Under the pieces are notes generated by a model that was not told the DNA's origin, did not search any database, and saw only the letters and a program-made list of their open reading frames with translations. Shown piece by piece: positions 1-64,000 of a stretch of DNA of 64,000 bases (position 1 is its first letter; the number at the start of each line of letters is the position of its first letter). A program made the position numbers and the translations under genes. The DNA comes from Diplonema papillatum (taxonomy: Eukaryota; Euglenozoa; Diplonemea; Diplonemida; Diplonemidae): the NCBI GenBank assembly GCA_030068145.1, contig JAPJBO010000269.1, positions 124,001 through 188,000 on the forward strand. The letters are read 5' to 3'.

Positions 1-612
1 GAAGCGGACTGTGCCAGGCCTTATGCTGGTGACAATCCGGTACACAGAAAGGACAACGAGGCATTTCGCGCGAGACCGAAGGCAGTAAGACATAAAAAGA
101 ACGGCCACAAACGAAGCGGTGAAATCCATAACGAAAAGGAAGTGCATTGTCCTTGCCTGAAAAACAACAAAGGTACTGAGTAGCAGTAGTATGTGTCGTC
201 TGCTGAAGCAGCCGGAGACAGCAGGCGCAGGGGGCAGATCTTGCTTTACTTTTCTCTTCTTCATGGAGACCCGCCCCCGGCATCCCGACTGTCCAATCAC
301 TGTCAAGGTTTGCGCCTATTGTGATGAGGTGGTTGACCAGGCCTCCACGAAGCCTTCATACACAACACGGCTACAACACGAGGATGCAGCCCAGGTGTGC
401 ACTCAGCCATCAGGCCACGGGCTGCTAAGCACCCCCCGACCGGTCGATTTGCCACTTTTGTGGCCCTCTATTCGCCGGGCGGCGCTGTCAGCACTTGTTT
501 CGGGTCGCATCAAGTACATGATGCTGGCGGTTGGGGATCGGCGACCGCGACTCAATTAAGGTGTGGTCAACAGCGTCGCCACGTGAAGGCCCCCCCATGA
601 CAAAGGTTTTCG
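1..612. other. No gene recognised
   Basis: Both strands were read. The open frames here are short, carry no recognisable domain and have no splice-supported continuation. No repeat family seen elsewhere in the window is obvious before base 613. Confidence 0.5.
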
Positions 613-735
613 TTGAACGCAGTGCCTGATCGTTTTTTACGTGAAGCTGGATTCAGGACGCAAGTGAAAACGCCACGGTTTGCGGCGACGAACTTCTCAT
701 TTCCTCCAACATTTCATGTTTGGTTAAAAAAAAAG
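613..735 (+). repeat. Dispersed repeat family C, copy 1
   Basis: About 120 bp, ending in a run of A after CATGTTTGGTT. It is nearly identical to 8175-8281 (same order of blocks: GCCTGATCGTTTTTTACGT, AAACGCCACGGTTTGCGGCG, CTCATTTCCTCCAACATTTC). The A-rich end suggests a retroposed or terminal segment of a mobile element. No coding content is seen. Confidence 0.7.
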
Positions 736-1185
736 AAGAAGAAAACGGGGGTCGTATTTTTCTCCTCGTCGTGCGCTTTGTGCTGCGTTCGGCCCGCCGC
801 GGGAAAAGGAACAATAACCGCAGTACCGGGGATTCCGGTCGGCAGATCCTGCTGTTGCTTACCGGAGGGTTGAGGCCGGAGAGGAGGCGGAGGCAAAGAC
901 ATGCAACACTGGCCCCCATATGCTCTAATTTATTTTTTGCCTGACCCTACGCATTGATTTTCAGTAGGTATTTAGCTCCAAGACAAAAGAGCTGCGTAAG
1001 CCCTACACGGAAAGCAAGGGCGGTATGATGTGTCGGGTGGGTAAGCAAGGGCGGTGAGTGTATGTGGGGGAGTGAGAAAGTCCTGCACCCACAGGATCTA
1101 CTCGGCTGTCGTTTCTTCAACACAAAATTGTCATAATAAGAAATACTTGTACACGACTAACAGAAATACTCGACGTCAGCTGGTT
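736..1185. other. No gene recognised
   Basis: A-rich start followed by unique sequence with only short frames. I see nothing that supports a gene. Confidence 0.4.
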
Positions 1186-1300
1186 TGACTCCGAATGGAA
1201 GGGAGGAAATACCAGAGGTAGAGGGGCAAAATACAATACAAACACAATCTGATGTGTTCTTCGCTTACACCACCGTGTGTTGTTTTCTCACTCAGAACTT
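1186..1300 (+). repeat. Dispersed repeat family D, copy 1
   Basis: Matches 15775-15878 over about 105 bp with small indels. Shared blocks include GGTAGAGGGGCAAA and GTTCTTCGCTTACACCACCG. It lies outside the channel gene, while the second copy is inside its S6-C-linker intron. Confidence 0.6.
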
Positions 1301-1522
1301 TGACCGTGTTGTTGTGTGTGTATGTGATTTGTCGTGTAGGGGTAGACCCGCATGACCTCACGTCCGTTCAACACGTGGTTTGGTAGTTACAGCACTTGGG
1401 ATCCCTGCCCTTCTTTGTCTGGCAGCAATCGTCGAGCATTTCCTTCCAAGATGGCGCTTATGTAAAAATACTTCGGAGAGTGCCGTCGCCGGTACTCGTT
1501 TTTTTAAAGGCAGAACATCCAC

Positions 1523-1625
1523 AGTCCTGGACGTGGTTTCAGGTGGCGAATAGGCAAATGATCATGATCAGAGGATTCTACTCGGGCGGTTCAGGTTCCT
1601 CACGCAATCTGTGTGGCGAAAAAGA
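1523..1625 (+). mobile_element. Relic of the RT-less YR element, one end only
   Basis: Carries TCCTGGACGTGGTTTCAGGT and CAAATGATCATGATCAGA, followed by a diverged form of the element end. This matches the right-hand end of the element at 32579-35213. The left-hand end is missing, so it is a truncated, older copy. Confidence 0.6.
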
Positions 1626-1892
1626 ATACTGCTGGTCGTATTTGACATCCAATCATCGTCGAATCGAGAGTCTTCTCTGCACCGTACTAGACAGGCTGTT
1701 GTCAGCGAGGAACGTGAGAGTGTGCAGACAGGGTGATTTGGCCTTGTTTTCGCATCCTGCAGCCGTTATTTCAGCCTAAACGAGCGTCTGACCACTTTTC
1801 CCGCCGTTTTGGGGCATTTTACGGGCACCTGAGTGGTAGGTTTCGAGTTTTGGATTTCTGGTGACACCCCCCTTGGGTTTATGATGATTTTC

Positions 1893-1998
1893 CTTAAGGA
1901 ATTGGAAAACTGTTGTAGCACACGAGTGTGTGCGCCTGGTTTGCCAGGCAGCTGTTCGTAGCTCGTCACAGCCAGGGCCCACCCATGCTACGAGAGCA
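1893..1998 (+). repeat. Dispersed repeat, copy 1 of 2
   Basis: About 90 bp shared with 4186-4272. Common blocks are CAGCTGTTCGTAGC (GCGGCTGTTCGTAGC in the other copy), TCACAGCCAGG and GCTACGAGAGCACAGGCGAA. No coding potential seen. Confidence 0.6.
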
Positions 1999-2214
1999 CA
2001 GGCGAATCCGTTTCGAGAAAGACCGCCAGTTTGAGCCGGTCCCCGCCCTTATCTCTTGAAACTGCATCGAAGTGCCTGCCGCTGTTTATCACAGTGAGTC
2101 ACGGTCCACCACGGTCTATCACATCCATCTCTAGTCCCTAGAGCTGCATCGAATTGCCCGGTGCTGTATTCTTCGGTCATCACGGTCTACAAGAGGAGGT
2201 GGACCGGCTCACAG

Positions 2215-2395
2215 TTGCGAAATCTCAACGGGATATAAACGCACTGCGGCCCACACGAAACACAGGAAACTCTGGGTTTCGTGGCGGACGGATGCGTTCA
2301 ACAAGCAAAAGACCCGCTTTGTGGCCGTATTGTTTTCTCCCCCTCTAGCCTCCGTCGAAATAAGCACAAGGCAGTCCCTCGATTACTTTTATTGT
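2215..2395 (+). repeat. Dispersed repeat, copy 1 of 2
   Basis: Matches 3196-3350 over about 145 bp with scattered changes. Common blocks are GCCCACACGAAACACAGG, CCCTCTAGCCTCC and AAGTAAGCACAAGGCAG (AATAAG... here). The two direct copies lie about 1 kb apart. Confidence 0.6.
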
Positions 2396-2450
2396 GTTTC
2401 CGACGATCCCGTGGGACGTATAGATTGGTGTCTGTCGGCTTTTTTTTTTG
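2390..2450 (+). repeat. Short dispersed repeat, copy 1 of 2
   Basis: TGTTTCCGACGATCCCGTGG followed by GATTGGTGTCT and a T-run. The same block occurs at 21944-22015, where the T-run is followed by AGCCACATGC, the inverted end of the YR-element family. Confidence 0.55.
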
Positions 2451-2497
2451 TGTATAAGCACCTGGTCAGGGTATTAGTTTGAAGGCTTCCGGGGTTT

Positions 2498-3126
2498 GCA
2501 GATTTAGACCGTTACTATGGGGTGGTTTTGGGCGGTGTTTCGGTGCCGTTTTCGCCGATGTACGGTCTTTTCGGGGGTTTCCGAATGCTTCTGGGTTCCC
2601 TGTGGGGTTGGGTGCCATATGGGGACGCGCTCCAAATACAGTCAAAATCGTAAACAGACAGTCTCGTCAGGCAGCTGAAGGGGGGTGGACCTGGGGACCT
2701 ATTTTCCTATGATTCCTATGAGAATAGGTCTACGGTTTTGGTGTGCACCGCCGTGCTTACAACAACATTTTTAGCAACATCGCGCCGAAGGCGCGACGGA
2801 AAACTTGGATAAAAATAACTCCGCCCCCCCTTTATCATGCGTGGGCAACTCTTAGCTCGTGTGGGATACTCAACTGTCAAACAGGACCTTGGCCCGGTAA
2901 TGAAGCACAGTGGCAGCTGCAACCTGCCGACCCGAAGCTGAACACAATTGAACGGCAGCAGCTGGGTCTCAGCAGCGGAGGCTCAGCAGCCTTCCAGCAC
3001 CTTCAGCACACTGCTACAAACACCACACCCCCCTTTTATTTACTTTGAACACCGTTTTTTGAACTTTTTTTTTTTCCCCCGGCCAAGTCCAGTTTGCAGA
3101 TTTAGACCGTCGGTCTAAATCTGCAA
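2498..3126. mobile_element. Putative 0.63-kb TIR element
   Basis: The left end TTGCAGATTTAGACCG (2498-2513) is repeated inverted at 3111-3126. A further direct copy at 3094-3109 makes a perfect hairpin with the right end. The interior has no recognised protein. This could be a small non-autonomous DNA transposon or chance-assembled inverted copies; no clear target-site duplication is seen. Confidence 0.4.
3094..3126. repeat. 33-bp perfect hairpin
   Basis: Two 16-base arms, TTGCAGATTTAGACCG and its complement, around a single T. It forms the right end of the putative TIR element at 2498-3126. Confidence 0.75.
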
Positions 3127-3195
3127 CGGAAACTGATCCCCTGAAGCACCTGCTTTGTAGGAAATACTTGAGGAGGCTGCCAGCTGCAAAAGATC

Positions 3196-3350
3196 AAAGG
3201 AGGTAAATGTGCTAGCCCACACGAAACACAGGTGATTCTGGGTTCAGTGGCGGGCGTAAGCGTTCAACAAAAAAGACCCACACTTTGTTGTTGTATTGTT
3301 TCTCGCCCTCTAGCCTCCTTCGAAGTAAGCACAAGGCAGCCCCTCGAGTA
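3196..3350 (+). repeat. Dispersed repeat, copy 2 of 2
   Basis: Second copy of the repeat at 2215-2395, ending in a CCCTCGAGTATTTTT segment where the first copy reads CCCTCGATTACTTTT. Confidence 0.6.
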
Positions 3351-3695
3351 TTTTTCCCGCTTGATTCGTTTTCCTTTGCGGTGTGCTCCTGTTTTTAGTA
3401 CAACTGTACTATCACAGATATATGCCTTCAAAAGAAACGGTGAACAAATACAGAAAAGAGCCCTGACACGTAGACAAAAAAAAGCTGCTCGGTGTGAGGG
3501 GGAGTGCAGCGGTATCGCATCTCAGGCAGGAGGCAGCCGGATAGGGAGGAGCAGCTACAAAGGCTGACTGAGGGAAGATGATGGCGAGGGACAACCTCTG
3601 TTTGAGTATCGTTCTGTGTTAGACAGAAGATAGCACCCCGGTTTTTTTTTTTTTTTTTTCCGTTTTTTGTGTTGCCGACAATCTTTTTTTTTCTA

Positions 3696-3762
3696 GCGTT
3701 ATTTGTGGATTAGAAGGTCGGTATTTTCAAGTCTCCGGTTGACCGTAGAGGCTTGGGTATGG
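3696..3762 (+). repeat. Intronic-type repeat family E
   Basis: Blocks TAGCGTTATTTGTGGATTAG, AAGGTCGGTATTTT and TCTCCGGTTGACCGTAGAGG. Fuller or partial copies occur at 3907-3940, 7938-8012, 12976-13033, 13637-13712, 14448-14526, 19917-19958 and 38236-38316. Half-copies containing only the TCTCCGGTTGACC part are at 15118-15176 and 15603-15652. Several lie in channel-gene introns. Confidence 0.65.
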
Positions 3763-3906
3763 ATTTCCTTTCGTTAAAGTTCGCTGAAGACTCCGGGTTG
3801 CAAAAGTCTTTTCTTCGACACCCGAAATAAAAATGTGAGTCGGGCGCGGGAGTGCATTTTCTCCTCACGTGATCAGCAACTGGCGGCCTCTTCGGGTACT
3901 ACTTTC

Positions 3907-3940
3907 TAGCGTTATTTGTGGATTAGAAGGTCGGTTCTTT
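3907..3940 (+). repeat. Family E repeat, 5' half
   Basis: Contains TAGCGTTATTTGTGGATTAG and AAGGTCGGT only; the TCTCCGG half is absent. Confidence 0.55.
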
Positions 3941-4185
3941 TCCTTCAAAAAAGCGGGCTAACTTCTGGTGAAGCAAAGTTCGGTCGTTGCTGAGTTCTGG
4001 TGAGGCTAAGTTCGGCATGTGGTGGCAAGTCGGCGCCAGTATGCCCGGGGGGATTGCAAGAACGTGCTTGGAATGGGTATGTGCTCAACACCGCACTGGT
4101 CCCGTCTGCGCCGTGTTTCGGTCCTTTAAGCCACGGACACATAAGGCGGACCATCATCAGCGCAGAACCTGAGTGTCTGTAGACA

Positions 4186-4272
4186 GGACAGCGGTGTGAG
4201 TCTGGTTTGTCAGGCGGCTGTTCGTAGCGTCACAGCCAGGACCACCCGTGCTACGAGAGCACAGGCGAATGT
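4186..4272 (+). repeat. Dispersed repeat, copy 2 of 2
   Basis: Second copy of the block at 1893-1998. It ends near GTCAGTATGCCCGGGGGG, a string also present at 4037-4054, so this locus contains a local duplication too. Confidence 0.55.
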
Positions 4273-4394
4273 CAGTATGCCCGGGGGGAGGGGCCCCACA
4301 AACCCGAAATAGTATTCTCCGCCTTGGTGTGCGTCTCGTGCTGCGATTAGCTCCAGTCCCAGTGAAAACTCTGTTCCCGGGGTGCTACCGAAAA

Positions 4395-4540
4395 ACTGGC
4401 GACCCCCTCGATGGAAACAGGGAGAGAGAGAGAGACGAGTTAGAGTGCAGGGACCATCTCTCCGGGGAGTTTCCGGTCTCCTCACTTCTCTTCGCACTGC
4501 TACGGCGGGCGTAAGTCGCTCCGGAGGCGCGCTGCAGGTT
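4395..4540 (+). repeat. Dispersed repeat, copy 1 of 2
   Basis: A GA-rich run, then AGTGCAGGGACCATCTCTC, TTTCCGGTCTCCTCACTTCT and GGAGGCGCGCT. The same blocks, interrupted by an insertion, occur at 41010-41225. The overlapping 141- and 195-residue minus-strand frames look like non-coding shadows. Confidence 0.55.
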
Positions 4541-4949
4541 GCGGCTCTGCCACAGTGAGTGGCGGCACCGGAGTTGGTGCTGCAGCGGGCGCTCTGGCCG
4601 GCGGGTGAGCTCGTCTCGCGGGGGATCGCCGCCTTGTAACGCTGCGGGCCCTCTTCTTCCTCACGACTGCGCGGCCTACGGCGGCGGCTAACACCTTGAT
4701 GGGAAACTTCAGCTTCCATTGAGCGAAGGCTACGTCCTGAGGGTACACGGGTTTGGCGGCATTCCAGCTGAAAAACATGCAAATGCGTTTTTCGCAAAAC
4801 CTAATTTTGGGATTTAGCCCGCCAGATATCGAGTTTCGGAGCCCACCGACGGTCTGAATGAAAAAGTCGGATTCAACGAGTAGCCGGGAAGAGTCGGCTG
4901 GATTCATATCGTTCGAATAAAACAAAACTACGCAGTTCTTTCCATTTTA

Positions 4950-5258
4950 CCTGAGCTTTTCCAATGAATGACTATCGGCCCGTCCTTTCGAACTTGCCAC
5001 CCAGGGTCACATGCTGCAAGGCCGTTGCGAGCTGTTGAGTGAACCTGGACCAAAGAAAATGGCCTGGGGTTGACCATTCAGATGGTCGTTTCCATATTTG
5101 ATCCTCAAAACCCGGAGTAGTTCTGAGAGTTCCTGCAGGAAAGGTAAAAAATAAAAAACGGACCCCACCCTGAGTTCTGCCGGGTTTCTGCCGGGTTCTT
5201 GCCGGGTTCTTGGCGACTTCTTATCGACTTTCTACCGGGGTCTGGATCACACCATTAA
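4950..5258. other. No gene recognised
   Basis: Unique sequence with a short imperfect repeat of CTGCCGGGTT/CTTGCCGGGTT around 5175-5215. Nothing else is seen. Confidence 0.4.
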
Positions 5259-5259
5259 A

Positions 5260-5545
5260 TGTGAAAACCTTCGTTGGCCTCTCAACCCGAGAAGGAATGG
5301 TCAAAACGAAGTTCTTAGCGGTTCTCTTTTGAGCTTCGTCTAAGGCCTCGGTGCACGGGATCAATAGGGACTGCCGGGGTCGTACGCACTCTTACGTCAG
5401 AGGTGAAATTCTTAGATCGTAGGAAGACGAACTTCTGCGAAAGCATTCGACAAGAACGCCTTCATTAATTAAGAACGAGAGCGTGGGGATCCAGGATGAT
5501 CAGATACCGTCGTAGTCCGCTGCTGTAGACGATGCCGTCTCAGGA
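5260..5545 (+). rRNA. 18S rRNA fragment, divergent
   Basis: Contains conserved small-subunit rRNA strings: GTCAGAGGTGAAATTCTTAG, AAGACGAAC, CTGCGAAAGCATT, ATTAATTAAGAACGA and GATCAGATACCGTCGTAGTC, ending near GATGCCG. These are in the correct order for the region after V4 (roughly E. coli 680-800). Only about 250-290 bp of the gene is present, with neither the 5' nor the 3' portion nearby. Sequence around the conserved strings is unlike any 18S I can recall, so this is either a divergent lineage or a decayed pseudogene copy. The match is certain from CGGGATCAATAGGGACTGC onward (about 5357) and less so before it. Confidence 0.8.
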
Positions 5546-5589
5546 TCCAAGGCGATTCGTAGTCACGAATGAGAGCAGATGCAGAGTAT

Positions 5590-5850
5590 CATGCAGGGTC
5601 AAAACCTTGTGTCTTTTTGGTAAATGGCCACCATTTCTTGTCCGGAAAAAAATTGGGTTTTAAAAAATTTTTAAAAAAATTTAAAAATTTAAACTTTTTT
5701 AAATTTTTAAATTTTGGAACAAACACTGCGGAAATTTTTGATGAAATTGAGCAAATTGTTTTTTTTTTTCAAAAAAAAAAAAAAAAAAAAATGGGGGCCA
5801 TCGGCCCCGCGGCAGCGTTTAAAAAAGACACAAGGTTTTGACCCTGCATG
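5590..5850. mobile_element. MITE family M, copy 1
   Basis: A 261-bp element with terminal inverted repeats starting CATGCAGGGTCAAAACCTTG and continuing to TGTCTTTTT. The right end reads AAAGACACAAGGTTTTGACC then CTGCATG. It is flanked by GTAT on both sides (5586-5589 and 5851-5854), a 4-bp target-site duplication. The interior is A/T-rich with long homopolymers and the block GGCCCCGCGGCAGCGTTT. No ORF of its own; the second copy is at 10252-10464. Confidence 0.85.
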
Positions 5851-5879
5851 GTATCTAGCTACAGATTCTTGGCATAGAA

Positions 5880-7386
5880 GAATGAGAGCAGATGCAGAGT
5901 ATCCAGCTACCAAACTACGAAACTCGATTACGTTCTACAAGGGTCGACAGGCCGATGCAGATTATCGCCACAGATTTGGTTGCAGTATTCTCCAAAAACT
6001 TGAAGGCTCGACAACACTCGATCGAGGCAGGAGGTGAATTGGCCCATCGGATGCTTGGCGGCGTTGCTTTTATTGCTTGCTTATTTTATTTTATTTTTGC
6101 TTTTTGTTGACCTTTCGGTGCTCTCTTCTCTTGTTCCTGCCCTCCCCCAAGTAATGTTTTCCTTTTTGTTTTTGCTCCCTTTTGCGGGTAGAAATTCAAC
6201 CAGGTGAACCATTCTGATGCTCTATCATCAGGCTCCGCCGCTTGATCACTCTAACACACATTTCACAAGGGAGGTCAAGATCCACGATGAGGTCCAGCAC
6301 CAGAAGGGTCTAAGAGGGTGCGTCGGAGTCGCACCTAAAAATCGGATGTGATGCAACCAAAGCGCGTGTAACTCCACATCCGCACCCGAAAAAGCGGGTG
6401 CGACGCCCATTTTTTTCCAACTCCAGCTTTTTAGAGTCATAGTTCGGTTGAGAATCCGGGATTTTAGAGTCTCCGGGTACCCTTCGTCGAATGAGTTCAA
6501 CTCCAGCATAGTGCGTTGCTCAGGGTAGTCGAAGGCCTGACAAACGCACTCATGCAACAAGGCCGGGGAGAACCGGGGGCAGTGAAGTAACGAAGCCCGC
6601 GAATGGTGGGAGGTGACCCCTCCGAACAGCCTCCCTGTCCCTGGTCCACGCCTGATGCCGCAACCCTTAACCCGGGCGGCGGCGTTTTGGCATGAGCCAG
6701 GAACCTCAAGGGGAGCGGCGCGAGAGGCATCATCCACGCTTCAAAGGCCCACACACACCAATGCAACAAATTTAAGACTCCTGCTGCTGAGGCTCGACTC
6801 CACCGTGCTGAGTGGCGACACCACCACTCCACCTCCCTTGCGACTTACGGAGATCGTTACAGGGCTTTCGACGCAAACGCTCGATGGTGACTGATGTAGA
6901 AACTCCAAGCAGTGATTCTCGTGCCTAACACGACAACGACCAGCGATGGGGGAGGATCGACGATGCTTTCTTTTATTTGCTTGAAACTCAAAGGAAGGGG
7001 GAGTCCCCTGTTGTAGGCTCGGGTGGTTTGTTCATCCTGCCATGCGCCTTGCTCCAGTCCCTACATACCGTACATGGATTACTGTTGAACCGGGTAAACC
7101 CTGGGACGCTGGGTGCCCCCGGTTTTATCCGGTTCGGCATTTTTTCGGGGTTTGCGACTTTGCATACGTTGCAGAACATCACGACCCTGATGCTTGCCCG
7201 CGCCTTGGGGTGCTCAATACTCAGCTCGACCCCTAGACGCCGCTGTCACAGGAGGCTGCAGGACCACCACTGGTGCAGTCACGCAGGAGACTAGACCCCC
7301 GGGTGTCCCAGGTTTTACCCGGTCTGTCATTTACCCGTTTCAGCTTTGGTCCAGTTCAACATTATTCCAACTAAACGGTATACTGA
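5880..7386. other. No gene recognised; short direct repeat at the start
   Basis: AATGAGAGCAGATGCAGAGT occurs at 5568-5587 and again at 5881-5900, so the target of the MITE is part of a duplicated segment. Beyond that the region holds short frames (up to 163 codons, minus strand near 6.25-6.74 kb) without a recognisable domain or paired frames, so I call no gene. Confidence 0.4.
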
Positions 7387-7590
7387 AGTAGTAGTTTGAG
7401 TAGTTTGATCGTGACTAGTAGTAGGAAGTGGCAGCTAGCTTCTAGCGGTCTTGGCTTGGGTCTTCGGTCCCATCGCTCAGGTCTTGGCTTGGCCATCGAC
7501 TGCACGTAGTTCGCCATCCGAGGTGAGCATCCCATCATCGGAAAGGGAAAGAGAGAAGGCATGACTCACTAGCGAATGGGATAAAGTGTG
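7387..7590 (+). repeat. Direct repeat, copy 1 of 2 (about 190 bp)
   Basis: Shares GTAGTAGTTTGA, GGTCTTGGCTTGGGTCTT, GGCCATCGACTGCACGTAGT and GAAAGAGAGAAGGCATGA with 7702-7900. The copies are about 315 bp apart and diverged by small indels. Confidence 0.75.
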
Positions 7591-7701
7591 CTTGATTGAC
7601 CATGCATCAATGGAATCACATCAGTATTAGAAGGCCCACCTCAGCCCACCCAAATTCTCCTGTTGTACGTTTGGGCGGTGCTCATCGTTCCTACCGTGTA
7701 C

Positions 7702-7900
7702 TATAGTAGTAGTTTGAACTTGACGAGTAGTAGGAATTGGAAGCTAGCCTCTGGCGGTCTTGGCTTGGGTCTTGGGTCCCGTCGCACTCAGGTTAGTTTG
7801 GCCATCGACTGCACGTAGTTCGTCACCATTCGAAGTGATCATCCATCATCGGAAGGGGCAGGAAAGAGAGAAGGCATGAAGTTTGCCCTTCGGAATGGGT
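7702..7900 (+). repeat. Direct repeat, copy 2 of 2
   Basis: Second copy of the 7387-7590 block. It is followed directly by a family E repeat at 7938-8012. Confidence 0.75.
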
Positions 7901-7937
7901 TGCCGCCGTGTGCACCGACGGCCAGCGCGTGTATGCA

Positions 7938-8012
7938 TGTCTAGCGTTTATTGTGGTGAGGTTCAGTGTTTTAGGGTCTCCGGTTGACCATTGAGGCTGG
8001 GAGTCGGGTAGT
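7938..8012 (+). repeat. Family E repeat
   Basis: TAGCGTTTATTGTGGTGAGG, TCGGTGTTTTAGGGTCTCCG and GTTGACCATTGAGGCTG. This is the same subtype as the copies at 14448-14526 and 38236-38316. Confidence 0.65.
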
Positions 8013-8123
8013 GTGAGGGATGTAGGCATGATTACACACTTCAAGTACAGCTAGCCAAGTTTATAATTGTTGCGACCGAAAATAAGAGCTCGTCACTCGC
8101 ACAACCGCGGCTGATACAAAACT

Positions 8124-8152
8124 GATATGATGATGATGATGATGATGATGGT
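8124..8152 (+). repeat. (GAT)n microsatellite
   Basis: About nine GAT/ATG triplets in a row. Confidence 0.85.
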
Positions 8153-8174
8153 GGGAAGAGAGAGTTGTTTTTGT

Positions 8175-8281
8175 TGAACGCCTGATCGTTTTTTTACGTA
8201 AAGCTGGATTTAGGACGCAAGTGAAAACGCCACGGTTTGCGGCGACGAGCTTCTCATTTCCTCCAACATTTCATGTTTGGT
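8175..8281 (+). repeat. Dispersed repeat family C, copy 2
   Basis: Matches 613-735. It ends at CATTTCATGTTTGGT, immediately before a deletion derivative of the RT-less YR element. Confidence 0.7.
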
Positions 8282-8282
8282 A

Positions 8283-8545
8283 ACACCAAAGCCGTACACC
8301 GCGAGAGTAGGAGAAAGTAGAAAAGGGAAACTAGAGTTTTCGTTGACCGCACCTCCCGTCCCCGTCACCTTCTTTACGAGGGCGACCGCATCAGTTCGTT
8401 CGAACGACATAATGTTTTTCGTTGACCGCACTACCCTGAGCCCAAAAATCCTGGACGTGGTTTCAGGTGGAAAATTCGGCAAATGATCATGATCAGAAGG
8501 TCCTACTTTTTCCTCACACATTGCATGTGGCTAAAAAAAAAAAAA
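8283..8545 (-). mobile_element. 263-bp deletion derivative of the RT-less YR element
   Basis: Both ends of the 32579-35213 element are present: CCGTACACCGCGAGAGTAGG at the left and CATTGCATGTGGCTAAAAA at the right. About 2.4 kb is missing between GACCGCACCTCCCGTCCC and CGTCACCTTCTTTACGAGGG. It retains the first codons of the element's gag-like gene on the minus strand (MSFERTDAVALVKKVTG) but no recombinase. The copy is therefore internally deleted and non-autonomous. Confidence 0.8.
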
Positions 8546-9421
8546 GAAACTCGCTTTGAATTAAGTCTTGGGCCCCCCACGCTTTCTTTTTCAGCTTTTG
8601 CTCCAGCCAACGACAGCACGTGCCAGACCTTCCGAAGGCAGCTGATTCCTTTCCGGGGTTTCTTTGGGTGGAAGTTGCTTGAGTCAGCTATTTAATTCTT
8701 CCTTTTTTGCTTCCTGTTCTACTTCGGTTCTTCCTTTTTCGTTTTTTGCTTGTCAACTGAGGACGTATTATGTAGCCAGGCTTCTCTCTGGTTCAGAACG
8801 GACACTAAGCCCACCATTTCTGGTCCTACGTATCCTAACTAGGCTAGCGCGGCCCTGTTAGTCACTTGTCAGTGCTGAGAGCAAAGTGGTGCTGTACAAA
8901 GTACAGCGCTGCCAGGCCTTCGTGTATAGTGTCTCCACGTGGCTGCTTGGAAGCTGACGGAGATTCACCAGAGTATCGTTTCGGCGTTTGCGAGATGCAT
9001 GGGTTCGCAACGATGAGGGAAGATGGTTTGGGTTAGAATGCAAAGAAATGCGGACACACTTCTTTACCGTGTTCACGTTCAGGTCCACCAAAACTCGCTG
9101 CGTGACTACGGCTTTGTAACCTTCACACTGCGTTGCAGAGCAACCCGCGAGCTTGTTGTTCAGTTGCACTCGCGCACAAGGCGCTTCGGTCGTTTCAGGT
9201 TAGAAATTCTGTTCAACCGGAAAGAAGGAAAAGTCAATCCCAATGACACTGCGTGACAGGGATTGGCATGTTTTGTTAGCGTCTAGTCAACCTCTACGAC
9301 CGCCTCGGAGCCTTCTTCCAAAGAAGAAGCGTACGTAAGTATAAAGGTTTTCCATCGCAGATGAGCGGTCCACGTAAGCTCATCCTTCCGTTCTAGAGAG
9401 TTGACCCCGATAACAAAACCG
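8546..9421. other. No gene recognised; 3' flank of the channel gene
   Basis: Short frames only (up to 103 codons). This should contain the 3' UTR and transcription end of the minus-strand channel gene, but I see no decisive polyadenylation signal. Confidence 0.4.
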
Positions 9422-9939
9422 TCAGTCCTGCGTGTCGTAGAACGACTGTATTTCCAAGATGTCGCTTTCGTGGTCCGGGGGCGCCAACGGGTTGCTGGGG
9501 GACGAGTGCTGCAGGCGGCGGGACTGGGCGGTGAACCGGCGGTGCCGCTTGGTTCCCTGCGCGGAGCGGGGGGCCAGGGTCGACAAGCCCTCCTGGTACG
9601 AGAACCGATCGGTCTCCGACGACAGCGCGGCGGAGGTGGGCCGCTCTGTGGTAGACGCGCCGTCGTACTCGACGGTGTGCATCCCGACGAGCATGTTCGT
9701 GCTCGAGCTCGAGCGGGCCGCGGGGCCGTGGTCGTCATGCACCGTCTGCACCAGCTGCATCTCGCGAGACTCAACCGTGTCGACGAAGTGGTTGTAAGCA
9801 CGCGGAAACTTCCGCCCCGTCACGGTGTCGAACTCGCGCACGTTGTCGAGCATGTACACCTCGCAGTCCGTCAGCGCCACAACGGAAGCGTTGCGCTGGT
9901 GCTCCGGCTTCAGAAGGCCCATCTCACCAAAGAACTCAC
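9422..9939 (-). CDS. Ankyrin/cyclic-nucleotide-type channel gene, last exon (CNBD C-terminal part and tail)
   Basis: The minus strand reads from an acceptor ending CGCGCAG at 9940 into EFFGEMGLLKPEHQRNASVV, the phosphate-binding-cassette part of a cyclic-nucleotide-binding domain (FGE...L, then RNASV). ALTDCEVYML follows, then a serine/threonine-rich tail to a stop at 9422-9424. The first two bases complete the glycine codon begun at the end of the exon at 14563-15067, giving VGKG-EFFGEMGLL. That phase match is strong evidence that the two exons join. The product is expected to be a membrane channel subunit whose C-terminal domain senses a cyclic nucleotide or acts as a degenerate version. 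The arginine of the cassette is present (QRNAS). The intron upstream is 4.6 kb and carries a pogo-like transposon. Confidence 0.82.
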
Positions 9940-10251
9940 CTGCGCGATGTGTGTATGAATGCGTGTTACGGACCCGTATTACAGTCTAGCTCGTAATTAG
10001 TGCGGCTTTAATTCGAGTACATTTTAATTATGTCGTTTTTAATTTTGTCGGGCCCATTTTTCCTGCATTTTGGACTTAATTACATTTTTCCTGGGTGGGC
10101 CTGAGCGAGGCTACTTCCAGACGGTGTGGTACAGTACTCCGCGTCCTGCCGACTCGCTCCAAGGCAGATGTTGCACCACGAACAAGGGAAAACGCGTCGA
10201 AGAAATAAATCTGATATTGATGAAAGAAAAAGGAAGCAAGGCAACAAGTAA

Positions 10252-10464
10252 CATGCAGGGTCAAAACCTTGTGTCTTTTTGGAAATGGCCAAAAAAAAAA
10301 TTCTGGAAAAAAAAATGGGGTTTTTGAATTTTAAAATTTTGGAACAAACTCTGCAGAAATTTTCGAGGAAGTTGAGCAATTTTTTTTTTTTCCAAATTTT
10401 TTTTTTGGGGGTCATCGGCCCCGCGGGAGCGTTTTAAAAAGACCCAAGGTTCTGACCCTGCATG
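10252..10464. mobile_element. MITE family M, copy 2, nested in the pogo-like element
   Basis: A 213-bp copy of the 5590-5850 family, with CATGCAGGGTCAAAACCTTG at the left and the complementary end GACCCTGCATG at the right. GTAA at 10248-10251 and 10465-10468 is its 4-bp target-site duplication. It inserted only about 9 bp beyond the transposase stop codon, leaving the gene intact. The insertion is therefore younger than the transposon. Confidence 0.85.
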
Positions 10465-10476
10465 GTAAACCCGGAC

Positions 10477-12156
10477 CTAGTCGATGTTTGCAAGAGACCT
10501 TCGTGGATGTGTCCACATGGCCAAGAGACCTTGCGGCTTTACCTTCGAGCAGCTTAGCCTCCCTCGGTGCGCTGCAACGATCTCATCTCGTGTCGGACAA
10601 ATTCGCTTGGGACGACCGAAAGATCTTACCAGTACAAAACGACCTGCTTCGTCGCCCCCAGATGGTCTGGCACGTTTTCTCGTACTCTGAGGTTGGGTGG
10701 GAATGGTCTCTGCTGCATGCTCTTCGGGCTGGGAAGGCACAACGAGTTGTGGTTCGTCAGTTGCTTTCTGACCGTCCACAGGGACTTCAGCATCTTCTTC
10801 GAGGTTCGCCAGTTCGCAGTACTGGTCGTAGAGGATTGTAGTGGATTCCGGAGGCGGCTCGTTGAACACAGCCCGCAGAATACCCGCAGCTGTCCACGAC
10901 TTCACGACAACCTCTGCCGAGGTTGTATCGATGGCTTCGGCAAGGTAACGGTATTTACGGTCACGACGAACCTTCAGCCTTCCGTCGAGCAGTTGCTTGG
11001 TCGCATCACCTGCGTCGCTGGTGGTGAATAGCTCTTCGATGTGTGCACCCCAAGCCTTCTTGGCCTTCTGCTTGATGCATGATATGATGAACATATCGGC
11101 CGGCTGAAAGCAGTGAGTCTGCTTCTTGGGGATCTGAACAATTGAGATGTTCTCACAAGCCAAGCCCACCTCTTCAGTAACATGCTGCGTCGCAGCGTCG
11201 AGGATCAGGACGGCCTTGTGTGTTGTTGGTAAACTGTGTTCGACGCGGATGCGAGCCACTACGATTTTGAACTCGCTCAACCATTCCGCGAACGTTGCCT
11301 GGCATTGGAAGTGGGATCGTTCGGAATGTTGCTGCATGATTTTGGCGTGAGGCTGGCCTTCTGGAACGGCATGAACAGCAGTGGTCTTTCCTTGCCAGAT
11401 CAGCTGCATCAGGTGAATCTGGCCGTCGGCGGAGCTCAAGACAGAGCAGGTGAATCCCATCTTGTTGCTCGCCACCGCGATGTTTTTCTTCTCACCTCTT
11501 TTAACGCGTTCCCACGTCCACTGCTGGTTGCTGTTGTCCAAATGCACGAAGAATTCGTCCATGTTGAACAGGAGGGCTTTACAGCCCACGTCAGTTTGCG
11601 ACAGTTCTTTGTAGAACAGTGCACCATCATCCCTGATCTGTTTTGCAGAGACGGTGCGGTCCGTTGTGGCCTTGCGAACGCGGATTCCCATTCGTGCCAT
11701 CTCCGCCTTGGCCCATGACACGCTGAAGAGCAGCACTCGGTCCTGTGAAACCAGCATTGGCCGACTACGTCCAACAACACCCCGGGCAACACAAGCAAAG
11801 ATGTAAGCTGAGATCGGAGCACCTGTCCGACGAATGGTGTCGAAGACCCGACCCAGGATCCGTTGTTCTTCTGCTAGGAGTATGTGTTTCGGCCCACGTG
11901 TCTCTGGTTGAAAGTAGCGGCGGTGCTCTTCCCAGAACTTCTTCCAGCGCTGGACAACACGTTCACCCACCTTGTTGTCCGGATGGAGGCCGTTCCAGCG
12001 CCGGGCTGCTTGAGCAGCCGATGTTTGTCGTGCCATGTCGGTGAGTGCTTTGATGTCATCTGGGGCAAGTGTTGAACGGGTCTTTGTTGCTTTCGTCACT
12101 TCGTTGGCGTGGGTCTTTGCAGCTTTGATGTCAGGTGGTTCGGTGAAGCGATCCAT
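10477..12156 (-). CDS. Pogo/Tigger-like DDE transposase
   Basis: 559 codons, uninterrupted. Residues about 30-100 form an N-terminal helix-turn-helix DNA-binding region (AAQAARRWN, then VVQRWKKFWEEHR). The catalytic core shows NMDEFFVHLD (Asp about 200), VLILDAATQH (Asp about 320) and CFQPADMF (Asp about 354). This matches the NxDE / LxLD / LQPxD order of pogo-type DDD transposases. The C-terminus is hydrophilic with a basic KRARPSGG stretch. It should bind the inverted repeats at 10025 and 12333 and catalyse cut-and-paste transposition into TA sites. All three acidic residues are in place, so the element could still be active or recently so. The start ATG at 12156 is the first in frame. Confidence 0.88.
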   Translation of the reverse strand: MDRFTEPPDIKAAKTHANEVTKATKTRSTLAPDDIKALTDMARQTSAAQAARRWNGLHPDNKVGERVVQRWKKFWEEHRRYFQPETRGPKHILLAEEQRILGRVFDTIRRTGAPISAYIFACVARGVVGRSRPMLVSQDRVLLFSVSWAKAEMARMGIRVRKATTDRTVSAKQIRDDGALFYKELSQTDVGCKALLFNMDEFFVHLDNSNQQWTWERVKRGEKKNIAVASNKMGFTCSVLSSADGQIHLMQLIWQGKTTAVHAVPEGQPHAKIMQQHSERSHFQCQATFAEWLSEFKIVVARIRVEHSLPTTHKAVLILDAATQHVTEEVGLACENISIVQIPKKQTHCFQPADMFIISCIKQKAKKAWGAHIEELFTTSDAGDATKQLLDGRLKVRRDRKYRYLAEAIDTTSAEVVVKSWTAAGILRAVFNEPPPESTTILYDQYCELANLEEDAEVPVDGQKATDEPQLVVPSQPEEHAAETIPTQPQSTRKRARPSGGDEAGRFVLVRSFGRPKRICPTRDEIVAAHRGRLSCSKVKPQGLLAMWTHPRRSLANID

Positions 12157-12571
12157 TCTTCTTTTTTGCCGGTGTTGGCCTCGATTTCAGGGTTATCCTG
12201 GAGTGGAGGTTGGTGATGTGTTTAGCTGGAAACATGACCATGTGTTGTCGGAGTTAATTTTGTCGACTTTAATTATGTCGTTTTTATTTTTTTCGCCCGA
12301 CCAAATCCGACATAATTAAAAACGACATAATTACCGCCTGCACTGTAACGCGGTGCCTCTCTTCACGGAAAGTACGACCACGCGTGTGTTGGGATCCCCT
12401 TCCGTTTGTTCGGAGTACAAAAAAAGGAGGCAAACGGCGGGGCCTGCGTTTGTCAGTTTTTAGAGTGAAAGTTCGCTTGAAACTTTTTGCTATACCCCTC
12501 TTCAACCTCGCTTTTGGCGAGTGGATATGAGGAGTTCGCTCAGAACCGTAAGGATTCCAACTTGACGCGCC

Positions 12572-12733
12572 GAAGGCGCTCAAGCAAGCTTGCTACGTGT
12601 GCTGTGTGCCGTTGTTTGGATTGCTTAAGCACGGCGCTCAAGCAAGCTTGCTAAGTGTGCTGTGTGTTGTGTGCCGTTGTTTGGCTTACTTAAGCATGGC
12701 GCTCAAGCAAGCTTGATGAGTGTGTTGTGTGAA
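12572..12733 (+). repeat. About 65-bp tandem repeat, 2.5 copies
   Basis: GGCGCTCAAGCAAGCTTG recurs at about 12571, 12632 and 12699, each followed by CTA(C/A)GTGTGCTGTGTG (diverged in the last) and a GTGCCGTTGTTTGG block. Each unit contains the palindrome CAAGCTTG. Confidence 0.75.
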
Positions 12734-13636
12734 TGTGTGTGCGCGCGTGTGTTGGGTAGTAAAGGTCGCTATCACCAGTCGGTTTTGAGTTTCGCTGCTT
12801 TTTGGTTCCTGTGTGTCTCCTCTCCGAAGGGTGGGTGGGGCCGGGCCCTGCAGCTTCTCCGTCCGGCATTCGTTCGTGCGAGCTGACTGCGGCTGGTGGT
12901 GTCAGATTGTGCGGGCAGAAAACCTCAGGTTGTGCAGACGACTGCACTATCGATTTCCAAACTCGATACTCGAAATTCTAGCGTTTATTGCGGAGGTTCG
13001 GTGTTTTGGGGTCTCCAGTTGACCTTTGCTGAGGCTGGGAGATGCGGATAGTGAGTCAATTTTCTTGAGGGCGAAATTCCAGATTGGGCAGACCAAAAAA
13101 TCTCCCCAGTTTTCGAGGAAACCGCACAATCTGCGATTTGCACTGAGATTCTTGGATGACTGCACACAGCCTGAGATTTCCTGTTTTGCGGAAAAGCTGG
13201 CTTTGGTGATCGCAGCTTCGGAGCTTAAAAATGTATCAAGAGAGATCACTCAGGATGTTCACAGTGGATGTCAGTGTTTGGGATCCCAATTTCAGTGTCT
13301 TCAAATTTCGCAGCACTCAAGTGTTGTCTGCTCAAAAGTGTGGGGCCCGAAATGCAGTGTGTTCGAATATTGTTCAAATGTAATATTGTTTCAAATATTG
13401 CAGCAACACTCAGATTTCGTGTGTAGGGGTACCATTTCCAGAGTATTTGTGTTTGGCTGCCTGCCTTTCTCAACGGTTAATCTGAGGTTTTCGGGTGTGC
13501 AAGCTGAAATTTAGCTTGTCCGCACAAGCTGGGATCTGTCACACCCACAAAAGTCACCAACAAAGCCCACCCAGAAACTCACTCCTCAGGTGCATGTATT
13601 AAGTCTAATACATTTTTGGGCAGTGAATTAAGTCTA
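12734..13636. other. Intron sequence, no exon recognised; family E copy at 12976-13033
   Basis: Part of the channel gene's last intron. The 162-residue plus and 100-residue minus frames near 13.0-13.5 kb show no domain. A family E repeat (TAGCGTTTATTGCGG, TCTCCAGTTGACC) lies at 12976-13033. Confidence 0.4.
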
Positions 13637-13712
13637 ATATTTTTAGCGTTATTTGTGGATTAGAAGGTCGGTATTTTAAAGCCTCCGGTTGACCGTAGAG
13701 GCTTGAGTATGG
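13637..13712 (+). repeat. Family E repeat
   Basis: Near-identical to 3696-3762: TTAGCGTTATTTGTGGATTA, GGTCGGTATTTTAAAG, CCTCCGGTTGACCGTAGAGG. Confidence 0.65.
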
Positions 13713-14055
13713 CGGGGGGTTGAGAAAAGTGAGAGAGTGCAGCTCGTTTCGGGTGTTGTGTCACTCCGTTGTGAAACCTTGTGAAGTCCCCTAACGCGTT
13801 TAGGGGGTGCTTGGGATTGGGTAGGGTGTGGTCGTTCTGCTACGGCGTGAAAAGCCAGGAAGTTTCGACGCTAATCTTCGACTCTTGATTAAGTTCACCG
13901 GGTTGCGTGCTCGTCAGGAAGATCCCGGTGCATGGCTTTTCTTCTTTTTTTTTTTTTTTCGAAGTGTATTAAGTCGAATTCAAAAGTTGGCAGTGCATTA
14001 AGTCTAAACTGAAATTTCATTGGTGTATTAACTGCGAAGACCCGTTATCATTCGA

Positions 14056-14113
14056 CCCCCCCCCCCCCCCAGGCATCTTGTTAAGAACCATCCATCCATC
14101 CATCAGCCGGCTG

Positions 14114-14146
<33 letters not shown>
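14056..14146 (+). repeat. Two poly-C tracts
   Basis: A run of about 15 C at 14056-14070 and one of about 32 C at 14115-14146, separated by CATCCATCCATCCATC. Lengths may be inexact because such runs are prone to sequencing error. Confidence 0.8.
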
Positions 14147-14148
<2 letters not shown>

Positions 14149-14447
14149 ATAGGCTATTTTCACTGTGGAGGGGGGAGACGCTACCTGTCACACTCTAAGG
14201 TGGTCACCACGGTGGGCGGTCAGAAAAAAAAAAATTTTTTTTTTTGCCCCAAATACCCCAAATACCACACTTTGGAAATTTTTTGTGGGCACACTTTTGG
14301 CAGGGAATTTTGACCATTTCACCTTAGAGAATTTGACCACCCAGCCTCCAAGGCAACTGCACTGTAGAGGGGGGGGGGGTCTGGTTTATCCGGCCATCCG
14401 GCCAAAGTGGCTGATCCTTAACAAGAGCGCTGCCCCCCCCCCCCCTT

Positions 14448-14526
14448 TTAGCGTTTATTGTGGTTTAGAGGTTCGGTGTTTTAGGGTCTCCGGTTGACCA
14501 TTGAGGCTGTGAGGCGGGTGGTATGT
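14448..14526 (+). repeat. Family E repeat next to a channel-gene splice donor
   Basis: TTTAGCGTTTATTGTGGTTT, AGAGGTTCGGTGTTTTAGGG, TCTCCGGTTGACCATTGAGG, then GCGGGTGGTATGTGG. It is nearly identical to 38236-38316. The repeat ends about 36 bp from the splice donor at 14562, inside the intron. Confidence 0.65.
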
Positions 14527-14562
14527 GGCTTTTACAAAGAGTTAGTAAAAAGCGGCACGTAC

Positions 14563-15067
14563 CTTTACCGACGGTGTTGACCAAGGTGGCGTTGAGCAAG
14601 TTTCCGGCGATGTCGCACCCTCCGCCGATGTAGACTCCGACGCTGCCGCGGATGATGAAGTACATGCTGTCGGCATTCGAGCCTTGGAAGAAGAAAACGG
14701 TGCCCTTCAGGCACATCATGTACCGGATGTGTTGCACGAACTCACAAAGGAACGCAGTGTCGAGCTTGTTGAAAAGCGTGATCTGCGGCTTGGTCGCCAT
14801 CGCAACAGTGTACAGCAGCACCTTCGACAGGTCCGCCGCGGGCTCGAGGAAGCTGAAGAAGTCCTGGACGTCTAGCATGTTGACCGACCCGTGGCGGCGC
14901 CAGAGCAGGCGGTAGTAGTCGAGCGCGAGGCGCTGGGTTTCCTTGTGGGGAACGAGGTACTGCACCTGGGTGACCTTGTCCCGGTATGTCTTCTCCTTGA
15001 TGTCGATGATGTCCCAAAGCCGCGCCAGGCAGACGATGAGGGCGGGGTACCAGCACACGGACGTCAT
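14563..15067 (-). CDS. Channel gene exon: S6 end, C-linker and first part of CNBD
   Basis: The acceptor CTCCGCAG precedes ATG ACG TCC at 15067, and the donor GTACGT follows at 14562. The translation starts MTSVCWYPALIVCLARLWDI (end of S6), then a helical C-linker (KEKTYRDKV...LALDYYRLLWRR) and a CNBD beta-roll (KGTVFFFQGSNADSMYFIIR, GSVGVYIGG, VNTVGKG). It enters in phase 0 from the pore exon (LLVVK at 16741) and leaves in phase 1 into the exon ending at 9422. Order and spacing match HCN/CNG/KAT-type channels. A frameshifted partial duplicate of this exon lies just upstream at 15304-15544. Confidence 0.85.
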
Positions 15068-15117
15068 CTGCGGAGTTCCGATGTGTTCCAACTGTTGTCT
15101 AGACTGTTTTCGAGCTT

Positions 15118-15176
15118 TAAGAAGCCGGTATTTTTTTTTTTTTGAGTCTCCGGTTGACCGTGGAGGCAGGGAAGGG
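15118..15176 (+). repeat. Family E half-repeat
   Basis: TTTAAGAAGCCGGTATTTTT, then GAGTCTCCGGTTGACCGT. The same half-copy recurs at 15603-15652 as part of the local duplication. Confidence 0.55.
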
Positions 15177-15303
15177 CTGCGGGGAACTCTTTGTCATTCG
15201 AGTAGGCTTTGTACTTCTGGACTGTTTCGAGATTTAAGGATTTCTATCATTTACTTCTGTTTCTCTTCCGCTTCGTTGTCGACAACGTAAATATGATATC
15301 ATA

Positions 15304-15544
15304 TTCGACAGGTCCGCCGCGGGCTCGAGAAAGTTGAAGAAGCCCTGGACGTCGAGCATGTTGACCAACCCGTGGCGGCGCCAGAGCAAGCGGTAGTAGT
15401 CGAGCGCGAGGCGCTGGGTTTCCTTGTGGGGAACGAGGTGCTGCACCTGGGTGACCTTGTCCCGGTATGTCTTCTCCTTGATGTCGATGATGTCGGAAAG
15501 CCGCGCAGACGATGAGGGCGGGGTACCAGCACACGGACGTCATC
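15304..15544 (-). pseudogene. Duplicated, frameshifted pseudo-exon of the channel C-linker
   Basis: About 240 bp matching 14823-15067, including CATGTTGACC(A/G)ACCCGTGG and GCGCTGGGTTTCCTTGTGGG. Small deletions near 15495-15510 break the frame: MTSVCWYPALIVC is read in one frame and VPHKETQRLALDYYRLLWRR in another. The acceptor dinucleotide is lost (CCGCAG became CCGCTG). The CNBD part is not duplicated. Flanking sequence (TTTAAGAAGCCGGTATTTTT with TCTCCGGTTGACC) is duplicated too, so the event copied exon plus intron. Confidence 0.8.
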
Positions 15545-15774
15545 AGCGGTGTTTCGATGTGTTCTAAATTGTTTCCAAACGGTTAGACTGTTTTCGAGTT
15601 TTAAGAAGCCGGTATTTTTGAGTCTCCGGTTGACCGTTGAGGCAGGAAAGGTTTGCGGTGATCACTGTCAGTTGCACTTCCTTCAAACCTGTTCTGTTCA
15701 TCTTACGGGTTTGAGGACCATCGATCGGTTTTGGTTCCCGACAATTTGCATTTGTTGGACACAAAAATGCTCGA

Positions 15775-15878
15775 CGTGCTGCTTTGACTCCGGATGGAAG
15801 GGAAGAAATATAGAGGTAGAGGGGCAAATATGTCAATCTGATTTGTTCTTCGCTTACACCACCGAGTGCTATTTTCTC
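15775..15878 (+). repeat. Dispersed repeat family D, copy 2
   Basis: Second copy of 1186-1300; ends at TTTTCTCACT. Confidence 0.6.
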
Positions 15879-15932
15879 ACTTTGGCTCCCGTGCAGCAGG
15901 CTTTCCCTGGTACCCATTCGTATTTGGTAAAA

Positions 15933-16133
15933 AACACGTATGCACGTGGGGGGCCCGAGATCGCTTTCTTCGCGAGCGTGAACTCGGTCACAAGAGCCAT
16001 GGAAATGGCAAAGCACATAGGAAACAAGCACGCGCTAAAATAAGTCGAATAGTCGGCAACAGGCAACAAAATTACACGCACACGTACACGTACTGCCACA
16101 TACAGCAGATACGATACGCACACTAACACACTA
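15933..16133 (+). repeat. About 200-bp direct repeat, copy 1 of 2
   Basis: Shares GAGATCGCTTTCTTCGCGAG, GTGAACTCGGTCACAAGAGC and GCAGATACGATACGCACACT with 16383-16582. Each copy is followed by a short YR-element derivative, so the duplicated unit is repeat plus element. Confidence 0.8.
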
Positions 16134-16203
16134 TACCTTGAAGGAACCTTTACGACAATGGTCCCGGAGACTTTAAAACCACGGATCCTAAGCGAAGTTG
16201 CAC

Positions 16204-16385
16204 TCGGAAAACCGTACACCGCGAGAGTAGGAGAAAGTAGAAAGGGAAACTAGAGCTTTCGTTGACCGCACTCCCCTGAGCCCAATCCTGGACGTGGTTC
16301 CAGGTGGCAAATTTGGCAAATGATCATTATCAGAAGGTCCTACTTGGGCGGTTCAGTTTCCTCACACATTGCATGTGGCTAAAAA
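16204..16385 (-). mobile_element. Solo derivative of the RT-less YR element
   Basis: About 180 bp: CCGTACACCGCGAGAGTAGG, then CTTTCGTTGACCGCACT fused directly to CCCTGAGCCCA, then CCTGGACGTGG and the end CATTGCATGTGGCTAAAAAA. The join is at the motif TTTCGTTGACCGCAC, which occurs once near each end of the full element. This is what recombination between the two copies would leave. Confidence 0.8.
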
Positions 16386-16582
16386 ACATGTACGCACGTG
16401 GGGGGACCGAGATCGCTTTCTTCGCGAGCGTGAACTCGGTCACAAGAGCCATGGAATGGCAAAGCACATAGGAAACAAGCGCGCTCAAATAAGTCGAATA
16501 GTCGGCAACAGGCAACAAAGATACACACACAAGTACACGTACTGCCACTGCAGCAGATACGATACGCACACTAACATACTAT
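16383..16582 (+). repeat. About 200-bp direct repeat, copy 2 of 2
   Basis: Second copy of 15933-16133, with scattered substitutions and a few small deletions. Confidence 0.8.
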
Positions 16583-16583
16583 A

Positions 16584-16722
16584 CCGCGAGAGTAGGAGAA
16601 AGCAGAAGGGGAAACTAGAGTTTTCGTTGTGACCGCACTACCCTGAGCCCAAATCCTGGACGTGATCAGAAGGTCCTGCTTGGGCGGTTCAGTTTCCTCA
16701 CACATTGCATGTGGCTAAAAAG
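16584..16722 (-). mobile_element. Solo derivative of the RT-less YR element, further deleted
   Basis: Begins ACCGCGAGAGTAGGAGAAAG, keeps TTTTCGTTGTGACCGCAC and ends CATTGCATGTGGCTAAAAA. The stretch between CCTGGACGTG and ATCAGAAGGTCC is missing. It ends 18 bp from the splice donor of the pore exon (16741). Confidence 0.75.
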
Positions 16723-16740
16723 AAAAAGCGGGTAGAATAC

Positions 16741-17190
16741 CTTGACGACGAGCAGTGAGACGATGTCCTCGTCGGCGGCTGCCTGGTCGAGCCACGAGTC
16801 GCGGCCGGAGAACGCCTGGAGCGAGAAGTAGAAGCACTTGACGAAGGTCAAGCTGTCCATCCCGCGGTGCAGCTCGAAAGCTGCAGGGTCATCTGGCTGC
16901 ATGACACACAGATGGTCGTCGAAGGCAGCCAGGACGATGGCCAAGACGAAGAGTAGGTACAACAGCACGGCTGATATCGTGAGAGTCGGCAGCGCGTGCT
17001 GCAGACCCATTCGGCCGAGCTGCCTGTAGGAAGTGAGCAGGTGGACGACGCTAAGCAGCTTGTTCACGCGCCAAGCGGGTGCCCACCAGTAGCCGAACAT
17101 CAGCAGCGTCAGGAACTGCAAGGGCAGGCATGACAACCCGGCTAGCCACACGATGAGCTTGTTCGGCGGTATCTGCTGTGTGGCCGCCAT
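16741..17190 (-). CDS. Channel gene exon: S3, S4, S5 and pore region
   Basis: 150 codons, phase 0 at both ends. The acceptor CACGCACACAG is at 17191 and the donor GTATTC at 16740. The translation carries IPPNKLIVWLAGLSCLPLQF (S3), a weakly charged S4 (AWRVNKLLSVVHLLTSYRQL), then ISAVLLYLLFVLAIVLAAF (S5). The pore segment is SLTFVKCFYFSLQAFSGRDS, followed by the start of S6 (IVSLLVVK). The pore lacks the TVGYG potassium filter; AFSGRDSW stands in its place, so ion selectivity cannot be predicted from the family. S4 has few regular arginines, so voltage sensing may be weak. Its acceptor side borders the 99-bp tandem array. Confidence 0.85.
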
Positions 17191-18784
17191 CTGTGTGCGT
17201 GAGCGTAGTTGGGCATTTAGAACAGTTCAGCAAATGTTGTGGGTCAGCGACTCCAGCAAGGGAGGTACTCACCTGGAGAGACTTTCTCCTGTAACGCGTG
17301 AGCGTAGTTGGGCATTTAGAGCAGTTTAGCAAATGTCGTGGGTCAGCGACTCCAGCAAGGGAGGTACTCACCTGGAGAGACTTTCTCCTGTAACGCGTGA
17401 GCGTAGTTGGGCATTTAGAGCAGTTTAGCAAATGTCGTGGGTCAGCGACTCCAGCAAGGGAGGTACTCACCTGGAGAGACTTTCTCCTGTAACGCGTGAG
17501 CGTAGTTGGGCATTTAGAGCAGTTTAGCAAATGTCGTGGGCCAGCGACTCCAGCAAGGGAGGTACTCACCTGGAGAGACTTTCTCCTGTAACGCGTGAGC
17601 GTAGTTGGGCATTTAGAGCAGTCTAGCAAATGTCGTGGGCCAGCGACTCCAGCAAGGGAGGTACTCACCTGGAGAGACTTTCTCCTGTAACGCGTGAGCG
17701 TAGTTGGGCATTTAGAGCAGTCTAGCAAATGTCGTGGGCCAGCGACTCCAGCAAGGGAGGTACTCACCTGGAGAGACTTTCTCCTGTAACGCGTGAGCGT
17801 AGTTGGGCATTTAGAGCAGTCTAGCAAATGTCGTGGGCCAGCGACTCCAGCAAGGGAGGTACTCACCTGGAGAGACTTTCTCCTGTAACGCGTGAGCGTA
17901 GTTGGGCATTTAGAGCAGTCTAGCAAATGTCGTGGGCCAGCGACTCCAGCAAGGGAGGTACTCACCTGGAGAGACTTTCTCCTGTAACGCGTGAGCGTAG
18001 TTGGGCATTTAGAGCAGTCTAGCAAATGTCGTGGGCCAGCGACTCCAGCAAGGGAGGTACTCACCTGGAGAGACTTTCTCCTGTAACGCGTGAGCGTAGT
18101 TGGGCATTTAGAGCAGTCTAGCAAATGTCGTGGGCCAGCGACTCCAGCAAGGGAGGTACTCACCTGGAGAGACTTTCTCCTGTAACGCGTGAGCGTAGTT
18201 GGGCATTTAGAGCAGTCTAGCAAATGTCGTGGGCCAGCGACTCCAGCAAGGGAGGTACTCACCTGGAGAGACTTTCTCCTGTAACGCGTGAGCGTAGTTG
18301 GGCATTTAGAGCAGTCTAGCAAATGTCGTGGGCCAGCGACTCCAGCAAGGGAGGTACTCACCTGGAGAGACTTTCTCCTGTAACGCGTGAGCGTAGTTGG
18401 GCATTTAGAGCAGTCTAGCAAATGTCGTGGGCCAGCGACTCCAGCAAGGGAGGTACTCACCTGGAGAGACTTTCTCCTGTAACGCGTGAGCGTAGTTGGG
18501 CATTTAGAGCAGTCTAGCAAATGTCGTGGGCCAGCGACTCCAGCAAGGGAGGTACTCACCTGGAGAGACTTTCTCCTGTAACGCGTGAGCGTAGTTGGGC
18601 ATTTAGAGCAGTCTAGCAAATGTCGTGGGCCAGCGACTCCAGCAAGGGAGGTACTCACCTGGAGAGACTTTCTCCTGTAACGCGTGAGCGTAGTTGGGCA
18701 TTTAGAGCAGTCTAGCAAAAAACTCGTGGGCCAGCGACTCCAGCAAGGGAGGTACTCACCTGGAGAGACTTTCTCCTGCAGTGC
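17191..18784 (-). repeat. 99-bp tandem array, 16 copies, carrying splice-site motifs
   Basis: The anchor AGCGTAGTTGGGCATTTAGA occurs at 17202 and then every 99 bp to 18687, so 16 copies, nearly identical in the middle and more diverged at the ends. On the gene strand each complete unit reads acceptor-like CACGCGTTACAG, then GAGAAAGTCTCTCCAG, then donor-like GTGAGTACC. The real acceptor of the 16741-17190 exon (CTACGCTCACGCACACAG) is the last member of the series. Because 99 is a multiple of 3 the minus strand stays open as a 677-codon frame with 33-residue repeats (SKCPTTLTRYRRKS...). I read this as an intronic array rather than a protein. Confidence 0.85.
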
Positions 18785-19640
18785 GTGTGCGGTCCTTTTT
18801 AAGATGGCTTGTGTCTGCGCTCTCTCTCCCTTAAGGTTGCCGCATGAGGAAACCGGCAGTGAGCCGAAACTCGGCGCCGGTCTCTCCGGACTGCACCAGG
18901 AGAGAACTTCGCGGCGGATCACAAAGCACCCGCCCTGCACGAGGCACGCGCCCAAGACCCGTGCACGGCTACCGTAGCACCCTCCATGCAAGCACCTTCC
19001 TCGGATGCTACGGTCGGGAGGGGGCTGCAATGTAGTTGGGAAAACACGTTCCCCTTCCCCGCGTTCTGCGTGTCGGGTTGCCACCGGGCAACTGCCGCAG
19101 CCGCAGATACGTCCTTCACCCTTGGCTCACTTTCTCGGGAGGTGTCGCTGCTCACCTACCAGTCTGTTCCTGGTTGTTGCCCTAAGACTTTCTCCTTTAG
19201 TGCCGGTCGCCGGGGTAACAACTCAGCACTCCTGGTAAGACTTCCTAATCTGGTCAGCAGGAAAACTCCTCAACCGCACCTTGTGAGACGTTCCCCTACT
19301 CCGTTTTGCAGGGTAACAACTCGACACGCATCTGGTAAAACTTACTCCGTTGAAAGACGGTCCCCTACCCTCCAGCAGCAGCGTAACACCTCAACACTCG
19401 CCTGGTAAAACTTCCTAGTCTGGTCAGCAAGAAAGCTTCTCAATGCAACTGGCAGCCTCCTCAAGCGTTTCCTACAATGCTAGTGATTACAGAGTGTAAG
19501 TTCACTTACACAAAGAACTGACAGGTGCTGCGAGAACGAGCGGAACGTTGAAAACTACTTAGCTTCAATGGTCAACTGGTGATCTCAGAAAGACCAGGTC
19601 ATTGAACCTCAGAATACTCCAAAAAGGGGACTTTGCATAC
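18785..19640. other. Intron sequence, no exon recognised
   Basis: Upstream part of the intron between the 19641-19763 and 16741-17190 exons. It contains imperfect repeats of AACTC(A/G)(A/G)CAC followed by CTGGTAA(A/G)ACTT near 19219-19410. A missing short exon for the S2-S3 linker could lie here, but I cannot identify it. Confidence 0.4.
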
Positions 19641-19763
19641 AGTGAGATGCTGCGCAGTGCCGACGATGAACACGATGTCCACCGCCGCGTCCAGCAACAC
19701 GAGCGCAAGAGTCTGATCTTGATCAACAGCTATCGTGTACGGCACCACAAGGATCGTGTATAC
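19641..19763 (-). CDS. Channel gene exon: end of S1 and S2
   Basis: 41 codons, phase 0/0: acceptor AACTCGCAG, donor GTATGC. The translation is VYTILVVPYTIAVDQDQT, then LALVLLDAAVDIVFIVGTAQ and HLT. Joined to the previous exon it completes S1 (SVLLLTASV-VYTILVVPYTIAV). The LLDAAVDIVF stretch matches the conserved S2 of CNG/HCN/KAT channels, where D is typically followed by a DIVLNFRT-like end. A short linker exon before S3 may be missing from my model. Confidence 0.78.
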
Positions 19764-20522
19764 CTGCGAGTTTGTGGGAGAAAATAATTCTAGACTGTTT
19801 CTTGCAGTAAGCGGTCGGTTTTTTGAAGTCTCCGTTTGACTTGTGAGGCGGGGGGGAAAGGGGGGGTTTTCCTTTTGTGCTGTTAGAGCAGGGCCTGGGC
19901 GTTGAGTTTTCATTCCTAGCGTTATTTGTGGATTAGAAGGTCGGTATTTTAAAGTCATTCCTTTTCGTACTTTGTGTCGCTTTTACTGTACTGTGGGAGA
20001 AAAGAATTCTTGTCGACCTCGGCGGCGTCCACTGGGTGCTCTGCTCTTCGTATTGTCTGGCGAGAACCGCCAAGAAGAACGGGATAAGTAAGAACACGTC
20101 TTTGTAACTGATAGCACTAGCGCAAGGGAGTTGAGTGACTGCCTTAACTCGGGGAAACGAGCTTGGGCGAGGTCACCTGGGGGTTAGAGACGTGGAAAAC
20201 CTTACTTTTAATTCCAACCAACCACACCCTGAAGGCTATGTGAAGGTCTCTTATTGAGTTTTGAGCTTTGCATTCTAACCCAAAACTCTTATCGACTTTC
20301 AGTGACACTGTGAGGGTTCAGCGCATTGTTTAGTTTCCTGAAGATCCGGGGGTTTGGAAGTCTCTGTTGCCTACAGTTAGGTGAAGTCGTTGGTTCTGAA
20401 CTGCCTGCGGGCTGAACGTGCGTATAGAAGCGATAACTTAACCTCGAACAAGCGCAGAACTACGACCGGCTTCCACGAACCTCTAAGGCTCGGCCATCAT
20501 ACCTTACAATCTGTAGTCATCA
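19764..20522. other. Intron sequence with family E fragments, no exon recognised
   Basis: A degraded TCTCCGTTTGACTTGTGAGG at about 19828 and a 5' half-copy of family E at 19917-19958 are present. The rest is unique. Confidence 0.4.
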
Positions 20523-20575
20523 GAAAAATGCTAAAACGGGGGTTTGCCTCGAGGTGTTTCGTGTTGTTCTGCACC
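20523..20575 (+). repeat. Dispersed repeat family G, partial
   Basis: ATGCTAAAACGGGGGTTTGC, then GAGGTGTTTCGTGTTGTTCT. Fuller copies of this block (AAACGGGTTTTTGCCTAGAG, GCTTTTCGTGTTATT) occur at 25750-25850, 36905-36978 and 51157-51262. Confidence 0.5.
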
Positions 20576-20659
20576 ACATTGGTATGGCGCTTACTTTTGT
20601 TCGTTGCGCAGGGTTTTATTAGAGGGGAAAACGACAAGGTGGATTCTATATAACTGGAT

Positions 20660-20826
20660 TACGACAAAGTGGATTATAATCCACTTTGGCGCCAATCCAC
20701 TTTGTCGCCAATACACTTTGTCGCCTAATCCACTTTGTCGCCTAATCCACTTTGTCGCCTAATCCACTTTGTCGCCTAATCCACTTTGTCGCCTAATCCA
20801 CTTTGTCGCCTAATCCACTTTGTCGC
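20660..20826 (+). repeat. 17-bp tandem array
   Basis: CCTAATCCACTTTGTCG repeated six or more times, preceded by diverged units (CCAATACACTTTGTCG) and by an inverted copy ACGACAAAGTGGATTATAAT that can fold against the array. No coding role is apparent. Confidence 0.85.
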
Positions 20827-20997
20827 CCCGTATGGGGCATTTGTGGGGGGGTCACAAGGTGGTCCTTTGGGTACCTCAGGGGCCTCCCGAGGGGGGTCAG
20901 GGAGACCATGGGGCTACATATGCACGTTTGAACAAGAGATTGTGAGAGAGCCTAACTACTTCAAAGTACCACCAGCTAAATCAAACGAGGAGTAAAG

Positions 20998-21138
20998 ATG
21001 CGGGAAACAGAGCAGTTGGTCGCTCGTATTGGCTTCACTGGCACCGAACTGGAGAGACTCGCGTTTGCCGCCGGGGAGATTCTGACAGTTGTATCGCGTG
21101 AACCTGGAGAGTGGGTACTGGCATTCACAGTACACTGA
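20998..21138 (+). pseudogene. SH3-like coding fragment (possible exon)
   Basis: A 46-codon frame from ATG at 20998 to TGA at 21136. The translation includes LVARIGFTGTELERLAFAAG and EILTVVSREPGEWVLA. The spacing of ARI-F, the ELERLAF-AGEIL turn and the W of GEWVLA resembles the first four strands of an SH3 domain (ALYDF...ELSF..GDIL.V....WW). A possible acceptor (GCGGGAAACAG) precedes it and a possible donor (GTACTG) follows the tryptophan codon. It lies antisense within a channel-gene intron with no partner exons recognised, so it may be a captured fragment. Moderate to low certainty. Confidence 0.4.
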
Positions 21139-22106
21139 TCGGAGTCATTTTCGGGTTTGCCGCCCTTTGCTTCCAGCACTTGTCCGCACTTCCATTCCAG
21201 CATTCCAATTCCGCTGATCAGAGGCGATAAAGAGTGATGCCAAGTTAATGTTCAGACACGGAAGAAACTTGCAAAGTGAACGAGATGGCAGAGTTGGTTA
21301 CCGTGTTGACGACAATAAGGATTCGGTACCTCGCACCTGCGAATCGAAGGCACCCTTCTTACGAAGGAAAATGTGGATTCAGAACCTTGCATATATCTCT
21401 GTGGTCTTGTCCCCTTTGTCCCCTTGTAGGCCCCCAGGTACCCGTGACCCGTGCGCGACAGCGTGAATTGTGAAGACGAAAGGCCCATTTTTCACGTTTG
21501 AGAGTCTCAAAGAAATGGGAAATCTTTTGAAAGGGTCCCCCCAACACAATTTGCGTTGAGCGGTGACGAAGTTGGACGAGAGGCGCAAAAATTTGTGATG
21601 CCGTTTCGCGGTTAAAAGACGGACCTAAACTCATTTTTGATGGTTTTAATGAACGCAAACAGCTCAAAATAGTCACTTACGTACTGGGTGGGTTTGGGGG
21701 CCCTTTACTTGCTCGCTTTGGCAAGTCAGGTTCGACACATTTTGTGACCGACACCAAAGTTCTCGCCAGGATAGGTGAGTGTTCTTGGGCTCTCCACGTC
21801 GTGCAAGTTGAGCTTATTCTAGGATTCGGAATTTTCGGCATTGCTCCCAGAAAGCTTGTGTCCCGCAATGATCATGTGTCTGCTCTGTACGAGAGCTGGA
21901 CACCGCCTTCAACTGCAGAAATGCATGGGCAAGTGAGAAACTTTGTTTTTTTTTGTGTTTCCGACGATCCCGTGGGACGAACAGATTGGTGTCTTTCGAC
22001 CTTTTTTTTTTTTTTTTTAGCCACATGCACTCAGGGATTTATATAGCTTTTGCTCCTCTGAAGAAAAGTCCTTTTTCCCCTCGGGGTCCTGTCCCGGATC
22101 CAAAAT
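21139..22106. other. No gene recognised
   Basis: Short frames on both strands; none has a domain. A copy of the 2390-2450 repeat lies at 21944-22015 and ends at a T-run followed by AGCCACATGC. Confidence 0.4.
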
Positions 22107-22735
22107 TAATTAGAATTGGTAGTCAACGTCCAATTTCCGATCTCAAATTTAATTAGAATTGGTAGTCAACGTTCAATTGTGAATCCAAATTTAATTAGAA
22201 TTGGTAGTCAACGTCCAATTTCCGATCCCAAATTTAATTAGAATTGGTAGTCAACGTTCAATTTTGAATCCAAATTTAATTAGAATTGGTAGTCAACGTC
22301 CAATTTCGGATCCCAAATTTAATTAGAATTGGTAGTCAACGTTCAATTTTGAATCCAAATTTAATTAGAATTGGTAGTCAACGTCCAATTTCCGATCTCA
22401 AATTTAATTAGAATTGGTAGTCAACGTTCAATTTTGAATCCAAATTTAATTAGAATTGGTAGTCAACGTCCAATTTCCGATCTCAAATTTAATTAGAATT
22501 GGTAGTCAACGTTCAATTTTGAATCCAAATTTAATTAGAATTGGTAGTCAACGTCCAATTTTGAATCCAAATTTAATTAGAATTGGTAGTCAACGTCCAA
22601 TTTCCGATCCCAAATTTAATTAGAATTGGTAGTCAACGTCCAATTTCCGATCCCAAATTTAATTAGAATTGGTAGTCAACGTTCAATTTCCGATCTCAAA
22701 TTTAATTAGACTTGGTAGTCAACGTCTCGCCTCCC
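22107..22735 (+). repeat. 43-bp tandem array with alternating unit types
   Basis: TTTAATTAGAATTGGTAGTC recurs every 42-44 bp, about 15 times. Units largely alternate between ...CGTCCAATTTCCGATC(C/T) and ...CGTTCAATTTTGAATCC, giving a dimer period near 86 bp. The array is A/T-rich and non-coding. Confidence 0.85.
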
Positions 22736-22954
22736 ACCACCCCCTTTGGCCCTCCGCCCCTGGCCCTCCTGCCTCCTCTTTCCCCGCCTCTGTTTTACTC
22801 TTCCTGCCCCCATGGCTTCGCCATGGCTTCGTCCCTCACCCCCGCTGATCCCGGTTGGTAGTGACCCGGCCCTACCCCAACCCCCAGCCCAAAATTAAGT
22901 CAAAAATTTTTTTTTTCGCGCTCGGGGTGGCCCCGAGCCCCAGACCCATATATA

Positions 22955-23175
22955 AATCACTGCACATGCACGTGCTCTATTGTGATCCGCCTTGAGCAGG
23001 CTCATGTTGCTATCGCTGATCGAGTGTCCGTAAATCGCCAAGCCATATGTCAGGACGGGGAGGGAATACAACGTGAGATGCAGAGTTCTAAGGATTTCTT
23101 GATGCTTCATTGCTAGCCGGGGCTTCAGCTCATTTAGAACAGCCAAGCGAGAGTAAAAGCGTTTTCTAATTGTCT
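22955..23175 (-). pseudogene. LINE reverse-transcriptase C-terminal relic
   Basis: The translation includes RKRFYSRLAVLNELKPRLAM, then LYSLPVLTYGLAIYGHSISD and NMSLLKADHNRARAC. This is the pattern downstream of the RT fingers/palm in many LINEs (short helices, then SLPVLTYG-I--, then L---HNRA-R). There is no catalytic domain and no flanking coding sequence, so it is a short 5'- and 3'-truncated relic. Confidence 0.6.
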
Positions 23176-23213
23176 GTACGTGGGGGTGCGGTGTGTGAGG
23201 AAACTGAACCACC

Positions 23214-23350
23214 CAAGTAGGACCTTCTGATCATGATCATTTGTCACTTTGCCACCTGAAACCACGTCCAGGATTTGGGCTCAGGGTAGTGCGGTTAACG
23301 GACACTTTGGTTTCCCTTTTCTACTTTCTCCAGCTCTCGCGGTGTACGGT
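23214..23350 (+). mobile_element. Solo derivative of the RT-less YR element, inverted
   Basis: The reverse complement of the 16204-16385 type: AAGTAGGACCTTCTGATCAT, ACCTGAAACCACGTCCAGGA, TTTGGGCTCAGGGTAGTGCG, then a diverged junction and TCTCGCGGTGTACGGTTT. It is placed in the opposite orientation to the other copies. Confidence 0.75.
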
Positions 23351-23384
23351 TTCTGACCTGCAGGTCAGTGGCGCAAAAACCCGG

Positions 23385-24180
23385 AAAGGGAGAAGGTGTG
23401 TGTTCACCTATATTGTTGGGAGAATAAGACCAAGCGAAAAAAGACTGCGTGGTTATCCCTCTCAATTTTATTTCCCTTCACTGGGATGGCTGCCGTGACG
23501 AAACTACTTTTCAAAGGCCGCGGAGGTCAGCGGACCGGAGCTACCGGAGAGGGTGTAGGTGCGTTGTGTGGTAACCTGATACGTGTGTGTGCGATGATGT
23601 GGGTTTGTGTGCAGCCTGATACGTGTGCGCTGGCTGTTACACGAGCTTGATGCTCCGCATGGATGCTTGGTGCCGTGTGCCGTGGGCACCGCCCGCTGCA
23701 CACGGGGATTCGTTTGCGACAATAAAACCTCGGAGGGAAACAGACTGCGTGTTTATCCCTCTCAATTTTATTTCCTTTCTCTGGGCCCGCTAGCAGCGAC
23801 GGACCTCGCTTCGCGGTGCCAGCACGAGGGGAGAACTTGGAGATACAGAGAAAGAAGAAAAACAGAGGGTTGGATGGAGAGGACGCAGGCGTGCGTCGGG
23901 GCTCGTGAGGAAGCACCGGCCACCTTGCAAGATGAGAATACCTGCCCTGGAAAGAAGCACCCTTTTACTCGCGGGGGTAAGCACCCTTGCGGGGGAGCTC
24001 TTCCGTGTGCCTCCATGCGGAAGGACCCTGGACCTTTTAAGAAGGCCGCGAGAGTCGGCTGAGCCGGGAGCTACCGGAGAAGGTGTGTATGTGCTTATGT
24101 ACTACAACCTGGTTCGATTGCGGGATAATAAAACCTCGGGGATAAAAGACTGCGTGGTTTTCCCGTCAAGAAAAAAATTT
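23385..24180 (+). repeat. Dispersed repeat family F, three local pieces
   Basis: ACTGCGTGGTTATCCCTCTC and ATTTTATTTCC occur at about 23441, 23742 (GTGTTTATCCC) and, shorter, 24150. The middle copy continues TCTGGGCCCGCTAGCAGCGA and GAGATACAGAGAAAGAA, matching 36826-36905 outside this cluster. Each local piece is preceded by a motif like AATAA(A/G)ACC. No gene recognised among them. Confidence 0.55.
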
Positions 24181-24184
24181 CCGG

Positions 24185-24636
24185 CTTAGTGAATAGAGCC
24201 AAACCCCTCATATACAGTTGTTTGACCCCTTGGACCCCTTAGTGAGGGCGGGCATCCAAAGCAAAGACACGTCAAAAAGGAACAATGTTTGCTGCAGAAG
24301 AAGAGGTGCGTTACGAAACCTTTCCACGGAGCACTGGGTTTCCCATTTTGGAATCGTAAAAATCTCGGGTTTAGCCCACAGATTCCCTAAAAAAGGCTTT
24401 CCGCGCGCTGAACAGACCTCCCTCCCCCTCCGACCGTAAGGGAGTTACCACAACAAAAGGCAGGCGCTTCGTTTTGTTTGTGCGTGCCGGGTGATCGCTT
24501 TCCCACTTGTATTTACCCTGTGTATTCAGGTAAGGAATTCTGATCAACCACCAAAACACGCTGCCTACGTCTTTTTAGCCTGCACAATACATTGAAGGGC
24601 AACCCGCAAGTTTGTTAGTACTAAAAAAGCGCATAC
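24185..24636. other. Intron sequence, no further exon recognised
   Basis: The intron immediately downstream of the S1 exon donor at 24636. The open frame continues to about 24565 but matches the intron interpretation better. Confidence 0.4.
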
Positions 24637-24813
24637 CACAGAAGCTGTGAGGAGGAGGACGGACAAGTTTTGGGATACTATTCCTGTTCGATCGCTGGGG
24701 GACGGGCGGTACGAGTTGATGATGGTGCTGATTTCCGCCGGCTCGAAGGTGTAGCGGTCGCTCTTCTCCTCTTCTTCAATGAGCAGCCTCTCTTGCTTCT
24801 CCATGAGCCCGAG
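24637..24813 (-). CDS. Channel gene exon: pre-S1 region and first half of S1
   Basis: 59 codons, phase 0/0, acceptor AACACACAG and donor GTATGC. The translation starts LGLMEKQERLLIEEEEKSDR, continues YTFEPAEISTIINSYRPS and ends NLSVLLLTASV, the first half of a membrane helix completed by VYTILVVPYTIAV in the next exon. An alternative donor at 24590 (GTATTG) would end in a different phase and fits worse; GTATGC is also used by two other exons of this gene. The acidic, helical stretch before S1 may be coiled coil. The join to the ankyrin exons across a 10.4-kb intron is inferred from strand, order and phase. Confidence 0.7.
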
Positions 24814-24889
24814 CTGTGTGTTGTTTTTTTTTTCACTCAGGACACCAGTGGTTTTCCGCTTAGCCAACAAAACGAAATTGGCTGGCTAA

Positions 24890-25218
24890 AAATTTTCACG
24901 GTTCACAAAAAGATGTCAAAAACTTTTTTCTCGACCGATCTTTTTGCATGGTGTTAGCAGGGTCGGCAGGTTGTGGCTTCCGGCTTGGTGGAGAACTGGG
25001 TTTGGGGTTGTGAGCTTGCTGTAGAACTGTTTGTAGATGGACAATTCCTGTGGCGAAAAAGGTTTTAGCCAACCCCATTTTCGTGGGAAAAAGTTTTTTA
25101 GGCAAAGAATATATCTTAGCCACACAGGAAAAACACTACTAGCGGGAACTCACCTGCTTTGATAAGTTTCGTGTCGTTCGCTGCTAACTACTAATTTTTA
25201 GTACCAGCAATGCATTGT
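24890..25218. other. Intron sequence, no exon recognised
   Basis: The intron upstream of the S1 exon, with A/T-rich strings (AAGTTTTTTAGGCAAAG, TTAGCCACACAGG). No coding evidence. Confidence 0.4.
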
Positions 25219-26972
25219 TGGTAAAGGGGGGGGGGTTTGCGGGGGCGAATAGTTGTACTTATTCGACAGACACCTGTATGCCAAAAAGTTTTTTTTATTT
25301 GACCCCCCCAATTATTTGCCAGACAGAGACAACCGTGCGACGGACACAGTCAGGTAGCACCCAAGAATTGCCCTCCCATGTTTCCAGCAGATCCGCGTCA
25401 TTTCGCAATACGCGATACTGCGCGGCATCCACAACTCGAATCACCCTCCGCGGAGAGTCGCGATTGGTCCTTTGGATTGGCTTTGTGCTAGGCCTTATGC
25501 CGGTTCATCAGCCAGGCCATCGTCAAGGGCGGCGCATGGGGGTATGGTCCCGGGATGGCGGGGGTGCCGTCTTGACAGCCAAAGAGATGGCACTGGAAGA
25601 AGTCCTCGATCGCACGTTCGGCGGAGTGTATGAGATACCAGACGAGGCGGGTGAATGAGCGACGCGAATAGCCACGATCTGAAGACATAAAATGTGAGCT
25701 TACACTCTGAAAACACAGCACGGACCGCACCCGGCCATAAAGAAATTTGAAAACGGGTTTTTGCCTAGAGGCTTTTCGTGTTATTTTGCAAATGCTTTGA
25801 GCTATCTTTGTGTCTGTGCTTTCAGTCGTCTAGGCGAAACATCAAACGATCCTGATGTTTCGTTGTCCTCGAACATCAATACGATTTACAATCTGCGCAG
25901 TACCGCTTGGGTCCGAAGTGCTTGCCGCGTAAGATGATGGTGAAGGATATCACGATGGCTACGAGAAGAACTAGCGGGCGGCCAGCTTCCGCCGTCTTGC
26001 CCGTGTGTCGAAGTCAGTGGCGTCGCCCCGCCCTTTCTAATTACCCTAAACAGAAGTACATTCTGGACTGCTGTAAGTTCGGGCCGGAAATGGTGATTTT
26101 AATCCGGAATAAACATGGAGCAGCACGTAGCAATAGCGCGTAGCAGCAGCGCGTATGCGTACGTAGCATCTACATGGTGTACGTAGCAGTAGCAACGTAT
26201 GTGTATGCATGCACACACCACCACGCAGTATGAGTACGTACTGCTATCCTCTACACGTGCTCCAGCATTCCAGACTTTTTCCGTCCGGGTTATTTCCGGT
26301 CCGGACTGTCACTAGCAGTACGGCATCTGCAGTTCAGGGACAAGTTGAAACGGAACGTAGTTGCAGCAGTAGTTTGAACTTGATATGCAGCAACAATCTG
26401 TTTGTCTCCGGTGCGCTTCACGTCCGCTGTGCAGTTTGACGAGCTCAAGGAATCACCAGATGATCCAGCGCACTTCCTTTTCTCCCTCGCGTGTTGTCCC
26501 CGCGGCCGGGATCTCGATTCCCCGATGTTCCTTGCCTTCGTCACCTTTGACGGCTGCTGCGGCCTCGGCTTCTGCGGCGCTTCCACCGGCTTGCTCGTCG
26601 TCGCGTCCGCGCTTTCGCGGGCAGGCGCCGTCCGTCCCTAACGCACGTTCACCGTTCGTCGGTGGTCCCGCGGTCGACCCGCTTGCTCCGACACGCGCCC
26701 GATCCGTTGGTTGCGGGCCCTGTGGCCGCGGCTTCGGCTCCGGCATCCCGCTGGCCGTCAGGCCCTCGCTTCACCGCTGGCCGTGCTCCGTGGTGCCCTC
26801 GCTTGCAGCACTGCCTGGGGATGCTGTTTCCTTCGGTTGCACCGAAATTTTTTTTCTTATTTGACCCCCCCAATTATTCGCCGACGAAGTTGGGCCAAAA
26901 AGATTTTTTTTATTTGCACAAATCAAATAGTTGTCAGGTACAATTATTCGCCCCCCCCCCCCCTTTACTAAA
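25219..26972. mobile_element. Putative 1.75-kb TIR element
   Basis: The left end GTAAAGGGGGGGGGG...GCGAATAGTTGTAC is mirrored at 26930-26972 by GTACAATTATTCGCC followed by a C-run and TTTACTAAAG. A subterminal block ATTTGACCCCCCCAATTATT occurs near each end but in the same orientation (25297 and 26859). The interior holds a 147-codon plus frame (25215-25658) and a 159-codon plus frame (26385-26864), neither recognised. Likely a non-autonomous or decayed DNA transposon. Confidence 0.45.
25750..25850 (+). repeat. Dispersed repeat family G
   Basis: GAAAACGGGTTTTTGCCTAG, AGGCTTTTCGTGTTATTTTG, CAAATGCTTTGAGCTATCTT and TGTGCTTTCAGTCGTC. The closest copy is 51157-51262. Confidence 0.65.
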
Positions 26973-27196
26973 GGTGCTTCGGCAATTTTTGTTGAGGATG
27001 GGGCTGCCGTCATGAGCGTCGACGGCTAGCGAGTGTCGGCAGAGGGTGCAGTGGTCGGAGCAAGCTTGAACGTGGCAGGTCGGTGCCGCGCAAATGAGTT
27101 GGTCGATGTACTTCAGCGCATTAACCTTGCGCATGCGCCGCGCAGCCTGCGAGATCACGCGCTTCCGGGGTCGTCCGGATCCGGTCCCACGTGCCT

Positions 27197-27775
27197 TCAT
27201 GCCTTTCCGCGTCTTCCGCGGCGGCCGCACAGTTCTCTGCCTGGCCTCCACCACCCGCTGGACCTTCGCGCCCATGCTACCCTGTCTGCCATCAGCACCC
27301 GGATCTCCTCAGTGTTCGACATGCCGAGGTCGCGTTGGAGCACATCGAGATAAGAAAGCGGAGGTCGACCGCGTTTCTTCTTTCGACGTGTCGTTGCAAG
27401 AAGCACGCTCGATGCTGGCTGGACCGCCCTCTGGCAGTGCCCAGCGAAGCGGAGCCGCTTTCTCTGCAACTCAACTTCGATCCTCGGGAACTGATCCGCA
27501 AAAAGGTCATTATTGCTACAGCGCGTTTCGCGACTGTAGACCTTAATGCCTCGAACAAACCGAACTAGACAAGTGTATGTTCCCGTGATCTCAGGAAGCA
27601 GGGACGTGCCAACGATCCAAGTTTCGGCGCCTGACAGAAAGACGGGAACCACGAGCGTCTTGAAAAACAAAACCTTTAGGTCGAGCCTAATCGTGGACCG
27701 CCAAACAGACTTCAGTCTGTGTACTGCTACCCAGGCCAAAGACGTGTTCTGTAGGAAATCCGCTCTGCTGTCCAC
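27197..27775 (-). pseudogene. LINE C-terminal relic (endonuclease/RT polyprotein end)
   Basis: 192 codons. The translation includes LKVLFFKTLVVPVFLSGAET and W, then RLRFAGHCQRA, KKRGRPPLSYLDVLQRDLGM and MADRVAWARRSSGW. This is the classic C-terminus of RTE/CR1-like LINEs (VLLYGAETW, RLRWxGHxxR, RGRPxxxWxDxxxxDL, DRxxWR). RT and endonuclease domains are absent. A cysteine/histidine-rich stretch (CHVQACSDHCTLCRH) lies at about 27.05 kb in another frame and may be its frameshifted continuation. Confidence 0.75.
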
Positions 27776-27806
27776 CGAGGTATTTGGCTCAGGGCACTAA
27801 TTCCCA

Positions 27807-27838
27807 TTCCAAATTCCGTCAGCTGACGGAATTTGGAA
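27807..27838. repeat. 32-bp perfect palindrome
   Basis: Arms TTCCAAATTCCGTCAG and its complement meet without a loop. The arm sequence GACGGAATTTGGAAA recurs at 28469-28483 near the YR element end. Confidence 0.8.
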
Positions 27839-28533
27839 ATCCGGGCGGCTCAAAAATAAAAGAAAAGTGCAAAAAACGACCTTCGATGAAAAAGGTCGTG
27901 GGGGTCCGGTGGAGGCGTGGGTTAGGCCAGCGGGTGCCAGGAAGCTGGCTGGCGGTCAAGGGCTGGGCTGGCGGTGAGGGGCTGGCCATCGGTGGGTCGC
28001 CGCTGGGCATGGTGGGCTGGCTGGCAGAAGTTTGGGGCTGCCGCGGGTGCTGAGCCGAGTGAGAGAGTCGAGGCTCAGAAGCAGCCCGGAATGCTTGACA
28101 GATTCTCTCCGAGACACAAGTGCCTTGTTCCGTGTGATCTCCGGTCTGCATCTACTCGTGCCAATGATATACCAGCACACAATATCTGAGTGGTGGATGA
28201 ATTTGAAATGGGCTGCTAGCTTCAGGAGTGTGCACCAGGAGGAGCGAGGCGAGGGTCACACAGATGGCAAACAATGCCACCAGTACGTTGGTCGTATGTT
28301 TAACGCGACAAAAGGACTGAGAAGTGCAAACTCTTTCTCCACCTGAATGTACCGTACCGTTTGCCGGGAGGCGGCGCCCCCGGACCCCCCCTTTTGGCAG
28401 GTTCGGGTGGCCTAAATAAACAAAGGCTTCTCGATTTCAGAGCGGGAAAAGCAAATTGGCTATTGAGACGGAATTTGGAAAACCGAGGAAAAATGAAGCT
28501 AATAGCCTGATTTGGCTTGTAGTCTTGTACAAA
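27839..28533. other. No gene recognised
   Basis: A purine-rich, GGCTGGC-repeated stretch at 27920-28050 and unique sequence up to the YR element end. The overlapping frames are low-complexity or shadow frames. Confidence 0.4.
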
Positions 28534-28672
28534 TAATAAAATCCTCACTCCTATGCTTGTGTCTGTCACTCTCGTCCTCCGCTCCTGCTCTGCTTGCCGC
28601 GCGCAGTATAGTTGGAGCAAAAGGTGAAGCCAGAAAGCTGTTAATCTTGCTGCTGACCACATGAAGTGGTGC
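28534..28672 (-). repeat. B2 terminal repeat of YR retroelement 1
   Basis: Starts TAATAAAATCCTCACTCCTA and ends CATGAAGTGGTGC on the plus strand. Same orientation as B1. Confidence 0.88.
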
Positions 28673-28698
28673 CACGGGAACTCCGAAGAAAAATGAAG

Positions 28699-28813
28699 CA
28701 AGTGGGAAGGGAGGGAGGGGAAGCAAGCTACTTTGTTCCTCTGGACGGATTGGGAGCGGCAAACCTGTCGTTCGGATTATTATTAGTCTTCAAAGAAACA
28801 AGTTTCTTTTCCT
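28699..28813 (-). repeat. A2 repeat of YR retroelement 1
   Basis: Starts CAAGTGGGAAGGGAGGGAGG and ends GTTTCTTTTCCT on the plus strand, matching A1 at 32447-32561. Confidence 0.88.
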
Positions 28814-28815
28814 AC

Positions 28816-28954
28816 TAATAAAATCCTCACTCCTATGCTTGTGTCTGTCACTCTCGTCCTCCGCTCCTGCTCTGCTTGCCGCGCGCAGTATAGTTGGAGC
28901 AAAAGGTGAAGCCAGAAAGCTGTTAATCTTGCTGCTGACCACATGAAGTGGTGC
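28816..28954 (-). repeat. B1 repeat of YR retroelement 1
   Basis: Copy of B2. Only about 2 bp separate it from A2. Confidence 0.88.
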
Positions 28955-29082
28955 ATCCCTGCGCGTAGTCGCTTGTGTGAAGTCACTACAAACAGTTCCC
29001 GGGCGTGAATAAAAAAGAAATTATGACGTGAGAAAGAAATATGATGCGAATAACAGTCTCGAGGACGGATGAGAGGTCCTCA

Positions 29083-30717
29083 CTACTTCGGAACCTGACG
29101 AGACAGCGCGTCGGCCAGCTGTTCTTTGGTGCTAACCAACCTCAGCTCGATGCTCGAACCCTGGAGACGTGCTGCTCTCTTGACTCTCCGTAGGATCCGG
29201 GCTGTCAGCGGGTCCTTGCAACGTCCCCTCTTGAAAGCGTAAACACATATCGAGTTGTCTACGAAAGCCCGAATGCTCACGGGGGAGCGGACCCGGCGCA
29301 GCAGCTTCTCCACCCCTGTCAGAAGGGCCAGCGCCTCCAGACGATGGATCGGGTGCTTTGCCTCCAACGGTGTCCAGGCACCCCACGAAGAGAACAACCC
29401 GCGCGACAGGGCTCCCCAGCCAGTTGTCGACGCGTCAGTCCAAAGCTCGCACAGCCTATGTTGTTCGGCCTGCGGTATCCGTTTCCACCCGGCTATGGCA
29501 CGTCGCAGTCTCCGCAGAGTTGACACGAGCGACGGCCACGGAGTGTACGGGGAGTCCCACAGGGCTGGTCGCTCATGCAGTAGCCTGCCGACCCTGGACT
29601 GAAACAGGCTCAAGACAGGGAAGTCCCATCCATCCATTCCTAGAAAATACAAATAAAAATTGCACACGCCCAGAACCCGGTAGATGTCTCTGAAGGACGA
29701 GCCTCCTGAAACCGCGTCTATGGCCGGGCCGAGAGCGGTGGTGACGCTGCGCGGCGCGCGGATCCTATTGGACGGGAGGTCGACATCCAAACCGAGCCAC
29801 TGGACGCGCTCGGCCGGACCCTGTTGGACTGGCTTGGTCTCGAGTCCCACGTATTCCGCCGTACGGGTCCAGGCGTCCCAGAGCTCTGCCATGCCAGACT
29901 TGTCACGGGCCGAAAGAAAAAAGTTGTCCACCCAGGGCGTCACTCTGCCCGAGGCGCAATTTGTCGTGACATAGCTGCTGACCATGTCCGAGAACGATGT
30001 GGCAACCGCCATCGATACGTTCCAACCCATAGGCATCACCTCCATCTGGAACTTGCCATGAGGCAGGCGCATGCCGAAACAAGGACGTATCCGTGGGTCC
30101 AGCTCGAACGCGTGGAAGAAGCTCAGGGCGTCTACTTCTAGCCCCACGTTAGCTGACCTTACTGTGTCCCAGATCTCCTCTCTCGACGGGAGCGACGTGG
30201 CGGGGATTTGCTCTCTGGGCAGGTGGCCGTTCAACGTTTCCGGCCAGCAAATAAGCCTCCCCTCGTCAGTCCGACCCTTCTTCGCGATGGTGAAGACCTT
30301 CATCTCGACGATCGGACTGGCGTGCGCCACCTTACGTGTGACGCTGGACATGGCGACGTCACGGGCGTGCCCAGGATGCAAGTCCGGCTTCCTGGTCAGA
30401 ACACTCCGCCCCTTGAACGGACCAAAGAAACGGTAGAAGAAATCGTGGTCGCGAACCCACCTGGAGTCGTCCATCCATCTTCTGTGGCCGATAACTCCCG
30501 CGATTCGGTCGCAACGGTCGTATCGCAGCCTGGAGGGCGCCTTCTGCGCTATCCTCGCCGTCGGGGGCGCGGGGTCGCGCAATCGCTTGACGGCCTGGAA
30601 CGTCGTAGGGTCCCACGAGAGCACGGCGTCGCTTAGAGAAAAATTTGCCGCGGCAAGTACATCGCGGACGGCCGGGGCAGGGTCATCCCGGCGGGTGAGG
30701 GTTGACCGCTCGTTCAC
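29083..30717 (-). CDS. RT-RNase H of YR retroelement 1
   Basis: The open frame extends to 31503, but the part overlapping the recombinase is compositionally a shadow. Recognisable protein starts near the recombinase stop (GTG AAC at 30717 overlapping TGA). RT palm motif A is GLEVDALSFFHAFELD. Motif B is probably LPHGKFQMEVMPMGWN and motif C is TPWVDNFFLSA, with Asn in place of the second Asp of the usual xxDD. RNase H follows: CELWTDASTTGWGA, HRLEALALL, AFVDNSICVY and the end LADALSRQVPK. It should copy the element RNA into DNA. There is no ATG at the junction, so expression probably needs frameshifting or re-initiation at the YR stop. Confidence 0.85.
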   Translation of the reverse strand: MNERSTLTRRDDPAPAVRDVLAAANFSLSDAVLSWDPTTFQAVKRLRDPAPPTARIAQKAPSRLRYDRCDRIAGVIGHRRWMDDSRWVRDHDFFYRFFGPFKGRSVLTRKPDLHPGHARDVAMSSVTRKVAHASPIVEMKVFTIAKKGRTDEGRLICWPETLNGHLPREQIPATSLPSREEIWDTVRSANVGLEVDALSFFHAFELDPRIRPCFGMRLPHGKFQMEVMPMGWNVSMAVATSFSDMVSSYVTTNCASGRVTPWVDNFFLSARDKSGMAELWDAWTRTAEYVGLETKPVQQGPAERVQWLGLDVDLPSNRIRAPRSVTTALGPAIDAVSGGSSFRDIYRVLGVCNFYLYFLGMDGWDFPVLSLFQSRVGRLLHERPALWDSPYTPWPSLVSTLRRLRRAIAGWKRIPQAEQHRLCELWTDASTTGWGALSRGLFSSWGAWTPLEAKHPIHRLEALALLTGVEKLLRRVRSPVSIRAFVDNSICVYAFKRGRCKDPLTARILRRVKRAARLQGSSIELRLVSTKEQLADALSRQVPK

Positions 30718-31856
30718 GGTTCCCTCTCTTCGTCGCCTGTCCCCGCGTCTGCGAGAGCGCGGCTGGCTCGGATCTGCTGACGTCGGTGAGCAAGCGGGGC
30801 GTACCGGATGAGCCCCGTCAGGGTGGCGTGCAACGTCAGCGTCCGCACTGACTCGGCTGACGCGTGTTTTAAAGCGAACTGAGCCGCGCCCCGGCGGATG
30901 CTGTGTCCGCTGTACGTCTTGGGGAGGAGGCTCGCGAATCTCGCTGTCGTCCAATCGCCCCCCAGCGTATCGGTCGGGGCCAGCAACCGCAGGTGCCGCT
31001 CCACGAACTCGCGCCACGGGCCCGTCCTCACCGTCGTCACAACGCCGATGTTGCGCCAGTCTTTGCGCTGCCTCCAGCTCAGCTCCATCAGCTCCCCTTT
31101 CAATGTCACGTCCGATGCAGGGGTCCGCCGCACGTCTCCGATCCGGCTGCAGGTCAGCCACGCTATGGCGAATACCGCTGCGGCCTTCGGAGGTGCTCGC
31201 TGAACGACGTCCCACATGAGCCTCTTCGAGATCGGGCGAGCCTGGTCCCTCGGCTGTTCCACCTTCATCTTCGCCAGCCCCTTGAGGACCATCCGGAGAC
31301 GAGGGTCCTCCAAAGTGACCCCCTGGAGCTTCAGAGCGGCGGTGACGTTGCCCATCTCTGTCAGGATGGAGGAAGCCTTCAGCCCGTCGGCCTGCATCCA
31401 TCCGATCCAACTCAGGACCTGGTCCGCCACGGTTGCGCCCAGGAGGTCCACTTTCCGCACGTACCGCCTCCACTTCGCGTGGGTGTAGGCGATGTTCTGC
31501 CACGTGCTGTCGGCGTACGCGGCGTCGATGATGTCGAGCAGGGCCCGCTGGACCTTCGCACCCGGGATGTGTGCGATTTCCTTCAGCGGGCGTCCCCTGC
31601 GCGTCCGGCGGTCGTCCCGCGGCCCGCTCGCTTGGCCGCCGGCCCTCCGGGGGGGTTCTTCGAATGGGCAGTCACCAAGAAGGACGGCTGCCCTTGCTGC
31701 CTTTTCCTCCTGTGCCCTTTCCGCCTTTGCCGCCTTTTCCGTATCCACGCCGTACATACGGCGGGGCGCCCTTACCCGAGCCGCGACTGGCCTGGGTCTT
31801 CTTCGTCTCCTTCCTCTGCCGGTCGACCTCCTTGTCGACGTCCTCGACCAACTCAC
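30714..31856 (-). CDS. Tyrosine recombinase of YR retroelement 1
   Basis: The frame runs from 31856, but its first part overlaps gag; the recognisable product begins around the gag stop (31672). An N-terminal core-binding region (AYADSTWQNIAYTHAKWRRY, then a helical bundle) is followed by the catalytic domain. Catalytic residues seen: box I Arg in TCSRIGDVRR, then HSIRRG (HxxR), and Tyr in GLIRYAPLAHR. In this class the recombinase integrates a circular DNA intermediate without target-site duplication. The stop TGA overlaps the start of the RT frame. Confidence 0.85.
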   Translation of the reverse strand: MSWSRTSTRRSTGRGRRRRRPRPVAARVRAPRRMYGVDTEKAAKAERAQEEKAARAAVLLGDCPFEEPPRRAGGQASGPRDDRRTRRGRPLKEIAHIPGAKVQRALLDIIDAAYADSTWQNIAYTHAKWRRYVRKVDLLGATVADQVLSWIGWMQADGLKASSILTEMGNVTAALKLQGVTLEDPRLRMVLKGLAKMKVEQPRDQARPISKRLMWDVVQRAPPKAAAVFAIAWLTCSRIGDVRRTPASDVTLKGELMELSWRQRKDWRNIGVVTTVRTGPWREFVERHLRLLAPTDTLGGDWTTARFASLLPKTYSGHSIRRGAAQFALKHASAESVRTLTLHATLTGLIRYAPLAHRRQQIRASRALADAGTGDEEREP

Positions 31857-32427
31857 GAATGTCGGACGGGTAGTCCGCCCACCGCGCCTTCTTTTCGACG
31901 GCCTGCACGGCGCGCTGGTCGAGCTTCCGCTTGATCAGCGCGCGGATCTCGTCGTCGATGACTTCCTGCACGAGGGCGTCCTCGATCTTGGGAGTTAGCT
32001 TGCGGATGCGGGCGAACCGCTCCTCCGCCTCCCGCTTCGCGGCCCGGGCCCGGAACGTCTCCGGTCCCCACTCGCGATGGGCCGTGTCGTAGAACAGCCA
32101 CGGGTCTCGCAGCCAGTTGAACGAGCTGGCGGCCTCGGATGCGGTCGGCGGCGGCGGGGTCCTCCACACCGGCTTCCTGTTTGCGGGCAGGGCTGCTCGT
32201 GCCGGTGCTTCACCCTCCGCCTCGTCGGAGTCATCTTCGTCCTCGTCGCTGTCGCCATCATCGGCGTCTTCCGCGCGCGCCTCCTCCCCGTCTTTCTCTG
32301 CCAGAATCCTGGCCTGCAGCTCCCGCTTTCGCTGGATCCCGGCGACTACCACACCGAGTTCCGCGGCCAGCGCTTTCAGCTCGACCACGGTCAGTCCGGC
32401 CAAGTAAGCCTCGGTGACTTTCGGCAT
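31672..32427 (-). CDS. Gag-like protein of YR retroelement 1
   Basis: 251 codons. N-terminal residues 1-45 resemble a SAP-type DNA/RNA-binding helix pair (AYLAGLTVVELKALAAELGV, then KRELQARIL). An Asp/Glu-rich stretch (DSDEDEDDSDEAEGE) follows, then a helical middle (RKLTPKIEDALVQEVIDDEI) and a Gly/Lys-rich tail (GYGKGGKGGKGTGGKGSKG) likely to bind nucleic acid. There is no CCHC knuckle. First ORF after A1, 20 bp inside it, consistent with the gag position. Its 3' end overlaps the recombinase frame. Confidence 0.78.
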   Translation of the reverse strand: MPKVTEAYLAGLTVVELKALAAELGVVVAGIQRKRELQARILAEKDGEEARAEDADDGDSDEDEDDSDEAEGEAPARAALPANRKPVWRTPPPPTASEAASSFNWLRDPWLFYDTAHREWGPETFRARAAKREAEERFARIRKLTPKIEDALVQEVIDDEIRALIKRKLDQRAVQAVEKKARWADYPSDIRELVEDVDKEVDRQRKETKKTQASRGSGKGAPPYVRRGYGKGGKGGKGTGGKGSKGSRPSW

Positions 32428-32446
32428 CGTCGATGGGAAGTGCGAA

Positions 32447-32561
32447 CAAGTGGGAAGGGAGGGAGGGGAAGCAAGCTACTTTGTTCCTCTGGACGGATTG
32501 GGAGCGGCAAACCTGTCGTTCGGATTATTATTAGTCTTCAAAGAAACAAGTTTCTTTTCCT
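32447..32561 (-). repeat. A1 terminal repeat of YR retroelement 1
   Basis: Matches A2 (28699-28813) over about 115 bp. It is followed on the plus strand by a long A-run that borders the left end of the next YR element. Confidence 0.88.
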
Positions 32562-32778
32562 AAAAAAAAAAAAAAAAAAACCGTACACCGCGAGAGTAGG
32601 AGAAAGTAGAAAGGGAAACTAGAGTTTTCGTTGACCGCACCTCCCGTCCCGGCGTCGTCAGAGTCGAAAGAAGGGGGGTCGTAGCACAGCGGAAAATCGG
32701 GAAATTTCGGGCGACGGGGCGGAGGTGGCCGGAGGATCGACGGGAAATGGGGAGATAGCAAAGGCTGTGGGACTCCGC

Positions 32779-33672
32779 TCAGAGCTTCCGGGACGCTGCC
32801 GCCGTCTCGGCTGCCAAGGCAATCTTCCCCGCGGGGAGGTACCTCACCAGAGCCTCGATCGAGCTGTGCCGCGTGACCCTCCGTATCTCCTCCAAGCTGA
32901 GGCCCGCGTCGAGCAGTGACGCAGCCGCCCCCCGCCGCAGAGAGTGGCCCGTCAGACCCTTTCGGACACGCTTCAGCGCAGCCGACATGCGCCTGTACGA
33001 CGTCGCCAGCAGCCGATCCTGGGGCGCCTTGCGCCTCAGTTTCTTCTCGAGGATGCTGTCGAGGTGTTCCGGAAGAACTATCCCCGTCGTCACCCCGAGT
33101 TTGAACGGGTCGGACTTCGTGTCCGACCAGTTGATGGCCAGGAAGTCCTTCTGCCGAGTGACATCGCCGGCCTTCAACCCCGTCACGTCGGCCACCCTGG
33201 CCGCACCCCTCCAAGCCAACGCCAGAGCCAGCATCGTATCGGTGTGCCGCTCCCGCGCGATGGCCTTCGCCACGTCCTCCTCCGTCGCCGGAAGAGCCTG
33301 CTTCTGCGGGCGCAGTGCACCCTGCCTCTTGAGCGAGCGCTCGAAATCGCGCAGGGCCTGCGAGTCTAAAGGGACCCCTACCCGCTTTTCCGCCGACTTC
33401 ACGTTCTGCACGTACTGCAGCGCTGTTGACGTCGAGATCCCGGGTGCCTCTTTCGAGCCGCGTAGCTTCCGGCTTACCCAGAGGATCGTTGCCTCTGCTT
33501 TCGACAGCTTTTCCCCGGTTGCTGCCTCCCACTCGCCTCTGAACTCCAACATGCGACGGTGCGTGGACTCCACCCCGCGCCATGTCGAGGAGGCGAGAGC
33601 CCGCGACAGGTGCTTCTCCGCATCCAACCGAACCTGCCTGACCTCCCGCTTCGAGAGAGGTTTTTCGACCAT
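32779..33672 (-). CDS. Tyrosine recombinase of YR element 2
   Basis: The frame is open from 34290, but the protein-like part starts about ATG 33672 (MVEKPLSKREVRQVRLDAEK), giving 298 codons. The N-terminal core-binding domain (RALASSTWRGVESTHRRMLE) precedes the catalytic domain: Arg in RGAARVADVTGL, HxxR in TGHSLRRGAAAS, and Tyr in HSSIEALVRYLPAGK. The final segment closely resembles the broken recombinase at 49.4-49.6 kb (NHSSIEALLRYSG), so elements 2 and 3 are sister families. It overlaps the end of the gag-like frame upstream. Confidence 0.85.
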   Translation of the reverse strand: MVEKPLSKREVRQVRLDAEKHLSRALASSTWRGVESTHRRMLEFRGEWEAATGEKLSKAEATILWVSRKLRGSKEAPGISTSTALQYVQNVKSAEKRVGVPLDSQALRDFERSLKRQGALRPQKQALPATEEDVAKAIARERHTDTMLALALAWRGAARVADVTGLKAGDVTRQKDFLAINWSDTKSDPFKLGVTTGIVLPEHLDSILEKKLRRKAPQDRLLATSYRRMSAALKRVRKGLTGHSLRRGAAASLLDAGLSLEEIRRVTRHSSIEALVRYLPAGKIALAAETAAASRKL

Positions 33673-33773
33673 GCGGGGCCGCCCCTTGGGCGGACCTCCG
33701 GACTCCTCGAGTCCAGTGGCCGGCGGGTCCGGACAGCAGAGAGCTGTGTAGGCCAAAGGCGCCCACCTCACCA

Positions 33774-35075
33774 CTACTGGGCTTTCGCCCCGCTCTTCCT
33801 GCTGTCGCCACCCGGTTTGCGGTGTCTGCCGGGCGGGGTGTGGCGGGTCTGTTGCGTGTGGGGTCGGTTGTGCGTTTGGTGGTGTTGCGGGGGTTCGTGG
33901 GTTTGGGGCGGCCGAAACCGCTGCTTTCGTGCGTGGGCGTGCGCTTTCTCTTCCGCCCGTGCCATGAAAAGCGGCACCTCGTCGTCCACCGTGAGGGCTC
34001 TCTCGAGCACCTCGGCCGACTCCCAGTCCCCCTGCACCACGCCCCTCTGCAGCACCTGCAGGCGCCCCACCGCCCGCTCCGCCAGCTTCTGGAGAACGTC
34101 CTCCGCGTCCTCCAAAGAGGAGCACCGGCCTAGCGACCTGATGATCAGCTCGAGGTCGTCGAGCCGGTTTCGGGCCTCTCGCGCTTGCGGGGCGAGACCG
34201 CTCCCCCGCTGGGCGGCCGTAAGGTCCTTGTAGTGGTCCCTTACGTTTAAGGCTGCGAACTCGCGGCCGGGGTCGTCCAGGGCGAACCACTTCTCGGGGT
34301 CTAGGCTCGCCATGCCCCGGGGAAGGAAACCGAACGGGGTTCCCGTCCTTTCGCTGGACGCCTTGTCCGTCCCCTCGCTGTCGTCGTCGCTGTCGCAGAG
34401 GGCGCGACTTTCCCGCGGATCTGCGGCCACCGCCTGCCGCTCGTTTTTCTCGTCAATCTTGTCGACGAGGCGGCTCAGGAGGGCCGTCTGCTGTTTTCCC
34501 TGTGCTTGCAGGGCTTCCATCTGCTTCTCCAGCAGATGGATTCTGACGGCGGCCTCGCCGACGACCTCGGCGTCTTGCGACTGGCCTCGCTTGCCGGCGC
34601 CGTCGTCCGCCCCGTCTGGCCGTCGGGCCGGCTCGGGGACTGCGTCTTCCGCGGCTGCGCCCGCCTCGGAGCCCCGCGGCGTGCCGAGTGGGGTGCCGCG
34701 GCCTCTTCGTCCCACCGCTTCGGCGCCTTGCACCCCCCTCGCACGGTGGGCAGCGGTCTGCCGGGCGGTCTCCTCCGGGAAACGCCCGGCCAGGAACGCG
34801 CCGACCACCTGCTCGGAGGTGTTCGGCGAGCTGGCCCTGTGGACCCAGGCGAGACGCCACAGGGCCGTTCCCTCCGGGACGGCGTTGTCGCCGGTGAACC
34901 CCCCGGCTTCGAGGAGGGCCCTGAGCGCTTGCTCCTTCAGGCCCGTGGCGCGTTCCGCCCAATCGACGACCTGTTGAGCAGCCGGGTTCTTCCTCTCGAA
35001 GAAGAAAGCGGATGGAACGTCTACCCCCGTCACCTTCTTTACGAGGGCGACCGCATCAGTTCGTTCGAACGACAT
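33774..35075 (-). CDS. Gag-like protein of YR element 2
   Basis: I take the start at ATG 35075 (MSFERTDAVALVKKVTG); the frame is open to 35153 through the element end. The middle has a coiled coil (RIHLLEKQMEALQAQGKQQT, then LLSRLVDKIDEKNE). A conserved module follows, LDPEKWFALDDPGREFAALN with LDDLELIIRSLGRCSSLEDA. The tail is His/Pro/Gln-rich and basic (HARKQRFRPPQTHEPPQHHQ). The LDPEKW module has a counterpart in element 3 (LEPERWVSLSPEGRAAVYIE), showing homology. Probably packages or escorts the element nucleic acid; no enzymatic motif is seen. Confidence 0.75.
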   Translation of the reverse strand: MSFERTDAVALVKKVTGVDVPSAFFFERKNPAAQQVVDWAERATGLKEQALRALLEAGGFTGDNAVPEGTALWRLAWVHRASSPNTSEQVVGAFLAGRFPEETARQTAAHRARGVQGAEAVGRRGRGTPLGTPRGSEAGAAAEDAVPEPARRPDGADDGAGKRGQSQDAEVVGEAAVRIHLLEKQMEALQAQGKQQTALLSRLVDKIDEKNERQAVAADPRESRALCDSDDDSEGTDKASSERTGTPFGFLPRGMASLDPEKWFALDDPGREFAALNVRDHYKDLTAAQRGSGLAPQAREARNRLDDLELIIRSLGRCSSLEDAEDVLQKLAERAVGRLQVLQRGVVQGDWESAEVLERALTVDDEVPLFMARAEEKAHAHARKQRFRPPQTHEPPQHHQTHNRPHTQQTRHTPPGRHRKPGGDSRKSGAKAQ

Positions 35076-35232
35076 AATGTTTTTCGTTGACCGCACTACC
35101 CTGAGCCCAAATCCTGGACGTGGTTTCAGGTGGCAAATTTGGCAAATGATCATGATCAGAAGGTTCTACTTGAGCGGTTCAGTTTCCTCACACATTGCAT
35201 GTGGCTAAAAAAAAAAGGCTGAGGGCGCATAC

Positions 35233-36042
35233 TTCGAAGAACGCCTTGTCGCCGAGGTCGAGCCTGCTGGTCCACGACTGGATCCGCTTTTGGAGGGCGG
35301 CGTCGGTCTCCTTCGCCGGGCCGTAGACCAGGAACGCGATGCAGAACCGCTGCGGCGTCACGCGGTCGAGCCGCGAGTTCATCAGCAGGGCCGCCGCGTT
35401 GAGCAGGTGCGTTTTTTCCTGCCCCGGCTCGCCCCTCCACCCGACCTCTGCCACCATGTCCTTGTACACGTAGAACTCGCCGTTGGCTCGCTGCGCGAGG
35501 CCGCGTGCCAGCTGTTCGAGGCTGTCCCGGATGTCGGACTTGAGGTGCTTGAGACGTTTTGGAGCCTCGTTGAGCTTCAGCTTGATGTGCAGGTCGTACA
35601 CCCGCTTCAGGTTGTCGACGAGCGACCCCTCCTGCCGGATCTTGCGCAGGTGGATTTGGTACGGCGTTTCCCCCTTCGGGTCGGGCGCGTGCATGTCCGC
35701 CCCAGCGTCGAGGAACACCTGGACCAACTCGTGGTGGTTGCGCTCCGTCGCGTAGGTCAGAGGGGTGGCTTGCCCGTCAGACAGGCGGACGAGCTCCGGG
35801 CCCTTCTCGAGCAAGGCGCGGCACACCTGCAGCCCGTGCCCGGTGGAAAACTTGACGTTGTCGGCGGCGTAGTGCATGCAGTTCTTCACCCCGTTGACTG
35901 CGGTCACCTCCTTTACGATCCGCAGCAGCGCATCGGCAGCCGTGACTTCGCCCTTCTCGAACGCCCTTTGCAACACGCTATCGAAGGGATCCTTGTAGAT
36001 ACTCGCCAGCGACGGCGGCAAGTGAACACCCGACGCCTCAAG
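35233..36042 (-). CDS. Channel gene exon: ankyrin-like repeats and linker
   Basis: 270 codons, phase 0/0, acceptor CTCACTTGCAG and donor GTATGC. Ankyrin-type units are visible: GQATPLTYATERNHHELVQV with FLDAGADMHAPDPKGETPYQ, preceded by weaker ones (NGVKNCMHYAADNVKFSTGH). The rest is helical and charged (LKLNEAPKRLKHLKSDIRDS, then GEFYVYKDMVAEVGWRGEPG). I infer it is the cytosolic N-terminal part of the channel, since it is upstream of S1 on the same strand with matching phases. It could instead belong to a separate ankyrin gene. A partial duplicate lies upstream at 36245-36383. Confidence 0.78.
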
Positions 36043-36244
36043 CTGCAAGTGAGAGAAGGTAAAATCTTAGTTTCCTGTTCAGACGATAGTTGCCCCCTGC
36101 AAGACTTCTTCGCGGGGCGGAGGGTGGAAAATCTTAGTATGACGATTGGGGAATTTGTCTAATCTCGGGGGTAGGTGTGGCTTTATGTCCCACTAGTTGA
36201 ATGCTTTGTTCCCGTCTATCCCACTGGGATATAAGGGATGTCGC

Positions 36245-36383
36245 CCCATTGTGGAGAACTTGAAGTTGTCCGCAGCGTAGTGCATGCAGTTCTTCACCCC
36301 GTTGACCGCCGTCACCTCCTTCACGATCCGCAGCAGCGCGTCAGTGACCTCCCTTCTCGAATGCACTCTGCAACACGCCATCG
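36245..36383 (-). pseudogene. Duplicated fragment of the ankyrin exon
   Basis: About 140 bp similar to 35843-35985, including VTDALLRIVKEVTAVNGVKN and CMHYAADN, then KFST. The acceptor region and the rest of the exon are missing, and the 5' part of the copy is frameshifted. It lies in the intron between two ankyrin exons. Confidence 0.78.
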
Positions 36384-36515
36384 ATTACTTTTGTGGAGAG
36401 TAAACTAGAGATCCGGTGTTGTGAAGCGGTTCATAAGGTTTCTCCCTCAGTAGGAGAATCCACTGGGTTCACCGCAAGGTTGTTCGTGAACTACATTAAA
36501 AGACAAATTGCAAAC

Positions 36516-36713
36516 CAGGTTCTTGATGAGGTAGACAGTGTACGTGTGTCCGTTCTGGTGTGCCACCTTCGCTGGAGAAGTGCCGTTGTGCAGGACTAGG
36601 CTGTTGCCTAGCTGGTGGAGCAGCAGCACTGCAAGTTCGTTGCCCGCCTCAGCGTGGTCCTTGAGGAGATCCGTCTCATGTGCGAGAACGATGTCGAGGT
36701 TGCCGATGAGTGT
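36516..36713 (-). CDS. Channel gene exon: ankyrin-like repeat
   Basis: 66 codons, phase 0/0. The acceptor is a CACATTTCACACATTTCACACAG pyrimidine/CA tract, the donor GTTTGC. The translation includes TLIGNLDIVLAHETDLLKDH, AEAGNELAVLLLHQLGNSLV and LHNGTSPAKVAHQNGHTYTV. The second half fits an ankyrin repeat (NGTSPAKVAHQNGHTYTVYLI), the first half a diverged one. It sits between two other ankyrin exons in matching phase. Confidence 0.68.
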
Positions 36714-36719
36714 CTGTGT

Positions 36720-36765
36720 GAAATGTGTGAAATGTGTGGAATGTGTGAAATGTGTGAACGCTGAA
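36720..36765 (+). repeat. GAAATGTGTGAAATGTGT short tandem repeat
   Basis: Four to five units of (G)AAATGTGTG. On the minus strand this is the polypyrimidine/CA tract of the acceptor for the exon at 36516-36713. Confidence 0.7.
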
Positions 36766-36825
36766 AAGAGTCCCTCTGAGGAGTGCCGACGCGTCATCGG
36801 TGGAGCTGTGACGGTTTTCCTTCCC

Positions 36826-36978
36826 TTCTCTGGGCCCGCTAGCAGCGACGGACCTCGCTTCGTGGTGCCAATACGAGGGGAGAACCTGGAGATACAGAGA
36901 AAGAAATGTGAAACCGGGGGTTTGCCTAGAGGCTTTTCGTGTTATTCTGCAGATGCTTTGAGCTATCTTTGTGACCAT
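36826..36978 (+). repeat. Family F piece joined to family G piece
   Basis: TCTGGGCCCGCTAGCAGCGA through GAGATACAGAGAAAGAA (as at 23779-23865) runs into AAACCGGGGGTTTGCCTAGA, GGCTTTTCGTGTTATTCTGC and AGATGCTTTGAGCTATCTTT (as at 25750 and 51157). Confidence 0.65.
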
Positions 36979-37399
36979 GGTTAAGTGCGCGAAGAAAAAG
37001 AATAGGCGTGTGTTTCTTTGTACGTGCCGGGGAGGATTAGCCTGCTTGCGATGGATAGTGAAAGGGAACTTCTTTCCAGGGCAAGTATTCTCATCTGGAC
37101 GGGAAAACACACACACACAAACGGAAGGGACGTAATCAGTGCTGATAACTTGCGTTTACTAGGCATTTCGTTCAGGCCAATGGTTAAATCCAGTGAGAGT
37201 GCATTCACGACGCAGGCAAAACACTGCCTCTCGTGCATGATCGGTGCTAGCGCCAGGCGTTTGTTGGTGCGCACTGCAGCGGAACTCACCTGCTTTGGTA
37301 AGTTCCATGTAGCACGCTGCCAGCTACTAATTCTTAGTAGCACAATGCGTTGCTAACACAAAAAGAAAATGAGAAGTCGAAGATAGGGGGGCGACAAAC

Positions 37400-37621
37400 C
37401 CTTGCGATCTCCTTGTGCCCTCGTAGAATGGCTTTGTCGAGAGCTCGCTTGCGCACCTCCCCGTCGGGCTTGAGCTGCAAAAGGGGGACGATGCACGACG
37501 TGTAACCCTCGTCGCTCGCCTCGATGAGCGCCTCGGACACGACCTGTTTGCTGCTGCCAAGCTGGAGCATCTTCTTCACGATCTCCATGGTGCGATTGTC
37601 TCCGAGAAGCTCGATCAAGTG
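37400..37621 (-). CDS. Channel gene exon: ankyrin-like repeats, most upstream recognised
   Basis: 74 codons, phase 0/0, acceptor CAACACACAG and donor GTTTGT. The translation runs HLIELLGDNRTMEIVKKMLQ, LGSSKQVVSEALIEASDEGY and TSCIVPLLQLKPDGEVRKRA, LDKAILRGHKEIAR. Two ankyrin-like helix pairs are visible (ALIEASDEGYTSCIVPLLQL, ALDKAILRGHKEIAR). Earlier exons, including the start codon, must lie further upstream but I could not identify them before the hAT element. Confidence 0.7.
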
Positions 37622-37639
37622 CTGTGTGTTGCGGGGTTA

Positions 37640-38235
37640 AGTTGGGCCTCGGCCGAAACAAGCAACTCTCATCCCGAAAAACTGTATTGTTCGGGCGGCT
37701 ATATTTTGCAGGCTCATCGCAGTGTGCGCGCGATCAGCCGGCTTGCCGACTGATTCAATTTCGAGCTTTTTTTTTTTTTTTATCGGCAGCCTTAGGTACC
37801 AGGGAAAGCCTGCTATCTCGGCGGTACTGCAGAGCCACGGGCCTACGGGTCCAGTGGCTACCGATTTCCCAAACTAAAGCATCAAGGCGTGGCGCACCTT
37901 GGGACTTGGCGCTTGCACTGAACACAAGCTCGTCGAGACGGTCAGCCACAGGGCAAAGCGGACGGGGTTGTGGCACTGTGCTGCCTCCGACTCAAGCTTC
38001 GCAAGCTGTGGTTGACCGTCACGTTCCTGGACCAGGAATGGCCTTTTTCTTTTTCTCTTTTTTTTCTTGTATCGGCAGACTCGCACAAAATCAGCCGATT
38101 TTCAACAGTGTAAGCTTTGGTTATGCCGCCATGGAGCGGAATCAGCTTGATGCACAAACCGGGCAAGATGTGAATCAAGATGTTGTCGCAAACCCCTTCT
38201 GATCGGCAGACCTTCCAAAAACCAGCCGGTCAGTT
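37640..38235. other. No gene recognised
   Basis: Contains T-runs followed by ATCGGCAG (37775, 38070), each near a GATCAGCCGG or ATCAGCCGATT string, perhaps ends of short decayed elements. No supported coding exon. Confidence 0.4.
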
Positions 38236-38316
38236 TTTAGCGTTTATTGTGGTTTAGAGGTTCGGTGTTTTAGGGTCTCCGGTTGACCATTGAGGCTGTG
38301 AGGCGGGTGGTATGTG
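38236..38316 (+). repeat. Family E repeat
   Basis: TTTAGCGTTTATTGTGGTTT through GCGGGTGGTATGTGG, nearly identical to 14448-14526 over 79 bp. The two copies are therefore recent relative to the others. Confidence 0.7.
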
Positions 38317-38627
38317 GGTAGTAGGTATGCTTAAATACGGCTTTTTAGAGAGCAAGTTTTCCAATACTTTTTTTTTCCGGCTGAAATCAGCCGCTTATAT
38401 ACTTAGCGCGAACACTGCCGCTCATGTCCTTTTACGGCATGGAGTTGTATCGAGATTCTCATGTTTTACGGCACAAGTAGTGCAGTCTAGTGGTCTAGCT
38501 TTTTTTGTCGTTTTACCTTTCTTGTTAGCAAACACACGATTGAGGGCAGCCAACGCGGCCGGTCCAAAAAAGCCCGAGGTAAGAAGGGAGAGCGCGGCGA
38601 TGCCGCCCGGTGGGGGAGCGAGTTCTC

Positions 38628-38806
38628 GCCCAGGACCCGTGGCATCCGCTGTGCCGTCTCGAGTACAACCAACTGCTCTCGGCGGCGAAACGGGCGTTGG
38701 GGAAGTCTTACTCGACGAAGAGCTTCGGGAGGGGTGCTAGGAGACGATGGGCGAGGACGACGCAATGGCAAATTACGGGCCACCCAACGAAGGCTGTTTT
38801 CCTGCA
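38628..38806 (+). repeat. Triplicated gene-fragment-like block, copy 1
   Basis: CGGCGGCGAAACGGGCGTTG, GGGAAGTCTTACTCGACGAA and GACGATG...GAGGACGACGCAATGGC. Inverted copies lie at 39245-39430 and 39440-39640. In one frame the block reads LLSAAKRALGKSYSTKSF; no family is recognised. Confidence 0.65.
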
Positions 38807-38889
38807 TCACGCCGGAATATCTCAGACGTTCGCGGGTACAGGCTTTGTGCGGAAGAAACAGAAAGCTCAAACTCGAACTTACATAGCAA

Positions 38890-39003
38890 CGCCCAAGCTT
38901 CACTCGAACTAAGCAACGCCTGCTGACGAACTTAGCATCGTCAGCAACGCCCAAGCTTCACTCGAACAAAGCAACGCCTGCTGACGAACTTAGCATCGTC
39001 ATT
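38890..39003 (+). repeat. 57-bp tandem duplication
   Basis: AACGCCCAAGCTTCACTCGA, then AGCAACGCCTGCTGACGAAC and TTAGCATCGTCA, repeated twice with one base change. Confidence 0.8.
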
Positions 39004-39244
39004 GGGCAGGGCTCATGCACACTTCGATGACCATTTCTCAACAGCAAGATTCCATAGAAAAGTCACACGGTCGCAGGGAATTCGGGCGGGGGTTGGAACG
39101 CTTACGAGCCGTGAGGACCCCGGAGGACGATCAGATCGTTCGGAAACCGTTCTTCCGAGCTTGCGAAAGAGGGATCGCACGGTGTCCCGCCGCGGCCCGT
39201 CGCCCACTATCCTCGTCGACATTTGGCGACTCGAGATCTCGACT

Positions 39245-39430
39245 AAGCCACTGGAAAACAGAACAACCTTCTTCCGGTGGCATTGCGTCGTCCTCGCTCA
39301 TCGCCTCCCGCAACGCGGCGGCAGCACCCCTCCGAAAGCTCTGCGTCGAGTAAGACTTCGCCAAGCCCGTTTCGCCGCCGAGAGCAGTTGGTGGTACTGG
39401 AGTCGGCACCGCGGGTGCCACAGGGCGCCT
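39245..39430 (-). repeat. Triplicated block, copy 2 (inverted)
   Basis: Complement of the 38628-38806 block, with ACTCGACGCAGAGCTTTCGG in place of the usual CGACGAAGAGCTTC. Diverged from the other two. Confidence 0.65.
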
Positions 39431-39439
39431 CCCGGGGCT

Positions 39440-39640
39440 AATTCACCGGAAGACAGCCTTCTTCCGGTGGCCCGTGACTGCCATTGCGTCGTCCTCGCTC
39501 ATCGTCACCCGCAACGCGGCGGCAGCACCCCTCCGGAAGCTCTTCGTCGAGTAAGACTTCCCCAACGCCCGTTTCGCCGCCGAGAGCAGTTGGTGGTACC
39601 GGAGACGGCACAGCGGATGCCACAGGGCGCGATGGGGGAA
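39440..39640 (-). repeat. Triplicated block, copy 3 (inverted)
   Basis: Complement of the 38628-38806 block: CTCATCGTCACCCGCAACGC, AAGCTCTTCGTCGAGTAAGA, CAACGCCCGTTTCGCCGCCG. Copies 2 and 3 are direct repeats of each other, opposite to copy 1. Confidence 0.65.
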
Positions 39641-40655
39641 ATGGCTCACCAAACTACGTCCGGATGAAGGCACCACCAGCACCTACTGCCGGCAGCGCAA
39701 ACATGATTCCACACCGCTGCTAAAACACAATGACGACGTCGTGGGTACCATTCCCCGTGAGAAATTTGGTTTGAACGCGTACCATACCAGGCGAGAGGAA
39801 CCAACCTACCTGAAAAGAGGGCCCACACTCGGCTTCTGCTTCTCGGCCATCAAACAAAAAAAGCCCCCCCCCCCCCCCCCCCAACCGACGGCAAACCCTA
39901 AGAACTTCTTAAAAGAAGTTCGACTATACATGCCAGGGTGTTTGATAAAAAGGGGGGACAGATAGACTTCTGGCAAAATACAGATGCAAATGGCGATGGA
40001 CTGACCCCCGGAACCCGCGATCCGACACAGGGCGAGTGCACCAGGCGCTGGTTGACTCTTCAGGGCGAGTGTTCCAGGCGCTGGTTGACTCTTCTGTTGG
40101 AGAGGGTGGCCGGAAAGACGAAATCCAACAGTCGCCACGTTCAGAAGTTCGCTGCAGAAGCCGGGTTCGAAACGCCAACGCACTGTGTCGTCGACCACGA
40201 AAACGCAGCAGGGCTAGAGACCCGCCGGGTGTCCATCACACAAGCTGAAGCGCATGATGGAAAGCGTTGACATATCGGAGCACATCTCTTGTGCGGTGAC
40301 TACTCTGCGCGGCAAGCTGTGCAGCGAGCACGAACGGCGTCGATGAGAGAGGCGGGATAGGTTGCCAAAAGGCTTCAAGCTGGACCGGCAAGTGGAAAAC
40401 AAAAAGAAATTCTGAAAAACTCAAAATTCAGAATCCAGTTTCTTTTGGTTTTCCTATGAACCAGACCCGCAAACCAGCCATTTTTTGGCAGCATCCAATT
40501 CCACAGGTCAGGTTACTATATAATTATGTGGCTTGTCCGTCTGTCTGTCTGTTCGTCAGGCCTGGCCTGCTCGCGTGCCTTCGATCTCCACAATCGCGAG
40601 AAGGTTCTTGCTGCGTCTCGCTGGAAAGAACTGTATATGCCGGGCTCAGATGCAG
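39641..40655. other. No gene recognised
   Basis: A 16-base C-run at about 39866 and a 28-bp tandem pair (GGGCGAGTG(C/T)(A/T)CCAGGCGCTG...) near 40031-40090. Otherwise unique with no supported gene. Confidence 0.4.
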
Positions 40656-40945
40656 TCGACGTGTTCTTTGTCCATGCGAGGTGAGATGTGAATAGCTGTC
40701 AGCAGTAAGCTGCTTCCAAAGCTTGCGTCGCACTCGAAAATCTCAACACAAGGCGACGAAGAGGAAATGAGCGCGATTGAAGCTCGCAAGCTGTACCCGA
40801 ACACCGAAGCGTGGAGGCTCTTCACGAGCTCCTCGTCCCTGACAGATGTCGTCGACGTGTTCTTTGTCCATGCGAGGTGGGATGTGATTAGCTGCAAGCA
40901 GTAAGTTGGCATGCTGTTTCCAAAGCTTGCGTCGCATTCGAAGGT
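40656..40945 (+). repeat. Direct repeat pair flanking an exon-like segment
   Basis: GTCGACGTGTTCTTTGTCCA, TGCGAGGT(G/GG)GATGTG and TTTCCAAAGCTTGCGTCGCA occur at 40656-40745 and 40849-40945. Between them (about 40752-40848) the plus strand reads GDEEEMSAIEARKLYPNTEA, then WRLFTSSSSLTD, with codon use like an exon. No family or partner exon is recognised. Confidence 0.55.
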
Positions 40946-41009
40946 CTTGACAATAGGACGAAGGGAAGTAAAGAGAGAGGAATAATAGAGTATCTATTCG
41001 ACATCGGAA

Positions 41010-41225
41010 AGCAGTGTGAGAGAGAGAGAGAGAGATGAGTTTAAGTGCAGGGACAATCTCTCTGGGGAAGCATGCCACGGCACGATCGGAAAGATAGCCG
41101 CCTAGTGACTAATGCAGGCCGTCGCTACAGATACCCTGCGTGCAAACCTCAACTCTTCGGGGGATTTCCGGTCTCCTCACTTCTCTTCGGCGGGCAAGTG
41201 AAGTCGCTCTGGAGGCGCGCTTCAG
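41010..41225 (+). repeat. Dispersed repeat, copy 2 of 2
   Basis: The same blocks as 4395-4540, split by an insertion between AATCTCTCTGGGGAAG and TTTCCGGTCTCCTCACTTCT. Confidence 0.5.
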
Positions 41226-41429
41226 TTTCTGTGTACTATATTGGCAAGTCCTTTTACCGGATTGGTATCCTCCTCCCCCCACAATAAATTACGCAAACGG
41301 CAAGAGAGTTCCTTTTTACTTTCTTGGTATCCTCCCCCCCCCCCCCCCAGGGGTGGCCCTAAGCGGCCAGATTGCGGAGTCGTTGGCAGAATCGGACCTG
41401 ACCCCCCCCCAAAGATGGTATAATACAAG

Positions 41430-41482
41430 GGTCAAATAATTAAATACAAATTCAATAATAAAATACAATAAAATACAATAAA
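41430..41482 (+). repeat. AATACAATAAA simple repeat, target of the hAT element
   Basis: AAATACAAT/AATAAA units at 41440-41482 continue on the other side of the hAT element (45689-45722), so the transposon inserted into an existing low-complexity tract. A similar tract is at 47636-47700. Confidence 0.7.
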
Positions 41483-41540
41483 CATACTATGCAGTCCGCC
41501 GCATTCCGCGCAGATTTTTTTTTTTTCCGCCGACGACTCC

Positions 41541-41705
41541 TACCCGCACCCCACACGCACCCCACCCGCACTCCACACGGACTCGGTGTGAGTCCGTGTG
41601 GAGTGCGGGTGGGGTGCGGCTACCCGCACCCCACACGCACCCCACCCGCACTCCACACGGACTCGGTGTGAGTCCGTGTGGAGTGCGGGTGGGGTGCGGG
41701 TGAAC
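41541..41705. repeat. Tandem palindromes in the hAT left end
   Basis: ACCCGCACCCCACACGCACC, CCACCCGCACTCCACACGGA then GTGTGAGTCCGTGTGGAGTG form a long hairpin, present twice in tandem (41541-41620 and 41621-41700). A single, less perfect version lies near the right end (45575-45650). Probably subterminal transposase-binding repeats. Confidence 0.75.
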
Positions 41706-41734
41706 GTTTTCCAATGAAAAATACTCAGTAGTCT

Positions 41735-42330
41735 TAGTATTTATTCGTGGACTTTTACTTCCATTCCTGCACATAACAGTCATTGTGAACCTTTTCATTG
41801 CGGCTGCGGAGACCAGCAGCACAATTATGGTGATGATGGTGAGCGGTCAAGTATCCTTGCCACACTCGGGAAGAGCTTATGGCCACTATGAGCCCACCTC
41901 CAACCGCGAGTGGGCTCTGTGTCTGCCGGTCGCAGCCCACGGGCGCACAACTGTTCAATCAGGGTGTGGCCACAGCGGCGCACTGCCTCATGTGCACTGC
42001 GTATGTGCACGGTCCCGACTGCTTCCGATCCCCTGTGCCCATCTGTGCCGGGTTGAACAGCCAGGACAAGGACCCGTTATCACTTCTCAGCGACACCAGC
42101 GGTATGCCGCGTACATTGTGGCGTACACACGGGGAGTAATCCCACTCGAGGACAGTGTTGGCGACCGAGTCTTCCGCCACGGAACGCAGTTCGCCATGAC
42201 AATCCGCAATGCCGACTCACGGTCTCTTGGTGTTCTTCTCTACCCGGCTGGACCATGCGCCAAGAAACCTGATCCAGGAAGATGCGCATGGAAACGAGAA
42301 AAGCACAAAGGGATATGTGCGTAACTTCGT
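41735..42330. other. Interior of the hAT element, no gene recognised
   Basis: The plus strand has a 179-codon frame (41785-42324) without family resemblance. A TAAHC string in another frame recalls trypsin-like proteases but nothing around it fits. Confidence 0.35.
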
Positions 42331-42344
42331 CGTGGCTGAAGAGG

Positions 42345-43080
42345 GGAAAGATGGGAAACAGGGGAAAGAACACTTCCGGGGACCTCTCGTGGTGCACACT
42401 CTTCCCGGGTTTCGGTCCAGCGAGCCACGCTGTAGCATGGTGCGCTAAAAAAAGCCACTCCAGGAGTCCCGGAAAAACACTGAAAGTAGGAAAGTAGGAA
42501 AAAGGCTTGCACTTTTGTTCTCAGATGCCTGTTATTGAGAATCACACCCGAGACAGCGAATGTTCGTCGTCGAAGTCTTTGAACCTCCTGGAACAGGGGA
42601 AACAGGGGAGAGAACACTTCCGGGGACCTCTCGTGGTGCACACTCTTCCCGGGTTTCGGTCCAGCGAGCCACGCTGTAGCATGGTGCGCTAAAAAAAGCC
42701 ACTCCAGGAGTCCCGGAAAAACACTGAAAGTAGGAAAGTAGGAAAAAGGCTTGCACTTTTGTTCTCAGATGCCTGTTATTGAGAATCACACCCGAGACAG
42801 CGAATGTTCGTCGTCGAAGTCTTTGAACCTCCTGGAACAGGGGAAACAGGGGAGAGAACACTTCCGGGGACCTCTCGTGGCTTTCACTCTTCCGGTCCAG
42901 CGAGCCACACTGTAGCAGGGTGCGCTCAGAAAAGTCACTCCGGGAGTCCCGGAAAAACACTGAACGTAGAAAAAAGGCTTGCACTGTTGTGTTCTCAGAT
43001 GCCTGTTATTGAGAATCACACCCGAGACAGCGAATGTTCGTCGTCGAAGTCCTTGAACCTCCCAGAGATGTCTTTGTTGC
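42345..43080 (-). repeat. Tandem triplication of the transposase 3' end
   Basis: Units of about 244 and 230 bp. CACACCCGAGACAGCGAATG lies at 42543, 42787 and 43017, and GAACACTTCCGGGGACCTCT precedes each of the first units. Each unit contains the last codons of the transposase (FKDFDDEHSLSRV frame or its remnant) and its 3' flank. Only the 43.0-kb copy is joined to the gene. Confidence 0.85.
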
Positions 43081-45412
43081 AGTAGTAAAGGGCTGTCGTC
43101 TCGTATGCAGAAGGGTTGATTCTCCCCCCTCTCTCATTTGAGATTGCCCCCAACTGGCTGAACACGGCGTCCACCCGCGTTACACTGACGGGCAGGTACA
43201 ACAGCGTGAGAGCTACGGCTGAGAGATCCGGCCATACCTGCTTCTTCGAAGTCCAGAATGCTTCGGCATCCTTCCATTTCGTCAGGACGCTGATCGAAAC
43301 CTTCAGGTACTCGCCCAGTTGGGTTTTGGCGTCGCGGTGAAACACGCCCTTGAATGTGTCCGTGATTGACTCCACTGAGGGGATGGCAATTCCCGCTGCC
43401 TTCTTCGTACCCAGCTTCTCAGGGCAAAAGAGCCACATGGATTTGAAGATGTCCCGGGAAAGATAGGTGCTCCACATCTCTTTCAGGACGGCGGAGAGAT
43501 CGTTGCCAACGGCCTTCATGGCTTTTGCAACCATGGCGGGGAGTTCCGCTGCAAGGGGCTTGCGCGCGGGTGGATCAGCAGCAAAACTGAAAAGGGGCAT
43601 GACGGGTTCCATGGCTTCCAAGGCCGTTACAAGAGCTGCACACGTTTCTGTGACGTCTGCATCGCTGAACTTCCCCGCAAGTAGTTGGATACTCTCGGGT
43701 GTGGTGTTCCTTTTCAGTTCTTTCTCAAGAAATGCTGGAAGAGACTGCAGGCGGGGGACCAGGTGGGCAAGGCATCTGAAGGTGGAATCCCACCTCGTGT
43801 CGTTGATAGAGGGGGGGTATTCCGGGCTGGGACGTTGCTCGCGTTGTGGTTCTGGTGTCAAGTCCACTGGCACGTTCTCATTTTGAGCTTGCGTCAACCT
43901 CTCCTTTGCACGCTCCAACATGTCTCCATCTCCTTCACCAAGACACTCAAGGATGTCAGCTTCGACGTCTTCGCCATCCTCGTGCAACGACAGCAGGGCA
44001 GTCAGCTTTTGGGCGATCGGAATCTCGTCTTCTGTAGCGGCTGCATCGACATCATGGGTCACGACTGCCTTCTGCGCCTGCACCCACCGAACCTCACGCG
44101 TGGGTGCTTTGTAGAAAGCGTTGCTGAAGAGACGCAGTGTGTCGTGGGCGTTCGGGTGACTCAGCTTGAACCACGGCTTGATGGCATTTTTCAGATGGTG
44201 ACCGAAGCAGTATATCACAATGCCCTCCCAGTCCTGAAGGGCGACCACGTTCGTCGACGCCTTGTCAACGACGATGTAAGCGACGTTGGGTATCTTGATC
44301 CCGTAGTCCTTGAGGACGTTGGCAACAAACTCCGACTGAGAGGTTGTGTCCAAGGCTTCACCGTCCTCTCCAACGCGAAGTCCCAGCAAGTATGCTCGTC
44401 CCTTGTCGTATGCGACCACTGCCAATGCCTGCTCCTTGAGCTCGTCGATGATGGATCCATCAAACCCAATGCCAAACGATGTCCCGATCGTCTCTATTAG
44501 ATCCTTCTGCATCTGCGTCTTCGCATCGCACCCCCGACTCATATCCATGAGCGTCCTCGTGTGGGGAATTGCCGGGGAGACATGCTTTCTGAAAAAGACA
44601 CGCATGCAAGCCACTGCCCCTGCCTTCATGCCGGCCATCGCAACCAACCTCGTGAAGTCCTGTACGGCGGTCCCCTTTTCAGTGACGTTTGCGGTACCGG
44701 CGTCAACGTCCACAACAACCGCGCCAGCCTTTTTTTGTGCCACCAGAAGTGTGTGCCTCTTCTTGTGTTCTTCGTAGGTGTGATGCTTCTTGCACGTGGT
44801 GCTGTCGAGGTAGTTGATTTTCTTTTGGCATGAACCGCACCAGATCACTTCTTCCTGCAACGTGACGTTGGGGTCTCTGAGTGCTAACGACTTCCAAGAT
44901 GAAGGGAGGTCCTTCACCTTCCTGAGCTCCAAGCCTTCCTTTTCTGCGTCTGTGAGCTTGTTCATCCTTTTTACGGCTGTAATCAGCAGATTGTGGCGTT
45001 TGCTGCCGGCCACTGCAACCTTCGCTGCGCCCTTCGCCAGCCCCTTTCGGAGCTGCAGCTTAGACGGTCTTTTGACCACCTTTGTCTGCGAGGCTGGCGT
45101 ACCAGCCTGTGAGGCTGACCCGCCGGCCTGTGAACCTGCATCTTCTGTCTGTGAACCTGCATCGTCAGCCTGTGAGGCTGCCTCGACTGCCTCAAAGAGC
45201 GGACCAAGAACCGACGAGACCGACATCGGGACGGACGAGCCACCTTCGGAATCGCTGGTCGGTGCTTCACTGTTCGGTGCTTCGCTAGTCGGTGCTTCGC
45301 TGCTGGACTCCGCATCCTGCATGGCCTGGCTCATTGTCACCCTTCTCTTCTTGTTGGACGGTTCAGACTTGCCGGCCTTCGCCTTGTTTTTCGAGCCCTT
45401 AGGCCTTCCCAT
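43016..45412 (-). CDS. hAT transposase
   Basis: I choose ATG at 45412 (MGRPKGSKNKAKAGK), about 798 codons; the frame is open to 45493. The N-terminus has an AT-hook-like GRPKGSKNK and a Ser/Gln/Ala-rich low-complexity stretch with repeated (S/A)QA motifs. A BED-type zinc finger follows: WCGSCQKKINYLDSTTCKKH with HTYEEHKKRH. RNase-H-fold catalytic candidates are IGFDGSIID (first Asp) and AYIVVDKAST (second Asp); the Glu is within the later helical region. The C-terminal dimerisation segment, LLYLPVSVTRVDAVFSQLGA with ISNERGGRINPSAYET, is the most diagnostic hAT signature. It should bind the inverted ends and move the element by cut-and-paste with 8-bp duplications. Confidence 0.88.
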   Translation of the reverse strand: MGRPKGSKNKAKAGKSEPSNKKRRVTMSQAMQDAESSSEAPTSEAPNSEAPTSDSEGGSSVPMSVSSVLGPLFEAVEAASQADDAGSQTEDAGSQAGGSASQAGTPASQTKVVKRPSKLQLRKGLAKGAAKVAVAGSKRHNLLITAVKRMNKLTDAEKEGLELRKVKDLPSSWKSLALRDPNVTLQEEVIWCGSCQKKINYLDSTTCKKHHTYEEHKKRHTLLVAQKKAGAVVVDVDAGTANVTEKGTAVQDFTRLVAMAGMKAGAVACMRVFFRKHVSPAIPHTRTLMDMSRGCDAKTQMQKDLIETIGTSFGIGFDGSIIDELKEQALAVVAYDKGRAYLLGLRVGEDGEALDTTSQSEFVANVLKDYGIKIPNVAYIVVDKASTNVVALQDWEGIVIYCFGHHLKNAIKPWFKLSHPNAHDTLRLFSNAFYKAPTREVRWVQAQKAVVTHDVDAAATEDEIPIAQKLTALLSLHEDGEDVEADILECLGEGDGDMLERAKERLTQAQNENVPVDLTPEPQREQRPSPEYPPSINDTRWDSTFRCLAHLVPRLQSLPAFLEKELKRNTTPESIQLLAGKFSDADVTETCAALVTALEAMEPVMPLFSFAADPPARKPLAAELPAMVAKAMKAVGNDLSAVLKEMWSTYLSRDIFKSMWLFCPEKLGTKKAAGIAIPSVESITDTFKGVFHRDAKTQLGEYLKVSISVLTKWKDAEAFWTSKKQVWPDLSAVALTLLYLPVSVTRVDAVFSQLGAISNERGGRINPSAYETTALYYCNKDISGRFKDFDDEHSLSRV

Positions 45413-45688
45413 CCCCCCCCCCCTTCGAAGTTGTGTGTTTGTTTCCTGTGTTCTTGCTGCTGGTCTCCGCAACCGCAATGACCAAGTTCGCAACGACTGT
45501 TATGTGCAAGAATAGAAATACTAAGAATACGAAGCAATACTAAGGATACTGAGTATTTTCATTGGAAAACGTTCACCCGCACCCCACCCGCACCCCAGAC
45601 GGACTCACCCCGATTCCGTGTATGTCCGTGTGGGAGTATTTTTAGTCCGTGTAAGTCGGGCGGAATGCGGCGGACTGCATAGTATGAA

Positions 45689-46620
45689 TAAAATACAATT
45701 AAATACAATTAAATACAGAATAAAAAACAGACCCATGGCTTCCGATGCTTTTGGGCTCAAATTTAATTCACATGCGGAACGTGCGGAAAAGATCCAAAAA
45801 AAAAAAACTTTTCCGAGTTTCATGCAGGAGGGGTACAAGCTCCAGAAAAGGGTTCAGGGTGTAGTCTAGGGAGGCTGCCCCCAACTTGCCATATTTGGGT
45901 CGCCAAGTCCACATCAGCATCACTTTGCGGGCTTCGTGGTTTTGTGCAGTTGGCTTGGTGCCACGGGATCTATCCGCTTGTTGCGGACCTCCTGCAAGAA
46001 CACGAAGGAAAAAGTGCGTAGTTGTTTACAATGCATACTTGTTTTCCGGTAAGGAGTGGGCAGGACGTTTCAAAGGGGGAAAAGAGGAACAAAGCACATG
46101 ATTGCTTCTTAGAAAATAGTAGGTGGGACGATCTTGATTAGAGTGAAAGTTCGTAAGTAAGTTAATATCACACTGCTCGATGGTCGCTTCACACTGCCGC
46201 ACATCAACCTGCTCATCCTCCTTGGCTGTCAGCTTATTGAAGGCGTCCGCGGCCAGGCATATTAGTATTGCCTCACAGGTTGATTAGCCAAGCCAAAAGA
46301 CACATCTCAGGAGAAAAGAATCGGGGCAGGTTGACATTTACATAAGCCCTGCTCACAGTCCATGATCGCAAGCTGGGACCGGTGCAGGAACAAACATATG
46401 TGTTGGTTTGGCGGGACACAGTGGTCTACAAGGCGAAATGAGAGCAAGATTTCGTACAAGAACCTCAAGAACGTCCACTTTTGCTTTTGTGTGTGCTAAT
46501 GGTCCACGCAATCAGTCGATGGATTGTTGCCCGACTCGGATGTAGGACGGACCCACCCTTCGGTCCAAGGTCTGGACGGAATTCCCGACTGTGACAAACC
46601 AATGATAGTAGGTGGCTGAC
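45689..46620. other. No gene recognised
   Basis: Simple AATACAATT tract at the start, then unique sequence. Frames up to 83 codons without a domain. Confidence 0.4.
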
Positions 46621-46629
46621 CTTGCACAC

Positions 46630-46770
46630 ATATGAGTGCCAATTTTAATACATGCGGAAACACATGCGGAAAACACGTGCGGAAACACGTACGGAATTCC
46701 GCACGTACGGAAAATCACAATTTTATTCACGTGCGGAATTCCGTACGTTCCGCATGCGGAACGCAAGGCC
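46630..46770. repeat. Cluster of ACACGTGCGGAA-type palindromic repeats
   Basis: ACACATGCGGAAA, ACACGTGCGGAAA and ACACGTACGGAATTCCGCAC occur side by side, with inverted matches CGTGCGGAATTCCGTACG and TTCCGCATGCGGAA. Several overlapping perfect palindromes are present. Function unknown. Confidence 0.75.
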
Positions 46771-46862
46771 TGAACAGACCCTGTAGGCTACAGTGCAGCT
46801 GCCTTGTAGTTGATGTTTTTGACATGTCTTTGACTCTAAATTAAAAATAACGCTCTAAATGA

Positions 46863-46972
46863 TCACTGATTCTCGAGGTCTACATCGACGACTTTTGCCT
46901 TGGTTTCAGCCTGCTGTTCCTCGCGCTTCTTCGTTTCCTCGGCAGCTTTGTTTTCCCGGTCAATATCGGCAA
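46863..46972 (-). CDS. Possible terminal exon, coiled-coil, unknown protein
   Basis: After a possible acceptor (AACCGGGTTAG) the minus strand reads VADIDRENKAAEETKKREEQ, then QAETKAKVVDVDLENQ and a TGA at 46863. Composition and codon use look protein-coding, with a heptad-like Glu/Lys/Ala helix. Too short to assign, and no partner exon is identified. It could be a captured fragment rather than a live gene. Confidence 0.35.
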
Positions 46973-46974
46973 CT

Positions 46975-47732
46975 AACCCGGTTGAAAGGAGTGTCACACT
47001 TCGGAGTCCACGTTCACTTACGTGGGGTGTTGTAGAGTACGGAAGGAACCGGAAATCGCCGGAAAACTGGTACCCGCATTCCAACTAGTCTCGGGAGGTC
47101 AGTCGACGACCGTATGCAGGTGGTAGAGGCCCTGGGATTGCGAAGGCGTGACCACCCCATAAGGAGGACTCTCTATCTTTGCGTTCCCAGTCATAGCAAC
47201 CTTATCCTCGGCCAAACATCATCCTGCAATCCTGCTTTCAGGATGGCCATCATGCCTCTCATTTTGGTTATCAACTTTACTCTCGCTCGAATTGCCGTCT
47301 TCGACCTTCACTGCCCCTGCTCCTGGTGGTTAGGGTTAGCATGCAAAGAGCCTGTGGCGACAATCTGCATCTGCTCTCTTTCGTGACTACCTCTTCGTGC
47401 CACCTCTCTTCGCCACTGGTACCATATCTTGCACCGCTACCCGCCGCGGAGTGCACGTCTCTGTCTTCGATGATGGCGAGTCCTTACACTGCAAAGGAAA
47501 TACCCCGAAACTCCCTGAATTTCCCCGAATTTCCCGATACTTCTCGATATTTTCGTCTGGACCAGGTGGATACAGGCAAGATAAAGACATGTCAACTACA
47601 GGCAAATGGGATTCCAAATACAGACTTGTATTAAATACAAATTCTCCAGAATAAAATACAATAAAATACAATAAAATACAACGAATAAAATACAAGTGTA
47701 TTTTATTATTGCCATCCTTGCCCCCCCCCCCA
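46975..47732. other. No gene recognised
   Basis: Short frames only. Contains CCCCGAAACTCCCTGAATTT-type imperfect repeats near 47505-47550 and an AATAAAATAC simple repeat at 47636-47700. Confidence 0.4.
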
Positions 47733-47789
47733 AGGAACATTTCCGGAGTTGGGGCTTGCACTGCTAAACGAAGCAACGGACGATCAGCA

Positions 47790-49370
47790 TCAACTGACCA
47801 AAGGTGATGAAAATGATAAAGCAAAAGTTTCTTGTTCTTCGCGTGTACAGGGTATAAACCTCTCGAGGGACCCCCTGGGCCCCATCAGAGACTCGAGAGC
47901 ATCTCGAGTGCTCTGAGGGACGGAGAAAGGATGCGTCGAGGGCATCCCCCGGGTGTAAGGATCGGCACACTGCAGGTTCGTGGGAACCCAAAGAATTGTC
48001 AGTGCAATGTCAAAGCGGTCCAAAGTGGCGAACAACCTCGTCAGGAGGTGATCACCGAGGAAAGGCTTACAATGTCCTTTCAAGACCGCCAGAACAACGC
48101 CCATGTTGTCCACGTGCGCACGTAAGCGGCAGGAGCGACCCATCAATCTCGCTGTCTCCTCGACCAATACCAGCAGCGCGAATAGCTCCTTCAGGAAGAT
48201 GGAACAGTCGCTCAACTCCCGAAACGCGCCCGACTTGACAACACCACCGTCGACCTCGACCACAGTGGCCCAGGCGTGGTCAGAGGCGTCACTCCAGCCT
48301 AGCACCTCCCGTCCTACTGACGCGGCCGGAGAGAACCAAACGTTCCCGCAAAGCTCCTCCAGTTCTGCCTCTAAAGTCCTCCGTGATGACAACGGGAGGG
48401 AGATCTCCGAGTCCCAAAAGGATTTCCCCTCACCGAGTTTATGTGACCAATCCCGTACGAGGCTTAAAAGCTCATGCCTGAAACACAGCCTGCGCCGGAG
48501 TGCGTAGCAGCGCCACATGAATCTCCCAAACCAGCCGAAGAGGCGCCGCGGCGTAAGAGGAATACCGCACATCCAGGATTCGTACGTGGAACGCACCCAC
48601 GAAGGATCCATTCGCACGGAGCGGTTGACGAGGTCAAACTGCATGCCGAGGGCAACCAGTTCGCGGACCGCCACCAGCGGCTCTTTGATCTCCAGATTAA
48701 CGTAGGAGAGGATCGACTGGAAACGGGCGATCTTCTGCTGCAATTCGTCCTGATGATCCGCGCCGAAGAAGAAATTGTCCACCCAAGCGAAACCGCCAAC
48801 CAAGTGCGCCAGGCATGTCGCAATCCTCTGAGCGATCGCCGGGGCCCAGCTGAACCCCATAGGCAGACGCTTAAGCCGGAAGGACTTGAACACCCCGCGA
48901 GCCGACGATAAATTAACTGTGAAGAAATTCCTCACGCCTGGATCCAGGGGGATCTGGTAGAAGAACGACTTGGCATCGCAGGCCGCCACAAACTTCCAAC
49001 CGAGGAGCAGGTCCACTGCTGCCTCGAGGCGCGGCAGACCCATAGGGGGTGGAGGCAAACAAGCCTCATTCACCTTTCTGCCATCGACAATCGCCCGCAA
49101 TCCACCCGATCTCTTTTCCACCGTGAACATCGGTAGACTGAACTCGACTGATGCTAGATCAACCGGCTCGATCAGGTCGTATCCCACGAGATCGGTTTCA
49201 TGTCTCAACATTTGCCGCGAGGTAGAACGCTTCCTACCCGGCGCCCCCTCCCAGCCCGGCAACAGAATGGACTGGAAGACCTCACGGCTTTCTATCACGG
49301 CCAAAAGATGAGACAGCTCACCGGACTGATCAAGCAGCAAGGTCCATAACATTCGTCGAGATGTCAGCAA
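47790..49370 (-). CDS. RT-RNase H of YR retroelement 3
   Basis: 526 codons, uninterrupted. RT: SLPMFTVEKRSGGLRAIVDG with RKVNE, motif A FVAACDAKSFFYQIPLDPG, motif B region LKRLPMGFSWAPAIAQRIAT, motif C FAWVDNFFFGA, again Asp-Asn instead of Asp-Asp. RNase H: GWSDASDHAWATVVEV, LKELFALLVLVEE, AHVDNMGVVLAVLKG and LQCADPYTRG, so all four acidic positions are filled. The last codons run into the terminal direct repeat. It is distantly related to the RT of element 1. Confidence 0.86.
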   Translation of the reverse strand: MLTSRRMLWTLLLDQSGELSHLLAVIESREVFQSILLPGWEGAPGRKRSTSRQMLRHETDLVGYDLIEPVDLASVEFSLPMFTVEKRSGGLRAIVDGRKVNEACLPPPPMGLPRLEAAVDLLLGWKFVAACDAKSFFYQIPLDPGVRNFFTVNLSSARGVFKSFRLKRLPMGFSWAPAIAQRIATCLAHLVGGFAWVDNFFFGADHQDELQQKIARFQSILSYVNLEIKEPLVAVRELVALGMQFDLVNRSVRMDPSWVRSTYESWMCGIPLTPRRLFGWFGRFMWRCYALRRRLCFRHELLSLVRDWSHKLGEGKSFWDSEISLPLSSRRTLEAELEELCGNVWFSPAASVGREVLGWSDASDHAWATVVEVDGGVVKSGAFRELSDCSIFLKELFALLVLVEETARLMGRSCRLRAHVDNMGVVLAVLKGHCKPFLGDHLLTRLFATLDRFDIALTILWVPTNLQCADPYTRGMPSTHPFSVPQSTRDALESLMGPRGSLERFIPCTREEQETFALSFSSPLVS

Positions 49371-49409
49371 TCTGCCCTGGAACAGACACTTGACTCGGCG
49401 GCCCCGATC

Positions 49410-50222
49410 CTACCTGGATCCCCGAGTATCCCTGAATATCGCAGCAGGGCCTCGATCGACGAGTGATTCGAGACCAAACGACCTGCTCGAGGCTGGACCC
49501 CGAGCGGAAAAGCGCTGTGCAAGCCCCCCTCCGTAGCGAGTGGCACATGAGGACCGGGTTGACGCGCTTCGAGGACCTCGCCACTCTCGCCGCGTGGTGA
49601 CCGGGAACAGCGTACCGTCCGGCCCGGCGTCGCACTTCAACGTCTCCAAGGCAGCCCGGTCCCTCCGGGTCATTGCCACCGCGGACACAGCCCCCAGGTG
49701 GAACGGGTCGGATTTCGTCCACCACCACTTCACCTTCGCGCCCTCCTCCACAATCTCTACGTCTTTGCCTCTTAGACGAACTACATCGCCCACCCTCGCC
49801 GCAGCCCGGGAAAACAGGATCGCCATCCGCAGCGCAGTAGCCTTCTCCGCCTTCCCGGCCTTTTCCTTCTCCGCCTTGTCGTTCAACCGGTCGGCCGCCG
49901 CCCATCCCGACTTCAGGAAGTCGGGTGCTTCCTCCGTCCGCCCGTGTCGCTGCATCGCTGATGCCTGCCGCCAGTCGGAGCGGCCACGCAGGAGAACCTC
50001 CTGACGCCGAATGGCTGTCATGGCAATACGGACCAGAGCCGCATCCGCTTCTTCCGGAGTCTCCACGGCCCCGGCATGTTCGAGGACACACATCAGTATG
50101 TCTAGGAGGTTGTCGTGCTCGTGGCTTTGAGAGCCACTCGCCCCACCGTACCTCCTTTGCAGTTCGATGTAGACTGCAGCTCGTCCTTCCGGCGACAGAG
50201 ACACCCACCGCTCCGGTTCCAA
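49410..50222 (-). pseudogene. Gag-recombinase fusion remnant of YR retroelement 3
   Basis: One frame reads LEPERWVSLSPEGRAAVYIE and ILMCVLEHAGAVETPEEADA (the gag module seen in element 2). It passes straight into recombinase box I, TALRMAILFSRAAARVGDVV, and then TKSDPFHLGAVSAVAM. Compared with element 2, the gag C-terminus and the recombinase N-terminal domain are missing, so an internal deletion fused the two. The remaining recombinase motifs are in other frames: CHSLRRGACTALF (HxxR, about 49.53 kb) and NHSSIEALLRYSG (Tyr, about 49.45 kb). At least two frameshifts separate them. Confidence 0.75.
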
Positions 50223-50734
50223 CGCGCGAGCTCCAACGAGTATCCCCCCCCCGCACGCGGCCCGGCGGGGGGCAACTCGTTTTTTGCCCGCGCGGCCTCG
50301 AGCTGCATCTCCAGCTCGCGGATGCGCTTCTGAGCGTCACCTGTCTCCCCCTCATCGATGTCGGTGTCGCTATCGCCGCCGCCCCCGTCCTCCGACTCAC
50401 TGTCGCTCAAAGACAGCACCTGCGGCCTCGCCGGCGCCTCGGGGTTCGCCGCGTCGTACGCCCGCATCATCTTCGCGAGCCGCCTCTCGTTCAACGACGT
50501 GAACGCCAGCAACCAACAAAGCTGCCACTGGGTAGCCGTCCCCTCCAGCTCGAAGCCGTACTTAACGGCCACAAAGCGCATGCGCGCCTCCCTCCCCTCC
50601 CACGCGTTGAACAAACGCTTTTTCTCCAGCACTGCCGGAGCGTTCGCCTCGAAGGGCACGTCCGCCGCATCGAGCGCGGCGCCCTTTTTGTCTGACAGCG
50701 CCTTTAGGGCTGCCTTCGCTTGGTCGGCGTCCAT
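50102..50734 (-). pseudogene. Gag-like N-terminal part of YR retroelement 3, frameshifted
   Basis: ATG at 50734 starts MDADQAKAALKALSDKKGAA. The product continues through a helical region (LNERRLAKMMRAYDAANPEA), an acidic patch (SDSESEDGGGGDSDTDIDEG) and a coiled coil (RIRELEMQLEAARAKNE). At a run of C (about 50246) the homologous coding jumps to the frame of 49410-50222, so the last 40 or so codons of this frame are spurious. Confidence 0.7.
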
Positions 50735-50845
50735 GTTTTTGTTCTTCGCGTGTACAGGGTATAAACCTCTCTGGGGGGGGTTTTCCTGGATTAGCACTTT
50801 TTCGTTGGCTTCGTTTTCTCGTTCATGTGCAACCGTTGTTCCGGA

Positions 50846-51318
50846 AATGTTCCCGTCAGTACAGATGTACTATTAAAAAAAAAAAACGACTGAAAACCGG
50901 AAAATGATGAGGGGAGGTAATTGTTTTTTCGTTGAACGCGCGGTACTGGCACTGCGTGTGCTTGTGCGTGTGTCTTCTTAGATCGCTGTTCCTTCTCGGC
51001 TGTTGAACTCGCTTCAGTGACGCATTTTGGAAGACAGGGTGGAAGGAATATGGTTTTGGTGATTGGGTGTAGTCCTGTCTCTCATGCATGTGTTTGATGT
51101 CAGCATCCAGTCGTCGTGTTTACTTGACACCTTCGTTTGTTCCCAGCGGGGTAAGAAATGTGAAAACGGGTTTTTGCCTAGAGGCTTTTCGTGTTATTCT
51201 GCAGATGCTTTGAGCTATCTTTTGTGTCTATGCTTTCAGTCGTCTTCTTAACCATGGTTAAGTGCGCAAATGGTGTCAGCCGAAGCTGGTAAAGCTTCGG
51301 CGCCGCCCACGTTATGTT
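50846..51318. other. Spacer with a family G repeat
   Basis: GAAAACGGGTTTTTGCCTAG through TGCTTTCAGTCGTC at 51157-51245 is a full family G copy, followed by ACCATGGTTAAGTGCGC, also seen after the copy near 36.98 kb. No gene recognised. Confidence 0.5.
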
Positions 51319-51400
51319 TGTTTAGCATTGAGTTCTTTTAAGTACATGAACCACATGGATTAGCATGCACTGTGTCGCCGCTTAAGGTTACTTTATGACG
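51319..51400 (-). repeat. 3' tail of LINE copy A
   Basis: TTTAGCATTGAGTTCTTTTA, then AGTACATGAACCACATGGAT and TAGCATGCACTG on the plus strand. The same tail heads copies B (58779), C (63775) and D (63941), each time immediately next to the previous copy. Confidence 0.88.
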
Positions 51401-54400
51401 TCGTCACCTGTCATTGCGTCGTCAAGGTCGAGTACTTGTGGCACCAGGGGCGCTGGGCTTTCTTGCGGTTCTGGAGATTGCGTGGGGGGGCACAGGTGCG
51501 GACAGGCTTGCACGTTTTTCACTCTCGAGGGCACCGGAGTGCTTGGGGACGTCGGACGTTTCTGGTAGCTGCTTGCTTTAAGGGCCTTCTTCTTTTTTCG
51601 TTGCACCCCTGACTCGGGTGTGGTCGCCTTCGCCTTCTTCCGCTTGCGGCCGGCGATCGGGCTCTCCTTCGGGGTGCCGAGCACCCTCTTCTTCAACGCT
51701 GGTCGTTCGCCGGTCCCTGGCGTTGGTGGCGGCCTCTTGGCCGCCCGTCCGGTCGTCGCCGTCTTCTGCTTCACCACGGCGGGCGGTGCCTGCGCCGCGC
51801 GCTTTCCCGCCGGTGTTTCTCGTTGTACGCCCACCTGGGTGGGTGAGAGGGGTCTCTTCTTCTTTTTGCTGTGTCCGGGGGTTGCCGGGGCGTTCGGTTC
51901 GTTGGGTTGGTGGTGGCCGCGGCGGCAGCACGCTGCCGGTCTCCTCTGCGCCAACGTAGGGAGCCCCCTGCATTCCTGGCAGGTTCCTCTGCCATGCGTG
52001 CGGCAGGCATGATGCCCGCTGCGGCAGCACGCCGCCGCCGTCTTGCACTCGCCGCATTTCGTCGTGCTGTGCTCCACGCACACCGCGATCGGCTGCCCAT
52101 CGTCAGCGTGGTGATGGTGCCGACAGCACATCTCTACCGTGGGCACGTCCCTTCGGACGAGTGCTCGACACGCCTCACACTTCCCCTTGTGGTGGGTCGC
52201 GCAGGTGACGAGCGCTTTCTCTACTCCGACACCCGGCATATGCACGGGGTCGGGGTGCAGCTGTGGTGGGGCAGGCAGGGCCCACCTCGCCGCTCTCTCG
52301 GCCGTCCAGTCCGGGTACGTCGGGAACTGCGTCCCTACATCGCTTCCCTTCACCTGCTCTTCGAGGATCGTCCCCGTGTGTGCCTCGCGAAAGCGGGGCC
52401 TGGGCCGCACCCCCGATATCCCCGTGATGCCCATGAACGACAGCGACGTCGTCGGGCATACTCTCTCGCCTCTCTCGCAACTCCCCAGCCCTTGCTGTGT
52501 CGCCAGCTTGTCCAACGCGCTGATCATGCAGCGCAGGACGTTTCCTCGCTCCCTCACCCCCTTCGGTGCATTCTCGTGCAGCGGTATGCTGAGGCCTGAA
52601 AAGAGTTCAAAGTCGATGGCAAGCTCTAGCATTGACGCCTGCCCGTTCTCGGTCCACTCCATGTCTGACAGCCACGCTACCAACGCATAAAACGTCGGTA
52701 GTCCCCAGGCCTTGTTCCGCTCCCACGCCCATGCCGGGGCAATCCGCGCAAAGGGGTGGTCGAGCTTCTCGGCAGGCATCGCATCCGCTCTCGACCAGGG
52801 GGTCGTGGGGTTCCTGGCTACCCAGCCTCGTGCTTCGAGCCCTGCCCGTTCCGCAAGGATTTCAGCCATCATCTCCTGGAGCCGCCTCGAGAAGTGGGCA
52901 TTCTCGGGTACTACCACTCCGTGTTCCAGCGTGCATCTGGGCCAGTCGGCGCGGTTGGCCGCCATCAGCTCGGCATGTGCCTCTCGTCGCCGTATGTGCG
53001 AGTACGCTCCGCAGTCCCAGAATACGTGTTTCTCGTCCTCGGTGTCGCCGCTTCCACAGTGCTTGCAGCTGGGCGCCTGCGGCTCAGCTCCGGCCTGTCT
53101 CATCCGCGACGTGAACTCAGCCGTGTTCACTCCTCCCGCCAACGCTACACGTATAAGCCTCGCGGTGTGCGCGGGACATTCACGCATCCTCCAGAAGGAG
53201 TTCGTCCGCTCCAAGTCGGCTCTCTGTACACCCTCAAATCCCGGCCGCCTCGCTACCAGACGGGACCACGTCTTCGCCCTCAAATCCGCCCTCACTTCAT
53301 GCCCCCTCTTCGAGGGTGTCGAGGCTATCGGGTCAAATATTGCACCATTCCTCAGCGTGCGAGACAGGGGCCCTGGTCCCCATACGTGTCCACACTCCTC
53401 CATGCTCTTCATCGCCAGTCCAACTGGCCCCAGGGGTAGGTCCTCCTCGGCGTACCTTCCCCGGATGCTCTCCATCAGAGGCAGAAGTCGTGGCAACCTC
53501 TCGCACGCCGCGTAGAACGCCGTCGTCACCCTATATGCTAGGCATGTACTGGGGTCCGTCAGGTGGCCCTTCTCCTGAAAATTTAGGACCATCTCCCTCG
53601 CGCGCTTTGGGTTGGACCCACCCCAGATCAGTCCCATCACCGACGTCGTCAGCCGTTTCATTGCCACCTTCGACACCGGCGCGAAAGAGCAGCCTGACAG
53701 CGCCGCCGGCAGCACATTCGACTGTACAATCCGGACCCGCTTCTCGTACCGGAACGGCGCATGGCGGAGGCCTTCCGCCAGGGCAGCCGCCTTCTCCACC
53801 CTCTCCGAGTCGGACCTTTCTGTCCTATTCTTCGCCGTCGAGACTAGGGCCCCCAGGCACGTGACAGATTTGCCAAACCGCAGCAGCGCATCCACGCTGC
53901 GGAGTCTGAGCGTCGACTGATGCCTACGTCTCGTCGAGAAGGCGACCGTTTTCTGGAGGTTCAGCTCCATTCCGGTGAGCGTGCAGAACTCGTCTACCAC
54001 GTCCACCCCCTTTTGCAGGGCGGCCTCCGACAGCCGCGATAGCAGCGTGGCATCGTCCGCGTACGACTTTGGGCTCACCCCCTCCGCTTCTTTCTTGACC
54101 GCCTTCATCACTACCGACAGCAGGGCATTGATGAGGATGACGGATACAGGGCACCCTTGAAGGATACCATTGGTCACACTAAACTCCCTGCCCACCCCTA
54201 GAGGCAGCTTGAAGCGTCTCGCGAGCAGTCTGTAGATCGCCCTCAGCGGCTTGAGAACCCGATTGTGCAACCCTAAGTCCCCGGCCAGGCGCAGCACTAT
54301 CTCTCGCGGGACCATGTCGAAACATTTCCGGAAGTCCAGCGCCACTCCGTAGAGCGGCTCTCCATCTAGCAAGGCGTCCTCCATCTCGAGCCCTATCTCC

Positions 54401-57303
54401 ATCAGGACGTCCTCGATACGGTGACCCGGTCGAAAGCCCTTCTGTCCTTCTTCGATCCACTTCTCCTGCCACAGGACTATGTCCGCAAGCCTGCGGCACG
54501 CCCATAGGCGGTACACAGCGGACGTGACGGTTATTGGCCTCGTGTGCAGCGGGTCTTGGCTCTCATCCTTCGGCACCATCGACACCAGGGCAGTTGTCAT
54601 GCTCGCCGGCCAAACCCCAGTCACTTCGACCAGGTTCATGACATCCGCTAGCGCATTCAGCAGGGGAAGCGGCAACTCCCGCAGTTCAGCCATGCGCCAG
54701 CCATCCACGCCTGACGCGCTTTTCTTCGGCTTCTTCCTTAGCAGAGTCCGCAGCTCCTCCCCCGTGATCGTCCCGGGTTCCATCAAGTGTGTGTCGATGT
54801 GCTCCTGGAACCGATCCCGAAACGGTCCGTACTCCGGCTCTGGCCGGTCCTTGTATTTACGCAGGATAGCGTCCCACGCAGTGTGCAACACCTCGTCCAT
54901 CTCGTCCACATTTGCAGTCATCTTCGCTCCGGTGCGCAACACACCCGACGGCTCAGCGCGACCGGCGCAGACGGTCGCTAGACATCGTCTGCTCGCGTCC
55001 GCCCTCTCGTTAAGCTTGTCTCGGTACTTCGTAAACCTGGCCGCAGATCCTTCCCTTCCGAGCCTACTCGTCTCTTCCCGCAACGCTGTGAGCAGCTGCT
55101 TCGCCTTCTCATGATCCGGAAACCCCCCTGCGCCTTGGTCGCCCACCATGCACGCTTGTGCCAGCCGCTTGCAGTTCTGCCAGCAGAGGGACACCTCATG
55201 TGGAACAGCTTCCGGCCCGCGACGTTGCGCGAGGTAGCTGCAGATGCGTTCCATCCGGTGGATGGCCTTTCTAAGCCGTAGCTGCCTGCTGTTCGCTGCC
55301 CCCGACCCGTCGGTCGCAGTGCCCGCCGTGACACAGACCCTCCTCGGCAATGTCTTCATCCCCCGGCCGGTACCCCTTCCTCTCTCTTCCACAGGGACGG
55401 CGAATGCATCCTGCAAGTACCGCTCACTGACCCGTGACCACTCGAGCCAGGCCTCTTCCACCCGCTGCGCCGCCAATCGTTCCGCGAATTCGGAGTTGGC
55501 CAGTCTCTGTACGGCTTCCCTGTCGGCTTCTGCTTCCGAGAGGTCCCACTTGGACCCCCCCTCTGTCGGGATCTCCCGCGGCACCTTAAATCGCCACACG
55601 CTTTGGCGCAGCGCTGCAATATCCAGGGTCACTGTCACGAGCCGGTGTCCCGGTACGTTCACCGCGGTGGTGACGCATTGACGGAATGCACACGCCGCTA
55701 TGCGGTTGAGGAGTATGCGGTCGATCCTCGTGCCTGACGTCCGGGCGCTGGTAAAGGTCGGTGGCGGAGGCGTGTTCCCGGTGCGCGCATGGTGCAGTTC
55801 CGCTGCGTCGGACCATCCGTTCCTAAGTGCCTTCCGCAGAACAGGGGACCGATCTTCTTCCGTGTTGAGGTCTCCCATCACCAGTATGGGGACGTCGCCG
55901 AGGCTGTCTGCCGCCGCAAAGAGGACCTTCTCCAGCATGTCCTCACGTTCCTCGTTCTCCGCCCTCCCGTTTCCTGATGGGCAGTAGACATTGAACACGT
56001 GCACGAAGGTGCTGCCGGTCCCTGTTGCGACTACAGTATGGCTTACCCGGTCCGGGGACCGTAACGCCACGTGCGAGAGCGCTGCCAACGTGTCGTACGC
56101 CGGTATCGGCCTCTGTACTAGAGTGCAGAGTCCCCCGTTCGCAGCGTTCGTCGTCGAGCGACTACCGGAGCTTCTACAGAGTCTCCCGGGAGGTGGCGGA
56201 CCCCAGTGGCAGCACCAATTCCGTAGGTATTCCTCCGCCTGTGCCCGTTTGCATCGAAGGAGTGTGACCTCCTGGCAGCAAAGAAGGTCGGCTTCCACCG
56301 CGTTAACCGCTACTATGTACTGCAGCATGCTGGTCACGTTGAGCGTCGCGAACTTCATCTCCGTGCGGCCGGGACCAGGGTTCTGTTCGACGTCCCCAGC
56401 TGTTAACAGCCGCTCTCGTGCAGATCCTCTGACTGATTCTTCTGTTCTTTTACTGTTACATAAATGCGTAGGGTTGGACTGTTGATGGGGGGGATGGGTG
56501 AGTGACTGTGGGGGGGGTGGGGGGGGCATTGTGGGTGGATCCAGCGTACCTTGTTCTCCTCTGGTGGGGGAGGAGCAGCGGGCCCTTCCCTCGTGCACAG
56601 CTCTGTAGGTGAGCGAGACCCTGTCGTGTGTGACATCACCGGGACGGATCCCGTGTGTCCACAGGTTCCTGGCCTCGCCCTCCATGTGGCACAGAGTGCC
56701 GGCTGGCAGCGGGGTTCTCACTCTTTGGGTCCCCCTCTCCCACTCCATGACCGTGTCACTCAGTAGCGAAACAGTCGCAACCCTCGGTCCAAGTTCTTGC
56801 TGGTCTTTATGGGGGTTTATCCCCACTCCCTTCCGGTACCAGTTGGCCAGCAACTGGTCCGGTTCCCACCCCAGACGGTCACGTATGACATCCGCAGCTT
56901 CTCTCAGGGGCCCCTCGGGGATCCCCCGCTCCAGTTTGACCGGGGGTCCGCCCTGTCGATAGGCGTGCCCCCACTGCTGGGTTTCCCTGCCATGCCCTCC
57001 CCCCAGCCTTCCCCAGGGGGCTTCCGGTCTGAGCTCGGGGACCCGGCTCAGCCTCTCCAGGAGGTCCCGAGGGATCGTCTGGAAGCTGAGCCCGGGAATG
57101 GGTCCATCCTCCCTGCTTCGGGGGGGCTTGCTCCCGGGTCTTTGCCCCTCGCCGTAAGTCGGCCGCGGATGTTGGTCATTGTGGGGGGTTTGTTTGTGCG
57201 CAATGTCGGGCCCTCGGGGTAAAACTCCCGGACGACTGAGGCCTGGCGCGTCGAGAGAGGGGGAGAAAGAAGAAGAAGAGGGTCTGCCGCCCCCTTCGCG
57301 CAT
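51388..57303 (-). CDS. LINE ORF2: AlkB-type dioxygenase, 2A peptide, APE endonuclease, reverse transcriptase, Cys/His repeats
   Basis: 1971 codons. Residues about 100-240 form a 2OG-Fe(II) dioxygenase of AlkB type: NWYRKGVGINPHKDQQ (His165, Asp167), NLWTHGI (His217) and RVSLTYR (Arg228...Arg234), i.e. HxD...H...RxxxxxR complete. Residues 301-312, TAGDVEQNPGPG, are a 2A ribosome-skipping motif, which would release the N-terminal part between Gly310 and Pro311. Endonuclease follows at about 317-565: ATLNVTS, CCQEV, VMGDLNTEEDRS, GTRIDRILLNR, PGHR. RT at about 860-1125: ALDFRKCFDMVP, NGILQGCPVS, SYADDATLL. Then CKHCG-x-KHVFWDC (about 1413-1431), three Cys/His repeats (1701-1798: CEACR...CCRHHHH, CGECK...CCRSGHH, CQECR...CCRRGHH) and a Lys/Arg/Pro tail. 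The AlkB part probably acts on methylated nucleic acid; that is inference. Confidence 0.9.
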   Translation of the reverse strand: MREGGGRPSSSSFSPSLDAPGLSRPGVLPRGPDIAHKQTPHNDQHPRPTYGEGQRPGSKPPRSREDGPIPGLSFQTIPRDLLERLSRVPELRPEAPWGRLGGGHGRETQQWGHAYRQGGPPVKLERGIPEGPLREAADVIRDRLGWEPDQLLANWYRKGVGINPHKDQQELGPRVATVSLLSDTVMEWERGTQRVRTPLPAGTLCHMEGEARNLWTHGIRPGDVTHDRVSLTYRAVHEGRARCSSPTRGEQGTLDPPTMPPPPPPQSLTHPPHQQSNPTHLCNSKRTEESVRGSARERLLTAGDVEQNPGPGRTEMKFATLNVTSMLQYIVAVNAVEADLLCCQEVTLLRCKRAQAEEYLRNWCCHWGPPPPGRLCRSSGSRSTTNAANGGLCTLVQRPIPAYDTLAALSHVALRSPDRVSHTVVATGTGSTFVHVFNVYCPSGNGRAENEEREDMLEKVLFAAADSLGDVPILVMGDLNTEEDRSPVLRKALRNGWSDAAELHHARTGNTPPPPTFTSARTSGTRIDRILLNRIAACAFRQCVTTAVNVPGHRLVTVTLDIAALRQSVWRFKVPREIPTEGGSKWDLSEAEADREAVQRLANSEFAERLAAQRVEEAWLEWSRVSERYLQDAFAVPVEERGRGTGRGMKTLPRRVCVTAGTATDGSGAANSRQLRLRKAIHRMERICSYLAQRRGPEAVPHEVSLCWQNCKRLAQACMVGDQGAGGFPDHEKAKQLLTALREETSRLGREGSAARFTKYRDKLNERADASRRCLATVCAGRAEPSGVLRTGAKMTANVDEMDEVLHTAWDAILRKYKDRPEPEYGPFRDRFQEHIDTHLMEPGTITGEELRTLLRKKPKKSASGVDGWRMAELRELPLPLLNALADVMNLVEVTGVWPASMTTALVSMVPKDESQDPLHTRPITVTSAVYRLWACRRLADIVLWQEKWIEEGQKGFRPGHRIEDVLMEIGLEMEDALLDGEPLYGVALDFRKCFDMVPREIVLRLAGDLGLHNRVLKPLRAIYRLLARRFKLPLGVGREFSVTNGILQGCPVSVILINALLSVVMKAVKKEAEGVSPKSYADDATLLSRLSEAALQKGVDVVDEFCTLTGMELNLQKTVAFSTRRRHQSTLRLRSVDALLRFGKSVTCLGALVSTAKNRTERSDSERVEKAAALAEGLRHAPFRYEKRVRIVQSNVLPAALSGCSFAPVSKVAMKRLTTSVMGLIWGGSNPKRAREMVLNFQEKGHLTDPSTCLAYRVTTAFYAACERLPRLLPLMESIRGRYAEEDLPLGPVGLAMKSMEECGHVWGPGPLSRTLRNGAIFDPIASTPSKRGHEVRADLRAKTWSRLVARRPGFEGVQRADLERTNSFWRMRECPAHTARLIRVALAGGVNTAEFTSRMRQAGAEPQAPSCKHCGSGDTEDEKHVFWDCGAYSHIRRREAHAELMAANRADWPRCTLEHGVVVPENAHFSRRLQEMMAEILAERAGLEARGWVARNPTTPWSRADAMPAEKLDHPFARIAPAWAWERNKAWGLPTFYALVAWLSDMEWTENGQASMLELAIDFELFSGLSIPLHENAPKGVRERGNVLRCMISALDKLATQQGLGSCERGERVCPTTSLSFMGITGISGVRPRPRFREAHTGTILEEQVKGSDVGTQFPTYPDWTAERAARWALPAPPQLHPDPVHMPGVGVEKALVTCATHHKGKCEACRALVRRDVPTVEMCCRHHHHADDGQPIAVCVEHSTTKCGECKTAAACCRSGHHACRTHGRGTCQECRGLPTLAQRRPAACCRRGHHQPNEPNAPATPGHSKKKKRPLSPTQVGVQRETPAGKRAAQAPPAVVKQKTATTGRAAKRPPPTPGTGERPALKKRVLGTPKESPIAGRKRKKAKATTPESGVQRKKKKALKASSYQKRPTSPSTPVPSRVKNVQACPHLCPPTQSPEPQESPAPLVPQVLDLDDAMTGDDVIK

Positions 57304-57396
57304 TGCTGCGTGATCGAACTGCCTAGTAGCGTTGCTAGGACTCGGCAGCCCGAACGAGGGCCTCGGTCCTCCGGTGGCCCGGGGATCCTGATGCAG

Positions 57397-58725
57397 TCAG
57401 CCACTGCCAGCCTTCTCCCTGGTGCGGTAGCATTCGTGGCACACTCTGGCACCACACGCGCACTTCCTCTGCAGCGTGTTCTTCCCCTTCCCTCCGTTGC
57501 AGCGGCTGCACTTCCAGGCCACCTTCGTCTTCTCCACGTCATCGCCCCAGTTGTGGACGTGCGCATCGACCTGCATCTCGCCTTCCGCACTTCCCGCGGC
57601 TTCGCCTTCCATCTCGCCCGCCTTCCGCTTCGCGCTCGGCGCCACGTCCTCCTGCCGAGCCGCCGGTGGGGCATCCTGTTCCCCCTGGGGTAGCCGCGCG
57701 TTGGGGATGCGGCCCTTCCAATGCTTCGTACCGCTAGGTACGTCGCCGACCCTCACCCTCCGGATGTAGAGCGGCGTCCTGTTCGCCCTCTTCACCACCT
57801 CGGCTGGCGGGTCCGTGCTGGCGTTGACCACCAGGTTGGTGCGCCTGCCTGTCACGAAGCACTTCGTGACCCGGCAGTCCCACTGCACCGCACGCAGTGC
57901 GGCGAGCATCTCCTCCTGATGCTCACCGACCTCGCTCTCCACCAGGAACCTCGCCTCGGGGGGGCCCTGGCGCTCCGGCGCTGCCAAGGAGCCGGCCCTG
58001 TCGATGAGCGTCCTGCGGGCCGCCGGGTTGCTGGCGGAGTAGCGCACCCCGTACCGCGTCCTCGCCGCTGCCACCCCGAGCGCGTCGGCGTGTCCGGCGA
58101 TCTCCATCGCCTGCTCCAGCTTGGCATCCTCCGCCAGCCACACGACGGGGTGCAACTCGTTGCCATTGACGAAGGATGGCGCGGCCCAGTACACGCCCCC
58201 CTTGCCGCTGGAGCGCAGTAGAGTCGGCGCCTCGCGCGTCGTGACCCGCACTGACACCGTGTGCCGCGTCGACGTGCAACGGTGGTTAAACCGATGCCTC
58301 CTCTCGATGGTGACCCCCGCGGCCGCCGCTGCTCTTCGACACAGCACGTCTGCTGCTCCTGCTCCCGTCGCGGCACTCTTCAGCGAGGTGCGTGTCTTCT
58401 CGTCGACGTCCTTGTACATTACTGTACACCACATGACCGTGGTCGCATCTCCCACCTCGACCTCCTTCGCGATCGGTACACGCCCGACGTCGGCTCCACC
58501 CCACTGCGTCACGTAACACGACGCCTCCGTGCCGTTGTCGAATCTGACGATCCGCTCCCGACTCTCGTCCGTCAGCCTGCCCGGCGTCACCAGCGCGACC
58601 CTAAGGTCCTTCGCCTCCATCTCCAACAGCTCTCGGTACCCCGCACCAAGCTGCTCCCCCGTTTCCTTTCTTCCGGCGTAGACCACCCCCTGCCGGATGT
58701 CTTCCGCCTTCTCCGCCTCGACCAC
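57397..58725 (-). CDS. LINE ORF1 protein (RNA-binding, zinc-finger C-terminus)
   Basis: About 442 codons. The frame opens with a GTG at 58725; the first in-frame ATG is about 30 codons later (MEAKDLRVALV), so the start is uncertain and the true 5' end may be missing. Most of the protein is not recognised. The C-terminus has a double-zinc pattern, WKCSRCNGGKGKNTLQRKCA then CGARVCHECYRTRE (CxxC...CxC...CxxC), preceded by a basic/acidic linker (KRKAGEMEGEA). By position it is the LINE ORF1, expected to bind element RNA. The gap to ORF2 is 93 bp. Confidence 0.75.
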   Translation of the reverse strand: MVEAEKAEDIRQGVVYAGRKETGEQLGAGYRELLEMEAKDLRVALVTPGRLTDESRERIVRFDNGTEASCYVTQWGGADVGRVPIAKEVEVGDATTVMWCTVMYKDVDEKTRTSLKSAATGAGAADVLCRRAAAAAGVTIERRHRFNHRCTSTRHTVSVRVTTREAPTLLRSSGKGGVYWAAPSFVNGNELHPVVWLAEDAKLEQAMEIAGHADALGVAAARTRYGVRYSASNPAARRTLIDRAGSLAAPERQGPPEARFLVESEVGEHQEEMLAALRAVQWDCRVTKCFVTGRRTNLVVNASTDPPAEVVKRANRTPLYIRRVRVGDVPSGTKHWKGRIPNARLPQGEQDAPPAARQEDVAPSAKRKAGEMEGEAAGSAEGEMQVDAHVHNWGDDVEKTKVAWKCSRCNGGKGKNTLQRKCACGARVCHECYRTREKAGSG

Positions 58726-58776
58726 CTCGACATGCCAGTCGCATGGCCTCAGCCTCTTTCCGCGGCTGACTCCCGT

Positions 58777-61700
58777 TGTTTAGCATTGAGTTCTTTTAAG
58801 TACATGAACCACGTGGATTAACATGCACTGCCTTGAAAGTCAGGTTATCGGATGACGTCGTCACCTGCCATTGCGTCGTCAAGGTCGAGCATTTGTGGAG
58901 CTAGCGGGGTTTGGCTTTCTTGCGATTCCAGAGACTGAGTCGGCGAGTACTAGGGCGGGCACGTGTGTCCGTTTTTCACTTTCGAGGGCGTTGGTGTGCC
59001 CGTGGTCCCCGGTCGTTTCTGAGAGCTGCTTGCCCTCGGTACCGTCTTCTTCCTTCGATGCACCACTGAGTCGGGGGTGGTCGCCTTCGTCTTCTTCCGC
59101 TTGCGGCCGGCGATCGGGCCTTCCTTCGGGGTGCCTAGCACCCTTTTCTTCAGCGCTGGTCGTTCGCTGGTTCCTGGCGTTGGTGGCGGCCTTTTGGTCG
59201 CCCGTCCGGTCGTCGCCGTCTCCTTTTTCGTTGCCGCGGGCGGCGCTTGCGCCGCTCGCTTTCCAACTGGCGTTCCCCGTTGTACGCCCACCTGGGTGGG
59301 TGAGGAGGGCCTCTTCTTCTTGTTGCGTCCGGGGGTTGACGGGACGTTCGGTTCGTTGGACTGGTGGTGGCCGCGGCGGCAACATGCCGCCGGTCGCCTC
59401 TGCGTCAGCGTAGGGAGCCTCTTGCACTCTTGGCAGGTTCCTCTGCCATGCGTGCGGCAGGCATGATGCCCGCTGCGGCAACACGCCGCCGCCGTCTTGC
59501 ACTCGCCGCACTTCGTCGTGCTGTGCTCTGTGCACACCGCGATCGGCTGCCCATCGTTCGCGTGGTGATGGTGCCGGCAGCACATCTCTACCGTGGGAAC
59601 GTCCCTTCGGACGAGTGCTCTGCACGCCTCACACTTCCCTTTGTGATGGGTCGCGCACGTGACGAGTGCCTTCTCTATATCGACACCCGGCATATGCACG
59701 GGGTCTGGGTGCAGTTGTGGTGGGGCAGGCAGGGCCCACCTCGCCGCTCTCCCGATCGCCCAGTCAGGGTACGCCGGGCACTGCGTCCCTACATCGCTTC
59801 CTTTCACTTGTTCCTCAAGTATCGTCCCCGTGTGTGCCTCGCGAAAGCGTGGCCTGGGCCGTATACCCGATATCCCCGTGATGCCCATGAACGACAGCGA
59901 CGTCGTCGGGCACACCCTCTCTCCTCTCATGCAGCTTCCCAGCCCTTGCTGTGCCGCCAGCTTGTCCAACGCGCTCATCATGCAGCGCAGGACGTTTCCC
60001 CGTTCTCTCACCCCCTTCGGCGCATTCCCGTGCAGCGGCATGCTGAGGCCCGAGAAGAGTTCAAAGTCGATCGCAAGCTCCAGCATTGACACCTGCCCGT
60101 TCTCGGTCCATTGCATGTCCGACAGCCACGCTACCAACGCATAAAACGTCGGTAGTCCCCAGGTCTTGTTCCGCTCCCACGTCCATGCCGGGGCAATCCG
60201 CGCGAAGGGGTGGTCAAATTTCTCGGCAGGCATCGCATTCGCTCTCGACCAGGGGGTCGTGGGGTTCCTGGCCACCCAGCCACGTGCTTCGAGCCCAGCC
60301 CGTTCCGCAAGGATTTCAGCCAACATCTCCTGGAGCCGCCTCGAGAATTGGGCATTCTCGGGTACTACCACTCCGTGTTCCAGCGTGCATCTGGGCCAGT
60401 CGGCCCGGTTGGCTGCCATCAGCTCGGCATGTGCCTCTCGTCGCCGTATGTGCGAGTACGCTCCGCAGTCCCAGAATACGTGTTTCTCGTCCTCGGTGTC
60501 GCCGCTTCCACAGTGCTTGCAGCTGGGCGCCTGCGGCTCAGCTCCGGCCTGCCTCATCCGCGACGTGTACTCAGCCGTGTTCACCCCCCCCGCCAACGCT
60601 ACACGTATAAGCCTCGCGGTGTGCGCGGGACATTCACGCATCCTCCAGAAGGTTTTCGTCCGCTCCAGGTCGGCTCTCTGTATGCCCTCAAATCCCGGCC
60701 GCCTCGCCACCAGTCGGGACCACGTCTTCGCCCTCAAGTTCGCCCTAACTTCATGTCCCCTCTTCGAAGGTGCCGAGGCTAACGGGTCATATGTTGCACC
60801 ATTCCTCAGCGTGCGAGACAGGGGCCCGGGTCCCCATACGTGTCCACACTCCCCCATGCTCCTCATCGCCAGTCCAACTGGCCCCAGGGGTAGGTCCCCC
60901 TCGGCGTATCTTCCCCGGATGCTCTCCATCAGAGGCAGCAGTCGTGGCAACCTCTCGCACGCCGCGTAAAACGCTGTCGTCACCCTATATGCTAGGCATG
61001 TAGGTTTAGCTCCATACCGGTGAGTGTGCAGAACTCGTCTACTACGTCCACTCCCTTTTGCAGGGCGGCCTCCGACAGCCTGGACAGCAGTGTGGCGTCG
61101 TCCGCGTATGACTTTGGACTCACACCCTCCGCTTCTTTCTTGACCGCTTTCATCACTACCGACAGCAGGGCATTGATGAGTATGACGGATACAGGGCACC
61201 CTTGAAGGATACCGTTGGTCACACTGAACTCCCTGCCCACCCCTAATGGTAGCTTGAAGCGTCTCGCGAGCAGTCTGTAGATAGCCTTCAGCGGCTTGAG
61301 AACCCGATTGTGCAATCCTAAGTCCTCGGCTAAGCGCAGTACTATCTCTCGTGGGACCATGTCGAAGCATTTCCGGAAGTCCAGCGCCACACCGTAGAGC
61401 GGCTCCCCGTCTAACAAGGCGTCCTCCATCTCGAGCCCAATTTCCATCAAGACGTCCTCGATCCGGTGACCTGGTCGAAAGCCTTTCTGTCCTTCTTCGA
61501 TCCATTCCTCTTGCCACAGTACTATGTCCGCCAGCCTGCGGCAGGCCCATAGGCGGTACACGGCGGATGTGACGGTTATCGGTCTTGTGTGCAGCGGGTC
61601 TTGACTCTCATCCTTCGGCACCATCGACACCAGCGCAGTTGTCATGCTTGCCGGCCAGTCTCCAGTTGCTTCGACCAGGTTCATGACGTCCGCAAGTGCA

Positions 61701-63772
61701 TTCAGCAGGGGGAGCGGCAACTCCCGCAGTTCAGCCATACGCCAGCCATCCACCCCTGACGCGCTTTTCTTCGGCTTCTTCCTCAGCAGAATTCGCAGCT
61801 CCTCCCCCGTGATTGTTCCGGCTTCCATCATATGTGGGCCGATGTGATCCCGGAACCGATCCCGAAACGGCTCGTACTCCGGCTCTGGCCCGTCCTTGTA
61901 CTTACGCAGGATAGGGTCCCACGCAGTGTTCAGCACCTCGTCCATCTCGTCAACATTTGCAGTCACTCCCGCCCCCTTTCGCAACACCCCCGACGGCTCA
62001 GCGCGTCCGGCGCAGATGGTTGTCAGACATCGTCTGCTCGCATCGGCCCTCTCGTTCAGCTTGTCTCGGTATTTCGTAAACCTGGCCGCCGATCCTTCCT
62101 TTCCGAGCCTGCTCGTCTCTTCCCGCAATGCCGTGAGAAGCTGCTTCGCCTCCTCATGATCCGGGAATCCTTCTGTCCCTTGGCCATCTTTCATGCACGC
62201 CTGTGCCAGCCGCCTGCTGTTCTGCCAGCAACGGGATACCTCATGCGGAACTGCCTCCGGCCCGCGCCGTTGCGCAAGGTAGCTGCAGATGCGTTCCATC
62301 CTGTGGATGGCCTTCCGGAGCCGTAGCTGTCTGCTGTTCGCCGCCCCCGACCCGTCGCTCGCAGTGCTTGCCGTGATGCAGACTCTTTTAGGTGACGTCT
62401 TTATCCCCCGGCCGGTACTTCTTCCCCTTTCTTCCGCAGGGATTCCGAAGGCATCCTGCAAGTACTGCTCACTGACTCGTGACCACTCGAGCCAGGCCTC
62501 TTCCACTCGCTGTGCTGCCAGCCGTTCTGCGAAATCGGAGTTGGCCAGTCTCTGTACGGCTTCCCTGTAAGCTTCTGTGTCCGAGAGGCCCCACTTGGGT
62601 CCCCCCTCCGTAGAGATTTCCCGCGGTACTTTAAATCGCCACACGATTTGGCGCAGCGCCGCAATGTCCAGGGTCATTGTCACGAGCCGGTGTCCCGGCA
62701 CGTTCACCGCGGTGGTGACGCATTGGCGGAAAGCTCCCGTCGTTATTCGGTTGAGGAGTATGCGGTCGATCCTCGTGCCCGATGTCCGGGCGCTAGTAAA
62801 GGTCGGTGGTGGTGGTGTGTCACCGGTACGCGCATGGTGCAGTTCCGCTGCGTCGGACCACCCATTCCTTAGTGCCTTCCGCAGTACAGGGGACCGGTCT
62901 TCTTCTGTGTTCAGGTCACCCATCACCATTATGGGGACGTCACCGAGGCTATCCGCCGCTGCGAAGAGGATCTTCTCCAGCATGTCCTCACGCTCCTCGC
63001 TCTCCGCCCTCCCGTTTCCGGAAGGGCAGTAGACATTGAACACGTGCACGAACGTGTTGCCGGCCCCTGTTGCTACTACCGTATGGCTCACTCGGTCCGG
63101 GGACCGTATTGCTGCGTGCGAGAGCGCCGTCATCGTATCGTACGCCGGTATCGGTCTCAGTACTAGAGTGGAGAGCCCTCCGTTCGCGGCGTTCATCGTC
63201 GAGCGACTACCGGAGTTCCTACAGAGTCTTCCGGGTGGTGGCAGACCCCAGTGGCAGCACCATTTCCGCAGGTATTCCTCCGCCTGCACCCGTTTGCACG
63301 GAAGGAGTGTCACCTCCTGGCAGCAGAGAAGATCCGCTTCCACCGCGTCGGCCGCTGGGAGATACTGTAGTAGGTTGGTTACGTTTAACGTCGCGAACCT
63401 CATCTCCGCGCGGCCGGGACCAGGGTTTTGTTCGACGTCCCCCGCGGTTATCAGCCGCTGTCTTGCTGATTCTTTGATTGATTGTAGAGTTCTTTGGTGA
63501 TGAAGCAAAAGTGTCCGTGGCGCGGGGCTGGACTGATGTTGGGGGGGTGCAGTGGATGCCTGAGGGCTGGGCGGGGGGGGTATGGGAGTTTCTTGCGGGG
63601 TGTCCCGGCCTTGCAAACTTTGGGAGGCGGCCTCGCGCACGGCCCTGTAGGTCAGCGAGACCCGGTTGCGTGCGACATCATCGGGACGAATCCCGTGTGT
63701 CCACAGGTTCCTGGCCTCGCCTTCCATGTGGCACAGTGTGCCGACCGGCAGAGGGGTTCTCACTTTCCGGCT
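58777..63772 (-). mobile_element. LINE copy B, 5'-truncated and internally deleted
   Basis: Same family and strand as copy A. Its 3' tail begins at 58779, directly against copy A. Its 5' end stops at 63772, inside the AlkB region, directly against the 3' end of copy C. ORF1 and the start of ORF2 are missing. About 410 bp corresponding to 53549-53956 of copy A are deleted near 61003, and the frame shifts there. The copy is not functional. Confidence 0.88.
58890..63772 (-). pseudogene. Broken ORF2 of LINE copy B
   Basis: First part (60992-63763 frame): RTPLPVGTLCHMEGEARNLW with THGI and RVSLTYR (AlkB end), TAGDVEQNPGP (2A intact), FATLNVTNLLQY, VMGDLNTEEDRS, YADDATLL. The deletion falls after TGMELNL. 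The second part (from about 61000 down, other frame) resumes at TCLAYRVTTAFYAACERLPR and keeps the CKHCG finger and all three Cys/His repeats. It ends at an earlier stop (58950) than copy A. Conservation of the 2A and Cys/His repeats in this second copy shows they belong to the family. Confidence 0.88.
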
Positions 63773-63939
63773 TTTTTAGCATTGAGTTCTTTTAAGTACA
63801 TGAACCACATGGATTCGCATGCACTGCCTTGAAAGTCAGGTTATCGGATGACGTCGTCACCTGCCATTGCGTCGTCAAGGTCGAGCATTTGTGGCGCTAG
63901 CGGGATTTGGCTTTCTTGCGATTCCAAAGACTGAGTCGT
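63773..63939 (-). mobile_element. LINE copy C, 3' end only
   Basis: About 165 bp: the tail TTTAGCATTGAGTTCTTTTA through the end of the ORF2 region (GACGTCGTCACCTGCCATTG, GATTCCAAAGACTGAGTCG). It abuts copy B on one side and copy D on the other. Severely 5'-truncated. Confidence 0.82.
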
Positions 63940-64000
63940 TGTTTAGCATTGAGTTCTTTTGTAAGTACATGAACCACATGGATTAGCAGTCACTGTTTAG
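63940..64000 (-). mobile_element. LINE copy D tail, cut by the window end
   Basis: GTTTAGCATTGAGTTCTTTT, then GTAAGTACATGAACCACATG, GATTAGCAGTCACTG. The final five bases TTTAG could be the first bases of yet another tail, which would make copy D only about 55 bp long; the window ends there. Confidence 0.7.

Follow-up and report, generated by a model that had tools for sequence, protein, structure and literature searches.

We have found that the window (the whole stretch of 64,000 nucleotides analysed here) contains an APE-type LINE in which an AlkB domain precedes a canonical 2A core. Our overall reading, in which we have somewhat more confidence than doubt, is that of a target-specific, multi-copy element in which stop readthrough would give an ORF1-AlkB protein, the 2A peptide would split it from the copying enzyme, the AlkB part would demethylate RNA, and the endonuclease would nick the pseudo-LTRs of a Penelope-like element. 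The central frame of the window copy, ORF2, has the following features.

51388..57303, minus strand: ORF2 from its first ATG, 1971 aa, in the order AlkB, 2A, APE, RT, Cys/His clusters, basic tail
56584..57093, minus strand: AlkB / 2OG-Fe(II) dioxygenase domain, residues 71-240
56371..56397, minus strand: 2A (StopGo) core GDVEQNPGP, residues 303-311
55693..56328, minus strand: APE-type endonuclease (Pfam Exo_endo_phos), residues 326-537
53935..54549, minus strand: reverse transcriptase (RVT_1), residues 919-1123, with YADD at 1081
52996..53067, minus strand: CCHC-type cysteine/histidine motif, residues 1413-1436, found by eye
51901..52203, minus strand: repeated Cys/His-rich clusters, residues 1701-1801, ahead of the basic tail, found by eye

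The 1971 codons of this frame run without a stop, and upstream of them the frame stays open to 57396, which makes 2002 codons from the UGA of ORF1 onwards. Both Exo_endo_phos (E 1.3e-10) and RVT_1 (E 2e-19) lie above the Pfam cut-offs in ORF2, and the many copies, the 5' truncation and the 3' end held in common also mark the element as a LINE. The AlkB-2A-APE-RT order, which the original prediction had read from the 1971-codon frame, is borne out by Pfam and by the 2A core. The profile search proposed there gave a significant match to 2OG-FeII_Oxy_2 (PF13532) at residues 134-234 (E 5.7e-13; 49.9 bits, cut-off 31.2), and the predicted HxD...H...RxxxxxR signature is present as H165xD167, H217 and R228/R234. 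Together with N154/Y156 these are the cofactor residues of the window copy, their roles being taken from the accessible part of PMC9289625. Compared with PDB sequences, residues 1-311 are closest to human ALKBH8 (E 5e-7), followed by fission-yeast P8A3.02c, and the score for the bacterial AlkB equivalog TIGR00568 is 15.2 bits, below the curated cut-off of 231.

The element is present in many copies. The AlkB-2A query matched all 146 scored genomic places (the best 146 of 405 candidates), and the match spans the 2A core at 144 of them, has no internal stop at 145, and lies in an open frame of at least 1900 aa at 95. These copy numbers are lower bounds, since the genome search scored the best candidates alone; likewise, the copies examined below are top-scoring ones and form no random sample. 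An artefact of a single copy, which the original prediction had allowed for, is thus set aside by the recurrence of the AlkB N-terminal part at every scored place. In viral contigs the AlkB-2A part gave 6 pattern matches, none of them confirmed, and phage sequences gave one weak match to the RT part and none to AlkB-2A. As clues to the host, the dinoflagellate spliced-leader relic was looked for with up to 3 mismatches allowed and not found, and a fragment of SSU rRNA points to a eukaryote.

For comparison within the family we have used five subfamily representatives, the window copy and L069-L072, picked by identity class and therefore non-random. All five carry GDVEQNPGP or GDIEQNPGP in frame between the two predicted proteins. 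Across the 271-Mb genome, a degenerate DNA pattern for this core matches exactly at 360 places and the reversed-pattern control at 0; other encoded variants are GDIEPNPGP, GDVETNPGP, GDIEENPGP and GDVERNPGP. Judging from its sequence, GDVEQNPGP is probably a ribosome-skipping peptide that joins AlkB to the copying machinery.

The synonymous and non-synonymous changes, a comparison between copies suggested in the original prediction, indicate that AlkB is under purifying selection across the main family split. In six comparisons (window copy and L072 against L069, L070 and L071), dN/dS is 0.15–0.19 for AlkB (residues 71-240) and 0.16–0.17 for APE, so the two are similarly constrained, while the adjoining linker drifts (0.41–0.78; spacer 0.53–1.03). 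For AlkB versus linker, window copies A and B agree with this result. On the other hand, in comparisons that do not cross the main split AlkB seems to be under weaker constraint than APE: the values are 0.27 vs 0.10 for L069/L070, 0.30 vs 0.09 for L070/L071 and 0.55 vs 0.11 for the window copy and L072, and the AlkB value of 2.35 for L069/L071 comes from very few changes.

The copies in the window stand head-to-tail.

51272..51325, minus strand: T1 target motif from position 29 on (its 3' part), in the pseudo-LTR of the Penelope-like element
51326..58775, minus strand: copy A, the LINE studied here, 5'-truncated inside ORF1, 3' end ...GAACTCAATG, joints read, longer relatives L069-L072
58776..58783, minus strand: CTAAACAA, what is left of the target where copy B meets copy A (short target duplication)
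58784..63771, minus strand: copy B (approximate ends), truncated at the 5' end within AlkB, with the 2A core of copy A and an internal loss in its RT region
63780..63938, minus strand: copy C, a piece of the 3' tail of this LINE
63947..63994, minus strand: copy D (approximate start), another piece of that 3' tail, shorter than copy C

The LINE inserts at a fixed position within the pseudo-LTR motif of a GIY-YIG Penelope-like element. In the flank of copy A, 56 nt match T1 positions 27-82 at 100%. Empty T1 sites, in which the joined flanks are intact, show 100% identity at 40/40 best-scoring places; for T2, 11/40 of the best-scoring places are at 100% and 29/40 at 98–99%. CTNAA follows 27/27 distinct LINE tails, a count that takes matches to [AG]GAACTCAATG only, drops two look-alike rows in L055, and treats L002 as a repeat of the window. 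The 3' joint recurs on many contigs. The target itself is a motif of ~82 bp with a three-way junction, in which 12/22 pairs covary among three variants (one of them, T3, assembled from the single locus L043). A comparison with Rfam, made to look for a known self-cleaving ribozyme, gave no match near a gathering score. In the one target element read, the ORF has GIY-YIG (3.9e-6) and OTU (2e-5) domains, RVT_1 is weak (0.035, below the cut-off) with RT motifs seen by eye, and two flanking 299-bp repeats are 100% identical. Repeated insertion at this target explains the array in the window; a self-targeting or telomere-like origin of the array was dropped, as the flanks are Penelope-like pseudo-LTR. 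LINEs that target another transposon are exemplified by Tx1L of Xenopus, which targets Tx1D. Tx1L is similar in that its insertion site lies within another mobile element; the LINE described here differs in entering a structured motif of Penelope-like pseudo-LTRs.

ORF2 is preceded by ORF1 and a stop codon.

57397..58779, minus strand: ORF1 (partial), open for 460 codons up to its TGA, with a Cys-rich cluster at the C-terminus
57394..57399, minus strand: UGA-CUG stop at the ORF1/ORF2 boundary, same frame on both sides, proposed readthrough site

No Pfam family matches ORF1, either in the window copy or in the longer relative L072. The window copy is taken to be 5'-truncated inside ORF1, because it has 460 open codons there against 610–687 in L069-L072. 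In 5/5 representatives ORF1 lies in the frame of ORF2 and is closed by UGA-CU[G/A/C]. ORF1-TGA-CT[G/A/C] in frame with ORF2 is also found in 33 of the 38 distinct copies examined (40 rows minus two duplicates: L012, the window copy, and L067, which is L072), the window's subfamily supplying 26 of the 33; among the other five, four are preceded by the tail of another copy, i.e., are 5'-truncated, and one is unclear. Between the three lineages the identity of ORF1 is 26–37%, and still each ends in frame at UGA-CU. The contexts in the representatives are UGA-CUG-C, UGA-CUA-C and UGA-CUC-G. According to the available text of PMC12233894, readthrough is promoted by a C that follows UGA and is known to be high at the motif UGA CUA G; this full motif is absent from the contexts of the five representatives. 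The sequence features of readthrough found here are thus UGA-C, one frame on either side and conservation among subfamilies. The open spacer after the stop is weak evidence: its sequence is GC-rich, and a copy would lack an in-frame stop by chance with a probability of 0.05–0.37. UGA as a sense codon was rejected, because five ORF2 frames of ~2000 codons run without an in-frame UGA.

Another route to ORF2, which we regard as rather unlikely, is termination-reinitiation or internal initiation, with AlkB made as a separate protein from its own start. The window's subfamily does have an in-frame ATG at 57303, 31 codons past the stop, so a free AlkB-2A protein may be made in that subfamily. In addition, a Met just after 2A in 5/5 representatives (residue 316 in the window copy, between 2A and the APE domain) could start APE-RT without AlkB. 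However, the ATG at 31 codons is missing in the other four representatives, where no AUG stands ahead of AlkB and the first in-frame ATG lies behind HxD, and the single frame with UGA-CU has been kept in 5/5 despite the divergence of ORF1. The shared frame, the UGA-CU[G/A/C] context and the lack of AUG in 4/5 make readthrough, giving an ORF1-AlkB fusion released by 2A, more likely than a free AlkB. For the same reasons, the free AlkB in equal amounts with the APE-RT protein, as originally predicted, is not favoured.

Under the readthrough reading, ribosomes would translate ORF1 up to UGA-CUN, and some would pass this stop into the same-frame ORF2. One bond would be skipped at 2A, releasing ORF1-AlkB and leaving the APE-RT protein separate. 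The ORF1 part would tether the dioxygenase to the element RNA. There AlkB most likely would strip methyl groups by which the template is blocked or marked, ahead of target-primed reverse transcription. The APE-RT protein would then nick one strand at the fixed point of the structured pseudo-LTR motif and prime there.

The substrate might instead be DNA (for example the methylated target or new cDNA), or host chromatin near the insertion, which we consider a weaker candidate than element RNA and on balance doubtful. LINE ORF1 is usually an RNA-binding protein. AlkB sits behind ORF1 and before 2A, which would part it from the DNA-cutting APE-RT protein, and this placement favours RNA. On the other side, a related AlkB occurs in a Helitron of this genome, and Helitrons are DNA transposons, which fits a substrate that DNA elements share with RNA elements; and protozoan, bacterial and mimivirus ALKBH8 proteins repaired DNA in vitro (available text of PMC4051686). 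It is improbable, in our view, that AlkB is carried along passively, or has a structural or RNA-binding role for which catalysis is not needed. The domain could spread among element types by exchange alone, and within one branch it is less constrained than APE; but across the main split its purifying selection is APE-like, and in the alignments read the iron- and 2-oxoglutarate-binding residues are intact in the five LINE representatives, C641 and the Helitron rows. As to the array and the shared flanks, the head-to-tail order would suit a tandem duplication at the DNA level or an assembly error. This we hold to be very improbable, given the divergence of about 10–14% between copies A and B, the recurrence of the identical 3' joint on many contigs, and the intact empty sites found with the predicted sequence.

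AlkB is found in other mobile elements of this genome too. In the one Helitron copy read (C65), Helitron_like_N (7.7e-38) and PF13532 (5e-17) fall in overlapping pieces of one 1767-aa frame, so that by sequence a related AlkB lies in the frame of the Rep domain. A second LINE with a related AlkB is probably R2-like. Searches of papers found no AlkB-bearing LINE or Helitron. A wider reading, which we offer tentatively and are slightly more inclined to doubt than to accept, is that an AlkB "eraser" may circulate among the APE-LINE, the probable R2-like LINE and the Helitron, combined in the APE-LINE with readthrough/2A coupling and a structured, possibly ribozyme-like Penelope landing site. As part of it, one mRNA would give ORF1p, ORF1p-AlkB and APE-RT in tuned stoichiometry, with AlkB tied to ORF1p and freed from the polymerase.

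APE-type elements with 2A-like peptides, including L1Tc of Trypanosoma cruzi and those of sea urchin and others, were reportedly described by Heras in 2006 and Odon in 2013. Their likeness to the present element is the D[V/I]ExNPGP core, already known in non-LTR elements from the accessible part of PMC4981915. Unlike in these elements, a whole AlkB domain stands before 2A here, and a same-frame ORF1 with UGA-CUN before AlkB; the 2A papers PMC4981915 and PMC12846837 do not mention AlkB in their main text. Capture of an AlkB-family dioxygenase by a retrotransposon is described, in the available text of PMC9289625, for orchid Ty3/Gypsy elements, whose ALKBH5-like ORF has intact cofactor residues and demethylated m6A RNA in vitro. 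Those are LTR elements with a separate ORF2, whereas here a predicted enzyme nearest to ALKBH8 in PDB shares the APE-RT frame of a LINE. SymbioLINE-Dnmt and SymbioDIRS-Dnmt3, as given in part of PMC5890265, are LINEs and DIRS that carry nucleic-acid-modifying enzymes under purifying selection; theirs is a cytosine methyltransferase (a writer), and the dioxygenase here is a possible eraser. Fungal DNA transposons and Helitrons carry TET/JBP enzymes (accessible part of PMC12730594), which differ from AlkB and are likewise 2-oxoglutarate dioxygenases, Helitrons being included in both cases.

If the proposed reading is true, this would be a retrotransposon with its own candidate eraser of methyl marks, and one genome holds well over a hundred of its copies. 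The element would raise the testable question whether methylation of the template (m1A/m3C blocking reverse transcription, or m6A as a mark) restrains mobile elements, and whether its erasure helps them. Recoding twice, by readthrough and by 2A, would be unusual for a single element, and the structured target motif of the Penelope-like element merits a ribozyme test.

The frame that carries the AlkB-2A-APE-RT architecture of the LINE is intact, as read from the sequence:

57303-51388, minus strand: ORF2 frame of 1971 aa, intact

Within ORF2, three Pfam domains score above their curated cut-offs, i.e., 2OG-FeII_Oxy_2 at residues 134-234 (E 5.7e-13), Exo_endo_phos at residues 326-537 (E 1.3e-10) and RVT_1 at residues 919-1123 (E 2e-19). 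Against the PDB, residues 1-311 hit human ALKBH8 at E 5e-7 and, at 9.2e-6, a protein of fission yeast. The AlkB motif residues N154/Y156, H165/D167, H217 and R228/R234 are present, at positions that are cofactor-binding according to PMC9289625, and the 2A core GDVEQNPGP occupies residues 303-311. Thus the original prediction of AlkB, 2A, APE and RT in one intact frame is correct according to the frame, the Pfam and PDB matches (the AlkB profile included) and the motif residues.

We have found the same arrangement in many other copies. With residues 60-320 (261 aa) as the query, a match was obtained at all 146 places scored, among 405 first-look candidates in the 271-Mb assembly, and the N-terminal part, whose absence elsewhere would have told against the prediction, is therefore shared by other copies. 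The 2A core is covered by 144 of these matches, the remaining two stopping short of it; 145 have no internal stop, and 95 of the places, as counted from the match listing, are each part of an open frame of 1900 aa or more. Identities fall into the classes 97-100%, 89-93% or 75-77%. Searched as a DNA pattern, G-D-[V/I/M]-E-x-N-P-G-P gives 360 exact genome matches, versus none for the reversed pattern, and most, but not all, of the matches listed encode GDVEQNPGP or GDIEQNPGP. Other cores, with codons for GDIEPNPGP, GDVETNPGP, GDIEENPGP and GDVERNPGP (e.g., C2:356828, C20:484476, C38:442089 and C63:421494), probably belong to other elements.

For the analysis of selection, dN/dS was calculated between five subfamily representatives (the window copy and L069-L072), giving six comparisons across the main split and four within its two groups. 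Across the split, AlkB (residues 71-240) shows 0.15-0.19, APE 0.16-0.17 and RT 0.02-0.07, while the 28 codons around 2A have 0.28-0.48, the AlkB-to-2A linker 0.41-0.78 and the spacer preceding AlkB 0.53-1.03. That is, the substitution check envisaged in the original prediction turned out favourably across the main split, where AlkB is constrained like APE, and unfavourably within groups, where it is less constrained: AlkB versus APE is 0.27 versus 0.10 for L069/L070, 0.30 versus 0.09 for L070/L071 and 0.55 versus 0.11 for window/L072, and AlkB reaches 2.35 for L069/L071, from very few changes. These higher within-group values count against AlkB being kept by selection. Between the window copies A (with the intact frame) and B, dN and dS are 0.073 and 0.319 for AlkB, over 45 shared codons only, and 0.60 and 0.94 for the linker. 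Overall, the sequence comparisons indicate that AlkB is maintained by selection.

AlkB also occurs in other elements of this genome, where a PF13532 profile search was scored for 150 of 250 candidates. A 1767-aa frame on contig C65 carries AlkB near its start (5e-17) together with Helitron_like_N (7.7e-38), the Rep domain of a Helitron; its AlkB is 42-44% identical to that of the LINE, and has relatives on other contigs (L047, L049, L056-L060) known from the AlkB part alone. On contig C641, a frame begins with an AlkB that shares 78% of its residues with the LINE AlkB. It also contains the start of an RT (RVT_1 8.1e-7, 29.4 bits versus a cut-off of 29.6), and C2H2 fingers plus a stretch resembling OTU were recognised in it by eye. 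NPGP is absent from the part of this frame that was read, and the element is probably an R2-like LINE, on visual inspection alone. Among 27 AlkB rows placed in a tree, all from this genome and subject to a long-branch warning, 14 form a strongly supported group (100/99), consisting of the five LINE representatives, the LINE copy L062, C641, four Helitron-type rows and L053-L055, with the LINE rows and C641 not separated. This mixed composition suggests that the AlkB module has been exchanged between element types. The other 13 rows fall outside this group and may be host genes. Separately, L042 1-1911 (contig C232) belongs to an open frame of 1484 aa in the genome and has a ubiquitin domain at its N terminus and an AlkB-type domain at its C terminus.

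AlkB enzymes take off m1A and m3C, which block reverse transcription. In addition, the AlkB of an orchid Gypsy element demethylated m6A RNA in vitro, as reported in PMC9289625. From these two activities, the most likely role of the LINE AlkB would be demethylation of element RNA ahead of reverse transcription. In human cells, L1 is helped by m6A and suppressed by ALKBH5 (PMC7873242), which counts against a simple benefit of erasing m6A. It is also possible that the LINE AlkB works on DNA, since bacterial, protozoan and mimivirus ALKBH8 proteins repaired DNA in vitro (PMC4051686). Retrotransposons that captured enzymes are known already, and so are LINEs with 2A. An AlkB-bearing LINE or Helitron was not found in the largely open-access literature searched, with ten of the 15 papers naming both Helitron and AlkB among those listed, and the combination of AlkB and 2A in a LINE, the same-frame UGA layout and the target are apparently undescribed there.

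As for the expression of AlkB, ORF1 closes with TGA and its frame runs on into AlkB. The context TGA-CT[G/A/C] is found in 33 of 38 distinct copies examined; among the other five, four are preceded by another copy's tail and L030 is ambiguous. Although ORF1 identity between three lineages is only 26-37%, with the ORF2s far closer, the in-frame UGA-CU is kept in all five representatives. A C following UGA promotes readthrough, and UGA CUA G is a high-readthrough motif, according to PMC12233894; this full motif is missing at the ORF1 stop, the contexts found being UGA-CUG-C, UGA-CUA-C and UGA-CUC-G. The open spacer is weak evidence alone, since the chance of its being free of stops is 0.05-0.37 per copy. 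Reinitiation is a real rival, above all in the window's subfamily (26 of the 33 copies), which has an ATG 31 codons past the stop. The other seven copies, in four subfamilies, have no ATG ahead of the residue-60 equivalent, which speaks against it, and the first in-frame ATG in L069-L072 sits behind HxD. We therefore favour, on sequence grounds, readthrough of the stop into ORF2, by which AlkB would become the C-terminal part of the ORF1 product and be freed at 2A.

The 3' end of the LINE is ...GAACTCAATG, and all 27 distinct tails matching [AG]GAACTCAATG among the loci collected here run into CTNAA (26 of them into CTNAAC). We joined the 5' flank to the 3' flank to predict empty sites, namely T1 (82 nt) and its 81-nt variant T2. 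Of 1218 candidates for T1, 40 places were scored, and all 40 match it at 100% identity. For T2, with 1671 candidates and 40 places scored, 11 are identical and the other 29 reach 98-99%. In six loci, target sequence precedes the insertion on its 5' side and extends to positions 35-59; the site is therefore partly rebuilt upstream. Such partial rebuilding would account for the D-C-B-A array of the window, in which copies lie head to tail and meet at the joints CTAAACAA, CTAAAAAA and CTAAACAA.

Elsewhere in the window, a partial eukaryotic SSU rRNA match within repetitive DNA (5107-5659, plus strand; model positions 623-1113 of 1831) is probably a pseudogene. RVT_1 matches in the regions 29083-35165 (minus strand, 25.7 bits, under the cut-off) and 47790-50869 (minus strand, 35.9 bits, over it) adjoin frames that look by eye like tyrosine-recombinase retroelements (DIRS/Ngaro-like). 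Pfam also finds a DDE_1 transposase frame (10477-12186, minus strand) and, in another frame (43016-45499, minus strand), a hAT-like match below cut-off, and a 99-bp unit is repeated 16 times, 99% alike, within a single long open frame at 17197-18778.

On contig C232, two T1 copies lie 5316 bp apart inside the 299-bp identical direct repeats of a 5.3-kb element, whose single 1457-aa ORF has GIY-YIG (3.9e-6) and OTU (2e-5) domains and an RT that matches RVT_1 weakly (0.035) and looks Penelope-like by eye. Penelope-like elements are characterised by GIY-YIG and RT in one ORF and by pseudo-LTRs (PMC11167929). The repeats are located as follows:

L073 139-437 and 5455-5753: pseudo-LTRs of the GIY-YIG/OTU Penelope-like element, with a covarying three-way-junction motif

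The junction fits T1, T2 and a third variant, T3, with 98.4% of 62 cells paired, having been drawn from the same three sequences on which it was scored. Both-sided changes occur in 12 of 22 pairs versus 5.2 (sd 1.6) in shuffles, none of 500 shuffles being as high, and in at most 4 pairs when the partner was slid by 1-3 columns. This evidence for a three-way junction in the target is suggestive rather than final. An Rfam search with the motif gave nothing near a gathering score, and the motif therefore corresponds to no known hammerhead or other ribozyme catalogued there. The covarying target motif of this Penelope-like element merits a ribozyme test.
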